This document shows, piece by piece, positions 1 through 33,236 of a DNA stretch of 33,236 bases; positions within the stretch are counted from its first letter, which is position 1; each line of letters begins with the position of its first letter. The stretch spans positions 1 through 33,236 of the IMG/VR virus record IMGVR_UViG_3300005613_004108, one strand, 5' to 3'. The translations under genes were made by a program, and so were the position numbers. The notes beneath the pieces were generated by a model, which had not been told where the DNA came from, did not search any database, and saw nothing but the letters and a program-made list of their open reading frames with translations. The DNA is from a virus.

Positions 1-498
1 TATTTTAGATGCAGTATCTCGAAAAACATCTGTTTCCATAAATTTGGCAGCAAAGTAACCAAATAATGGAGTAGATCTTGATAAGGCCATAGCAATTGTA
101 TTTGTTTTATTGATACTAATATCTTCCCCAATTGCTTTTCCATACTGACTTACAGCATCACTTGTAGCTCTCGCCGTATCAGTGGTAATATTTTTTATAC
201 CGAGTGAGAGAGATTGGATTGTTTGGCCTAAACCTTTAAGAACTGTATTATATCCTTGTGCTGTTTCAGCGGTTAAGTCTCCCCTTTCTAATTCTAGCTG
301 ATGTAGCATTTTTTGTTGCTGTTTGGTTAATGAACTAATTTCATTTGATACTTGTAAGCGTTTCTTATTTTCTTCTTGAACTAGACCATCAACTGTTTGA
401 TGGAGACTATTAATTCTTTTTGCTCTATCGCTTGCTACATTATTAGCACTTTCATTTAGAATATCTGTACCAGGTTTCATTTTTTCATAATCTGGCAT
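1..498 (-). CDS. Phage structural protein, N-terminal part (tape-measure-like?)
   Basis: The frame is open from an ATG at 498-496 to the window edge, so only the first 166 residues are present. AAGGAG stands 9 bases before the ATG. The visible part begins MPDYEKMKPGTDIL. Its first about 90 residues are strongly helical and coiled-coil-like, rich in Gln, Lys, Glu and Leu. A Ser/Thr-rich helical stretch follows, then a more hydrophobic segment around LFGYFAAKFMETDVF. A long helical start followed by a hydrophobic patch fits a tail tape-measure or another internal virion protein, and the neighbours (terminase, hub) support a structural role. I do not recognise a specific family, so the product is an inference from context and composition. 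Confidence 0.55.
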   Translation of the reverse strand, partial: MPDYEKMKPGTDILNESANNVASDRAKRINSLHQTVDGLVQEENKKRLQVSNEISSLTKQQQKMLHQLELERGDLTAETAQGYNTVLKGLGQTIQSLSLGIKNITTDTARATSDAVSQYGKAIGEDISINKTNTIAMALSRSTPLFGYFAAKFMETDVFRDTASKI

Positions 499-511
499 GT
501 ATTAGATCTCC

Positions 512-1420
512 TTATAATTTTTTAATTGCTCTATATACATTACTGCTTGGCCTTTTGATTAAGGCTGGTAAAGAAATTACTTCAGATGGAGCATATAACT
601 CCTGATAATATAATTCCTTAATTTTTGTAGGTTTAACACTAAAAATATTTGAGTAAGTTGTATAGCATGGTTTAATTATATGTCTCATTGACATACATGC
701 TTTTTGTATTAAAGAACTAGAACCTGAGGACATCGCTTTAAAAACAATTTTAATTAAAACAATGTAGTCTGTAACTAATTTTTTCAACTGCACTTCATGA
801 AGACTGGTTTTATCCTTGAGCATATTATACAACATATAATAATATGTAGTTAGATTTTTATTTGTAGCTTGTCCCTTTTTCTCTATATTAAAAAAGACAA
901 AACTGACAATTTCATTTACTTCTTTACTTGATAAATCTTTTTTAGGAACATTGAATAAAGTTGACCAATAATTTGTATAGAATTCTATCAAATCATTTTT
1001 AAATAGTTGATAAAAACCTTTTGGAAATTTGTTCGATGCTTTGTGTATGAGTTCATGAACTGTAGTTATTGATAATTCTTCATTTGAAGAAAAACCAAAA
1101 ATATTAGTATCATTATCAACAAATACAAAAATATATTTTCCAACAGTTAGTCCAGCATAATATTTAAATTCTTCTGGTCTTTTTCTTAGGAGAAATTTTG
1201 AAATTTTATCTGTTAAATAACATGGGATAAATTCGTTTTTACTAATTAGTTTTTCTAAAACGGGTACTATGGGTTTAGCTCTACTAGATTTGGCCATAGC
1301 TTTTAAAAAATTTTGCTTTAACTTATCTGATGTGTAAAATTTAATTCCAAAGTAATCTGTAGCAACTTGCAGATTTCCCCTTGGTGCTGCAAACATTTCT
1401 AATGTGTTAGAAGATTGCAT
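512..1420 (-). CDS. HExxH metallopeptidase-like phage protein
   Basis: This 302-residue protein has AAGGAG 8 bases before its ATG. The clearest feature is HELIH at residues 122-126, preceded by hydrophobic and Thr residues (ITTVHELIH). That is the zincin zinc-binding and catalytic signature (two His ligands plus the general base Glu). The third ligand is not obvious; Glu residues in the following helix (about 140-147) are candidates, as in gluzincins. There is no signal peptide or membrane helix, and the rest is mixed helical and Lys-rich. It lies between the terminase and a structural gene, so a virion-associated or morphogenetic protease is possible. A chance HExxH in a structural protein cannot be ruled out. 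The motif is seen; the function is inferred. Confidence 0.6.
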   Translation of the reverse strand: MQSSNTLEMFAAPRGNLQVATDYFGIKFYTSDKLKQNFLKAMAKSSRAKPIVPVLEKLISKNEFIPCYLTDKISKFLLRKRPEEFKYYAGLTVGKYIFVFVDNDTNIFGFSSNEELSITTVHELIHKASNKFPKGFYQLFKNDLIEFYTNYWSTLFNVPKKDLSSKEVNEIVSFVFFNIEKKGQATNKNLTTYYYMLYNMLKDKTSLHEVQLKKLVTDYIVLIKIVFKAMSSGSSSLIQKACMSMRHIIKPCYTTYSNIFSVKPTKIKELYYQELYAPSEVISLPALIKRPSSNVYRAIKKL

Positions 1421-1432
1421 TTATATTTCTCC

Positions 1433-3085
1433 TTATTGTTGATCGTATAAATTTAAAATATCTACAAAACCACCCATTTCTCCAATATGTTCTTTAACAT
1501 GTTTCATAATACCAGGATTTGACAAATCTGATTGAAGTTCTGAATTGCTTTGTATAATATCTGCCATCTGACTAGAAAATTCTGTATATTCATTACTATT
1601 AATAAGCATTGGTGGATCATATTTTCTTACATACATGACACATGAAGTTGCTAAGGCCAAGTCATCTCTACATCCAGTATCAGCTTCTACTTTTCCACTC
1701 GTTTTAGAAACAAGTCCAGTAAGTTCTAATGCCAATCTTTCTGATTTAACAATTTCTGGATATTGAGTAATATAAGAATATAAAGCATCAATCATTAATG
1801 GTCTTGTTTTTGTATTAGTAGATAATCCTGGTAGAACTGTTGTCTTACCTCGTTTTTCTTTATATATCATAAAAGAAAACTCACTATTATTGAGTTGCTC
1901 AACTACCTGGTTTCCATAAGAGTTTGATTCAACTACTATTGTACCAGGATATTGTGTTGCTAGAACTTGGACAACTTTAACAAAATCAAGAACCTTACAT
2001 TTTCCTTGATATTCACATACTTGCTCTAAGGTTTCATAATCCCAAACTGTCACTGCTGATCTATCTTCACCATGTTCTGGTGCAGTATCAACCCCCATTA
2101 TATAATGACGACCAGGTATTGGGTTAGCAAATCTCCAAACTTCACCATTAAATAGTTTTAATTTCTCAATAGGAGTAGTAACAGCATCCTGAACTTTCTC
2201 AACTGTATCTGGTTCAAAAAATGAACCTTCAGCAGGTAAGAATTTAAGTTCTAACTCCTGCGCAATTTTTCTTGGATCATTATCAAAAAGAGCACATTGA
2301 GTTTTATACCAATCTGGGTCATCAGCTAATTCAGGAATCATTTTCCAATGAATAACAAATGGTTCAAAAATATCATCTCTAGATACAGCTTTTTGGTATC
2401 TCTTAAAGTACCATTCTCCAATACCAATTGTTTTATTTGGAGTTGATAATACAACAGTTCCATAAGGAACGTTAGCTTTCTTAGCTTGCATTTGATTAGT
2501 TGATAATGCTGGTACCATACTTGTCCATGCTGTATCAATATAATGAACAAAGGCTGCTTCATCAATAACTAAAAATGTAATAGCTTTACCACGAAGAGTT
2601 TTGTCTGGAGCATTTGGATTAACAGGTGAAGCAAATACTTTACTACCATTTGTTAGAATAAATGATTGCTCTGTTCTTTTTGCAAAACCAAGACCCAAGG
2701 GACCTCTTGGAGGTTTCATCCAATCGGGAAGTTTTTCGATCATTCCTCTAATTGCTCTAGCAAAGTCAGTTGCTTCTTTTCCATCTTTAGAAATAATACC
2801 AATAACTGCATTATCGTAAAATATTGTTAACCAGGCAGAGTATGCTTGAATAATTGTAGATATTCCTATCTGTCGACTTTTTAAGACAAGGACATAATGT
2901 TTAAATTCAACTAGATCTATTAACTCAACTTGTTTTTTGTACGGTTTAAGCAGAACATCTTTTCCTGGAACTTCGATTAATATATAGGTTCGGCAAAAGT
3001 AGTCGAAATCACCTTTACATCTTAAATATTCAACTACAAATTCATCTGCTAATCCTTGTAGTCTTTTCTCATCTAACTTGGGCAT
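1433..3085 (-). CDS. terL: Terminase large subunit (TerL)
   Basis: This is the ATP-driven DNA packaging motor and headful/concatemer nuclease. The 550 residues have the usual two-domain TerL layout. The ATPase domain carries a deviant Walker A with its lysine shifted to the N-terminal side (K69-SRQIGIS, as in many T4-type terminases). Its Walker B is FLVIDEA (171-177), with the catalytic Glu at 176, and a coupling motif follows around STPNKT (214-219). The RNase H-like nuclease domain carries the three expected acidic positions: D333 in MGVDTAPE, E386 in IVVESNS and D475 in RDDLALA. AAAAGGAG precedes the ATG. No small terminase subunit is visible. The 229-base gap upstream makes TerL a likely start of its own transcript. 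Confidence 0.95.
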   Translation of the reverse strand: MPKLDEKRLQGLADEFVVEYLRCKGDFDYFCRTYILIEVPGKDVLLKPYKKQVELIDLVEFKHYVLVLKSRQIGISTIIQAYSAWLTIFYDNAVIGIISKDGKEATDFARAIRGMIEKLPDWMKPPRGPLGLGFAKRTEQSFILTNGSKVFASPVNPNAPDKTLRGKAITFLVIDEAAFVHYIDTAWTSMVPALSTNQMQAKKANVPYGTVVLSTPNKTIGIGEWYFKRYQKAVSRDDIFEPFVIHWKMIPELADDPDWYKTQCALFDNDPRKIAQELELKFLPAEGSFFEPDTVEKVQDAVTTPIEKLKLFNGEVWRFANPIPGRHYIMGVDTAPEHGEDRSAVTVWDYETLEQVCEYQGKCKVLDFVKVVQVLATQYPGTIVVESNSYGNQVVEQLNNSEFSFMIYKEKRGKTTVLPGLSTNTKTRPLMIDALYSYITQYPEIVKSERLALELTGLVSKTSGKVEADTGCRDDLALATSCVMYVRKYDPPMLINSNEYTEFSSQMADIIQSNSELQSDLSNPGIMKHVKEHIGEMGGFVDILNLYDQQ

Positions 3086-3314
3086 ACTACTCTCCTTTTA
3101 TTTTTGTTCTAAAATTCGGAGGAGTTCTAAATAAATATAATAAGTCTATATATATTAATAAATGAAAAGGAATTGATAATTTTTTTAAACCAAAAAAATA
3201 TGGGGGTAAAATATGAATGGAAGATTTTTATTTATTATGAAATTATTCCAGTGCAGTTTTATTTCGAGTTTCTTTACTGACGTGGAATTATGGAGTTAAT
3301 GGGTAAATAACCCG
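3086..3314. other. Longest intergenic gap, upstream of terL
   Basis: This 229-base stretch is the largest gap between genes here and is very A+T-rich. On the minus strand it carries the TerL ribosome binding site next to the gene, and AT-rich TTATTATATTTATTT-like stretches further upstream that could be a promoter. I see no clear sigma-70 -35/-10 pair. An imperfect inverted repeat at 3296-3317 (TTAAT GGGT / ACCC GTTAA) overlaps the stop of the hub gene but has no T-tract, so it is at best a weak terminator. A 28-codon plus-strand frame starts at 3213 and is not supported. Confidence 0.4.
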
Positions 3315-4592
3315 TTAATTCTTTTTGTTGGTTCTAATAAGATTAATTCTGGCAGTAGTTTCCCAATTGCCAGTTCGTCTAAAATATATTTCTGAACTCC
3401 ATAATATATATTTTCCTTCAAGACTTTGATATTCAATTGTTTTTGGTTTAAATTTAACACACTCACCTACATTTATCAAGTTAAGTACTGGAAGGTTTCT
3501 TTCAACATTTAGTGACATAGTTGATAAGTCAGAAACTGTTCTGCCAAATCTTGAGTTAAATAAAATTTTTTCAGTATTATTACCAGTGTCCTCGTTGTAA
3601 TATTTGGTTCTATTAACCAGAGGATCTATATAGAGAGGAGCCTTTAAATTTTTTGCTTGATAATTTAGTGAATATGTTCTAGCAACATCTGCTAGTTCCT
3701 GAGATACTATACTGAAAAGAGAATCGCTTGGTTTTACAATATGGTTTAAAGATGTTGCTAATTTTGCAAATTTAGCGTTACCCGCATAATCTGTTACTAT
3801 AGTATCATAAGTATAAAAAACATTTCCCTCTAAAGCATCTTCCATAATTTTATCTGTATCTTTTTTGCTTTCTCCTCCTGCTAATTGATAAATAGTAAAT
3901 GTTTGATTCTTTTTCAATTTGGCTGTTAAATTTTTGATATATACTTTACTATCATATTGACAAAATACTCCAGGTGTACCATCAAATAAACCAAATCTTT
4001 GATCTAAATATCCATCAAATATATCCGGATCGTTTCTTGAATGTTCTTTCACTATTTTATAAAATGTTGTTGGAGGGATACAAACCTGATCTATTGGAAT
4101 TGTGTTTTCTCCATCAGAATCATAATTTAGTTTTCCTCCAACATCAGAAGTTAAACTAGTTAAAATAGTTCTTAGATTTGATCCAATAAATACATCATTA
4201 ACAAGACTGTTCATTATTTTATATGGTTGTCTAGCCACTGTTGTAATATTTAATAAAGTTCTATCTTTTTGAGTAATAGATGTCATCTTAGCTTTTTCTG
4301 TTAACTGAAATTCAGATGTTACATACATTAATTCTATATCAAGTCTTGGTCCTGGATATTGTTGCTCTCTCAAAAGAGTAATAGAAAGGTTAATTGGTTC
4401 TCCTCCAAAAATATCATCTAGAATAATATCATTTGGATCTAACTGCATTACTAGATTTACTACTTGATATGCTGTAGAAAGGGAAGATACAAAAGTTACA
4501 AGTACTGCATCATTTGTATAATCTAAGTCTTTTATCTTTATTTGTAAATCATAGTTTCGGCTTGGAGTAAAAACCCTTTCTTTTTCTGCCAT
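3315..4592 (-). CDS. Baseplate hub protein, gp27/gpD-like (probable)
   Basis: The protein has 425 residues from the ATG at 4592, chosen because AAAGGAT lies 6 bases upstream; a longer reading from a TTG at 4622 lacks a ribosome site. It is a beta-rich protein with the layout of phage hub proteins of the T4 gp27/P2 gpD type. An N-terminal half of short strands leads to a segment like PPTTFYKIVKEHSRNDPDIFDGYLD. A central FDGTPGVFCQYD...VYIKN stretch follows, and a C-terminal barrel reads LEGKYILWSSEIYFRR...ARINLIRT, the typical closing strands. This would be the trimer at the centre of the baseplate joining tube and spike. Family assignment rests on fold-like pattern and on the terminase next door, not on an exact motif. 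Confidence 0.55.
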   Translation of the reverse strand: MAEKERVFTPSRNYDLQIKIKDLDYTNDAVLVTFVSSLSTAYQVVNLVMQLDPNDIILDDIFGGEPINLSITLLREQQYPGPRLDIELMYVTSEFQLTEKAKMTSITQKDRTLLNITTVARQPYKIMNSLVNDVFIGSNLRTILTSLTSDVGGKLNYDSDGENTIPIDQVCIPPTTFYKIVKEHSRNDPDIFDGYLDQRFGLFDGTPGVFCQYDSKVYIKNLTAKLKKNQTFTIYQLAGGESKKDTDKIMEDALEGNVFYTYDTIVTDYAGNAKFAKLATSLNHIVKPSDSLFSIVSQELADVARTYSLNYQAKNLKAPLYIDPLVNRTKYYNEDTGNNTEKILFNSRFGRTVSDLSTMSLNVERNLPVLNLINVGECVKFKPKTIEYQSLEGKYILWSSEIYFRRTGNWETTARINLIRTNKKN

Positions 4593-4634
4593 TTCATTAT
4601 CCTTTTTTATTTTTTGTTCCAAAAAAATAAGTAC

Positions 4635-4701
4635 AAAAAAGCGAAGGGTGAGGTAACATCGCTTTAGACCTGGCGATCAACCAGTTAGTATTACCTCACC
4701 C
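4635..4701 (-). terminator. Large-loop hairpin with T-tract; alternative pairings
   Basis: An 11-base perfect inverted repeat (GGGTGAGGTAA at 4646-4656, TTACCTCACCC at 4691-4701) encloses a 34-base loop. On the minus strand it is followed by TTCGCTTTTTT, so it can act as an intrinsic terminator between the DUF932-like gene and the hub gene. The loop holds more pairing: plus-strand ATCGC at 4658-4662 matches GCGAT at 4673-4677. TCGCT (4659-4663) can instead pair with AGCGA (4640-4644), making a second stem directly before the T-run. That second stem interleaves with the main one, so it would form a pseudoknot or a switch. Confidence 0.6.
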
Positions 4702-4720
4702 AACACCCTCCAGAGGACTA

Positions 4721-5632
4721 TTAAAGTCGAGAAAGTACATCATACATTCTAGTTGGAATAACCAGAACGCTTTCAGCAGCATTCTCAAGCATTTTCTTAA
4801 TATTCAGATTTGGTTCAAAACTGCTATATCTAACAATAGCTAAAAATACTTGCCATGCTGAAGGTAAAGAGACTTGGTCTCCTTCAGTTTCTGGCATCAT
4901 ATCTTTTAAAATTGCTGAGATATTATCTTTTCGTTTTTTGCCAAGATCTGCAATAATATCTAATGTATTAAGCATTTGATCTTCTGTTAATCTACTATTA
5001 AAACTCTGAGTTACCATATCTACGATACTCTCTGAATATACTTGCATATAAGATTCTGCTACAGAAGTCATTTGTGTATTTGAGTTTTCAATATGCACTT
5101 GCCTAATTTCTCCAAGACTAAATGCAAATATAAGTCTATCATTATCTTGTTGTATTGAAATACCAAATGCAACGGTTGCAGCTTTTGTCCCATCGTAGCT
5201 ATTATTTACAATCATAACTGGCAGAATATCTTGAGCACTTGCAATATTTTCTGCACTTCTAATTATTATCTCATTTCTCATCCTGGTAAGATCATAACTC
5301 ATAATTGTATTTTCAGTTACAATAGGCATTCCTGTAGGTAAAATAGAATTTCTAATGTTTTGATTTAAAACGTCATTACCAACAAATTTATAACTATCTG
5401 ATACATGACCACAATATCTATAGTCATCTTCTTCAGAAGATTTTGTATATACTGCTAATAATGGTGCAATAAGACTATCCGTTGGATGTCCTGATTGATC
5501 AAGTTCAATTTCTCTACCAGTGAATAATTGTCTATAAAGAACTTCACCATATCTATCAATATACTGATAAAAACCTTTATCAACAATGTATGTTAAACCC
5601 ATTTCACCAGCACGTTCACTAAAGGGTATCAT
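4721..5632 (-). CDS. DUF932-like phage protein
   Basis: The protein has 303 residues from the ATG at 5632, preceded by AAGGTGGTGAT, a near-perfect match to the anti-Shine-Dalgarno sequence; this is preferred over a GTG at 5647. The stretch VMIVNNSYDGTKAATVAFGI (about residues 141-160) resembles the conserved NS[YH]DG core of DUF932 proteins found in phages and plasmids, whose biochemical role is not established. The C-terminal third is helical (RLTEDQMLNTLDIIADLG and after). It lies between a small unknown gene and the hub, and ends 20 bases before a terminator-like hairpin. Seen: the NSYDG motif. Known: DUF932 is widespread in phages. Inferred: membership here, as the rest of the sequence is divergent. 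Confidence 0.5.
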   Translation of the reverse strand: MIPFSERAGEMGLTYIVDKGFYQYIDRYGEVLYRQLFTGREIELDQSGHPTDSLIAPLLAVYTKSSEEDDYRYCGHVSDSYKFVGNDVLNQNIRNSILPTGMPIVTENTIMSYDLTRMRNEIIIRSAENIASAQDILPVMIVNNSYDGTKAATVAFGISIQQDNDRLIFAFSLGEIRQVHIENSNTQMTSVAESYMQVYSESIVDMVTQSFNSRLTEDQMLNTLDIIADLGKKRKDNISAILKDMMPETEGDQVSLPSAWQVFLAIVRYSSFEPNLNIKKMLENAAESVLVIPTRMYDVLSRL

Positions 5633-5927
5633 AATGATTATCACCACCTTCTATGTTAATTTCTTTTTCCATTGTTTTACTTAGTTGTTTAATTAACCTT
5701 ATACGCATTCCTTCTTGAAACATGTGTCTTTCGTTTTTAAAAATTAATATTGAGAGAATTTTAGAAAATATTTTTATCGCTTCTTTAATTGGAACATTCG
5801 GACCAGTTATACCATCATATCTGTTTTTTATAATTTCAAGACTGTTATTATGATTTAAAGATATGACAATATGTGCTTTCAATACTTTGTCAAATAATGG
5901 TTCTATATTGGATGTTCTCTTCACCAT
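5619..5927 (-). CDS. Small unknown protein, 102 aa
   Basis: I do not recognise this protein. It is a basic, mostly helical 102-residue chain with a hydrophobic helix around IFSKILSILIF followed by a charged helix rich in Arg and Lys, and an acidic tail (EGGDNHYDTL). It starts with ATG at 5927, overlapping the methyltransferase stop codon by one base, and overlaps the DUF932-like start by 14 bases, so translation of the three is probably coupled. No signal peptide or metal motif is seen. It may be a partner of one of its neighbours, but nothing in the sequence shows which. Confidence 0.6.
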   Translation of the reverse strand: MVKRTSNIEPLFDKVLKAHIVISLNHNNSLEIIKNRYDGITGPNVPIKEAIKIFSKILSILIFKNERHMFQEGMRIRLIKQLSKTMEKEINIEGGDNHYDTL

Positions 5928-6526
5928 TATTTTCTCTCAGCTTTAAATCTTATATAGATGTCTCTACCATCAAAGTTAAAATCCTTTTCAATATCTTTGA
6001 CTATAAATCTATTCTCTAATTCCCAAAAATACTTTGCCCTATTTTCTGTCCAAATAGAAGCATGCGGGCATGATGGTTCATTTACAAGTTCTGTTGTAAG
6101 TTCTATATTATGAGATTCAAAATTTCCAAATGTTGGATCTAATGGATTTTCTCCTAAAATCATTCTAGCTAACTTCTCATAATCGGGAACTATAATATCA
6201 ACAATAGAACCACTTTTGGTAACTGTTGATATAAGATATATAAAATATGGTACTTTCTCAAATGGAACATGCTCAAGAAATCTATATAGGCAGACTCTAT
6301 CAAATTGTAAAACAGTCCGTTCCATAAATTCAAAAGCATCATATTTACAAAACCATTCTGTGTTTACTTTATGGCCTTCAAGCCAATTACAATATCCTTT
6401 TTCAACTTCTGTTGGGCTGTTAGCATAAAAATATGATGTATCTAAATTGACTATAAAAAATGGTTGTATATATCTATCGTCATATAGGGGTTTTAGTTTT
6501 CCTGCTGCAATATTTAATATATTCAT
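5927..6526 (-). CDS. Class I SAM-dependent methyltransferase-like protein
   Basis: The protein has 199 residues; GAGGTAAA precedes the ATG. It follows the order of a short Rossmann-type methyltransferase. A degenerate glycine motif I is at residues 4-10 (LNIAAGK) and an acidic residue ends strand 2 (D29 in VNLD). Strand 4 with the post-motif follows (FDRVCLYRFLEHVP, about 75-88), like the EHxP signature of type 11 methyltransferases. Strand 5 is GSIVDIIVPDYEKL (106-119). No DPPY/NPPY motif is present, so a DNA adenine or N4-cytosine methyltransferase is unlikely. Substrates such as a sugar, lipid, protein or modified base remain open. It sits downstream of the palm-like gene with a 1-base gap. 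The fold call is fairly firm; the substrate is unknown. Confidence 0.7.
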   Translation of the reverse strand: MNILNIAAGKLKPLYDDRYIQPFFIVNLDTSYFYANSPTEVEKGYCNWLEGHKVNTEWFCKYDAFEFMERTVLQFDRVCLYRFLEHVPFEKVPYFIYLISTVTKSGSIVDIIVPDYEKLARMILGENPLDPTFGNFESHNIELTTELVNEPSCPHASIWTENRAKYFWELENRFIVKDIEKDFNFDGRDIYIRFKAERK

Positions 6527-6527
6527 T

Positions 6528-7259
6528 TTACCTCACAAATTCCACCACAATACTCTTGGTGAATGGTTCAAAATAAAATTTAAAATATCGTTCTTTGTCA
6601 ATATCGTTAGTGTCTATTATTTTAAGAGTTTGTTTTGAAATTTCTATTTCTCCATAAATTTTTAAAAATATATTATAGAGATCATTTTTTGAAGGAATTC
6701 CAAACATTTTTGGATTTTTGGAAGTCATAAATTTATCTTTTATTTTTTGTAGATTCCTAAATATAGACTCTTTACTTGCGTAATTAATTTTACATATTTG
6801 TTTGTAGATATTATCAATTTCTGGATATCTAAACGGTACACCTTTGATAATTGTTTGTTGACTATTATCAAAAGCAAGATATTTGGTTCGATCAATTGAT
6901 GATATAAAGATTTGATAATGCTTCCGAATGTTCAGTGGAATTGGATGTATATTAGTTTCTTTCAAAGTTTTTGTAATTAAAATTCCATCATATTGTCTTA
7001 ATATAATATCGTCGTCTTCTAAGTTATTCCTAAGGATGTATTCATCAATCACTGATCTTGTTGTGTTTCGTAATGTAGAGGTTAGTCTTGGATTTTTGCT
7101 CATTAATTTTCCTATCTGGATATTTCTTTCAAGTTTATTCGCTTTATCAATTCCAGTTAGATCTAAACCCAATTTTTTCATAATTGTATAATGACATGCC
7201 TCAATATCATATAAGTATACATCTCGTAGTACTAGTTTTACATTTTTGTTTATTTTCAT
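6528..7259 (-). CDS. Unknown protein with polymerase-palm-like motif order
   Basis: This 243-residue protein is of no family I can name with certainty. Its N-terminal half is striking. A strand ending in an Asp, VYLYDIEACHY (residues about 14-24), leads into a helix. A long conserved-looking helical segment follows (ERNIQIGKLMSKNPRLTS and RNTTRSVIDEYI), then a hairpin IILRQYDGILIT (about 86-97). This is the order motif A (Asp) - helix B - motif C (YD) of DNA polymerase palms, in miniature. The C-terminal half is Lys/Ile-rich and helical. The ATG at 7259 has no Shine-Dalgarno sequence and begins only 10 bases after the hairpin at 7269-7339, so initiation may depend on the upstream structure or on weak leaderless-type recognition. 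The motif order is seen; polymerase kinship is inference. Confidence 0.6.
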   Translation of the reverse strand: MKINKNVKLVLRDVYLYDIEACHYTIMKKLGLDLTGIDKANKLERNIQIGKLMSKNPRLTSTLRNTTRSVIDEYILRNNLEDDDIILRQYDGILITKTLKETNIHPIPLNIRKHYQIFISSIDRTKYLAFDNSQQTIIKGVPFRYPEIDNIYKQICKINYASKESIFRNLQKIKDKFMTSKNPKMFGIPSKNDLYNIFLKIYGEIEISKQTLKIIDTNDIDKERYFKFYFEPFTKSIVVEFVR

Positions 7260-7263
7260 AATT

Positions 7264-7339
7264 AAAAAGAGTGGGGACTAGGGTCCTCGCTTGTCCAATC
7301 AAGGTACGAAGCATACATCCCGTTAAAGCGCCCCCACTC
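7264..7339 (-). terminator. Structured terminator-like element with multi-helix loop
   Basis: On the minus strand GAGTGGGG (7339-7332) pairs with CCCCACTC (7276-7269) and is followed by TTTTT, so it reads as an intrinsic terminator starting 7 bases after the stop of the 244-residue gene. The 55-base loop is much longer than usual and holds further helices: CGCTT/AAGCG, a short GTATGCTTCGTAC hairpin, and a GGAC/GTCC hairpin that competes with the inner base pairs of the main stem. It is not a tRNA: there is no GTTC-type T arm and the arm lengths are wrong. Confidence 0.65.
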
Positions 7340-7346
7340 AAGCTCC

Positions 7347-8081
7347 TTATGATAAAATATCAATAATTACACTATCAATTTGTAGATGATGGTTAATATC
7401 AGTAACTTCACTTTGTCTTCCCAAAAGCCAATCAACTACATCTTGGTTTGTAGTTAATTGATCAATAGCTTTTGCGCTTTGTTTATAAAGAAGTTGAAAA
7501 GCTTCAAGGTCAGCATTTTCCAGAAGTTTTGCTTGAACTTCTCCTACGTTTTTTACTACTACTTCGACTTCTTCATCTTTCTTTTTAATCCTTGTAACTA
7601 TATATGGAATAAGTTTTCCATCAATGTTATTACAGAATACAACGATTAACCCAGCTTTAGCACCATAACATTTTATAAAGATGTTGTCTCTATATGGATG
7701 AACAATTTTAAAACCGTTGTTATATATTTTCATCTCACTACCATCTAAATTTAGAATTGGATGAACATCAGAATTCTCAAAAACTCTCAAAACTCTACGA
7801 TCATTTCCATCTTCATCTTTTTCATTACTGTCATCTTTAACTGCCATTATGAGGGTTTTGGTTGGGTTGACACCTCTTATTGAAACTTTTACTTGATTAA
7901 TATTATCAAATTTTTCACAGTTTTTATCAAACCATTCCGAAAGTGATATTATATCAATGCTTTCAATCTGCGGGGTATCATCAGCAACTATCTCTTCTTC
8001 TGGGATATCTAAATTATTCTCTGAAAATACCATATCTTCGGGTTTCGATTCTCTTACCATTTGTGTTAAATTTTCGTTCAT
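7347..8081 (-). CDS. Unknown phage protein, 244 aa
   Basis: The start at 8081 (MNENLTQMV) is chosen because AAAGGAG lies 8 bases upstream; an in-frame ATG at 8120 lacks one. The protein is acidic overall, with an Asp/Glu-rich N-terminal about 40 residues (EEEIVADDTPQIES) that looks disordered. An alternating-strand centre follows (VKVSIRGVNPTKTLIMAV, FIKCYGAKAGLIVVFCNN, YIVTRIKKKDEEVEVVVK), then a helical C-terminus. It is not a recognised family; an acidic, strand-rich phage protein could be structural or DNA-mimicking, but that is speculation. It ends 7 bases before the terminator-like element and follows two other unknowns, so it closes a transcription block. Confidence 0.65.
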   Translation of the reverse strand: MNENLTQMVRESKPEDMVFSENNLDIPEEEIVADDTPQIESIDIISLSEWFDKNCEKFDNINQVKVSIRGVNPTKTLIMAVKDDSNEKDEDGNDRRVLRVFENSDVHPILNLDGSEMKIYNNGFKIVHPYRDNIFIKCYGAKAGLIVVFCNNIDGKLIPYIVTRIKKKDEEVEVVVKNVGEVQAKLLENADLEAFQLLYKQSAKAIDQLTTNQDVVDWLLGRQSEVTDINHHLQIDSVIIDILS

Positions 8082-8107
8082 AGTTACTTCTCCTTTATTA
8101 CCTTTTT

Positions 8108-8461
8108 TTAGTCCTTCCATTTTTCTGAATCTTTTTCTAGATTAGATCTCCATTTTTCGGCATCAATTATTGTATATGTTTCAAGTGTAGCTCCTGCTAG
8201 AGCCATGATTTTAATAACCTCTTCGTATGCCTTTATGGGTGCTGTTCCGTGTTCTTCAAATTCTTTACATGTTTTTAACCACGGAGGTAATTCCTTATCC
8301 CATTTACTAGTATATGCTTCTTCTGCTTTTTCCAAATAAGTTCTGAGAAATATTAGAAAACTTGCAAAATTTAATGATTTATGATTTTCATAATCACCAA
8401 ATATAAATCTTTCATATTCCCGTTCTTTTTTATACAAATCCGTTACTGACTTTTCATTCAT
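8108..8461 (-). CDS. Unknown small protein, 117 aa
   Basis: I do not recognise this protein. It has 117 residues, is helical, and is rich in Lys, Glu and aromatic residues (KEREYERFIFGDYENH, KWDKELPPWLKTCKEFEE). AGGAG precedes the ATG at 8461, which overlaps the upstream stop by 4 bases (ATGA), implying coupled translation. No metal-binding cluster, Walker motif or membrane segment is seen. It is part of a run of phage-specific small genes between the terminator at 7264-7339 and the pterin genes. Confidence 0.6.
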   Translation of the reverse strand: MNEKSVTDLYKKEREYERFIFGDYENHKSLNFASFLIFLRTYLEKAEEAYTSKWDKELPPWLKTCKEFEEHGTAPIKAYEEVIKIMALAGATLETYTIIDAEKWRSNLEKDSEKWKD

Positions 8462-9045
8462 AATTTAACTCCTAACAAGAAACACATTTTTTCAAGAAAT
8501 AAATCTCTTGCTTTTTCTGTATCTCCATAATTATTTTGTAAGTCATAAATAAATGTTGTTAGATTAAAATCTGATAGAAATAAATGATTACCATTTTTTT
8601 CAAATGGTTTTGTCAACACAATTTTTTCATAATACGGATATGCCGCTTTTACCAAAAATGGTCTGCTGTGGCTATAATATTTTCTAATATGGCCAATATT
8701 GTTTCCTGTTATCATCATAATTACTGCACCATAATCCATAAATTTACGATATTTATATTTTAACCATCTATATCTGTTTACCACAATCGCATAATTATTT
8801 TGAGCATAGTATGGAATTCTAATATCTCGTTGCCAAAACTTTTTCTTATCTTCTTGGTCTTTTATAAACCATGATTTCCAATCATTTAAAACTTCATAAT
8901 AACCTGAACCAAATTTAACAATATCCCCTTTCCTTAACAATAGTGTAGAGGAGTCTTTTACTGTTTGATATTCACAGTTATAAGCATAATTATAACGTCT
9001 GGAAAAATGTGTATCTTCATACCTTTCGTGTTTCCAAGGTTCCAT
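8458..9045 (-). CDS. Unknown protein with SH3-like stretch, 195 aa
   Basis: The protein has 195 residues and is very rich in Tyr, Trp, Phe and Lys, beginning MEPWKHERYEDTHF. The segment TLLLRKGDIVKFGSGYYEVL (about 34-53) has the look of a small SH3/KOW-type beta barrel entry (KGDIVKF, then YYEV), followed by basic aromatic strands and a helical C-terminus. The composition suggests nucleic-acid or polymer binding, but no family is recognised. GGAG precedes the ATG; the gene is 2 bases from the TIM-barrel gene and overlaps the next gene by 4 bases, so all are in one operon. Confidence 0.6.
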   Translation of the reverse strand: MEPWKHERYEDTHFSRRYNYAYNCEYQTVKDSSTLLLRKGDIVKFGSGYYEVLNDWKSWFIKDQEDKKKFWQRDIRIPYYAQNNYAIVVNRYRWLKYKYRKFMDYGAVIMMITGNNIGHIRKYYSHSRPFLVKAAYPYYEKIVLTKPFEKNGNHLFLSDFNLTTFIYDLQNNYGDTEKARDLFLEKMCFLLGVKL

Positions 9046-9047
9046 GA

Positions 9048-9752
9048 TTACTCCAGTAATCGTTTTAAGTAATGATAATTTTTTCTTAACTTATCTTGAT
9101 ACTCTGACATATATTCTAATATAATATCTCCATGCCAATTATATCTATACTTCAAATCCCTTACAAATCCAACTAGATTTAATTCGCCTTTTGGTGAGTT
9201 AAATGGCATGTGACTACCAATTCCAGGTGCTCGATTTGATAAATGAATAACTGAAGTATATTTTAATAAGTATGGCATAATTTTATGATCAAACCAGATT
9301 TTCTCAGAATGGCTTGTATCAAAAGTCATTTTAAACTGATCCCCATACCTTAGACATGCATCAATAATTTGGAGTGGAGTTCGAAACTCTTTTTTCTTTC
9401 TATACTGAAAATTCTCAATACATAATTGTGCAGCCACCCCACTATTTTTATAAAGGTTAATAAAATTTTCAATTCCCTTATTTGGATGAATTACATACTT
9501 ATGACAATGAAACCTATATCTAAATAAAGATATTATATGAAGCATATCGTTGAAGTCTCTATGAAATAAATCCAAAGGTAAGTGAACAACTCTAACATCT
9601 ACTTTATTTCGTTCTAGTTGTTCAAAGATAAATTTTTTGTTGTTCTCAAATAATTCATATTTATATATTGGTAACTGAATGCTGGCTGGTATGTTTTCTA
9701 GTGCATATCTATTTTCTTCACCAAATCCACATGAAATTGATAAGTTTATCAT
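9048..9752 (-). CDS. Xylose-isomerase/AP-endonuclease-2-like TIM-barrel protein
   Basis: The protein has 234 residues and starts with ATG in an ATGA overlap with the folE2 stop. The strand order fits a sugar phosphate isomerase/epimerase (Xyl_iso/AP endonuclease family 2) barrel. It shows ISCGFG at strand 1, VRVVHLPLD (about 53-61), KYVIHPNKG (about 85-93), QLCIENFQ (strand carrying a metal-ligand-type Glu), MTFDTSHS (Asp and His ligands), SVIHLSNR (His ligand) and DIILEYM with the closing Glu near the C-terminus. This set of Glu, Asp, His and Glu at strand ends matches the divalent-metal site of the superfamily. The barrel is slightly short. Placement after FolE2 may mean a part in pterin or modified-base metabolism or in DNA repair; the substrate cannot be read from sequence. 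Confidence 0.7.
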   Translation of the reverse strand: MINLSISCGFGEENRYALENIPASIQLPIYKYELFENNKKFIFEQLERNKVDVRVVHLPLDLFHRDFNDMLHIISLFRYRFHCHKYVIHPNKGIENFINLYKNSGVAAQLCIENFQYRKKKEFRTPLQIIDACLRYGDQFKMTFDTSHSEKIWFDHKIMPYLLKYTSVIHLSNRAPGIGSHMPFNSPKGELNLVGFVRDLKYRYNWHGDIILEYMSEYQDKLRKNYHYLKRLLE

Positions 9753-10636
9753 AAGTATCGCCTTCCGTTAAAACCTCCCCTCATCCCTTTCCAGTTGACA
9801 GCAATTGCTTCTGATGTATGAATTGATTCTTGGTGAGAACATTTTACAATCCAATCATAAATATCTTCTCTATCATCCAAACTAGCAGAAATTAATCTAA
9901 TTGCATCTTCTACAAACATTGGGTTTTGAGCTGCTACATGAGCGATCTCTTGCTCATCGACTCTTTTTATTATGGGATAAGGGAGGGTTTTTATCTGTGA
10001 CTCCACAGTTTCAATTATATCTTCAAGCCATACATAATGAGATTCAATGCCTTCAACGAGAACATCTGCATATGATCTTTGATTATGAGGATATCCGCTT
10101 TTTCCATTTTTGGATAAATCCTGACATAGTTCAGCAGAGCAAGGACAATATGAAGCATACTGTATTATTACCCCTTGAAAGAACCTAAAATCTAATGTAT
10201 CAGGAACAGGTTCTATCAAACTTTCGTCATGAAGTAAGAATAACTGACCCTCAAATCTACATTTATAATATATTGGAAATTGATGTTTAGATTTTATTGA
10301 TTCTCGTTTAATTGGCATTCTAAATTCAAACTTCATAAAGCTTGCTGTGCTTCCAACATTTTCTATCAAATCTTCTAAGATTTGTTTTATTAATTTACTC
10401 TTTAATGGAAGATCTAGATATGGTTTTAAAGTTAATAATAATCTTGACATTGAGATTCCTTTTGTATCTTTATCTAAATTAGTTCTCATAGATACATTTG
10501 CTATAAGTTGATGAAATCCACCATATTTAGATTCCAATTTAAAAGGAACCTCAACGTTTTCAACTCCGACTTGTTTAATAGGGATTCCAATGTTTGGAGT
10601 AGAACATTGAATATCTGGTAAAGAATCTTGTTCCAT
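9749..10636 (-). CDS. folE2: GTP cyclohydrolase IB (FolE2)
   Basis: The enzyme converts GTP to 7,8-dihydroneopterin triphosphate, the entry step to folate and to 7-deazaguanines. At 295 residues it is of normal FolE2 length and carries the family landmarks: PDIQ near the start, GISMSRL (60-66), YCPCSAEL with the metal/catalytic Cys (C164), YPHNQR (182-187, His 184), IIKRVDE (222-228), NPMFVED (238-244, Glu 243) and ESIHTSEA (270-277). It is the FolE2 (type IB) family and not FolE, and type IB enzymes can use metals other than zinc. It overlaps the next gene by ATGA. QueD, which uses its product, is encoded at the right end of the window. The role in 7-deazaguanine DNA or tRNA modification is inferred. 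Confidence 0.95.
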   Translation of the reverse strand: MEQDSLPDIQCSTPNIGIPIKQVGVENVEVPFKLESKYGGFHQLIANVSMRTNLDKDTKGISMSRLLLTLKPYLDLPLKSKLIKQILEDLIENVGSTASFMKFEFRMPIKRESIKSKHQFPIYYKCRFEGQLFLLHDESLIEPVPDTLDFRFFQGVIIQYASYCPCSAELCQDLSKNGKSGYPHNQRSYADVLVEGIESHYVWLEDIIETVESQIKTLPYPIIKRVDEQEIAHVAAQNPMFVEDAIRLISASLDDREDIYDWIVKCSHQESIHTSEAIAVNWKGMRGGFNGRRYL

Positions 10637-10648
10637 AAATAATTTCTC

Positions 10649-10912
10649 CTATAAATCTTTATACTTTTTATGAAGTTCTTCTTCTATATGTTTTTCCCAT
10701 TTTCGTTGTTTTTCATCTACTAATAAATCTCCAGTATGGAGATCATGTTCCATATCATTTGAACAATGGAATACCAACCCCTCAAATTCCCATGCTTGAT
10801 TATTTGTATCCTCTTCTATTTCTCCATTGAGAATATAAAAGTTTCTATCAAGAGTTACAACTTGGAAACTAATGGGTGATCCACAAATTGGGCATTGTCT
10901 TTCTTTAATCAT
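10649..10912 (-). CDS. Small zinc-ribbon-like protein, 87 aa
   Basis: This 87-residue protein begins IKERQCPICGSP, a CPxCG knuckle at residues 7-10. A second possible ligand set is HCSNDMEHD about 40 residues later (His/Cys), consistent with one zinc site. Between them lies a strand-rich stretch (ISFQVVTLDRNFYIL) and an acidic linker; the tail is a Lys/Glu helix. The ATG overlaps the beta-subunit stop by one base (TAATG), so it is translated directly behind RNA polymerase beta and 12 bases before folE2. It could be a polymerase accessory factor or belong to the pterin genes. No family is recognised. Confidence 0.65.
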   Translation of the reverse strand: MIKERQCPICGSPISFQVVTLDRNFYILNGEIEEDTNNQAWEFEGLVFHCSNDMEHDLHTGDLLVDEKQRKWEKHIEEELHKKYKDL

Positions 10913-13900
10913 TATTGTTTAACTCCTATAACTGTAAGATATGAATTTAATAACTTAACTGATTCAGGAACTGTATTTAATTCATGTTTTTCTTCAACTA
11001 GATTATTTTCAATAAAGTTTCTTATATAATTATTCTTCAAATCAATACAGTCAGATTTTGTTGTCAGAAATTCAAATAAGTTACATGGAGCATCATGACC
11101 AATTAAACATGCTGTTTCCATTTCTCCGCATCTTTGTCCACCCTTATTTTTTCGTCCACCAAGTGGTTGAAGAGTTCTTCTGGCATAGGCTCCAATTCCT
11201 CTTGCAGAAAGTTTCTCTTCTGCAATATGGACCATTCTAAAGAAATATAGTGGTCCAACAGCAACTTTATTTACTAAATTCTCTTTTGATAATGGATCAT
11301 ATATTGTTTGCTTAAACTTAGCACCAGTATATTCCATTGCTTTTTCAACATCTTCTATTTTACATGACTCAAATGGAGCTTGAATTATTGTTAAACTTTG
11401 AATAAAATAAGAATCTATTTCATCTGGTAGTTGCTCTTCAAACTGTTTGTAATACCAACCATCAGATGTTTTATCAATTATACTTATATAATCTAGTAAG
11501 TATTTTTTTATTTCATCTTGACTTTTATTCTCATTTAACATTTGTAACATATTTTGTTTTAAAGCGTCAACTGACATAGATAAGTGCATTTCATATAATT
11601 GTCCAATATTCATTCTAGAAATAATACCGAGTGGATTTATACAAATATCAAGATGTCTGCCATCTTCAAGTTGCGGCATTTTTTCATGAGGAACAATTCT
11701 TGAAATTACTCCTTTATTACCATGCCGGTTTGCTATTTTATCACCAACTCTAATTTTTCTAAAGTGAACACCAAACATTTGAACATGAATCCCATTTATT
11801 CTTTCTCGTTTTTGTTTATACTTGCCAACAAATGAGAACTTATCTAAACTATGCTCTCTAATTATTTTCATTGCTTGATCAGTTGGTAATAAGTTTTTTA
11901 TAACTGTTTGTAGAACTTTTTCTTCAACTTGCTGATCTTGTAATCGTTTTTCAATCCATTCACTATATATAGGAATTTCCTCATTCCAGGTATTACCATA
12001 TAAATTAACTTCTGAAATAATAAAGTTTTTTCTAGCTACTAAAGTGATTGGCTCTATAAATGGTGAGTAGAGCTCATCTGAATTTAGTTTATTAATTATT
12101 GCATATGGTTCACCTGCTTTAATCGTTTGTAGTTCATCTGGTAAAGGTTTATAGTCATCACCCTTTTCAAGTGATACTAGTACTTTATCTGGAGTTAAGT
12201 TAAATGATAAGTCTTTATAATGGACAGATGTTAATGTATCTTCATTTGCTAAACGATCTGAAATAATAATACCATCTTCATAATTATTACCATAATAAAT
12301 CATTACTCCAGTTAAGAGATTTTTTCCTATATTAATTCTTCCATTATTACAAAAATTACTTTCTGCAAGAATATCACCAGCTTTAAATTTATCTCCCATC
12401 TTAACATAGATATTCATAAAGTCAAGATGTTCAACATAGATTTTTCTATAAGATATATCAAAAATATCTACTTCGTCGTCAACATACTGAGTAATAATAT
12501 ATTTTTTATCAATGTAAATAACTAACCCATCTTTCTTTGCTCGTTTTACAAATTGGGTATGATCAGTATACAAACCTTCGCAACCAGAACTTATCAATGG
12601 AGTATCAAAATCCTTTAACATAATTGCTTGTCTCATTTGTGATGACGCCATTTGTAGTCTAGTTTGATCGTCATGCTTTAAGAAAGGAGTCATAGATACT
12701 GGTGTTGAAATTGGTTGTTTATCACAAATTTCATTTGTGAATTTTAGGTTTTCATCCAGTTTAACATTTGGAACCAAATTTTGTAATACGCCACAGTTAT
12801 CACGGTCAGGAGTATCTACTGGGCAAATTCTTCCAAACATTGTTGGACATATATCTCGTAGATGTTTTGGAATATTTTCTCTTTTAAATCCTCCTGGTCC
12901 TAACAGACTAATTCTTGATAATTTTGTAAGTTCTTCGATTGGATTAATTGAAAAATCAAATTGAACAATATCAGACACATTACAATCTGAAAGAATTTGT
13001 GTAGAATTAATATTAAATTTTGGTTGACGAGCAGTTCTATTTGAGAAACATAGATCAAATATTATCTTTGATATTTTTCCCAATATCACATACTCAAAAC
13101 ATCGTACTCTTTTATTTGTAAAAAGAGTGTCGTCAATATCTTCGTATTTTAATATATCAATTAGTTCATCTATTACTGATTCTGTTTTTAAGAATTTGGC
13201 TGTGATAAGATCTACTTTACTAATTAAGTCTAATGCATATAATATATCTTCTCCTTTAGATTTCGCATTATATCTAGAATATGTCCTTCCGATTTCTAGA
13301 ATGAAATCATCTTGAGTATACCCTCTAGACGAATCGTAATATTCTTTTAAATCGGTTCTTAATATTTCATATAAATTTGGAGTTACTTCATCAATCTCAC
13401 CATCAAGATTAAACTTTTGAAACGCTTCATCTATTCCATAATATGCCATAAGTATTAATCCAAATGGAATTTTCTTTCCTAAGAAACTTATGTTAATACG
13501 AGGAACTTCTTTTTCTTTAAAAACCATGATAGTCGCTACATTAGTTCTCAACTTAATGTTTTCGCCCCTTGTTACAAGAGGAATATCAAAAAGTTGAAAT
13601 AAAGGAATTTTCTTTCTTCCATTAATATATATGTAGTTTTTATCAACTAACTTGGGAATGAAAAGACTTAGGTCAATATTAGCACTACCCTTTTGTAGTT
13701 TTATTGATAAAGTTTGTTTTAATGTTTTTGATAATTCTCCAGAAGAAAATTTTGAATCTTTAAGACTTACATCATTTATCGTAAAACCAATTTCTTCAAC
13801 TGGTTTAACAATATCTCGAACCATTGGTAAAATTTGTTCATAATCTTTTTCTCTTATTGTAAAGATATTATTATCTTCATTTTGAATTTTAAATGTGGGA

Positions 13901-13914
13901 TTAACTATGTTCAA
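10912..13914 (-). CDS. rpoB: RNA polymerase beta subunit, phage-encoded, bacterial type
   Basis: This is a compact beta subunit (1000 residues; bacterial ones are about 1150-1340). It starts at a TTG at 13914 with AAAGGAGG 9 bases upstream. Landmarks in order: fork and rifampicin-pocket region 318-342 (QFDFSINPIEELTKLSRISL), GRICPVDTPDRDNCG (361-375), SSQMRQAIML (424-433), NNYEDGIIISDRL (543-555), GDKIANRHGNKGVISR (724-739) with the catalytic-site lysines, NPLGIISRMNIGQ (760-772), and the C-terminal LQPLGGRKNKGGQRCGEMET clamp segment. It forms half of the active centre with beta'. It is not split in two as in the phiKZ/PBS1 type. Losses are in the lobes and lineage inserts. Alpha, omega and sigma genes are not in the window. 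Confidence 0.95.
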   Translation of the reverse strand: MNIVNPTFKIQNEDNNIFTIREKDYEQILPMVRDIVKPVEEIGFTINDVSLKDSKFSSGELSKTLKQTLSIKLQKGSANIDLSLFIPKLVDKNYIYINGRKKIPLFQLFDIPLVTRGENIKLRTNVATIMVFKEKEVPRINISFLGKKIPFGLILMAYYGIDEAFQKFNLDGEIDEVTPNLYEILRTDLKEYYDSSRGYTQDDFILEIGRTYSRYNAKSKGEDILYALDLISKVDLITAKFLKTESVIDELIDILKYEDIDDTLFTNKRVRCFEYVILGKISKIIFDLCFSNRTARQPKFNINSTQILSDCNVSDIVQFDFSINPIEELTKLSRISLLGPGGFKRENIPKHLRDICPTMFGRICPVDTPDRDNCGVLQNLVPNVKLDENLKFTNEICDKQPISTPVSMTPFLKHDDQTRLQMASSQMRQAIMLKDFDTPLISSGCEGLYTDHTQFVKRAKKDGLVIYIDKKYIITQYVDDEVDIFDISYRKIYVEHLDFMNIYVKMGDKFKAGDILAESNFCNNGRINIGKNLLTGVMIYYGNNYEDGIIISDRLANEDTLTSVHYKDLSFNLTPDKVLVSLEKGDDYKPLPDELQTIKAGEPYAIINKLNSDELYSPFIEPITLVARKNFIISEVNLYGNTWNEEIPIYSEWIEKRLQDQQVEEKVLQTVIKNLLPTDQAMKIIREHSLDKFSFVGKYKQKRERINGIHVQMFGVHFRKIRVGDKIANRHGNKGVISRIVPHEKMPQLEDGRHLDICINPLGIISRMNIGQLYEMHLSMSVDALKQNMLQMLNENKSQDEIKKYLLDYISIIDKTSDGWYYKQFEEQLPDEIDSYFIQSLTIIQAPFESCKIEDVEKAMEYTGAKFKQTIYDPLSKENLVNKVAVGPLYFFRMVHIAEEKLSARGIGAYARRTLQPLGGRKNKGGQRCGEMETACLIGHDAPCNLFEFLTTKSDCIDLKNNYIRNFIENNLVEEKHELNTVPESVKLLNSYLTVIGVKQ

Positions 13915-14107
13915 TGGTTTCGCCTCCTTTAAAATTAGAATTATATTTCTGTAAAGCTTTTAGTAGGTCGTCATCCTCAATATAATAAGGATCTTGATTT
14001 AATCGTAAAGCATTCATTATTAATTGAGTTAATCGAAGATCTGGACATTTTTCCCAGATCTCCTTAATTAACTCTAAAATTGGTGCTATTCTTTCTGGAT
14101 CTCTCAT
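13901..14107 (-). CDS. Small conserved-type protein between beta' and beta, 68 aa
   Basis: This helical 68-residue protein begins MRDPERIAPILELIKEIW and continues with PDLRLTQLIMNAL and a closing YYIEDDDLLKAL. I recall similar small MRDPxRI...W...PDLRLxQLI...EDD proteins in many bacteria and phages with no established function. It overlaps rpoC by ATGA and rpoB by 14 bases, so all three are translated in series. Its position between the two large subunits suggests a polymerase-associated part, but it does not look like omega (no MARxT or K/R-rich omega core). The PDLRL pattern is seen; the polymerase link is inferred from position only. Confidence 0.7.
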   Translation of the reverse strand: MRDPERIAPILELIKEIWEKCPDLRLTQLIMNALRLNQDPYYIEDDDLLKALQKYNSNFKGGETIEHS

Positions 14108-16809
14108 ACTATTTTTTCTCCCTTTAAAATCTTATCCATAACTCCAGAATATCTACCTTCATATAAAATACCCTGTAAAATTGCCCGTTTTGGATTTGAA
14201 AAAGCCATAGCAAGAATCCAGCTTTCTTGATTTGGAACACTCTGGACACTAAAATAAGATGGTTCTACTTTATCTCTATTTTCTAGAAGTCTCCATTTTT
14301 TATAATTTTTCCACATCAGTTGAGCAACAACACATTCAAAATGGACATGATGTATATCTTTATCATATACATCAAATAATGATTCAACTATATCTGTATA
14401 TGTTTTTCCTTTAAATTTATGTAATAGTTCTGCAACTGAGGCAAGATCTCCAATAATATCTTTTTGTTTCATCGCTTCGTTATTATCATCAGATCCTTGA
14501 ATTACAGCTGAACCAGAAGTATGAAATGTTCGTAAAACTAATTGAGTACCTCTTTCACCAAGGGTTTGAGCAGCTATAATACCTACAAAACGACTATTTA
14601 ATTTTTTATATAAATCCCCATAACATGTCTTACAAATCTTTGGTGATTTACATAAAATTGGACTTCTAATAAATATAGTTTTTCCAATAATGTCTTTATA
14701 GTTCTCTTTAGTAATTTTTTCTAATTGATTATTGACTTCTTGGTATCTATTTATAAGCATTTTTGCTTTTCTTTCATTTTTAACATGAACTTCTAAAAGA
14801 TCTTTTGTACCACAATCATCTAGATCTAAATCAATTTGTAAATTGGCACAAGTAAAGATTAGTTTTCTAGATAGATAACCGCTGGTACCAGTATTTAGTG
14901 CAACATCTAAAAGTCCTTTTCTACAACCATATGTTGAATAAAAGAACTCTTCTTGATTCAATCCTTCAAGTAATGAATTTTTAATTGGTAAAGGTAGAAT
15001 TTCCCCATCAAAATTTGATATAAAGCCTCTGGTTAAAACAAGCTGTTTAACTTGATCCCAACTACCTCGTGCTCCTGATGCAATCATGTGCGCGTAATAA
15101 AAATTATCTCTCATTGTTTCATTTACGGATTTATCAGAAACAGCTAATAATTGATCTCTAAGATTTTCACTTGTATAAAGCTTTTCTTTTAATTCTGCGG
15201 ATCCGTGCATTTTACAATCTTTAAGAGACATTGTACAACCAAATAAGGTTGCATATTTAAACCCAATTTTCTTTATGTCATCTAATACTTTTATGGTGAT
15301 TTCCTTATTATATTTGTCTTTTATATCATTTAAGATCTGGAGTAATCTATCCTTATTTACTTCTCCTTCAATGATTGGATAATCTTCTGGTAAATATCTG
15401 TTAAACTCTTCTTGACCTTTTGTAAGGGATTCATTTTGACTTTCTTCTTTAATCAATTGGTTTGAAAAGTTTGGTGACGTTAAATAGTAAATACCTAAAA
15501 CAACATCTTGACTTGGTGTCGTGGTTAACTCTTCATTTGCTGGACTGTTTAAATTAGATGAAATTAAAACTTTATTAATAATTTCTTCTCTTGCTTCATC
15601 TGTTACTGGAATATAAACTGCCATTTGATCCCCATCAAAATCAGCATTAAATGGAGGGCAAGCCAAAGGATGAATTTTTATCACCTGATCCCTTGTGACT
15701 TTTACTTTAAAACCTAGCATTCCAAGTTTATGTAAAGATGGTTGTCTATTTAATATACAGTATTTATCTTTAGTAACATATTTACATAATTTTAATAAAA
15801 CAAGTGATTGATTATCAATACATTCATCAACAAAATCAATGGCTTTATTAAGAAGTTTAAATTTACCAATTTCAATTATTCTTTTGGCAATAGGTAATTT
15901 AAATATTTCAAGAACCATTAAATATGGTAGCTTACATTCATCTAAAGCTAATGTTGGATCTGGTGTAATAACAGCTCTTCCAGAAAAATCAATTCGTTTC
16001 CCAAGAATATTTCCTCTTATCAATCCTTCTTTTTTAGACATTTTTTCAAGTATTCTAGTATACAGTTCGTTAACATCTTTTTGAAGTTGTTTAAAATAAG
16101 AATAGTATAGCGCTTTATCTCTTTGAATATTGATAATAGTATCTTTCATAATTTCTTTTTTAGTAAGTATTTGAACATAATACCTATTAATTTTATCCAT
16201 CAATTGTTTATTTTGTCCAGAACTTTTAGATGTTGGCCTCAATTCTGGGGGTAACACTATTATTTTATCTATTAATAAATTATCAATATTATCAAGTACA
16301 ATTTTCCATTCTGTAAGGCCGTCCTCAACTGCATCAGCAGCATTAGTTTCTACTAATACTTTTATTGCATCACTTCGTTCCCAAGTTTGAACTCCTTTTG
16401 GTATTTGATCTATATTAGTTTCAACAACAAACTCTTGATCACTAATATATAAAACGCTTTTATCATTTTTCATAAGATTATCTAGAGCTTTCTTTAAACC
16501 TTTTCCGCCAAGATCAACTAGTAAATCATAAAATAATGGATTTACAACTGGTATAGGTAGCGTTATTTTTGCAAATCGTTTTCGTCTTTCATCACTATTG
16601 ACAATATCTACTCCACATTCTTTACATTTACTACCTTCTTTTGAAACTCCATAATAAGTACCACATTGGCAGGTATAATTTCGTACTGGGCCGAATATCT
16701 GTTCAGAGAATAATCCATTAGGATGAAACTTTTTTTTACCAAATGTTTTTAGAGACGTCACTTCGTCTAATTCTTCACAAAAATTTTCATAATTAAGTAT
16801 TTTTGGCAT
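14104..16809 (-). CDS. rpoC: RNA polymerase beta' subunit, phage-encoded, bacterial type
   Basis: A single-chain compact beta' (901 residues; bacterial ones are about 1150-1400) with a GGAGAG site before the ATG. In order: N-terminal zinc knuckle C47/C49/C62/C65 followed by DERRKRFAKI; IRGNILGKRIDFSGRAVI (264-281); NRQPSLHKLGMLGF (354-367); the catalytic NADFDGD at 388-394 with all three Asp; the bridge-helix/trigger-loop region with FYSTYGCRKGLLDVALNTG...SGYLSRKL; the second zinc site (DCGT and CKSPKICKTCYG); and GIIAAQTLGERGTQL...RTFHTSG. The C-terminal jaw is much reduced. All chemistry-bearing modules are present, so it should be active with beta. It is preceded by the Ubl-conjugation cassette on the same strand with a 5-base gap. 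Confidence 0.96.
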   Translation of the reverse strand: MPKILNYENFCEELDEVTSLKTFGKKKFHPNGLFSEQIFGPVRNYTCQCGTYYGVSKEGSKCKECGVDIVNSDERRKRFAKITLPIPVVNPLFYDLLVDLGGKGLKKALDNLMKNDKSVLYISDQEFVVETNIDQIPKGVQTWERSDAIKVLVETNAADAVEDGLTEWKIVLDNIDNLLIDKIIVLPPELRPTSKSSGQNKQLMDKINRYYVQILTKKEIMKDTIINIQRDKALYYSYFKQLQKDVNELYTRILEKMSKKEGLIRGNILGKRIDFSGRAVITPDPTLALDECKLPYLMVLEIFKLPIAKRIIEIGKFKLLNKAIDFVDECIDNQSLVLLKLCKYVTKDKYCILNRQPSLHKLGMLGFKVKVTRDQVIKIHPLACPPFNADFDGDQMAVYIPVTDEAREEIINKVLISSNLNSPANEELTTTPSQDVVLGIYYLTSPNFSNQLIKEESQNESLTKGQEEFNRYLPEDYPIIEGEVNKDRLLQILNDIKDKYNKEITIKVLDDIKKIGFKYATLFGCTMSLKDCKMHGSAELKEKLYTSENLRDQLLAVSDKSVNETMRDNFYYAHMIASGARGSWDQVKQLVLTRGFISNFDGEILPLPIKNSLLEGLNQEEFFYSTYGCRKGLLDVALNTGTSGYLSRKLIFTCANLQIDLDLDDCGTKDLLEVHVKNERKAKMLINRYQEVNNQLEKITKENYKDIIGKTIFIRSPILCKSPKICKTCYGDLYKKLNSRFVGIIAAQTLGERGTQLVLRTFHTSGSAVIQGSDDNNEAMKQKDIIGDLASVAELLHKFKGKTYTDIVESLFDVYDKDIHHVHFECVVAQLMWKNYKKWRLLENRDKVEPSYFSVQSVPNQESWILAMAFSNPKRAILQGILYEGRYSGVMDKILKGEKIV

Positions 16810-16814
16810 ACTTG

Positions 16815-17054
16815 TTACTCTCCTATACTAAATTTATTTGCTATAAACTCTCCTATCTCAACAAAATGTTGACTAACTTTGTTTGCAATTAACATATCTA
16901 TATCAGGCATGACTTCACGAGCAATTACTCTTATATCTTCAGTAGCTAATTGAATTGAGTTATCTTTTATAACTCGATTTACTATTTTAACGATCTCTTC
17001 TTCTAATAATGATTTTGGTTTTTCGCTACTTTTGACTTTTGTCTTTTTTTGCAT
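16815..17054 (-). CDS. Small unknown protein, 79 aa, upstream of rpoC
   Basis: This 79-residue protein has a basic N-terminus (QKKTKVKSSEKPK) followed by three predicted helices (LLEEEIVKIVNRVIKD, ATEDIRVIAREVMPDIDMLI, VSQHFVEIGEFIANKF). AAAGGAG precedes the ATG at 17054, and the gene overlaps the next upstream gene by 29 bases. No family is recognised. An all-helical, Lys-tailed small protein next to RNA polymerase beta' could be a polymerase accessory subunit or a conjugation substrate or adaptor. Neither is shown by the sequence. Confidence 0.6.
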   Translation of the reverse strand: MQKKTKVKSSEKPKSLLEEEIVKIVNRVIKDNSIQLATEDIRVIAREVMPDIDMLIANKVSQHFVEIGEFIANKFSIGE

Positions 17055-17250
17055 TTGAAGCTCCTTTGTCTATTTTATCTATTGCTTTATCCTTATATTT
17101 ATCAAAAACTTCACTTGCAGTGTGTGCGGTCCTTTCAACAAATATATCAAACACTGACCGAATTGCTTTTTTAGTAGCACTGCCTAAATCATCAACAATA
17201 CCTCCTACTTTTTTAGACATTTCTTTATCTGTTAAATTTTTCTCGTTCAT
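17026..17250 (-). CDS. Small unknown amphipathic protein, 74 aa
   Basis: This 74-residue protein is predicted to be one long amphipathic helix pair (KKVGGIVDDLGSATKKAIRS and AHTASEVFDKYKDKAIDKID) ending in a very Lys-rich tail (NAKKDKSQK). GAGGTG stands about 9 bases before the ATG. It lies 3 bases downstream of the E2-like gene and overlaps the 79-residue gene. Many exposed lysines and a helical build would suit a membrane-peripheral or structural adaptor, or an acceptor of a ubiquitin-like modifier, but this is a guess. No family is recognised. Confidence 0.55.
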   Translation of the reverse strand: MNEKNLTDKEMSKKVGGIVDDLGSATKKAIRSVFDIFVERTAHTASEVFDKYKDKAIDKIDKGASNAKKDKSQK

Positions 17251-17253
17251 TAG

Positions 17254-17595
17254 TTATAACACCTCTTGTTCTTCATATTCTATCTCATCCCACGGAGTAA
17301 AATAACAATCATTTAAGTTAAAACAACATAACATAGTTTGTATGATAACTTTTATATTATCAGAAATCTTTTCTTCTCGTAATTTATGTGGAATACAGAA
17401 GTTCCCATTTTTTGGGTTTGCATTTGGATGTGGAACATTAATTATAATAAGATCAATATTATCGTTTACTGTCTTTATAATATAATCTTTAATATAAAAT
17501 TTTTTTGGTAATTTTGTAATTGTATATAACGTATTTTTAAAAACCAATTTGTTTGGGATGAAAAGTCCTCTTATTAAATGATCTCTTATTTCCAT
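17254..17595 (-). CDS. Short E2 (UBC-like) conjugating protein candidate
   Basis: This 113-residue protein contains HPN at 56-58 and GNFCI with Cys 67, preceded by a strand IDLIIINV (47-54) and followed by helical segments. In eukaryotic E2 enzymes the HPN motif is followed by the catalytic Cys in a GxIC[LI] context 8 residues after the Asn; here it is 9. The strand-HPN-loop-Cys arrangement therefore matches the E2 active site. The protein is shorter than a canonical E2 core (about 150), as are several prokaryotic E2-like proteins. Its ATG overlaps the stop of the E1-like gene (TAATG; GGAG upstream), giving a coupled E1-E2 pair. It would carry the Ubl as a thioester from Cys 67. The motif is seen; the fold is inferred. 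Confidence 0.6.
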   Translation of the reverse strand: MEIRDHLIRGLFIPNKLVFKNTLYTITKLPKKFYIKDYIIKTVNDNIDLIIINVPHPNANPKNGNFCIPHKLREEKISDNIKVIIQTMLCCFNLNDCYFTPWDEIEYEEQEVL

Positions 17596-18455
17596 TAAGC
17601 AGCTCCTGTTTCTGGAATGAGTTCAACAAAAACGTCAGATCCATCTTGAAAAACAGATATTACGAAATTATTAAATTCACATTGTAAATTTATAACAGAT
17701 GCTAAATTGATAATAAGGTCTTTGCTTGAGGTTAAAGATTTTTTTGGTATCATTCGTTCTGCAACTGGGAATACTCTGCTCCCAAGAAATACTTGTATAT
17801 CTTTTCTTTTATTCATATCCAAAATTGGAACAATCTTATCTGGTAAATTAATAAACTTCTCACTTTCAATAACATTATCATAAACAATATCATACATAGA
17901 TTTATCTATATGCTTGACATAATCTAACTCATATTTTTGAACGGCTTGATTATTGATCAACGATTTAATTGTATTGCTATGAACTAGCATTGAAACAGTT
18001 GATGCAGCATATCTTAGATCATCTTTTGTTAATTCAATCAGATATTTTCCAACTTGTGGAATTTTATAATTGACATTTTTTCGGCAGTCAACAATTAAAT
18101 ATCTAGATGATATGTAGAGTCTGGCGTCAATCTTATTTTGACGATCATATGTATAATCGCGGCAATCTAAAATTAAATCTGTTTCTGGGATTTTTGTTTC
18201 TCCCTCTATATATTTAGTTTGAATTCCTAAAATTTCTGTTTCATGATTTTTTTCACTAATTATATCTGCTAAAGCTTCAACTTTTGGTATACCTATATCA
18301 ATTTGTCTATAGATAGAGTTCTTTAAATTTCTTTTTTCAACTGTATCGTGGTCTACAATCACTAATTTCTCAATTCCCTCAAGTGTGGAGAGAGCATCAA
18401 CAACGAAACCTCCAAGGGTTCCTAATCCAATTACTACGATACTTTTATATATCAC
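17595..18455 (-). CDS. Second E1/ThiF/MoeB-like adenylating protein, divergent
   Basis: The protein has 286 residues and starts at a GTG at 18455 with AAAGGAG 9 bases upstream. The N-terminal Rossmann core is a ThiF-type adenylation domain: GLGTLGG (10-16), acidic VDHD (34-37), N43 in KRNLKNS, R50 in YRQ, and K58 in GIPKVEA, all at E1-like spacing. LILDCRD (95-100) matches the strand that carries the ATP-site Asp in E1 enzymes. The C-terminal half (about 130-286) is divergent, ending in a strand-rich DGSDVFVELIPETGAA. No Cys lies where E1 proteins form the thioester, so it may only adenylate, act as a regulatory E1 half, or hand over directly to the E2-like protein encoded next. Two E1-like genes in one cassette is unusual. 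Confidence 0.75.
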   Translation of the reverse strand: MIYKSIVVIGLGTLGGFVVDALSTLEGIEKLVIVDHDTVEKRNLKNSIYRQIDIGIPKVEALADIISEKNHETEILGIQTKYIEGETKIPETDLILDCRDYTYDRQNKIDARLYISSRYLIVDCRKNVNYKIPQVGKYLIELTKDDLRYAASTVSMLVHSNTIKSLINNQAVQKYELDYVKHIDKSMYDIVYDNVIESEKFINLPDKIVPILDMNKRKDIQVFLGSRVFPVAERMIPKKSLTSSKDLIINLASVINLQCEFNNFVISVFQDGSDVFVELIPETGAA

Positions 18456-18483
18456 GTTCTGTTTCTCCTTTCATATGAATATT

Positions 18484-18510
18484 GGTGAGGGGCTAAAATG
18501 CCCCTCAACC
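18484..18510 (-). terminator. Strong GC hairpin after the 183-aa gene
   Basis: GAGGGGC (18487-18493) pairs with GCCCCTC (18500-18506) around a 6-base loop, with GGT/ACC flanks extending it after a mismatch. It lies between the stop of the 183-residue gene and the E1-like start. There is no T-tract on the minus strand, so it may be an RNA-stability or processing hairpin, or a terminator for a non-host polymerase. Confidence 0.55.
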
Positions 18511-18515
18511 ATTTA

Positions 18516-19067
18516 TTACTCCGCCTTCTTTTTTAGACCTTCTTCAAGAAGTTCTGCTTCAAATTTTCCTGTTGGTACTGGTCTAAAATGTGATTTATAT
18601 TTATATAATTTATTTGCTATCTTCACTGGATAACTAAGAGGAAGAGCAAAAGAATATTCTATTATTTCATGTGTCTTTAAACGACTAGAAACTTCGATAG
18701 GCGGGTCTATCGTTTTTAGTTCTTCTTTAACAATTGTATCGAAGTATTCTGCATCTTTAGCATTTTTTACTTTCATTGCTCTACGAATAAATTGATCATT
18801 TCTTGATGAACTATTTATTTTCCCGAAATTTTTTCTTCGTACTAAAGCTTTCATTGCTCTTCCAAAAGCTTTGTTTTTTCCATCTGAAATGCGAAATATA
18901 TCTAGAAGAGAACAAATAGAAACCCCTCGTGCTTCAATTCTATTTTTAGTAGTATTAACAAGAACGCATGTTGTATATGCATTATTTATCAAAGGGGTTT
19001 TTTCATAATAAAATGATATCTTATCAACACCATTTTTAGCAAGGACTTCCTGAACCGATTCAAGCAT
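18516..19067 (-). CDS. Unknown protein inside the Ubl cassette, 183 aa
   Basis: The start at 19067 (MLESVQEVLAK) is preferred because AAAGGATC lies 6 bases upstream; an ATG at 19082 has none and abuts a hairpin. The centre carries RIEARGVSICSLLDIF and FGRAMKALVRRKN, a pattern (ARGxSxCSxxDxF...GRAxxAL) I recall from phage and plasmid hypotheticals without known function. It is basic with an alternating strand start and a helical end (LEEGLKKKAE). It lies between Ubl and the second E1-like gene, bracketed by hairpins, so it may be expressed at a different level from them. It could be a cassette-specific adaptor or substrate; the sequence does not decide. Confidence 0.65.
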   Translation of the reverse strand: MLESVQEVLAKNGVDKISFYYEKTPLINNAYTTCVLVNTTKNRIEARGVSICSLLDIFRISDGKNKAFGRAMKALVRRKNFGKINSSSRNDQFIRRAMKVKNAKDAEYFDTIVKEELKTIDPPIEVSSRLKTHEIIEYSFALPLSYPVKIANKLYKYKSHFRPVPTGKFEAELLEEGLKKKAE

Positions 19068-19082
19068 TTTAGATCCTTTCAT

Positions 19083-19120
19083 TAATATATTAGGACCCCA
19101 GAAGGGGTCCCGATATATTA
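19083..19120 (-). terminator. Long composite hairpin downstream of the Ubl gene
   Basis: An inner GGACCCC AGAA GGGGTCC stem (19093-19110) is extended by TAATATAT/ATATATTA (19083-19090 and 19113-19120) beyond a two-base internal mismatch, 15 base pairs in all. It starts 5 bases after the Ubl stop codon. There is no T-tract on the minus strand, but the AT arm may serve. It also sits just before the 183-residue gene, so it could reduce read-through or set its expression. Confidence 0.65.
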
Positions 19121-19125
19121 AAACG

Positions 19126-19584
19126 TTAACAACCTTTCTTTCCTGCTGGTTTTAGGAACTCAAGATTGTCACCCTCTTTTAGAATATAGTCCCCAGGTAC
19201 TTCTTTTCCATTAACCAATCCGGTTGATAGACGATCAACATTAAGAACTTCTCTGATGAAATCACCCACTTCTTTAACACTCTTTCCAGTTACGGGAAAG
19301 TTGCCTGATGAAGCACCACATGAAACATGAATTGTGGTTGTGGTTCTTGAACCAAATGGAGCAGATGGTTTTGTCAAAGTACTTTGACCAGTAAATTCTA
19401 CTCCGGTTACACCCTTGCTTGGCGCAATCGTGGCACCACCGGAATATGTTTCCAATATTGAATTAATAACAACATCTTTTGTCTTTTTGCTAACTCCGAC
19501 AATTCCAAGTTCATCAATACACATCCGCTTTAAGTCCTTGGATGTTTTGGCTTCTAGTTCTTCACGTGTAAAACTTCTTCCCAT
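19126..19584 (-). CDS. Ubiquitin-like modifier with N-terminal SAP-like domain
   Basis: The protein has 152 residues with AAAGGAG before the ATG. Residues 6-47 (TREELEAKTSKDLKRMC..., GIVGVSKKTKDVVINSILE) look like a SAP/HeH-type helix-turn-helix that binds nucleic acid. A Gly/Ser/Thr/Pro linker (about 49-80) leads to a C-terminal beta-grasp domain of the MoaD/ThiS/ubiquitin type. It reads TTIHVSC strand, PVTG strand, KSVKEVGDFIREVL helix, STGLVNGKEV strands, and DYILKEGDNLEFLKP as the closing L-x-x-GD-x-x-x-F signature. It ends AGKKGC. Removal of the terminal Cys would expose a Gly, as JAMM proteases do for other prokaryotic Ubls. PRTRC-C proteins, as I recall, end in TKG. It is the likely modifier for the E1, E2-like and JAMM proteins around it. 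Confidence 0.75.
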   Translation of the reverse strand: MGRSFTREELEAKTSKDLKRMCIDELGIVGVSKKTKDVVINSILETYSGGATIAPSKGVTGVEFTGQSTLTKPSAPFGSRTTTTIHVSCGASSGNFPVTGKSVKEVGDFIREVLNVDRLSTGLVNGKEVPGDYILKEGDNLEFLKPAGKKGC

Positions 19585-19589
19585 GTTTT

Positions 19590-20276
19590 TTAATTCTCCT
19601 TTACAATTCTTGTTTTCGCATCTGTTGTCATACTCAAAATATCAAAGTATATTTCAGAGCGATCGTACTTTCCTTTTATAACAGCGTTATAAAAGGCCCA
19701 ACACATAATTGTTGCAACCCCTAAGTTTGTAAAATACAATTGAGGGTCAGAGTGTGATAATTCGTCGCAAGACATTTCATCAGGTAACTTATCTTCGGGA
19801 TTGGAAATTTCAGGATGATATGCACATAGGTCAGGAGTTAAATCTCTCCCTTCTCTTCTGACATAAATTTGAACATTACCATCTGTAAATTCATTCCCAC
19901 CAGAAATGAGGGTAACATCTTGTAGTTGCTTACAGTAATTAGATACTATCATTCTGGTTTTATGATTATCTACGCATAGAAAAACAATATTGCCTTCTTT
20001 AATAACTTCAGAAACATTATCTGGGTTTATGAAGGCGTCATATACATCTAAACCAAGCTGACTAAATTTTAACTCCAGTTCTGTTGCTTTAATATCAGCT
20101 TTATTACCTATTCTATTAAATTCTTGTCTCTCATAATTTTTCTGCTCATATTCGTCTCCATCTACAAGGAGAATTTCAGCAGTTAGATCATTTGAATAAT
20201 TTATAAATCTACATAATCTTTCAATGAGTATAGAACCTACACCACCAAGTCCAATGATAGTTATATTTAAATCCAT
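19590..20276 (-). CDS. E1-like ThiF-family activating enzyme (PRTRC-ThiF type)
   Basis: The protein has 228 residues from the ATG at 20276, with AAGGAG 9 bases upstream inside the end of the JAMM gene; an earlier ATG at 20297 lacks a site. All E1 landmarks are present: GLGGVGS (9-15), acidic VDGD (38-41), NYERQ (47-51, the N...RQ motif), K59 in GNKADIKA, and FLCVDN with D103. A Cys at 170 in the MSCDE context fits the thioester Cys. The order closely follows ThiF-like proteins of the PRTRC cassette. It would adenylate the C-terminal Gly of the Ubl encoded 5 bases downstream and take it as a thioester. The Ubl-JAMM-E1 adjacency supports a dedicated pathway, not sulfur carrier chemistry for thiamine or molybdopterin. 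Confidence 0.85.
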   Translation of the reverse strand: MDLNITIIGLGGVGSILIERLCRFINYSNDLTAEILLVDGDEYEQKNYERQEFNRIGNKADIKATELELKFSQLGLDVYDAFINPDNVSEVIKEGNIVFLCVDNHKTRMIVSNYCKQLQDVTLISGGNEFTDGNVQIYVRREGRDLTPDLCAYHPEISNPEDKLPDEMSCDELSHSDPQLYFTNLGVATIMCWAFYNAVIKGKYDRSEIYFDILSMTTDAKTRIVKEN

Positions 20277-20280
20277 TACA

Positions 20281-21741
20281 TTAGACTCCTTTTCCAAAAA
20301 CCTTTTTAAACATACCCATTAGCGTTTTATCTTTTTCTGGAATAGGAACAGAAGAAGAATTAGGCTCTGGAATTTTTTCCACTATAGTGTTAGATTCCTG
20401 TAGTAAGTGCTCAGTTTCCTTATCTATTATTCCTTTATAATTTTTCTTATATTCTTCATAGGGAATTTCTACAGATTTCTCTAATAACTCATAGCAAAAT
20501 GGGCAAACTTCATCACCCTCTGAAACCATAAATGTATTTGTGCAAACAGAACATCTGCGAAAACTGGAATGTGTAACTGATCCATCTTCGTTTCTGTCAA
20601 GCATATGTTCAATTTCAGAAGCTGGTGTGAAGTTATCAACCATCATATCTTCATCAAATTCATCTTCTATTTCATCTGTAATTTGCTCAATAACCCAATC
20701 TATTTTAGAATCTCTGAAAAAGCAGTGCTCACATGGGTTAAAGTCATCATCTATTTCTTCAGTTTTTGGGAATATAACATTAGGTTTTTTATGACTATCA
20801 ATAACTTTAACTGTAGAATGTTTATTTGTTTTTCCTATATGGTGAACGCCTGGAGTTTGTTTAGTCTTCCACCCTCTAGCAGAAGCCCAAGCACGAGCAT
20901 CAAAATGCTCTCCCCAACCAGAAGCTCCATACATTCCATAACCACCAGGATATCCTGCATATGTATAAGTTCCTTTCTCTACCATCAGCAACCATTTTTT
21001 ATTAAAAATTCTTTGATGGTCTGTTACATTAACATCATATCGTTTATCGTATTTTCTATAAGAATATGTATATTTTGCTGACTCTACTTTATCTTCTACT
21101 AACTTTCCATTTACTACTTTCCAAACTTTTCTGACTGGTTTATTCTCTACTTGATCAATTTCAGACATTAGAATGAGGTTATCTAGATAGTCCGTTGGAT
21201 CCACCATAACACGATAACCATTTGCGACAATTGATGCTGATATACTTACAAATTCTTCATCAGCATCACCAATTGTAATATGAAGTCCATCAAAATGCTC
21301 TTCGTCAGCATCATCTGTTCCAGAATGAAAAGCAGACATAGAAGCATGGCAATGAAAAGTTCCTATCATGGACATGCCATTAATGGTCATACCTCTATTA
21401 TAGTCAATTGCAGCAGATGTAACTTTTTGACGCGGAGGAACCATTTTGAATTTCTTTGTGGTTTCATCATAAAATATTAAAACAATGGATTCTGACCTAT
21501 GTTCTTTATAAACTGCTTTGAAAAATTCGATGATTTTTGCAACAGTAGGGCCAGGAATTTTAGGAATATGCATTGTAGCAGAAGCAGCAACACTTTCCAA
21601 AACGGAGATGTTTTTTACAGGAGCTAAACTTTCCATAACTCCAAGTTTCTTTTTTAAAAAGATACCTTCCTTACCGACGATATAAAATATATCATCTTCT
21701 GGCATTGGATTTTGCCCATCGTTAACATGAATTTTAAACAT
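20281..21741 (-). CDS. JAB/JAMM metallopeptidase with C-terminal zinc tail (PRTRC-A-like)
   Basis: The protein has 486 residues; AAAGGAG lies 8 bases before the ATG, which overlaps the E2-like stop by 8 bases. The JAMM zinc site is clear: FHCH with H130 and H132, then S140 and D143 in HSGTDDADE. This is the HxH...SxxD motif, followed by DGLHITIGD. A Glu in the preceding helix or strand (80, 85 or 93) would complete it. A Gly/Tyr/Trp-rich stretch (about 256-290) follows. Then come a CxxC at 337/340, a very acidic region (351-369), and a four-Cys knuckle at C397/C400/C413/C416, which may be a zinc ribbon or treble clef. The expected job is trimming the Ubl C-terminus or removing it from targets. 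The zinc tail may recruit an E2 or substrate. Confidence 0.88.
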   Translation of the reverse strand: MFKIHVNDGQNPMPEDDIFYIVGKEGIFLKKKLGVMESLAPVKNISVLESVAASATMHIPKIPGPTVAKIIEFFKAVYKEHRSESIVLIFYDETTKKFKMVPPRQKVTSAAIDYNRGMTINGMSMIGTFHCHASMSAFHSGTDDADEEHFDGLHITIGDADEEFVSISASIVANGYRVMVDPTDYLDNLILMSEIDQVENKPVRKVWKVVNGKLVEDKVESAKYTYSYRKYDKRYDVNVTDHQRIFNKKWLLMVEKGTYTYAGYPGGYGMYGASGWGEHFDARAWASARGWKTKQTPGVHHIGKTNKHSTVKVIDSHKKPNVIFPKTEEIDDDFNPCEHCFFRDSKIDWVIEQITDEIEDEFDEDMMVDNFTPASEIEHMLDRNEDGSVTHSSFRRCSVCTNTFMVSEGDEVCPFCYELLEKSVEIPYEEYKKNYKGIIDKETEHLLQESNTIVEKIPEPNSSSVPIPEKDKTLMGMFKKVFGKGV

Positions 21742-24304
21742 TAATTAAACTCCTTTCGTCTTTGAGTAGGTACATATATGAATTTCTAGATTTATTAATA
21801 AGCCCATGAAAATTTGGCCATGCTAAAGTATAACCTGCTTCTGTTTGCATTTTTGGACTCAATCTTGGGTTTGGAATACAATCAAGTATTGTGCATTTTC
21901 TTATATAACTATCAAGAACATAATAATCAGCATAACCACTAAAACTATCAAGATTTACAATCTTTAAAGATGATCTAGAACTAGTTTTCATTACTAACCA
22001 TCCGGAATTACTTGTATAATCTTCTATTCCTTTAATTATATCACCAGCTTGGTACTTAATATTAGTTGCTATAGAAGCATGTTGTAGCTTACTCCATTGT
22101 TTAGATTTAAGACCTACTTTCTTAAATTTTTCCACCATATCACTAAACCATAAAGTACAACAATTTGAACATAATACTAAAGGTTCCCCTCCAGTATCTG
22201 TTATAAAACCAACGATAATATTTGTATCTTTTTTTGGGAAATATGGTATTCCTGCTTCTCTAGCAATAATTTTGGTTCCAGCTGAAATTCTACCATAACT
22301 ATTTTCAATTTTTCTAATTTTTCCCGTCTGAATAGTTGCGTTTTTTCCGCTGATATATTCTTCTTCGCTTAATTTACCATCTTTATCAGCTAGTATAAAA
22401 GAAACACTATTATTATCACTTTGCATTTTAAATGCTTGAATCATTTTTACTGTTAGTATATCCATTGGATTCTTCCAATTTGCAACAACTACTTTATCTC
22501 CAATACTAAAAGTTGTATCTAAATTAAAACTCTCAACATGTAATGATTCTTTTGTTAGAATATATTTTTTCATATCACTTATACTAGGTGGATTCATCAG
22601 TAGGCGATCAGCTTCATAAACTATACCTGAGGGAGTACCCCAAACTGCATTTTTAATGGAAGTTCTAGATTCCGTTTTAGCTATTAATAATTTTCTACCA
22701 ACAGTAACTAATGGGGGTAGCTCTTTAATTTTTTCTTCTTTGTATAAACATTCCATGGTTCTTCCTGAACTGATATTTAGTAAGTATGCGTCCCCATAAA
22801 ATTTTGGATGTTGATTTATAAACTTTAATGCTAAATTTCCATAGTTATCTGGTTCAACTCCTTCAAGAGAAACTATCGAACCATTATGGATAGGTCCTGC
22901 TAATATTCTTTTTAAATAAACCAATTTATCCCCAAGTTTTATATTCATTCTACCATATTTAAAATTTTTGAGAGTCATAACTTCTCCCTCTGTATTTTCA
23001 AGAATATAGAACTCGCTACCCAGTTTAGCTTCATGCATTCCATCCCGAGATTTTCTAATATGATTAACCTTTTTATATATATTATCTCCACGATAATTTT
23101 TAATAACTAAAATATCACCCGCTTTTATATCAACACCATTTTTTAGAGTACCTTCATCTGAAAATCTTAACTTCTTAACTTGTTCATAAAGATACCTTTT
23201 AAACTTTCTAGTTAGCTTAAATTTAATAAGGCGACCTTTGTCAGTTTCTACTCGGATATATCGTATAGCATCACTATCAAAGAAACCAATGAATGAGTCA
23301 ATAAATGCTGTAACTTTTCCCTTTTTTATCATAAAAGGATCACCTACGTGAACAAAGAAATCTTTTTTTAGAAACATACCTGAGGCTACATCATAAAACA
23401 ATTCTACTCTTTTTCTAGATCTTTTAGTTGGTTTTTCAGACATCCCCGTATCATGAGGTCTAACAAAAACACTTGCTAATGTTTTATAGTATAGATTCCC
23501 TTTGGATTCAACTCGGTAATGCTTTTTCATTTCTTCTATAGCAATACCCAAGTTATAACCAATATCAATCCAATCTACATTGTATATAAACATTGGATTT
23601 ATTTTAGATAAGGCTTGCCAACCCAAATATGTATCAACTCCAGCAATGTGCTTATAAGCATGATAGTTATATGTATAGTCTGTATTAAATTCAGCAGACC
23701 AGAAAACCATGATTGCTTTTTCAACTGCTGAACTCAATGTTGGAGTTTTTCCAGAAATAGCAGAACCAAAACAAATATATTGTGTATCCGAAATATTTAA
23801 CATAGGATTTTTAAAAAGATAATCTCCAAGACCATTCAGTCTAGCAGCTCTCAAATAAGTTTGACCTGCTGCTATTTCCTTATATTCATTAACATATAAA
23901 AGAAAAATTACATATGGTAGTGCTAATGTGAGTGTATGTGGTCCATAACCTGATGAATAATCTTTCTCTTTGTACCCATATTCCTCTAGCTTTCCACTTT
24001 CTTTTAATTTATCAACTTCATGTTTTAATGACATACTAACCTTAATTGTCCGAAAAGCTGGAGGTTCTTCAATTACAAGTATACTTCCTTTAGTTCCTTT
24101 TTCGATATATCTACAATTTGGGGGAACGATAGTATTATTAAGTTGTAAATTTGAACTTATTCTTTTAAGATAATCATTAGTTGTTAATATTTTTTTATTC
24201 ACTTTTGGTATCGAATCATCTTTGACTGTGTTTGAATATTCTGATCTATATAAATGTGCATAGCAATCATTTATTCTAATTTCATTCATCATCACTGTAG
24301 TCAT
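21734..24304 (-). CDS. PRTRC-B/prokaryotic E2-like N-domain fused to long beta-rich region
   Basis: The protein has 856 residues from the ATG at 24304 (GGTGA 7 bases upstream; an ATG two codons earlier is too close). The N-terminal about 260 residues resemble the E2-related protein B of PRTRC cassettes. They show ILVIEEPP (75-82), YGPHTLTLALPYVIFLLYV (120-138), FKNPMLNISDTQYICFGS with N170 and C178 spaced 8 apart as in the E2 HPN-to-Cys loop, then a conserved-looking VFWSAEFNT. The remaining about 580 residues are strand-rich, with repeated GDKVV/GDILV/GDKLV entries suggesting several SH3/KOW-like barrels, plus a CSNCC at about 715. I infer an E2-like carrier with a large substrate-binding extension. 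PRTRC-B itself may be catalytically silent, so activity is uncertain. Confidence 0.6.
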   Translation of the reverse strand: MTTVMMNEIRINDCYAHLYRSEYSNTVKDDSIPKVNKKILTTNDYLKRISSNLQLNNTIVPPNCRYIEKGTKGSILVIEEPPAFRTIKVSMSLKHEVDKLKESGKLEEYGYKEKDYSSGYGPHTLTLALPYVIFLLYVNEYKEIAAGQTYLRAARLNGLGDYLFKNPMLNISDTQYICFGSAISGKTPTLSSAVEKAIMVFWSAEFNTDYTYNYHAYKHIAGVDTYLGWQALSKINPMFIYNVDWIDIGYNLGIAIEEMKKHYRVESKGNLYYKTLASVFVRPHDTGMSEKPTKRSRKRVELFYDVASGMFLKKDFFVHVGDPFMIKKGKVTAFIDSFIGFFDSDAIRYIRVETDKGRLIKFKLTRKFKRYLYEQVKKLRFSDEGTLKNGVDIKAGDILVIKNYRGDNIYKKVNHIRKSRDGMHEAKLGSEFYILENTEGEVMTLKNFKYGRMNIKLGDKLVYLKRILAGPIHNGSIVSLEGVEPDNYGNLALKFINQHPKFYGDAYLLNISSGRTMECLYKEEKIKELPPLVTVGRKLLIAKTESRTSIKNAVWGTPSGIVYEADRLLMNPPSISDMKKYILTKESLHVESFNLDTTFSIGDKVVVANWKNPMDILTVKMIQAFKMQSDNNSVSFILADKDGKLSEEEYISGKNATIQTGKIRKIENSYGRISAGTKIIAREAGIPYFPKKDTNIIVGFITDTGGEPLVLCSNCCTLWFSDMVEKFKKVGLKSKQWSKLQHASIATNIKYQAGDIIKGIEDYTSNSGWLVMKTSSRSSLKIVNLDSFSGYADYYVLDSYIRKCTILDCIPNPRLSPKMQTEAGYTLAWPNFHGLINKSRNSYMYLLKDERSLINV

Positions 24305-24306
24305 TC

Positions 24307-24684
24307 TCATTCACCTCGTAAATATTTGTATTGTTTAGCATATTCTGTTAAAATTTTCTCTGGTCTATGATCATTTATTTCCCAAACTCTTTGCTTCTTC
24401 ATAATAACAGTTTCGCTAGATTTATTTAATTCACTCCTACGTATCACAAATAAAACTAGAAGATAGATATCTTCACTTTCTCGTTCTAAACATAAAAACG
24501 CAATTTCAGATTGATTCCTTCCTGGTACTTCTAACGATAAAAATATATTTGGACCTTTTGGTAATAAGAGAGCATTTTCAATATTGCTTTTTTCTTGTTC
24601 AAATATTTCACCACATAATTCTCGAATTTTCTCTACATTGCTATCTGTTTTTAATTCCTCAAGCAATTCTTTTAAAATCCCCAC
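24307..24684 (-). CDS. Unknown protein, 125 aa, GTG start
   Basis: It starts at a GTG (24684) with AAAAGGAG 8 bases upstream. The N-terminal half is helical and acidic (LKELLEELKTDSNVEKIREL). The centre has two strands (NIFLSLEVPG, SEIAFLCLERESEDIYLLVLFVIRR) and the end is helical. The stop overlaps the start region of the E2-like gene, so it may be co-translated with the cassette. No family is recognised. The alternating strand/helix order could be a small adaptor fold, but no motif supports a function. Confidence 0.6.
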   Translation of the reverse strand: MGILKELLEELKTDSNVEKIRELCGEIFEQEKSNIENALLLPKGPNIFLSLEVPGRNQSEIAFLCLERESEDIYLLVLFVIRRSELNKSSETVIMKKQRVWEINDHRPEKILTEYAKQYKYLRGE

Positions 24685-24687
24685 TTT

Positions 24688-25020
24688 TTAAACTCCTTTT
24701 GGTTTTTTCTTTACATAATACCTTTTATTAGGAGTATCCATCCATTCAACTCTATCAAATGGAACTGATCTCCACCCTTTTTTATCTAAATCATATACGT
24801 GCATAATTTTATTTTTTTGTATAAGACGTAAGATGTTCTCAATATTAACACCCTTTGGATGATCTTGTTTAGGAACTTTTTTGAAGTCTAAGGTACATCT
24901 CATAATTCTATCAATACCATTTTTCTTTTCAAATTTAATTATTACTTCTTTTTCGTCATATACTTTTTTCCAGAATTGTACTGCGCTTAATATAATATCA
25001 GTGTCTAATTGATCTGGCAT
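24688..25020 (-). CDS. WYL_2/Sm-like SH3 barrel phage protein
   Basis: The protein has 110 residues; GGAGG lies 9 bases before the ATG. EVIIKFEKKNGIDRIMRCTL, then FKKVPKQDHP, and HVYDLDKKGWRSVPFDRVEW form the typical pattern of the small SH3-like/WYL_2 (DUF2693) proteins common in T4-type and other large phages. It runs from V.F...G..R.M.CTL to V.D...KGWRSF..D.I. Those proteins are thought to bind nucleic acid or a small ligand but their role is not known. A basic tail (KRYYVKKKPKGV) fits nucleic-acid binding. It lies between the radical SAM gene and the conjugation cassette. Confidence 0.65.
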   Translation of the reverse strand: MPDQLDTDIILSAVQFWKKVYDEKEVIIKFEKKNGIDRIMRCTLDFKKVPKQDHPKGVNIENILRLIQKNKIMHVYDLDKKGWRSVPFDRVEWMDTPNKRYYVKKKPKGV

Positions 25021-26064
25021 TTATTTACCCTCCCGTTTGTCTGAGTGTACTAGGTCGTCCACTTCTTTATTTGTCTCATCAATATATTTACTCATCATTA
25101 AGCATGAGTGGTTACATAACTTACAATAGTGTGTCTTATCTGAGTTTATAGTATTATATAAGGTATGTGGAAGTTGATAAGCTGAATTAAATAAGGTAGT
25201 TACATCATAAGTTGGAGTTGATACGCCTCTAATTCTTAAACACAACCTTATTGAACCATCAGCATCAACTGTTATATTATGGATACCATCTTCTAATTTA
25301 CAATCAAAATTAGAAGGCAAGGTATTAAACATTTGTGGTAATAGCAAGTCCTTCATATGTATAAGCAATTTATTATCGTTTAAAAATTCTTGAAACATTA
25401 TTGCTAGGTCAAATGATGGTTTAACAAGAGATGCTTCATCTCTGACATTTGAGAAATCATAAAACCTATTTTTTGCAATATCAACAAATGTTATATCACT
25501 ATAGATTTCTTCTTCGCTTAATTCTCTAACAAGATCATACAAGAGATGTTGATTATGATTCATTACTGTAATTTCAGCTACTACATCTTTTACTAAACCA
25601 GATGACTGCATCTCCTTTAATCTCTTTAATCCCTCAATACTTTTTTTGATTCTATCTTCATTAACTCCAATTTCGTTAAATATAGGATCAACCGAACTGG
25701 TAAATCCTTCCACGTGATCAACTTCATTAAACAACTTTTTAATTAGAGGTTGAATCTCTGGTGTGTTATTACTAATTATTGTATAATATATCTCGTTATC
25801 ATTACAATAATTAATAATTTCTGATAAACCTTTTCGTAGAAGTGGTTCGCCACCATAAAATATATGGAACATATTAGGATTATGAATTTTCATTTTCCTG
25901 AGTGCTTCAATAACTACATCTGTTGGCATTTCGTTTCTTATATAATATCCTATATTAGGATAAAGATGTGGCATTTTTTCATAATCTCTCACAATTGCGC
26001 AATAGTCACAGTGTAGATTACATAGTCTTGTTAATAACCAGTTTACTATTCTTATTTTACTCAT
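25021..26064 (-). CDS. Radical SAM protein with SPASM/twitch-like C-terminus
   Basis: The protein has 347 residues from the ATG at 26064, with GAAGGAT 7 bases upstream; an ATG at 26082 lies inside the preceding gene. The [4Fe-4S] motif is C15-N-L-H-C19-D-Y-C22 (CxxxCxxC). The GGE motif appears as YGGEPLL, and a SAM-binding strand VVAEITVMNHNQ follows. The C-terminal domain has further Cys: DCKLEDG, RLCLRIRG following DADGSIRL, and the cluster HYCKLCNHSC. That is the layout of SPASM/twitch auxiliary-cluster enzymes which modify peptides or proteins. It is too long and has the wrong C-terminus for QueE. The substrate is unknown; the NSSS-tagged protein encoded directly upstream (gap of 1 base) is a candidate partner by position. 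Confidence 0.8.
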   Translation of the reverse strand: MSKIRIVNWLLTRLCNLHCDYCAIVRDYEKMPHLYPNIGYYIRNEMPTDVVIEALRKMKIHNPNMFHIFYGGEPLLRKGLSEIINYCNDNEIYYTIISNNTPEIQPLIKKLFNEVDHVEGFTSSVDPIFNEIGVNEDRIKKSIEGLKRLKEMQSSGLVKDVVAEITVMNHNQHLLYDLVRELSEEEIYSDITFVDIAKNRFYDFSNVRDEASLVKPSFDLAIMFQEFLNDNKLLIHMKDLLLPQMFNTLPSNFDCKLEDGIHNITVDADGSIRLCLRIRGVSTPTYDVTTLFNSAYQLPHTLYNTINSDKTHYCKLCNHSCLMMSKYIDETNKEVDDLVHSDKREGK

Positions 26065-26065
26065 A

Positions 26066-26446
26066 TTACGATCCTTCTTCATGTATTATTTTTCCACCAT
26101 GCTTTCTAACAAGATCAAGAAATTTTTCTCTTCGATCCATCCAGTTTCGATTTATTTCAGCATAAATAGCAAATTTATTATTATCTAAAATTTTAGAAGT
26201 TTTTTCAAAAGAATCTTTAGACATATTCCAAAATGTATGTGGGACTCCTCTTGCAACTGACACCCAATCACAAGATTCTGCTTGAGCGTATGAAATGAGT
26301 CCTCTTTTATTATTAAAAAATCTAAAGGACTCACCCCATACAAATCGAAATTCCTTCTCTATATCTTTTCTTAATAATTTCTGATCAATTTCAATTATAA
26401 AAGAAGTTGATGAACTATTAGTTACAAAATCGCCTTTTATTTTCAT
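26066..26446 (-). CDS. NSSS-tag protein, 126 aa (family copy 1)
   Basis: It begins MKIKGDFVTNSSSTSFII, the N-terminal signature shared by five proteins in this window. AGGAG precedes the ATG. The body is basic and aromatic (FRFVWGESFRFFNNKRG, FAIYAEINRNWMDRREKF) and differs from the other copies. The protein ends with EEGS, and the radical SAM start follows after one base, so the two are coupled. I know the FV[ST]NSSSSSF N-terminus from many bacterial and phage hypothetical proteins, with no function that I can cite. Conservation of a short N-terminus with unrelated bodies points to a tag that directs or processes the protein. Confidence 0.7.
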   Translation of the reverse strand: MKIKGDFVTNSSSTSFIIEIDQKLLRKDIEKEFRFVWGESFRFFNNKRGLISYAQAESCDWVSVARGVPHTFWNMSKDSFEKTSKILDNNKFAIYAEINRNWMDRREKFLDLVRKHGGKIIHEEGS

Positions 26447-26454
26447 AATAACTC

Positions 26455-28650
26455 CTAATGTAGAGTTAATATTTGATCTGCTTCAAGTTGATCTTCATGC
26501 CTATGAGAAATTAAGTAAATAGATTTTCCAAATTTCAAATTTGTTAAAACTTTTGATACATAACCAATATTTTCTTCATCTAAAGCATCAAAAATTTCAT
26601 CAAACAATAAGATATTAAATTTAACATCTTGAATCGTTGACTGAAGATCTCCAAGTGTTAAAATAGTAGCAATATCAATAACTCTAGTTTGCCCTCCAGA
26701 TAATTGAATCCGGGCATTCGCTCTTGTATAAGTATCAACAACATTAACTGAAATTTTATCTCTAAACTCTCCACCTTTTGTTGGTGCTAAAGTGTCAAAT
26801 GAAACTATATATCGACCATTTGTTAATTTATCCAAATATTCTGATACCTTCACATTCATAAACGGAATTGCTTCATCAATTAACATTGAAGGAATTCCTG
26901 CTGAAGAAAAACCAATCTTCCAAAACTCGAGAATTTCCATTCGAGATGCAACTATGTTTAGTTGTTTAGATGACATCTCAATTTCAATTTCTAGATCTCT
27001 CTTTTTCTTTTTGTAGGAATTTAACTGAGTTTCGTCATATTCTTCATTTTCTTTGTTTTGAATTTGCTTTTGAATATTTGTCATTTGACTTTCAATGTTT
27101 ATAATAGTTTTACCAATTTCGTTAATGTTTCTTTGTATATTTTCTTGCTCCGACATTTTTTGAGTTAACTCGACCTTTTTATTTTCAAGGTCTTTTTTCT
27201 TAGTAACTTTATCAGTATTTAATTTATCAATTTCTTTTTCCCCTAATTCTTCTACTTTATCATATGTGTCGTCTAATCTGGCAGAAACATATCCTAATTC
27301 ATCTGTCTCTTTATGTTGTAAATCTATTTTTTTAGTAGATACATTTTCGAGTTTAAGATTTATTTCTTTAGACTCTTTTGCTAGATTACTATTTAAATCT
27401 TGTACTTGCTCAGATATGGAAATTATATTTTTCATTCCAATATCAAGTTCAACCCCATACTCATTAGTTTTATTCGTTAACAATTGAATAGTTTCTTTAT
27501 TTAAATCTTGTTCACAGAGTGGGCAAGATGAAACTTCAGCATCAATAACTTTTTCTTTGATCTCATCTATTCTATTTTTTAATCCGTTATTTTTAGCTTT
27601 AATAGTTTCAATTTTTAGTTCTAAATGATGACGTTCTTCCTGTGCTTCCTGCGTCAATTTATTTAAAGTATCTTTTAAAGCAGAACTTTCATCTGCTAGT
27701 TTATCAAATTCTACTTTAAACTTATCTTTAATTTCATTCTCTGCTTTATTGGCGCTACTATTTAGCTCCATAGTTTTGATTTCTTTTCTTTTTAATATTG
27801 AATCTTTATCATTTTTAAATTGATTTTCAATGTTGTTCAAGTCATTGTCAACATTGCTTAACTCTGTAATTATTTCTTCAATATTTATTTCTTTACTTTG
27901 TATATTCTCAAGTTCTTCTTCCCATTTATTTACTAATCTCTCATTCTCTTCAAAAGATTTTTTCAATTCTAAAACAGAAACCTTTATATCGTCTTCAAAT
28001 TTTTTCTTAGCTGCTTGTAGTATTTTTATTTGATTGATAGCATCTTCTTGAAGTGCTTTATCTATTGCTATTTTCTTTTCAATTTCTTCTAAATTCTTTT
28101 TAACTTCTTTTAATGTATTATCAATCTTTTTATAAAAATCTTGGTATTGTTGTAAATCAAGAAGCCCTCTAAAAATCTCTTTTTTATCAGAATCTACTAG
28201 ATCTGTAAAGAAGTTTTTTACTTTTTGTCCAAACATAAGAGTATTACTAAATGATTTTCTAGGACAAATAAGTTTTTCAACAACGGGGACAACTTCCTGA
28301 TGACCTTTCATATATGGTTTATCTTCATTATTTTTAAAAAGGTGAACCGTATTTCCTAATCTTGGATATTTATGATATCTATCTACTCGATAAGGAACAT
28401 CATTACTTTTAAATTTTGCCCATGTATGACAACCTTTACCAATTCTATTATTAACTACATCATCACCTCTAGCTCCTTTACTTGTAATACCAAATAAAGT
28501 AAAAGGAAGTGCATCAATGGCCATAGTTTTCCCTATTCCATTTGGTCCTGTAATTAGAACTAAAGAATCATTATTAAATGGTAATATCATTGGATCAATA
28601 TATGGTCCAAAATTTTCCATTCCAATTTCTTGAAATTCTACTTCTCTCAT
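26455..28650 (-). CDS. sbcC: SbcC/Rad50-type recombination ATPase
   Basis: The start at 28650 (MREVEFQEIGMENFGPY) has AGGAG 7 bases upstream and leaves 10 bases after sbcD; an earlier in-frame ATG at 28695 overlaps that gene. It has 731 residues, compact like T4 gp46. In order: N-terminal ATPase half with Walker A GPNGIGKT (35-42); a long coiled coil interrupted by the zinc hook SSCPLCEQDL; the return coil; then LSGGQTRV signature, Walker B ILLFDEIFDAL and H-loop SHRHE. With SbcD it forms a nuclease/ATPase that opens blocked DNA ends and supports recombination-dependent replication. All motifs are intact. Confidence 0.95.
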   Translation of the reverse strand: MREVEFQEIGMENFGPYIDPMILPFNNDSLVLITGPNGIGKTMAIDALPFTLFGITSKGARGDDVVNNRIGKGCHTWAKFKSNDVPYRVDRYHKYPRLGNTVHLFKNNEDKPYMKGHQEVVPVVEKLICPRKSFSNTLMFGQKVKNFFTDLVDSDKKEIFRGLLDLQQYQDFYKKIDNTLKEVKKNLEEIEKKIAIDKALQEDAINQIKILQAAKKKFEDDIKVSVLELKKSFEENERLVNKWEEELENIQSKEINIEEIITELSNVDNDLNNIENQFKNDKDSILKRKEIKTMELNSSANKAENEIKDKFKVEFDKLADESSALKDTLNKLTQEAQEERHHLELKIETIKAKNNGLKNRIDEIKEKVIDAEVSSCPLCEQDLNKETIQLLTNKTNEYGVELDIGMKNIISISEQVQDLNSNLAKESKEINLKLENVSTKKIDLQHKETDELGYVSARLDDTYDKVEELGEKEIDKLNTDKVTKKKDLENKKVELTQKMSEQENIQRNINEIGKTIINIESQMTNIQKQIQNKENEEYDETQLNSYKKKKRDLEIEIEMSSKQLNIVASRMEILEFWKIGFSSAGIPSMLIDEAIPFMNVKVSEYLDKLTNGRYIVSFDTLAPTKGGEFRDKISVNVVDTYTRANARIQLSGGQTRVIDIATILTLGDLQSTIQDVKFNILLFDEIFDALDEENIGYVSKVLTNLKFGKSIYLISHRHEDQLEADQILTLH

Positions 28651-28660
28651 GGCAGGTCTC

Positions 28661-29668
28661 CTAACTTTGTATAGCTTTGAATGCCTCTTTAGCATAAGCT
28701 TCTTTTTTGTCTTCTGGAATTTCTTTTATCTCAAGATATCTAAAAATTTTATCTTCTTGAGACATTGAACTTGTAATTCCTCGATCTGTGATATCTTTTT
28801 CTGTTTTGTCAACTACATGAAAATTGTTTTTAATATCAACCAAATCAACTTTTTCCCTCATGAGAAATTTAACATGATGACCATTTTCTTTTGCTTCTTG
28901 GGCGGCTTTAATTGCGTCATCCTTGTTATCATTTGTAAGTTCAATTTCAATATGTTTTTTATATTGAGTAAGAGGAATACTATCAACTTGAAGCGTATCT
29001 GTATCAACAACTAAGAATCTTTTTTCATCCCCTTTTTCTCCCCAGTCTAATTGAATCAATGATCCAACATAATACAGATTAATATCGTCTCTTATTATTT
29101 CTTGTGGTTTATGATAATGACCAAGAAGAACTAAATCATATTGACCAATTAGATCACTTAATTTAATATCAGAAACAATACTTATTCCAGAATTTAAAAC
29201 TCCTTCATTTAACCCAAAGTGTGATATAAGAATTTTACTTTTATTATTTTTAACTTGATTTCTAAGATCGTGTGAATATGGAATACACATGATATTATCA
29301 TCACCAAATGGAGTTTGACTTATCCATTTAACATTTGGACAATTACTTATTGGTCTTAATGCTGATATTGCACCTGCTCCTTTTCCAGATAAATCGTGAT
29401 TTCCATCTAAAACCCAAAATTCTAAATCTTTATAGTGCTCGAAAAAATCTAACATTATTTCTTGAGCAATTGAATATATCATTGATTTGGTATGATATAT
29501 ATCCCCGCCTATTATCACATGAGCAATGTCATTTTCATAACAATAATTTCCAACTTGATATAATGATCTTTTTATACTATGTAACCGGTCAGGCAAATTA
29601 CTTTCATCTTCAATCTTATCTTGACTATACCGAGATAGATGGAGGTCTGCTATAAATGCAAAGTTCAT
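28661..29668 (-). CDS. sbcD: SbcD/Mre11-type nuclease
   Basis: The protein has 335 residues with the complete metallophosphoesterase set: ADLHL with D8 and H10, IIGGDIYH (GD), DGNHDL (GNHD), KILISHFG (H) and LGHYHKPQ (GHxH). It matches phage T4 gp47 and bacterial SbcD in length and order. The C-terminal about 100 residues are a capping domain rich in Asp/Lys. It is encoded directly upstream of sbcC as usual and overlaps the preceding NSSS-tag gene by 4 bases. It provides Mn-dependent exo/endonuclease activity for recombination and repair. Confidence 0.93.
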   Translation of the reverse strand: MNFAFIADLHLSRYSQDKIEDESNLPDRLHSIKRSLYQVGNYCYENDIAHVIIGGDIYHTKSMIYSIAQEIMLDFFEHYKDLEFWVLDGNHDLSGKGAGAISALRPISNCPNVKWISQTPFGDDNIMCIPYSHDLRNQVKNNKSKILISHFGLNEGVLNSGISIVSDIKLSDLIGQYDLVLLGHYHKPQEIIRDDINLYYVGSLIQLDWGEKGDEKRFLVVDTDTLQVDSIPLTQYKKHIEIELTNDNKDDAIKAAQEAKENGHHVKFLMREKVDLVDIKNNFHVVDKTEKDITDRGITSSMSQEDKIFRYLEIKEIPEDKKEAYAKEAFKAIQS

Positions 29669-30123
29669 GGTTTTTTAATTTCTCCTTTCTTTTTTAAAGT
29701 AACAGAATTTTTATCTTTTTGTAAAAACTCAAAAGTGGAAAGAAAGTCAACATTATTTACTAATGTTTTTATAATATCTTCCTCTTGAACACCTTGTATC
29801 GTATTATTTCCCTCGCCATCAAGTTCTAAGGTTGAAATGGTTAAATTTCGTTGATCACATAGGATTAATATCATATTCCACAAATCCGGATTAATACCAC
29901 TATATCCATAGAGCCATAAATGATCGCCGCTTTTTAAAATTTCAAGTAACTCAGGAAATTCATCATATAATTGTTCATTTGTAGGTTCGTTGCCATCCCC
30001 GTCATGATAAACTTTTTCATATAAACTTTTTATTTCATCCTTTTTTAAATATAAGTTATTAGGAATAAATACTACATATGCAGTTGATGAACTATTAGTT
30101 ATAAAATCAGCCTTTATTTTCAT
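29665..30123 (-). CDS. NSSS-tag protein, 152 aa (family copy 2)
   Basis: It begins MKIKADFITNSSSTAYVV. The body is acidic and has a stretch LEILKSGDHLW...NPDLWNMILILC...LDGEG. This aligns by eye with LQILKSEQTLW...NPPMAFYSLMELL...ESGPD in the copy at 32300-32719, so these two are true paralogues beyond the tag. The C-terminus is a Lys-rich tail (VTLKKKGEIKKP). It overlaps sbcD by 4 bases and the next copy upstream by 4 bases. No catalytic motif is seen. Acidic, strand-rich build could suit a binding or inhibitor protein; that is speculation. Confidence 0.7.
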   Translation of the reverse strand: MKIKADFITNSSSTAYVVFIPNNLYLKKDEIKSLYEKVYHDGDGNEPTNEQLYDEFPELLEILKSGDHLWLYGYSGINPDLWNMILILCDQRNLTISTLELDGEGNNTIQGVQEEDIIKTLVNNVDFLSTFEFLQKDKNSVTLKKKGEIKKP

Positions 30124-30542
30124 TTTTTTATTCCTTCAAGTATTTTTTGAAACTCGTTTTTATGAACATTTAGAAAAACCTCATCTAGATATTTTATATC
30201 TTGACCTCTAATATAACCATCATCTTCTATACCAGTCACCTCCACATCAGCCAGTATAAAATCATCTAACACACATTCTGTAATAACATATGCATCTAAA
30301 GTATCTTCATCAAGGCAATCTCTTTCATGTATAGTTTCACATTTCTTTAATACATTTATTTGCTCATTGACAATTTTCGTTAGTCTTTCTAGATGGTCAT
30401 TGGTAAAAGAGTGTATACTTATCATAGGAAGTATATCTATTTTTTTAATTTCTTCCACGGAAGTATTAAACCAATCAGGAACAGAAACAACTATAAATGA
30501 CGATGAACTTGAGTTAGTTACAAAATCGGTTTTTATTTTCAT
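30120..30542 (-). CDS. NSSS-tag protein, 140 aa (family copy 3)
   Basis: It begins MKIKTDFVTNSSSSSFIV, the most canonical form of the tag. The body is acidic and helical (ERLTKIVNEQINVLKKCETI, then DDFILADVEVTGIEDDGYI). It shares little with copies 1 and 4, and perhaps a weak INVLKKCETI resemblance to the ILKS segment of copies 2 and 5. AGGTAAATG precedes the ATG at 30542. It overlaps copy 2 by 4 bases and lies 5 bases after copy 4, so three tagged genes form an unbroken run. Confidence 0.7.
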   Translation of the reverse strand: MKIKTDFVTNSSSSSFIVVSVPDWFNTSVEEIKKIDILPMISIHSFTNDHLERLTKIVNEQINVLKKCETIHERDCLDEDTLDAYVITECVLDDFILADVEVTGIEDDGYIRGQDIKYLDEVFLNVHKNEFQKILEGIKK

Positions 30543-30547
30543 AACAT

Positions 30548-30892
30548 TTACCTAAGATATTCACAAAAGTGCCATGAAAAATTTTCTGAAGAACCACCAT
30601 CTCGTAAAATATAATCAAAAACTTGACCAATAAGTGTCTCTTGTTCATCACCGAAAATACAATATTCAGCTTTTTCTGGCCTAAAATCCATGTTATTTAA
30701 TTTAGCAGATTCAATTAGTTTTTCTTGTGTATATTTTGGATCATCTTGATAATCATATTCGTCTTTAAATTGCTCAATAAGTTGAGGATTTTCTTTAACA
30801 AAGTCTACTAAATTTCTTCGATATTGACTATTGTTATAAATTATAAAAGCAGTTGAACTGCTATTGGTTACAAAATCAGTTTTTAATTTCAT
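30548..30892 (-). CDS. NSSS-tag protein, 114 aa (family copy 4)
   Basis: The start at the ATG 30892 gives MKLKTDFVTNSSSTAFII, aligned with the other copies, with AGGTGAG upstream; a GTG one codon earlier is also in frame. The ATG overlaps the helicase stop. The body is acidic with YDYQDDPKYTQEKLIESAKL and ends FSWHFCEYLR, unlike the other copies. No further family is recognised. It follows the helicase gene directly. Confidence 0.7.
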   Translation of the reverse strand: MKLKTDFVTNSSSTAFIIYNNSQYRRNLVDFVKENPQLIEQFKDEYDYQDDPKYTQEKLIESAKLNNMDFRPEKAEYCIFGDEQETLIGQVFDYILRDGGSSENFSWHFCEYLR

Positions 30893-32295
30893 CACTCACC
30901 TTTTAAAATACTAAACGCTCCTTCTTCATCAAGTTTTACTACTTTGTTCTTATGAATTAATACATAATTGATTGGCCAACCCTTTTTAATATAAAATTCT
31001 CGACGTTTATAAAATGTACTTGCCATTCTTCGGCATCCATAATCAATCATATCAATTATAATTGGAGTTTGTTTCCCTTCTTTTATTCTATTTATTCTAC
31101 CTGTTAATTGTTCTACATTTGAAATTGGAGATGTCATAATAACACAATCCTTTTGCGGGGCGTCAATTCCATCTCTACATTTACCAGGAGTTGCAAAAGT
31201 TATTTGTGCATTAAGTGCATCTAATTTTTCAGATTTATAAAACCTAGATTTGCTATTTGATTTTAACCAATCAAATAGTTCGTCAATCAGGTTAATTCTT
31301 TCAAGTATACAAATAATTTGACGATCCTTTTTTAATCGACCGAGAAGCCGCCTAATCGACTCCATGAACGGTTTTGACTTCCGAATCATATTGAGGTATC
31401 TAGATCTCTGGAAATCGCCGTCCCAATGGATATACCGCCATCTGTATGGTGTATCTATTTGATAATCTAGAAGGATTGCAGTAACTCTAGCATCCATTGT
31501 TCCTGTGAGATCATCATCTTCAAATACTTCACCCAGATGAAAATTTATTATATCTCCATTACCATCATATCTATATGGAGTTGCACTCAACCCATATGTA
31601 TAACGAGCTGGAATATGAATAGAACATTCTGAAAAGGTTGGGGCTCCAACTGAAGTATGAACTTCATCTGCAATAAAGATTCCAATGTTAGCTTTCCTAA
31701 GTGATATTAAAAAGTCTTTTCTACGTCTCTTAAGTAAAGATATAAAGGTTTGCACTGTCGTTATTGTCACTGGTTTTCTCAAATCTTTTTCAAATGTTGC
31801 TGATGCTAATCTTGAAATATTATCTTCTTTTAAATTAGTAAATTGTAAAAGTCTTTCTTTCCATTGATCAGCAAGACTATCTCTGTGTACTAAAATTATA
31901 GATTTTTTCTTTCGTTCGGCAATCATATAAATAGAAATTACAGTTTTTCCAACACCAGGTGCCAATTGCAAAATACCATTTTCATTTTGAAGCATATAAT
32001 CCATAGCTTTTTGTTGAACTTCACCTCTAGGTTTGATGTTGTGCTTGATATTAATTGAGGCACCTTCCTGTTGATGATTCTCAAGATTGACTGTAGGAAT
32101 AAATTTATGAATCGGAAAATTCCTTGGTACTAAAAGGAATTTTTCCGACTCAAGATAAAATTTATTTATTACATAATTAGATGTATTATATGATTGTGTT
32201 CTCCTCTCCAAAAATTCCTTGATTCTTATATAGAAATCTCTATGTTCATATTTTTTTGGTATTAGTAAACCAGATTTTTTTATAACGTTAATCAT
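30892..32295 (-). CDS. SF2 DNA helicase, UvsW/XPB-like
   Basis: The protein has 467 residues. In order: an N-terminal about 85-residue domain, motif I LAPGVGKT (111-118), motif Ia ILVHRDSLADQW, motif Ib TTVQTF (179-184), motif II ADEVH (209-213), motif III YGLSATP (234-240), and motif VI QLTGRINRIKEG in the C-terminal RecA-like domain. Length and motif form resemble phage helicases of the T4 UvsW and T5 D10 type and the XPB/RAD25 branch. These act in branch migration, origin control and recombination-dependent replication. It fits with SbcCD encoded downstream. AAAGG lies upstream of the ATG. Confidence 0.9.
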   Translation of the reverse strand: MINVIKKSGLLIPKKYEHRDFYIRIKEFLERRTQSYNTSNYVINKFYLESEKFLLVPRNFPIHKFIPTVNLENHQQEGASINIKHNIKPRGEVQQKAMDYMLQNENGILQLAPGVGKTVISIYMIAERKKKSIILVHRDSLADQWKERLLQFTNLKEDNISRLASATFEKDLRKPVTITTVQTFISLLKRRRKDFLISLRKANIGIFIADEVHTSVGAPTFSECSIHIPARYTYGLSATPYRYDGNGDIINFHLGEVFEDDDLTGTMDARVTAILLDYQIDTPYRWRYIHWDGDFQRSRYLNMIRKSKPFMESIRRLLGRLKKDRQIICILERINLIDELFDWLKSNSKSRFYKSEKLDALNAQITFATPGKCRDGIDAPQKDCVIMTSPISNVEQLTGRINRIKEGKQTPIIIDMIDYGCRRMASTFYKRREFYIKKGWPINYVLIHKNKVVKLDEEGAFSILKGE

Positions 32296-32299
32296 TTTT

Positions 32300-32719
32300 T
32301 TATTTTCCTTTGAAAATCTCTTTAAGACCCGTATCTTTTAATACATTATCAGTTAATGATAGAAATGCCTTCATTATACTTTCTTTACTTACTGATATTA
32401 CTTTTCCATCATCTGGACCACTTTCAAAATTTAATAAAATTAATCCTTTATTTTCTAATAATTCCATTAAAGAATAAAATGCCATAGGGGGATTCATATC
32501 GTCTGTCCAAAGAGTTTGCTCACTTTTTAGTATTTGCAATCCATTAACTAAACCATCAATATAATAGTCAGGAGTTGTTTCGTCTTCTTCATCTATCATA
32601 TAATCGTGATAACTCATTGTTTCAAATATTTCTTGTTCAGTAAAAGTAAGATCTTCTGAAACAGCTACTATAAATGAAGTAGACGAACTATTAGTTACAA
32701 AATCAGATTTTATTTTCAT
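32300..32719 (-). CDS. NSSS-tag protein, 139 aa (family copy 5)
   Basis: It begins MKIKSDFVTNSSSTSFIV. The body is acidic (YMIDEEDETTPDYYIDG) and contains LQILKSEQTLW...MAFYSLMELLENKGLILLNF, which aligns with copy 2. Copies 2 and 5 therefore form a closer pair separated by the helicase and two other tagged genes, as expected from tandem duplication and divergence. It lies 2 bases from queD and 4 from the helicase. No catalytic motif is seen. Confidence 0.7.
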   Translation of the reverse strand: MKIKSDFVTNSSSTSFIVAVSEDLTFTEQEIFETMSYHDYMIDEEDETTPDYYIDGLVNGLQILKSEQTLWTDDMNPPMAFYSLMELLENKGLILLNFESGPDDGKVISVSKESIMKAFLSLTDNVLKDTGLKEIFKGK

Positions 32720-32721
32720 GA

Positions 32722-33150
32722 TTATTTTTCACTAAAAGTTGCTTTAGAATTCTCATTTTCATAAACAGTTACATAATCTATCTTAATCTTAAATGGTTTA
32801 AAAAGATCACTTAATTTTATAAATAGTTGTTCTGATAATCTTTCTGCTGTTGGATCATTCCCTTCATGATCAAAAATGCTTGCTCGAAGATTTAACTCTT
32901 TTGCTAAAGGTTCCATCCATTCAGCATCTTTTTTGTTAACTAATAGCTTATGATCATAGTTATCTAATAAAGCATTAACTATACTTTTTAAATCTGAAAA
33001 ATCTATAATCATATCATTTTCATTTAGATTTTTTGATTTAATACCCACAAGAATAGTAAAATTGTGGCCATGAATTGAGGAACATCTGCCTTTATGTTTA
33101 CTTAGTCTATGGCCAATCGGTACTGTGAATCTCTTTTCAATTCTATACAT
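32722..33150 (-). CDS. queD: 6-carboxytetrahydropterin synthase (QueD)
   Basis: This 142-residue member of the PTPS/QueD family has AAGGAG before the ATG. The zinc ligands are H14 (PIGHRL) and H27/H29 (IHGHN), and the catalytic Cys is C23 in GRCSSIHGH, the form used by QueD. DYDHKLL-like NYDHKLL (64-70) supplies the Asp/His pair, PTAERLS (100-106) is the family helix, and VTVYENENS (127-135) carries the pterin-binding Glu (E131). It converts the product of FolE2 into 6-carboxytetrahydropterin, the precursor of preQ0. QueE and QueC are not seen; they may lie outside the window or be supplied by the host. Confidence 0.93.
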   Translation of the reverse strand: MYRIEKRFTVPIGHRLSKHKGRCSSIHGHNFTILVGIKSKNLNENDMIIDFSDLKSIVNALLDNYDHKLLVNKKDAEWMEPLAKELNLRASIFDHEGNDPTAERLSEQLFIKLSDLFKPFKIKIDYVTVYENENSKATFSEK

Positions 33151-33161
33151 TTTTTTACTCC

Positions 33162-33236
33162 TTAATACTCAATCCATTTCTGTTCTCTCGATCTTCTTGA
33201 CTGGCCGAGTGAATTTAGTGAAGAGATACTTCGTAG
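33162..33236 (-). CDS. C-terminal fragment of an upstream gene
   Basis: The frame is open from the right edge to a TAA at 33164-33162, giving 24 residues ending SREQKWIEY, 11 bases before the queD start. It is Ser/Arg-rich and too short to identify. Its close spacing suggests the same operon as queD. It could also be a chance open stretch. Confidence 0.4.
   Translation of the reverse strand, partial: LRSISSLNSLGQSRRSREQKWIEY

Follow-up and report, generated by a model that had tools for sequence, protein, structure and literature searches.

The first-pass annotation of the DNA analyzed here (the window, a 33,236-base IMG/VR virus record classed as linear) singled out one beta and one beta′ subunit of RNA polymerase (RNAP), each encoded whole, on the premise that phage multisubunit polymerases are split into several chains. 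Where does such an enzyme come from, and how is it related to the split enzymes of giant phages? The premise itself was too narrow. It holds for phages of the phiKZ/AR9 type, but unsplit phage beta and beta′ have already been published for the multi-subunit-RNAP-encoding Caudovirales (mReC; Weinheimer & Aylward 2020, PMC7481178), and we found unsplit beta′ in Cobetia phage Carin-5, Rhizobium phage RHph_Y65, and Vibrio phage Va2, with beta also unsplit in Carin-5. These last enzymes are deeper branches outside the group discussed below.

The window and its two-chain polymerase

We assign the window to a phage because it encodes a terminase large subunit, SbcC/SbcD-like genes, and a helicase with phage matches (Table 1); no major capsid gene was found in the fragment in the scans run. 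Both genes of the polymerase, hereafter RNAP-A, are single open frames, unlike those of non-virion RNAPs (nvRNAPs), in which beta and beta′ are split into two chains each. The beta chain matched the Pfam domains Rpb2_6 (E = 2e-54), Rpb2_3 (4e-14), and Rpb2_7 (4e-11), and beta′ matched Rpb1_2 (8e-34) and Rpb1_5 (3e-24), with weaker matches to Rpb1_3, Rpb1_1, and Rpb1_4. The NADFDGD motif, both zinc sites, the bridge helix, and the trigger loop are present in beta′, and RHGNKG was also found in RNAP-A. In 10 sampled members mapped to E. coli numbering, all eight zinc cysteines are invariant, and catalytic beta′ D460/462/464, trigger-loop R933/H936, and beta K1065/K1073/H1237/R678/R1106 are kept. 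Open frames, domain matches, and mapping thus bear out the initial description of nearly complete single chains with canonical motifs.

The accompanying suggestion that lobes and jaw had been lost was half right. In E. coli numbering, beta′ lacks segments 521-560, 952-1127, 1150-1224, and 1361-1407, of which we take the second to be SI3, the third the jaw, and the fourth the C-terminal tail near omega; loss of the jaw therefore stands, together with losses of SI3 and the tail. The beta segments 232-338, 978-1004, 577-618, and 633-654 are absent, the first two presumably lying within the lineage-specific inserts SI1 and SI2. These losses fall mainly in beta inserts, and the lobe is mostly retained. 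Two rifampicin-contact positions are altered in the sampled members (D516 to F, T, or S; H526 mostly to K), and we therefore predict rifampicin resistance.

Table 1. Features of the window, with positions on the whole stretch
Feature	Position	Strand	Evidence or remark
Terminase large subunit	1433..3085	-	phrog_2, E 4.6e-37; late gene
Late-type promoter-like motif, TTTTA-GAACA-AAAATA-AAA	3096..3114	-	23 nt before terminase start codon
Second late-type promoter-like motif, TTTTTGGAACAAAAAATAAAA	4605..4624	-	before gene listed 3315-4622
FolE2	9749-10636	-	
87-aa CxxC protein	10649..10912	-	directly after beta, same gene run; 29/91 loci
RNAP-A beta, unsplit, 1000 aa, TTG start	10912..13914	-	Pfam Rpb2_3/6/7; homologs in 91/91 RNAP-A loci
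68-aa ORF between beta′ and beta	13901..14107	-	4-14-base overlap with both; similar ORF in 23/91 loci
RNAP-A beta′, unsplit, 901 aa	14104..16809	-	Pfam Rpb1_1-5; alignment; E. coli-numbered mapping
Ubiquitin-like gene cluster adjoining RNAP-A	17254-24310	-	each gene found in 70-82/91 relatives
QueE-like radical SAM gene	25021-26082	-	
SbcC/SbcD-like recombination nuclease genes	26455..29668 (26455-28695, 28661-29668)	-	phrog_77, E 7e-78; phrog_100, E 1e-44
Five small ORFs with a common N-terminus	26066-26446, 29665-30123, 30120-30542, 30548-30895, 32300-32719	-	
QueD	32722-33150	-	

The two small proteins encoded beside the beta gene gave weak matches below cut-off, the 68-aa ORF to DUF1040 and the CxxC protein to Zn_ribbon. 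Several other parts of the window merit a brief description. The ubiquitin-like cluster comprises two ThiF/E1-like genes, a ThiS-like protein with a GKKGC end, a JAB-like protease, and a Prok-E2_D-like protein of 858 aa, and it resembles PRTRC-type plasmid systems. FolE2, QueD, and the radical SAM gene hint at a possible 7-deazaguanine DNA modification pathway. Near the radical SAM gene, the five small ORFs have the N-terminal sequence M(K)xKxDFxTNSSSTxFxI in common, diverge beyond it, and are perhaps precursors of modified peptides.

Relatives of the window and a second whole polymerase

Querying IMG/VR with beta′ returned 180 related stretches, the best 80 of which are 39-76% identical, on contigs of up to 312 kb. 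Searches of cultured phages with tblastn gave distant matches only, all below 60% identity, and among the matches listed from species genomes of bacteria and archaea, bacterial identities to the window's enzyme did not exceed 31%. A Gp23-type major capsid protein (PF07068) is encoded by all nine of the largest relatives (≥185 kb), and one relative had 21 matches to phiR1-37 at 1e-4, including capsid, terminase, and portal-like proteins (some of these names are putative). Based on shared traits, the window's phage almost certainly belongs to the published mReC lineage: it comes from a tailed-phage contig with both beta and beta′, its relatives are uncultured IMG/VR tailed phages with Gp23-type capsids, and its polymerase falls in a clade distinct from cellular enzymes, the cellular reference here being bacteria only. 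The main text of the mReC paper (PMC7481178) makes no mention of two copies, of phiKZ, or of splitting; the orthology, sigma-like subunit, and promoters described below are new here.

The initial annotation had weighed a distinct lineage against later capture from a bacterium. Had the window's phage recently acquired a bacterial rpoB-rpoC operon, canonical motifs, unsplit chains, and adjacent beta′ and beta genes would be expected. Against such a capture, bacteria were separated from all phage enzymes at a support of 100 in the beta, beta′, and concatenated trees, and the window's enzyme was not nested in any bacterial group; it adjoins the split phage clade without falling inside it. The identity to listed bacterial matches is low, about 180 viral relatives exist (the best 80 at up to 76% identity), and the gene order is beta′ before beta, without alpha. 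Based on the trees and the bacterial identities, we rejected bacterial capture, which we consider extremely improbable, and the distinct lineage is the alternative that survived the phylogeny.

A search for Rpb2_6 revealed two betas in 24 of the 28 records of at least 80 kb, one of ∼1000-1070 aa (RNAP-A) and one of 1356-1400 aa (RNAP-B), apart from one RNAP-B copy of 914 aa that is cut by the contig end. The two polymerases lie 26-49 kb apart, and the four single-beta records (G003, G007, G030, and G034) end before the expected place of RNAP-B. A single-sequence query with the RNAP-B beta′, which adjoins its beta and measures ∼1004 aa, found only two loci in viral contigs, so RNAP-B loci were collected by coordinates. 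In 7 of 20 loci (L237, L240, L243, L245, L247, L248, and L255) this beta′ is split into pieces of ∼780 and 225 aa, and phiKZ-type phages have the same C-terminal piece as a small virion protein of its own (PMC7598289). Near the split site, L242 carries an insert of ∼390 aa, and L252 has a further break near residue 375. From the orientation of the window relative to its relatives, RNAP-B of the window's own phage is predicted to lie 10-35 kb past the right end of the window, together with the sigma-like gene described below. On the 312-kb contig behind locus L094 (G011), RNAP-A and RNAP-B lie near opposite contig ends, and this genome is therefore probably circularly permuted.

We searched the proteomes of phiR1-37 and phiKZ with profile HMMs of the two enzymes. 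The nv chains of phiR1-37 scored higher with the A than with the B profiles (143.6 versus 119, 142.8 versus 71.1, and 121.7 versus 80.6 bits). Its virion (v) chains favored B over A, with 205.5 bits versus no match for beta (g099, 1393 aa long and listed in its annotation as a structural RNAP beta), 138.9 versus 44.5 for the N-terminal part of beta′, and 54.1 versus no match for the 232-aa C-terminal piece; one v chain was tied (80.8 versus 81.6). The phiKZ proteins followed the same trend.

Phylogenetic trees, from which phiKZ was finally omitted because of its very long branches, pointed the same way. SH-aLRT support was 96 for (A,nv) and 92 for (B,v) in the beta tree, 89 for (B,v) in the beta′ tree, which gave no firm placement of A relative to nv, and 99 for (B,v) in the concatenated tree. 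We scored 105 backbones of six groups on the concatenated data under LG+C20 PMSF with subtrees fixed; the cellular sample consisted of six bacteria, and some intron-bearing split sequences were incomplete. The best backbone, at AU 0.947, was (((A,nv),(B,v)),other phages). Three others had AU of at least 0.05, all with (B,v), so that other placements of nv survive. Origins on either side of bacteria were rejected on the concatenated data (AU 0.015 and 0.002) but survived on beta alone (AU 0.20 and 0.10), which gave the same best tree (AU 0.971). On beta′ alone the best concatenated tree had AU 0.42 and alternatives survived. The long branches leading to the split enzymes count against this pairing. 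Based on profile scores and trees, we propose that RNAP-A is the counterpart of the nvRNAP of AR9, phiR1-37, and phiKZ and RNAP-B that of their vRNAP.

An alternative is that two independent duplications took place, making A and B private to the mReC lineage and nv and v private to the split lineage. The corresponding tree, ((A,B),(nv,v)), survives on beta′ alone (AU 0.10), and nv and v came together in a preliminary starting tree, as they would under long-branch attraction. That topology was nevertheless rejected in two of three data sets, the concatenated one (dlnL 28.8, AU 1e-4) and beta alone (AU 4e-4). The HMM preferences and the beta lengths (1364 versus 1397 aa) pair B with v, and the late and early motifs of the relatives match those of AR9 (see below). 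We therefore regard two duplications as unlikely.

The counterparts share more than descent. RNAP-A falls with the nvRNAPs of AR9, PBS1, phiR1-37, and phiKZ in a common sequence clade for beta (PMC7598289, PMC9209446), although AR9-type nvRNAP has at least four chains and RNAP-A has two whole ones. The vRNAPs of AR9, phiR1-37, and phiKZ have at least five chains, whereas RNAP-B, presumably packaged as they are, has a whole beta and a beta′ that is whole or in two pieces; the C-terminal fission of beta′ in some members is alike. Alpha (PF01193) was found in none of the 28 relatives of at least 80 kb and had no match in the window's own record, an absence common to AR9-type nvRNAP.

A sigma-like protein and two classes of promoter-like motifs

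When 112 conserved families from one relative were compared with a profile built from AR9 gp226 and its homologs, a single family matched (probability 58.8; next best, 2.3), and hhalign of this family against gp226 with more members gave a probability of 71.5 (P = 3.6e-5). Plain sequence search for gp226 found no match, and the protein was detected only by profile-profile comparison. It is 480 aa long, and in most relatives its gene lies directly upstream of RNAP-B beta′. The AF2 model (pLDDT 72.7, pTM 0.48) had as its best PDB matches the sigma-like chain of AR9 nvRNAP, 7s01_A and 7um0_A (Foldseek E 1e-4 and 3.5e-4), with Z of 17.9-18.1 over ∼400 residues and a large rmsd because the domains are differently placed. 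Next came chain B of phiKZ nvRNAP (Z 8.3-9.1) and then bacterial sigma factors (sigma2) over residues 97-244 (Z ∼5-6). The bacterial similarity alone falls in the chance range for helical proteins; the AR9 match lies well above it. Judged from the predicted structure, the protein has the fold of AR9 gp226, and a gp226/gp68-type sigma-like subunit, a trait of nvRNAPs, is present in the relatives; in the window's phage its gene is expected outside the window.

Other searches for initiation factors yielded little. Sigma70 region 2 was not found in 11 records, and region 4 matched in 4 of 28, two of them above cut-off: G011, with 22 short, weak, scattered matches that are perhaps homing endonucleases, and G018, with one 81-aa ORF. 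Among the same 112 families, a profile of phiKZ gp54 (chimallin, the marker of the nucleus-forming Chimalliviridae) had no match, although this profile, made from a single sequence, is a weak probe.

Counting 8-mers without a prior revealed that AGAACAAA is enriched ahead of genes in five relatives. In an alignment of 86 instances on GAACA, the bases before the motif are T-rich and A occupies positions 10-12 after the initial A of AACA, and sense outnumbered antisense occurrences in each genome (24:5, 7:1, 16:5, 5:1, and 22:6). The late promoter of AR9 is A(-11)ACA-N6-T[A/G](+1) (PMC7598289). By sequence, the motif of the relatives, GAACA-N6-AAA, has the AR9 spacing, whereas its start-site dinucleotide is mostly AA or TA rather than T-A/G; the AR9 promoters, for their part, require uracil. 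Two such motifs occur in the window (Table 1), and the gene listed after the second likely begins at an ATG near 4592. Across the window as a whole, neither GAACAAA nor TATATATA is overrepresented; the signal lies in their location ahead of genes in the larger relatives.

The other motif, CTATATATATTAAT, is similar to sequences annotated as early promoters in AR9 (ATATATATTATTA). It forms a partial palindrome and has no strand bias in whole-genome counts, and in three genomes the late-type and early-type motifs have no upstream region in common. In the RNAP-B loci, two pairs of which represent identical or almost identical contigs, a late motif stands ∼0.5 kb before beta′ in 16 of the 18 loci whose upstream sequence spans 1 kb or more, and an early motif stands upstream of the sigma-like gene in 11 of 16. 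Another early motif follows beta within 1.5 kb, mostly at ∼900 nt, in 16 of 21 loci (versus 3 antisense), with a late motif near it in 15 of 21. No motif was found inside the RNAP-B genes in 162 kb. In each of three genomes inspected, a gene block running toward RNAP-A has at its head the early site that follows RNAP-B. Such placement is what would be needed for an early enzyme to make the late one and for the late enzyme to make the early one for packaging.

The position of the sigma-like gene, adjoining RNAP-B and not RNAP-A, counts against assigning its product to RNAP-A as a late-promoter factor. The protein could instead confer specificity on RNAP-B, or on both enzymes, in which case the promoter classes may be wrongly assigned; its gene lies next to that of beta′-B in most relatives, and no second sigma-like family was found for the other enzyme. 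Its structural matches are nvRNAP subunits, however, an early-type motif precedes its own gene in most of the loci counted, and AR9 nvRNAP has the AACA motif as its own. We consider service to RNAP-B or to both enzymes doubtful and tentatively retain the assignment to RNAP-A.

A proposed early-to-late program and its history

Taken together, these observations make it highly probable, in our judgment, that RNAP-A and RNAP-B are the nv and v counterparts in an early-to-late circuit and that they arose by one duplication followed by fission in other phages. RNAP-B would be packaged in the virion and injected, and would then transcribe from CTATATATATTAAT early promoters, among them the one at the head of the gene block containing RNAP-A and the one that precedes the sigma-like gene. 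Late promoters of the form GAACA-N6-AAA, such as those before terminase, capsid, and RNAP-B, would next be read by RNAP-A together with the sigma-like subunit; alpha would not be needed, as in AR9. We infer the packaging of RNAP-B and all of the biochemistry. The pair would have come from one duplication in an ancestral phage, and the phiKZ/AR9 lineage would later have broken both enzymes into pieces.

This order of events bears on two published statements. According to a 2026 review, it is not known if jumbo phages gained their virion and non-virion polymerases by duplication or by two acquisitions (PMC13282480), and a 2021 analysis argued that the split enzymes are pre-LUCA relics that were never made by splitting (PMC7824862). 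Whole orthologs of both enzymes make the questions of duplication versus acquisition and of relic versus fission directly testable, and the present data favor one duplication, then fission. If the split state of a primordial multisubunit enzyme were ancestral, as argued from unusual domain inserts in the split phage enzymes (Iyer et al. 2021, PMC7824862), the mReC polymerases would have become whole by fusion, twice. Both paralog clades, other phages, and all of the sampled bacteria have unsplit forms, so that several fusions, at bacterial-like junctions, would be needed, and fission of beta′ is seen within the RNAP-B clade itself. We consider ancestral splitting very unlikely. The data suggest that the split enzymes of giant phages descend from whole ones and that the pair existed before the splitting. 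We think it likely, with somewhat more reserve than for the circuit, that an ancestral tailed phage had two whole beta/beta′ enzymes, a sigma-like factor, and AT-rich early and AACA late promoters, that mReC phages preserve this state, and that the phiKZ/AR9 enzymes are later fission products and not primordial relics.

We found no description of unsplit v or nv orthologs in the open-licence literature, and the identity of an unsplit phage RNAP as half of a whole nv/v pair with a sigma-like factor and promoters appears to be new. Whole enzymes of two chains should be easier to express than those of four or five, and the fact that promoter elements and a sigma-like factor can be recognized at such distance suggests that the early-to-late transcription program is old and stable.

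Some further phage polymerases deserve mention. In Carin-5, an annotated RNA polymerase sigma factor gene (L147:3353-3943) directly precedes the unsplit beta′ and beta. Several GenBank records labeled as phages, including OR846821, OR844998, OR846602, and OR850989, contain bacterial-looking rpoB/rpoC that probably represent host contamination. Vibrio phage D69 and Salmonella phage Arash encode a protein of 1525-1545 aa (L257:4879-9516 and L263:4897-9474) that matches both beta and beta′ profiles and might, questionably, be beta fused to the N-terminal part of beta′; in Arash this gene lies near a portal gene.

Follow-up and report, generated by a model that had tools for sequence, protein, structure and literature searches.

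A predicted ubiquitin-like conjugation cassette beside RNA polymerase genes in large uncultured bacteriophages

Here, we report a dedicated gene set, shared by a group of large uncultured bacteriophages, that is predicted to serve the activation, conjugation and de-conjugation of a ubiquitin-like modifier (Ubl). The set lies on the minus strand of a 33-kb IMG/VR phage fragment, which is referred to below as the window. All seven ORFs are found at the coordinates listed in Table 1, with starts and stops that overlap or are closely packed. They encode a large E2 (E2D), a JAMM protease, an E1 (E1a), a Ubl in which a Rho_N/SAP-like domain is joined to a beta-grasp domain, a second E1-like protein (E1b), a small UBC-fold E2 (E2s) and a protein of 188 residues. 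A preliminary description of this DNA had read six of the seven genes as parts of a ubiquitin-type pathway, and each of the six is now backed by family, motif or fold evidence. The exception is the 188-aa protein, which had no family match in profile searches. We regard the cassette as a phage-encoded, reversible ubiquitin-like conjugation system, at a probability of about 0.8; judging from sequence, protein tagging is its likely activity. The known Ubl systems of bacteria have for the most part been regarded as plasmid cargo or as defences against phages. In the present case, phages themselves keep a Ubl system as an invariant core operon beside a polymerase, and it has more components than the cassettes related to it in bacteria.

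Table 1. Features of the cassette and its neighbourhood, in window coordinates.
Feature	Coordinates	Strand	Evidence or remark
RNA polymerase beta	10912..13914	-	PHROG RNAP beta 5e-42; linked in 59/59 loci
RNA polymerase beta'	14104..16809	-	NADFDGD motif; tblastn to RNAP beta'; linked in 59/59 loci
E2s, minimal UBC-fold E2, HPN-x8-C (H56, P57, N58, C67)	17254..17595	-	AlphaFold, motif
E1b, second ThiF-fold protein	17595..18455	-	ThiF E 1.8e-16
188-aa protein, no recognised family	18516..19082	-	accessory operon gene, 16 loci
Ubl, Rho_N/SAP-like (aa 5-52) and beta-grasp (aa about 80-150)	19126..19584	-	profiles, fold matches
E1a, activating enzyme of ThiF fold (PRTRC_ThiF-like); C177 is the candidate thioester Cys	19590..20297	-	
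JAMM isopeptidase, PRTRC_A-like	20281..21741	-	PRTRC_A E 5e-11
E2D, Prok-E2_D (PRTRC_B-like) E2, active Cys C180	21734..24310	-	Pfam, hhalign, conservation
125-aa conserved protein, overlaps E2D start	24307..24684	-	linked in 48 loci
WYL_2 (SH3-like barrel) protein	24688..25020	-	Pfam 9e-7; linked
Radical SAM protein, nearest viperin/pVip models	25021..26082	-	Pfam 1e-12; PADLOC pVip 4.8e-13; linked

A survey of linkage in related phages had been set beforehand as a test of this interpretation. We recovered 59 distinct viral-type loci with the cassette; in all 59, E1a, JAMM, Ubl and E1b lie beside the genes for RNA polymerase beta' and beta, the linkage noted earlier. E2D and E2s are each kept in 57 of the 59. 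Identity with the window falls as low as 22–41% across the cassette proteins, with minima of 41% for E1a and 32% for the Ubl, yet gene order and linkage are retained. The catalytic residues of JAMM, E1a, E2D and E2s, as well as K150-G151 of the Ubl, are 100% conserved, as counted over distinct phage loci (55–59, depending on the protein) and at aligned positions only. In each of nine large contigs (185–312 kb), JAMM is matched once and a single Ubl locus is present. Most of these contigs encode two RNA polymerases, with the cassette beside one only; a second RNAP beta gene, away from the cassette, is seen in eight of the nine. Integrase (PF00589) was not found in any of the nine, which is compatible with the earlier view of the phage as lytic. 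A PHROGs search did not help to name the cassette proteins. In a collection of phage isolates, neither E2D (E limit 0.1) nor the Ubl (E limit 1) was found, and E1b yielded only partial matches to the ThiF core.

The protease conforms to the JAMM metalloprotease motif (E, HxH, x7, S, xx, D) in 58/58 loci, through residues E84, H130, H132, S140 and D143. The last four had been singled out in the window, and all are invariant. Zinc-ribbon-like CxxC motifs are present at its C-terminus. The presumed modifier, previously taken for a SAP-plus-beta-grasp protein, matches profiles of Rho_N and of beta-grasp families: among 17 Ubls, Rho_N is matched in 16, and the beta-grasp families TGS and ThiS in 13 and 10, respectively, with an additional match to MoaD (E 5e-5). 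Its predicted model, of moderate confidence (pLDDT 73), resembles Rho (Z 8.0) and, weakly, the beta-grasp proteins MoaD, ISG15 and ubiquitin (Z 4.6–5). A PDB profile search gave a sole match, to a DUN1 chain, which we judged to be due to chance. The Ubl is 152 aa long and ends in PAGKKG followed by one Cys, the Lys-Gly being present in 59/59 loci. Locus L132 encodes two Rho_N-Ubl units in tandem, in which KPAGRKG runs directly into ADET, and locus L144 encodes three tandem Ubls, each with a GRKG or GTKG end. Because the copies join just after Lys-Gly, maturation of the tag by JAMM is suggested, and such tandem tags offer a direct test of JAMM processing.

E1a matches the ThiF (E 1.2e-18) and PRTRC_ThiF (1.1e-9) families, and aligns with the PRTRC ThiF profile over 210 columns (E 2e-8). 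Its predicted features are those of a canonical E1, namely GxGxxG, Arg finger, Asp and candidate catalytic Cys; residues R57, Q58, D110 and C177 are conserved in 59/59 loci. The Asn/Arg/Gln/Cys set proposed for this protein stands, but its numbering (N47, R50, Q51, C170) does not: with a TTG start at 20297, these residues become N54, R57, Q58 and C177. Similarly, the large E2-like protein has the active Cys ascribed to it, at position 180 rather than 178, counting from an upstream ATG at 24310. This Cys is conserved in 55/55 loci and falls on the PRTRC_B Cys in hhalign (E 0.001). Pfam Prok-E2_D matches E2D alone with E 5e-4, and all of 16 orthologues, the best with 1.2e-6. In the 858-aa E2D, the E2 domain is fused to ~600 extra residues; to the eye, these have the look of barrel repeats. 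The downstream His described for PRTRC-type (type 6d) E2s is missing; no His is conserved downstream of the active Cys, and the aligned region has a conserved Asp (D211).

Structural prediction for E2s (113 aa) is confident, with a pLDDT of 95.7, and all 50 structural matches listed for the model are UBC-fold E2 enzymes, at modest scores (Z 4.1–4.7). Foldseek against PDB and BFVD returned nothing at E 0.001 or better; scores were weak (best E 0.23), and the top PDB matches were nonetheless E2s. With H56, N58 and C67 invariant where aligned, the earlier assignment as a short HPN...C E2-like protein is borne out. In a PDB profile search, a designed repeat protein ranked above UBC E2-21 kDa; we consider the former a chance match. 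As previously described, E1b is E1-like, and it has a ThiF fold and ATP-site residues: its PDB matches are MoeB, MccB and ThiF, plus one generic match to BubCD (E 2.5e-4), and the ATP-site glycines, D35, K58 and D97 are retained. However, outside the DCR motif of the ATP site no Cys is conserved, and the Arg-finger residue, R50, is found in only 22/59 loci. E1b is therefore not simply a second full E1.

We propose that translation yields the modifier on its own, the modifier plus a short C-terminal extension, or a tandem precursor, and that JAMM would expose the terminal G-x-K-G of the modifier. E1a would then adenylate the terminal Gly, take the Ubl as a thioester on C177, and pass it to C180 of E2D, a transfer that we infer because the active sites are conserved. 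Choice of the acceptor protein may fall to the long C-terminal portion of E2D, and JAMM may also be able to remove the tag. E1b and E2s would constitute another relay: E1b would activate a C-terminus and transfer it directly to C67 of E2s; this relay may serve the same Ubl or another modifier. Through the Rho_N/SAP-like domain of the tag, the tagged protein would gain a module for nucleic-acid binding or docking. As for the substrate, the cassette is always linked to one of the two RNA polymerases of the phage, and on this ground we favour part of the phage's transcription machinery, tentatively and at less than even odds, followed by host or virion proteins. Shared timing of expression can also be the cause of the linkage. 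The linked beta' and beta are possible substrates. In its boldest form, the proposal is of a full viral Ubl pathway with a nucleic-acid-binding tag and two parallel E1-E2 relays that controls one of two RNA polymerases, the modifier of the second relay being at the end of E1b; this we regard as quite improbable.

What E1b contributes can be viewed in other ways. Rather than being an independent E1, it may form a heterodimer with E1a, in the manner of the heterodimeric E1s of eukaryotes, and dock E2s through its C-terminal region. The lack of a thioester Cys and of a conserved Arg finger fits this idea, as do the end of the E1-like match near residue 120 and the overlap of the gene with that of E2s. 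But pseudo-E1 subunits tend to lose ATP-site residues, which E1b keeps, and its tail, ETG[AG]A, resembles an activated C-terminus; on balance the partner role is plausible while falling short of even odds. Alternatively, the C-terminal region (about 90 aa) could be a fused second Ubl whose ETG[AG]A terminus would undergo trimming before conjugation via E2s. T283, G284 and A286 are kept in 52–54 of the 59 loci, a conservation close to that of the ATP site, and the end of MoaD (PPVTGG) is similar. Nevertheless, hhalign gives E 0.61 against MoaD and 0.059 against the operon Ubl, the level of shuffled controls, with the same outcome for a deeper set, and we think a second Ubl distinctly unlikely.

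Other readings concern the cassette as a whole. A sulfur-carrier system for base, tRNA or cofactor modification, with the E2- and JAMM-like proteins as accessories, would be in line with the matches of E1a and E1b to ThiF/MoeB and of the Ubl to ThiS/MoaD, and with the deazaguanine-type genes FolE2 and QueD in the window. Two E2s with an invariant Cys, an intact JAMM, a Rho_N-bearing tag and tandem tag precursors make this very improbable, and no rhodanese or sulfurtransferase match was seen among the window proteins searched. It is also conceivable that the targets are host proteins, such as host RNA polymerase or defence proteins, or that the cassette shields phage proteins from host defence, for takeover or counter-defence. 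Bacteria are known to use Ubl systems in defence against phages (PMC10097602), PADLOC CBASS E1-E2 models match E1b (in the ATP core only), and the nearest radical SAM gene is viperin-like. Yet no gene matches a whole defence system, and a single-copy core set at a fixed position in 59/59 loci is unlike the usual patchy counter-defence genes; we consider such a role unlikely. Finally, the tag might be used in virion assembly or be packaged, for example on injected polymerase or tail proteins. Lambdoid phages use a Ubl (TAPI) and a JAB protein (TAPK) for tail assembly (PMC1779556), one of two RNA polymerases is a virion polymerase in some jumbo phages (PMC7598289), and two proteins of Salmonella phage Arash, the E1-like gp246c and the E2-like gp248c, are annotated as structural (the record annotation being taken as given). 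The genes around the cassette are those of replication and transcription, not of tails, and a virion function seems unlikely to us.

By homology and gene order, we view the proposed conjugation cassette as a PRTRC-type Ubl system in a new form that is specific to phages. The contiguous E2(B)-JAB(A)-ThiF order is common to PRTRC (plasmid pMOL28; type 6d of Iyer et al. 2006, PMC1779556), as are E1 and JAMM homology and the E2 active-site motif N..IC.G. The PRTRC likeness drawn in the preliminary description holds to this extent, but the cassette is a relative rather than a member: JAMM scores 42.5 bits against NCBIfam PRTRC_A (curated cut-off 101.8) and E1a 38.0 bits against PRTRC_ThiF (cut-off 144.75), and, unlike in pMOL28, adjoining genes have no match to ParB or PRTRC models (E, F). 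PRTRC C proteins end in AGAKG plus an extension, and the phage Ubl likewise in AGxKG plus a short extension; the match to the PRTRC_C profile is weak (E 0.007). Differences from PRTRC include the fused Rho_N/SAP domain of the Ubl and its downstream location, the much extended E2, the additional E1b and UBC-type E2s, and the polymerase linkage.

The CBASS Cap2/Cap3, Bil and Bub systems follow the same E1, E2, JAB logic as the phage cassette. In Cap2, E1 and E2 form a single protein that acts on a CD-NTase; in the phage cassette they are separate genes, and PADLOC did not match a CD-NTase. The lambdoid TAPI/TAPK pair likewise joins a phage Ubl to a JAMM protease, but these tail assembly genes come without E1 or E2 (PMC1779556). 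Our literature search found no description of a Ubl tagging kit of this kind in phages and no demonstrated function for PRTRC-type systems. Jumbo-phage reviews and the huge-phage paper make no mention of such systems, and in publications naming both PRTRC and phage, phage PRTRC systems are not a subject by title and abstract.

PRTRC-like sets exist among cultured phages. Salmonella phage Arash, Vibrio phages D69, D148 and D181, and Bacillus phage KLEB27-3 encode a JAMM, a ThiF-type E1 and a Prok-E2_D-like E2; Arash and D69 also have small Ubl ORFs with a TGTKG end (three in tandem in D69). Unlike the cassette, these sets lack E1b, E2s and an adjacent polymerase within the stretches examined. 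The records examined do not describe them as Ubl systems, save for a PRTRC_A note and ThiF names in KLEB27-3. These Salmonella, Vibrio and Bacillus phages make function genetically testable. A four-gene core (E2D-JAMM-E1a-Ubl, with an xxKG Ubl end) also occurs in CPR, NC10 and Lentisphaerae MAGs, without E1b, E2s or RNAP and with a Ubl that mostly lacks the Rho_N domain. At least one such MAG locus, L154, sits among ordinary chromosomal genes.

Six of the genes on the minus strand of the window (Table) most likely encode a reversible ubiquitin-like conjugation system, a reading to which we assign a probability of about 0.8. These are an E2 of the Prok-E2_D family (E2D), a JAMM protease, an E1 (E1a), a ubiquitin-like tag (Ubl), a second ThiF-fold protein (E1b) and a short UBC-fold E2 (E2s). 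The pairs E2D/JAMM, JAMM/E1a and E1b/E2s overlap by ≤17 bases, as in what would be a translationally coupled operon. This IMG/VR virus record of 33,236 bases also encodes a terminase large subunit, SbcC, SbcD, a helicase, QueD and FolE2, and hence represents a tailed phage. Relatives of the terminase, in Flavobacterium phage immuto and uncultured huge phages, are distant (about 30%).

Genes of the cassette and its surroundings, in order of transcription
Feature	Position	Strand	Remarks
Radical SAM protein	25021-26082	minus	first in order
WYL_2 protein		minus	
125-aa protein		minus	
E2D	21734-24310	minus	Prok-E2_D
JAMM	20281-21741	minus	PRTRC_A
E1a	19590-20297	minus	ThiF, PRTRC_ThiF
Ubl	19126-19584	minus	Rho_N, TGS, ThiS, MoaD matches
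188-aa protein	18516-19082	minus	
E1b	17595-18455	minus	ThiF
E2s, 113 aa	17254-17595	minus	predicted UBC fold
Two small proteins		minus	
RNA polymerase beta'	14104-16809	minus	
68-aa protein		minus	
RNA polymerase beta	10912-13914	minus	last in order

The radical SAM protein has a Cys-rich C-terminus and is cassette-linked in 48 loci; it is closest to prokaryotic viperin models (pVip, 4.8e-13), far under the NCBIfam viperin cut-off. The 188-aa protein, with conserved motifs ARGVSICS and GRAxKA, is encoded in only 16 loci. FolE2 (9749-10636; GCHY-1, 8e-62) and QueD (32722-33150; 2e-30) are parts of a preQ0/deazaguanine pathway.

Searches against Pfam and NCBIfam match E1a and E1b to ThiF (1.2e-18 and 1.8e-16), JAMM to PRTRC_A (5e-11), E1a to PRTRC_ThiF (1.1e-9) and E2D to Prok-E2_D, which is also matched by each of 16 aligned E2D orthologues. 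Among 17 orthologues of the 152-aa Ubl, a Rho_N domain is recognized in 16, and the beta-grasp families TGS and ThiS match 13 and 10, respectively; the MoaD profile also matches Ubl (E 5e-5). In its predicted model, of moderate confidence (pLDDT 73), the N-terminus resembles Rho (Z 8.0) and the C-terminus resembles ISG15, MoaD and ubiquitin (Z 4.6-5), in agreement with the beta-grasp fold proposed in the preliminary description. The E2s model is confident (pLDDT 95.7), and every one of the 50 structural matches listed for it is a UBC-fold E2 (Z 4.1-4.7 over 83-92 aligned residues), although Foldseek E-values are weak.

A single scan with E1a recovered 19 viral contigs, all with identical gene order and polymerase genes downstream. 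Profile scans over viral contigs and one-per-species genomes gave, once near-copies were removed, 85 distinct loci. Sixty encode beta', one of which (L032) is merely the second polymerase of the phage carrying locus L024, leaving 59 cassette loci. The polymerase linkage noted earlier is thus borne out among related phages. E1a, JAMM, Ubl and E1b are each present in 59/59 of these loci, and E2D and E2s each in 57/59. Compared with the window, the proteins show median identities of 61% (E1a), 52% (Ubl), 40% (JAMM), 39% (E1b) and 31% (E2D and E2s alike). Nevertheless, JAMM E84, H130, H132, S140 and D143 (58/58), E1a R57, Q58, D110 and C177 (59/59), E2D C180 (55/55), E2s H56 and N58 (57/57) and C67 (55/55), and Ubl K150-G151 (59/59) are invariant. 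Such invariance of catalytic residues despite protein divergence is strong evidence that the enzymes work.

The G-x-K-G of the tag either forms its C-terminus or precedes a short variable extension (C, R, YK, DRKGC, others). One locus (L132) encodes two Rho_N-Ubl units in tandem, with junction ..KPAGRKG|ADET.., and another (L144) three Ubls, each with a GRKG or GTKG end. Plasmid PRTRC C proteins end in ..AGAKG plus 3-5 further residues, and the three Ubl repeats of Vibrio phage D69 have TGTKG ends. From these observations we infer that cleavage after KG, most simply by JAMM, accounts for the tails, tandem tags and extensions. It might be argued that the cassette is instead a sulfur-carrier system, but the two E2s, the intact JAMM and the tandem tags make this unlikely.

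E1b retains the ATP-site glycines, D35, K58 and D97, while the catalytic cysteine is absent and the Arg finger is not conserved (R50 in 22/59 loci). Similarity to E1s ends near residue 120, and a C-terminal ETG[AG]A motif is almost as conserved as the protein's own ATP site. E1b may serve E2s directly as its E1, may be a partner subunit of E1a, or may carry its own modifier. Profile comparison of its C-terminal region, considered as a fused Ubl, found no similarity to MoaD or to the Ubl of the cassette.

Two RNAP beta genes are present in eight of the nine large contigs (185-312 kb), and these eight represent jumbo phages that have two polymerases and a T4-like terminase. In all eight, the beta adjoining the cassette is about 1,000-1,050 aa and the other, located elsewhere, about 1,360-1,390 aa. 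In the L024 phage, the second beta (about 1,365 aa) and beta' are adjacent (L032:7576-14853, 223-kb contig). Since the second polymerase lies away from the cassette, the cassette is tied to one particular polymerase. This constant linkage, together with the Rho_N-type domain on the tag, makes the phage transcription machinery our first, albeit tentative, candidate substrate, ahead of proteins of the host and of the virion. A single JAMM match and a single Ubl locus occur in every one of the nine contigs, and no PF00589 integrase was found in them. Contigs G009 and G010 each have a 127-aa ORF, about 4.5 kb upstream of Ubl, that gives a further Rho_N-like match (G009:C1:93686-93832, G010:C1:13826-13972).

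PRTRC-type cassettes were predicted to encode Ubl systems in 2006 (PMC1779556). The likeness to them drawn in the preliminary description holds in part. E1a aligns with plasmid PRTRC ThiF over 210 columns (E 2e-8), and E2D C180 lines up with the cysteine of PRTRC B (motif N..IC.G; E 0.001). However, whereas canonical plasmid cassettes have the order ParB-E-C-F-B-A-ThiF, the phage cassette scores below the curated cut-offs and no ParB, E or F gene was found beside it, and it is therefore a variant of the PRTRC type, not a member. In the open-access literature we found no published description of a PRTRC-type Ubl cassette in phages, or of a version that combines a Rho_N-fused tag, an additional E1/E2 pair and linkage to a polymerase; earlier work may exist elsewhere.

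Loci without polymerase have a core of four genes (E2D-JAMM-E1a-Ubl). They lie on contigs from MAGs of CPR bacteria, NC10, Lentisphaerae and other groups, as well as on a small number of further viral contigs. Reading by eye, we find PolA and RuvC genes near the core in a Falkowbacteria contig (L154), so a chromosomal form exists. Two contigs in archaeal MAGs, binned as Thermoplasmatales and Woesearchaeota (L147, L156), carry the phage-type cassette with polymerase, and are probably misbinned phage contigs. In the E1a tree, polymerase-linked loci fall within one weakly supported group (84/88) of 64 rows, among them two from CPR and two from viral contigs in which no polymerase was observed; this is compatible with a single origin of polymerase-linked cassettes.

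Simpler PRTRC-like sets occur in cultured phages (Salmonella Arash; Vibrio D69, D148 and D181; Bacillus KLEB27-3). Arash has a probable 66-aa Ubl ORF with a TGTKG end (L002:107-307); the GenBank record instead has gp251c, which overlaps it in a different frame. In D69, the triple-repeat Ubl-like protein is annotated as hypothetical (L003:6310-7101) and adjoins an E2-, JAMM- and ThiF-like set, the ThiF gene being apparently split across two frames. JAMM and ThiF pairs are also found on Bacillota plasmids of Sporosarcina and Alkalihalophilus (L026, L027), and similar JAMM matches on others, e.g. in Lysinibacillus and Metabacillus.

Follow-up and report, generated by a model that had tools for sequence, protein, structure and literature searches.

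The window, the whole stretch of DNA analysed here, is a viral record of 33,236 bases from IMG/VR. On its minus strand an open reading frame of 152 codons (19126..19584, read from 19584 to 19126, ATG to TAA) encodes a fusion of a Rho_N-type helical domain and a ubiquitin-like (Ubl) domain, whose C-terminal end is ...LEFLKPAGKKGC, with GKKGC as the last letters. The plus strand of the same interval has many stop codons. Viral contigs of IMG/VR, scanned twice, yielded another 38 loci that encode near full-length relatives (39–78% identity) in a single gene order, so the frame is a real gene; 33 distinct Ubl sequences, the window's included, were compared. A search of annotated phages for the Ubl itself gave no significant match. 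In a collection of bacterial and archaeal genomes only one contig was found, in a MAG labelled Thermoplasmatales; it looks viral and carries the same phage RNA polymerase genes, so that no host can be inferred from it.

The gene is the fourth in the order E2-D, JAMM, E1a, Ubl, E1b, mini-E2 and rpoC, which is kept in 39 of 39 loci with the exception of the E2 of one locus (L008), where the profile missed the E2-like protein and an ORF of 339 aa lies in its place. The window encodes a phage multi-subunit RNA polymerase. The β′ subunit gene (rpoC; 14104..16809, minus) was identified by profile and is linked to the cassette in all 39 loci; the β subunit (10912–13914, minus) and a terminase (1433–3085, minus) were assigned by reading the sequence only. 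A gene for a 188-aa protein with no Pfam match (18516..19082, minus) is present in only six of the 39 loci and is for that reason not counted as core.

The main intergenic gap of the cassette holds a stem-loop directly after the Ubl stop codon (19082..19121, minus), with arms at 19082–19099 and 19104–19121 that are 89% complementary. A strong hairpin of non-conserved sequence (median z −4.6) is also predicted for nearly all relatives, within the 75 bases that follow the Ubl stop. The element may plausibly end transcription or shield the 3′ end, which would yield an excess of modifier over enzyme.

Elsewhere in the window, five distinct small proteins (minus strand; 26066–26446, 29665–30123, 30120–30542, 30548–30895 and 32300–32719) have a common N-terminus, MK(I/L)KxDF(V/I)TNSSSxx(F/Y), that is also seen in locus L040; the three of them that were scanned have no Pfam match. 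There are also genes, all on the minus strand, for a GTP cyclohydrolase FolE2 (GCHY-1; 9749–10636, 8e-62), a member of the 6-pyruvoyl tetrahydropterin synthase family (PTPS; 32722–33150, 2e-30) and a radical SAM protein (25021–26082). Together these three may represent a 7-deazaguanine pathway, perhaps for DNA modification.

Domain structure of the modifier

Residues 5–52 (19429..19572, minus) form a Rho_N-type helix-extended-loop-helix domain, identified by Pfam profiles and by VIA-align. Rho_N (PF07498) matches 26 of the 33 members (best E 1.1e-8), the window protein itself at E 0.0065 [16.9 bits against a cut-off of 24.9]. VIA-align places residues 5–52 on Rho (Z 7.6, r.m.s.d. 2.8, 47 aa), with Rho in each of the top eight rows and the SAP protein Tho1 below it at Z 5.0; the Z values for both domains of the protein are modest, and the sequence profiles agree with them independently. 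The sequence-only reading had described the N-terminus as SAP-like and as a helix-turn-helix. SAP proper (PF02037) was set aside as the less likely identity of the domain, since it matches only two of 33 members and weakly (best 0.021); the closest family is Rho_N, a cousin of SAP, and the helix-turn-helix likewise gives way to the Rho_N-type arrangement. The AlphaFold2 model of the 152-aa protein (mean pLDDT 75.7) has helices at residues 7–11, 15–26 and 36–47 and is confident over the first 47 residues. A linker follows (residues 53–82; 19339..19428, minus), variable in length in the alignment and with pLDDT of about 50–70.

The N-terminal domain of the Rho transcription termination factor, which residues 5–52 resemble, is part of the RNA-binding region of Rho. 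In Rho it is joined to a cold-shock domain and an ATPase, whereas in the phage protein it is joined to a Ubl. The net charge of the helical domain (window protein, +1; relatives, 0 to +8) neither favours nor rules out nucleic-acid binding. Because the domain is Rho_N-like and its net charge is just +1, a role in protein–protein contacts is no less possible than the putative tethering to DNA. Directly upstream of the E2 gene, loci L006 (1417–1779; Rho_N E 0.042), L007, L026 and L031, which are some of those with short JAMM proteins, encode a further small protein whose N-terminus is Rho_N-like.

The C-terminal part of the protein (residues 83–151; 19132..19338, minus) is a β-grasp domain of the ubiquitin/ThiS/MoaD type. 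Here the Pfam profile TGS matches 27 and ThiS 19 of the 33 members, and VIA-align superimposes residues 94–150 on MoaD, ubiquitin and SAMP2 with Z of 5.0–5.5. Foldseek alone, run with the Ubl model, gave no significant match. The β-grasp is partial in the AlphaFold2 model, the first hairpin being uncertain (residues 85–90 below pLDDT 50). A cysteine in the VSCGA turn of this domain, C89 (19318–19320, minus), is kept in 31 of 33 sequences and is far better conserved than the terminal cysteine. The earlier proposal of a ubiquitin-like modifier fused to a small helical domain is borne out in that both domains are real by profiles, fold and the 38 relatives, with the gene on the minus strand; structure prediction, which it had named as a check, returned the helical domain and the partial β-grasp.

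The GxKG terminus and its tails

The motif G148-x-K150-G151 (19132..19143, minus) does not vary among the 33 distinct sequences. It is better conserved than most of the Ubl domain and probably constitutes the mature C-terminus. What follows G151 varies: nothing in 20 sequences, C in ten, and DRKGC, R and YK in one each. In the window it is Cys152 (TGT; 19129..19131, minus). Mapping the Cys-tailed state onto the RpoC tree takes seven changes; six of these are imposed by branches with good support. With GxKG invariant, the tail variable and the cysteine state changed at least six times, Cys152 is best described as a dispensable tail, and the alignment indicates that the residues after G151 behave as a disposable, little-constrained appendage behind a functional glycine. 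The sequence-only reading had seen a one-residue Cys cap awaiting JAMM trimming. Its view of the post-glycine residue as disposable stands; a conserved cap as a family feature was discarded, since 20 of the 33 sequences stop at Gly.

Cysteine is nonetheless by far the commonest tail (11 of the 13 tailed sequences end in it), above the expectation for random tails, and TAA or TAG comes at once after it. A Ubl-Gly-Cys end that is itself functional, as a nucleophile or redox handle in those lineages that have it, would account for this pattern. We think it improbable, given the six or more gains and losses, the otherwise unchanged cassettes of close relatives that lack the cysteine, and the existence of the R, YK and DRKGC tails.

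Ubl units with similar ends are encoded by other phages and by a plasmid. Bacillus phage vB_BauM_KLEB27-3 gp199 (L055:731–1438, minus), annotated hypothetical, consists of four head-to-tail Ubl repeats of 57 aa (51–57 of 57 residues identical), each ending GVKG, with a tail MPRIVVK; its gene, which resembles a polyubiquitin gene, lies upstream of E2-D, JAMM and ThiF genes. A 263-aa protein of Vibrio phage D69 (L051:1310–2101, plus) has three Ubl-like units that each end GTKG and adjoins E2-D-like and JAMM genes, all of these annotated hypothetical. In a Cytobacillus plasmid, E2-D, JAMM and ThiF genes have beside them a gene for two Ubl repeats that end GTKG, the second followed by one Phe. In Salmonella phage Arash (L052:1519–4539, plus), consecutive genes encode E2-D-like, JAMM and ThiF-like proteins, of which two carry the annotation of structural protein, and a single small Ubl-like ORF upstream ends exactly at GTKG.

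To be released as monomers, the poly-Ubls need a protease that cuts after GxKG, and the adjoining JAMM protein is the obvious candidate; it would probably remove Cys152 as well. The best reading is that the JAMM protein next to the Ubl gene cuts after GxKG. Removal of the cysteine cannot be the main job of this enzyme, because it is intact in every locus, including those with tail-less Ubls; the presence beside the Ubl of a JAMM protein with all its catalytic residues does support the earlier reading. By eye, tail type has no evident correlation with the length of the JAMM protein.

Enzymes encoded around the Ubl gene

Three of the proteins have PRTRC-like features, with matches to the E2-D, JAB and PRTRC ThiF profiles that are all below the curated cut-offs. 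The E2-D-like protein (858 aa; 21734..24310, minus) resembles Prok-E2_D (PF14460, E 5e-4, below cut-off) and has a long C-terminal extension. N172 and C180 are invariant in 31 of 31 sequences, and the N-x7-C-x-G stretch around the E2 cysteine is common to this protein and PRTRC_B. Downstream of the cysteine there is no invariant His in the 31 sequences; F208-N209-x-D211 is found instead. The JAMM/JAB protease (486 aa; 20281..21741, minus) is PRTRC_A-like, with a C-terminal CxxC region [TIGR03735, E 5e-11, 42.5 bits, below the cut-off of 101.8]. Its residues E84, H130, H132, S140 and D143 are invariant in 34 of 34 sequences, those from loci with tail-less Ubls included, so that deconjugation has to be among its tasks, provided that the Ubl is its substrate at all. 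E1a (235 aa; 19590..20297, minus) is a ThiF-family activating enzyme (PF00899, 1.2e-18; TIGR03736, 1.1e-9) in which the ATP-site residues and the candidate catalytic C177 are invariant in all 33 sequences.

E1b (286 aa; 17595..18455, minus) is a second ThiF-family protein (PF00899, 1.8e-16). GxGxxG, D35, K58 and D97 are invariant, Arg50 of the adenylation site is present in only 11 of 33 sequences, and no Cys is conserved across all 33. Speculatively, E1b could serve as the non-catalytic subunit of an E1 heterodimer. Conservation of its C-terminus, ...ETGAA, is due in part to an overlap with the start of the following gene and its ribosome-binding site (AGGAGCTGCTTAATG). That gene overlaps the end of E1b by one base and encodes the mini-E2 (113 aa; 17254..17595, minus), which probably has the UBC fold, as judged by motif, AlphaFold2 model and VIA-align. 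H56 and C67 of its HPN...C motif (H56-P57-N58 and C67) are invariant, and P57 and N58 are at least 90% conserved. The model has a pLDDT of 95.9, and E2s occupy all 50 rows listed by VIA-align, at Z of only 4.1–4.9; there is no Foldseek match under 0.001 and no Pfam match at cut-off. The best PDB profile match is yeast Pex4 at the HPN-C motif (E 0.11), and plant PEROXIN-4 is also found, both with weak E-values.

Loss of the adenylation-site Arg from E1b in most relatives, like the fixed linkage to rpoC and rpoB, might be expected if the Ubl were never conjugated and served as a structural or regulatory subunit, binding the E1, E2 and JAMM proteins and RNA polymerase through its Rho_N and β-grasp domains. 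A non-covalent role of this kind would not require the invariant GxKG, the catalytic cysteines or the JAMM residues, and we regard it as very unlikely.

The presence of two E2-like proteins also bears on whether the Ubl works as a sulfur carrier in the manner of ThiS, MoaD and CysO. Adenylation by E1a would then lead to a thiocarboxylate that supplies sulfur for modification of a cofactor, nucleotide or DNA, and the JAMM protein would free the glycine, as JAMM proteins do for the sulfur carriers of the QbsE/QbsD and CysO/Mec+ systems. By profile and by fold the C-terminal domain is indeed closest to ThiS, TGS and MoaD, and the phage has nucleotide and pterin genes (GCHY-1, PTPS and radical SAM). 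Arguing the other way, besides the two E2-like proteins within the cassette, are the invariant Lys150 as second-last residue of GxKG, where sulfur carriers typically end in GG, and the recurrence of the GxKG end in PRTRC and poly-Ubl proteins beside E2-D; nor was a rhodanese or cysteine desulfurase noticed among the ORFs of the window. A sulfur carrier is accordingly an outside chance in our judgement.

Proposed pathway and comparison with known systems

We favour, with a probability of roughly 0.75, the reading that the Ubl serves as modifier in a conjugation system which the phage carries and which derives from the PRTRC/Prok-E2_D (Iyer class 6d) type, its tail being cut by the JAMM protein and Gly151 conjugated. 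The precursor would comprise the Rho_N-type helical domain, a flexible linker, the β-grasp and the C-terminal GxKG. The JAMM protein would most likely cut the tail (Cys152) off after Gly151, as in polyubiquitin precursors, and E1a would adenylate the exposed glycine. By thioesters at C177 of E1a and C180 of E2-D, and possibly also by way of the E1b/HPN mini-E2 pair, the Ubl could then reach the amines of its target proteins; reversal of the conjugation would fall to the JAMM protein. In this way the target would gain a Rho_N-type domain. The constant proximity of the cassette to the genes for the phage RNA polymerase makes a protein involved in transcription the most plausible target; because the loci share ancestry, this synteny is weak evidence for a target. 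A more specific and doubtful proposal is that the Ubl, by its Rho-type domain, marks the transcription machinery (phage RNA polymerase, host RNA polymerase or Rho) by means of a two-tier cascade of E1a/E2-D and E1b/HPN-E2, recruiting the target to RNA or DNA or blocking Rho-dependent termination.

Ubiquitin-like conjugation in bacteria is known mainly as a host defence. The present loci indicate that viruses themselves carry a full ubiquitin-like cassette, with a Rho_N-tagged modifier and beside RNA polymerase genes. The GxKG end common to PRTRC, phage poly-Ubls and Rho_N-Ubls suggests a testable processing site for the little-studied PRTRC class, and related cassettes, mostly labelled hypothetical, are open to study in the deposited phages KLEB27-3, D69 and Arash. 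In the literature searched, outside whose scope lay most subscription journals and preprints, we found no paper that describes the cassette, and the titles and abstracts of the 26 papers in which PRTRC appears do not treat its biochemistry; a comparative jumbo-phage paper makes no mention of JAB, ThiF or Ubl (PMC7824862).

Like the phage Ubl, eukaryotic polyubiquitin has a variable residue or residues after an invariant Gly, which a deubiquitinase removes: the last residue is an additional Cys in human UBB and Asn in yeast UBI4. The eukaryotic end is GG and that of the phage Ubl GxKG, and the two are analogous, homology not being shown at this level. In the Bil/Bub anti-phage systems (BilABCD), as in the phage cassette, Ubl, E1, E2 and JAMM are together in one operon, and the DUB preprocesses the Ubl, exposing its Gly (review PMC11354881). 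BilA, however, is a tandem Ubl, and the E1 of Bil combines an inactive domain, an active one and a CYS domain in one polypeptide, whereas the phage cassette has two separate short ThiF proteins and belongs to a phage rather than a defence island. The poly-Ubl cassettes of KLEB27-3, D69 and the Cytobacillus plasmid likewise place E2-D, JAMM and ThiF genes beside a Ubl whose units end GxKG, and they have short tails beyond the final unit; they differ in having tandem repeats without a Rho_N domain.

The closest comparison is with PRTRC, composed of PRTRC_A (JAB), PRTRC_B (Prok-E2_D), PRTRC_C (Prok_Ub) and PRTRC ThiF. The order B(E2)-A(JAB)-ThiF is the same in the plasmid systems and in the phage cassette, and both have the JAMM H-x-H-x7-S-x2-D and the E2 N-x7-C-x-G. 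In class 6d as described by Iyer et al. (2006; PMC1779556), the Ubl is small and its C-terminal glycine strongly conserved; that glycine is present here as G151, invariant in 33 of 33. Plasmid PRTRC protein C has GxKG at the matching place in seven proteins, five of which stop there while two run on for more than 30 residues. The window Ubl has no PRTRC_C (TIGR03738) or Prok_Ub (PF14454) match up to E 1, nor do the 33 members match Prok_Ub in Pfam up to 0.1. Homology of the Ubl to PRTRC_C was also sought with hhalign and set aside; only the last 12 columns align (E 0.021), so the kinship rests on motif and context. Family profiles of the phage E1a and JAMM proteins match PRTRC-like proteins of plasmids and phages at 18 to 110 bits, with E-values that refer to a database of only 20 proteins; the phage E2 profile matches PRTRC-like systems weakly, except those of Cytobacillus and KLEB27-3. 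No PRTRC ParB-family gene was recognised near the cassette in this fragment record, part of whose ORFs were profiled.

There are also differences. The phage Ubl has an N-terminal Rho_N domain and 152 aa, against about 68 aa in PRTRC, and the phage E2-D lies within an 858-aa protein without the invariant downstream His, a residue that is absolutely conserved in class 6d E2s (Iyer et al., 2006; PMC1779556). The cassette is phage-borne, beside RNA polymerase genes, and its matches to PRTRC profiles are below cut-off or absent. On these sequence comparisons we file it as a diverged PRTRC-like variant that would function in the manner of class 6d, not as a strict member of PRTRC; what appears to set it apart from that class is the Rho_N fusion, the second E1-like protein and the HPN-type mini-E2.
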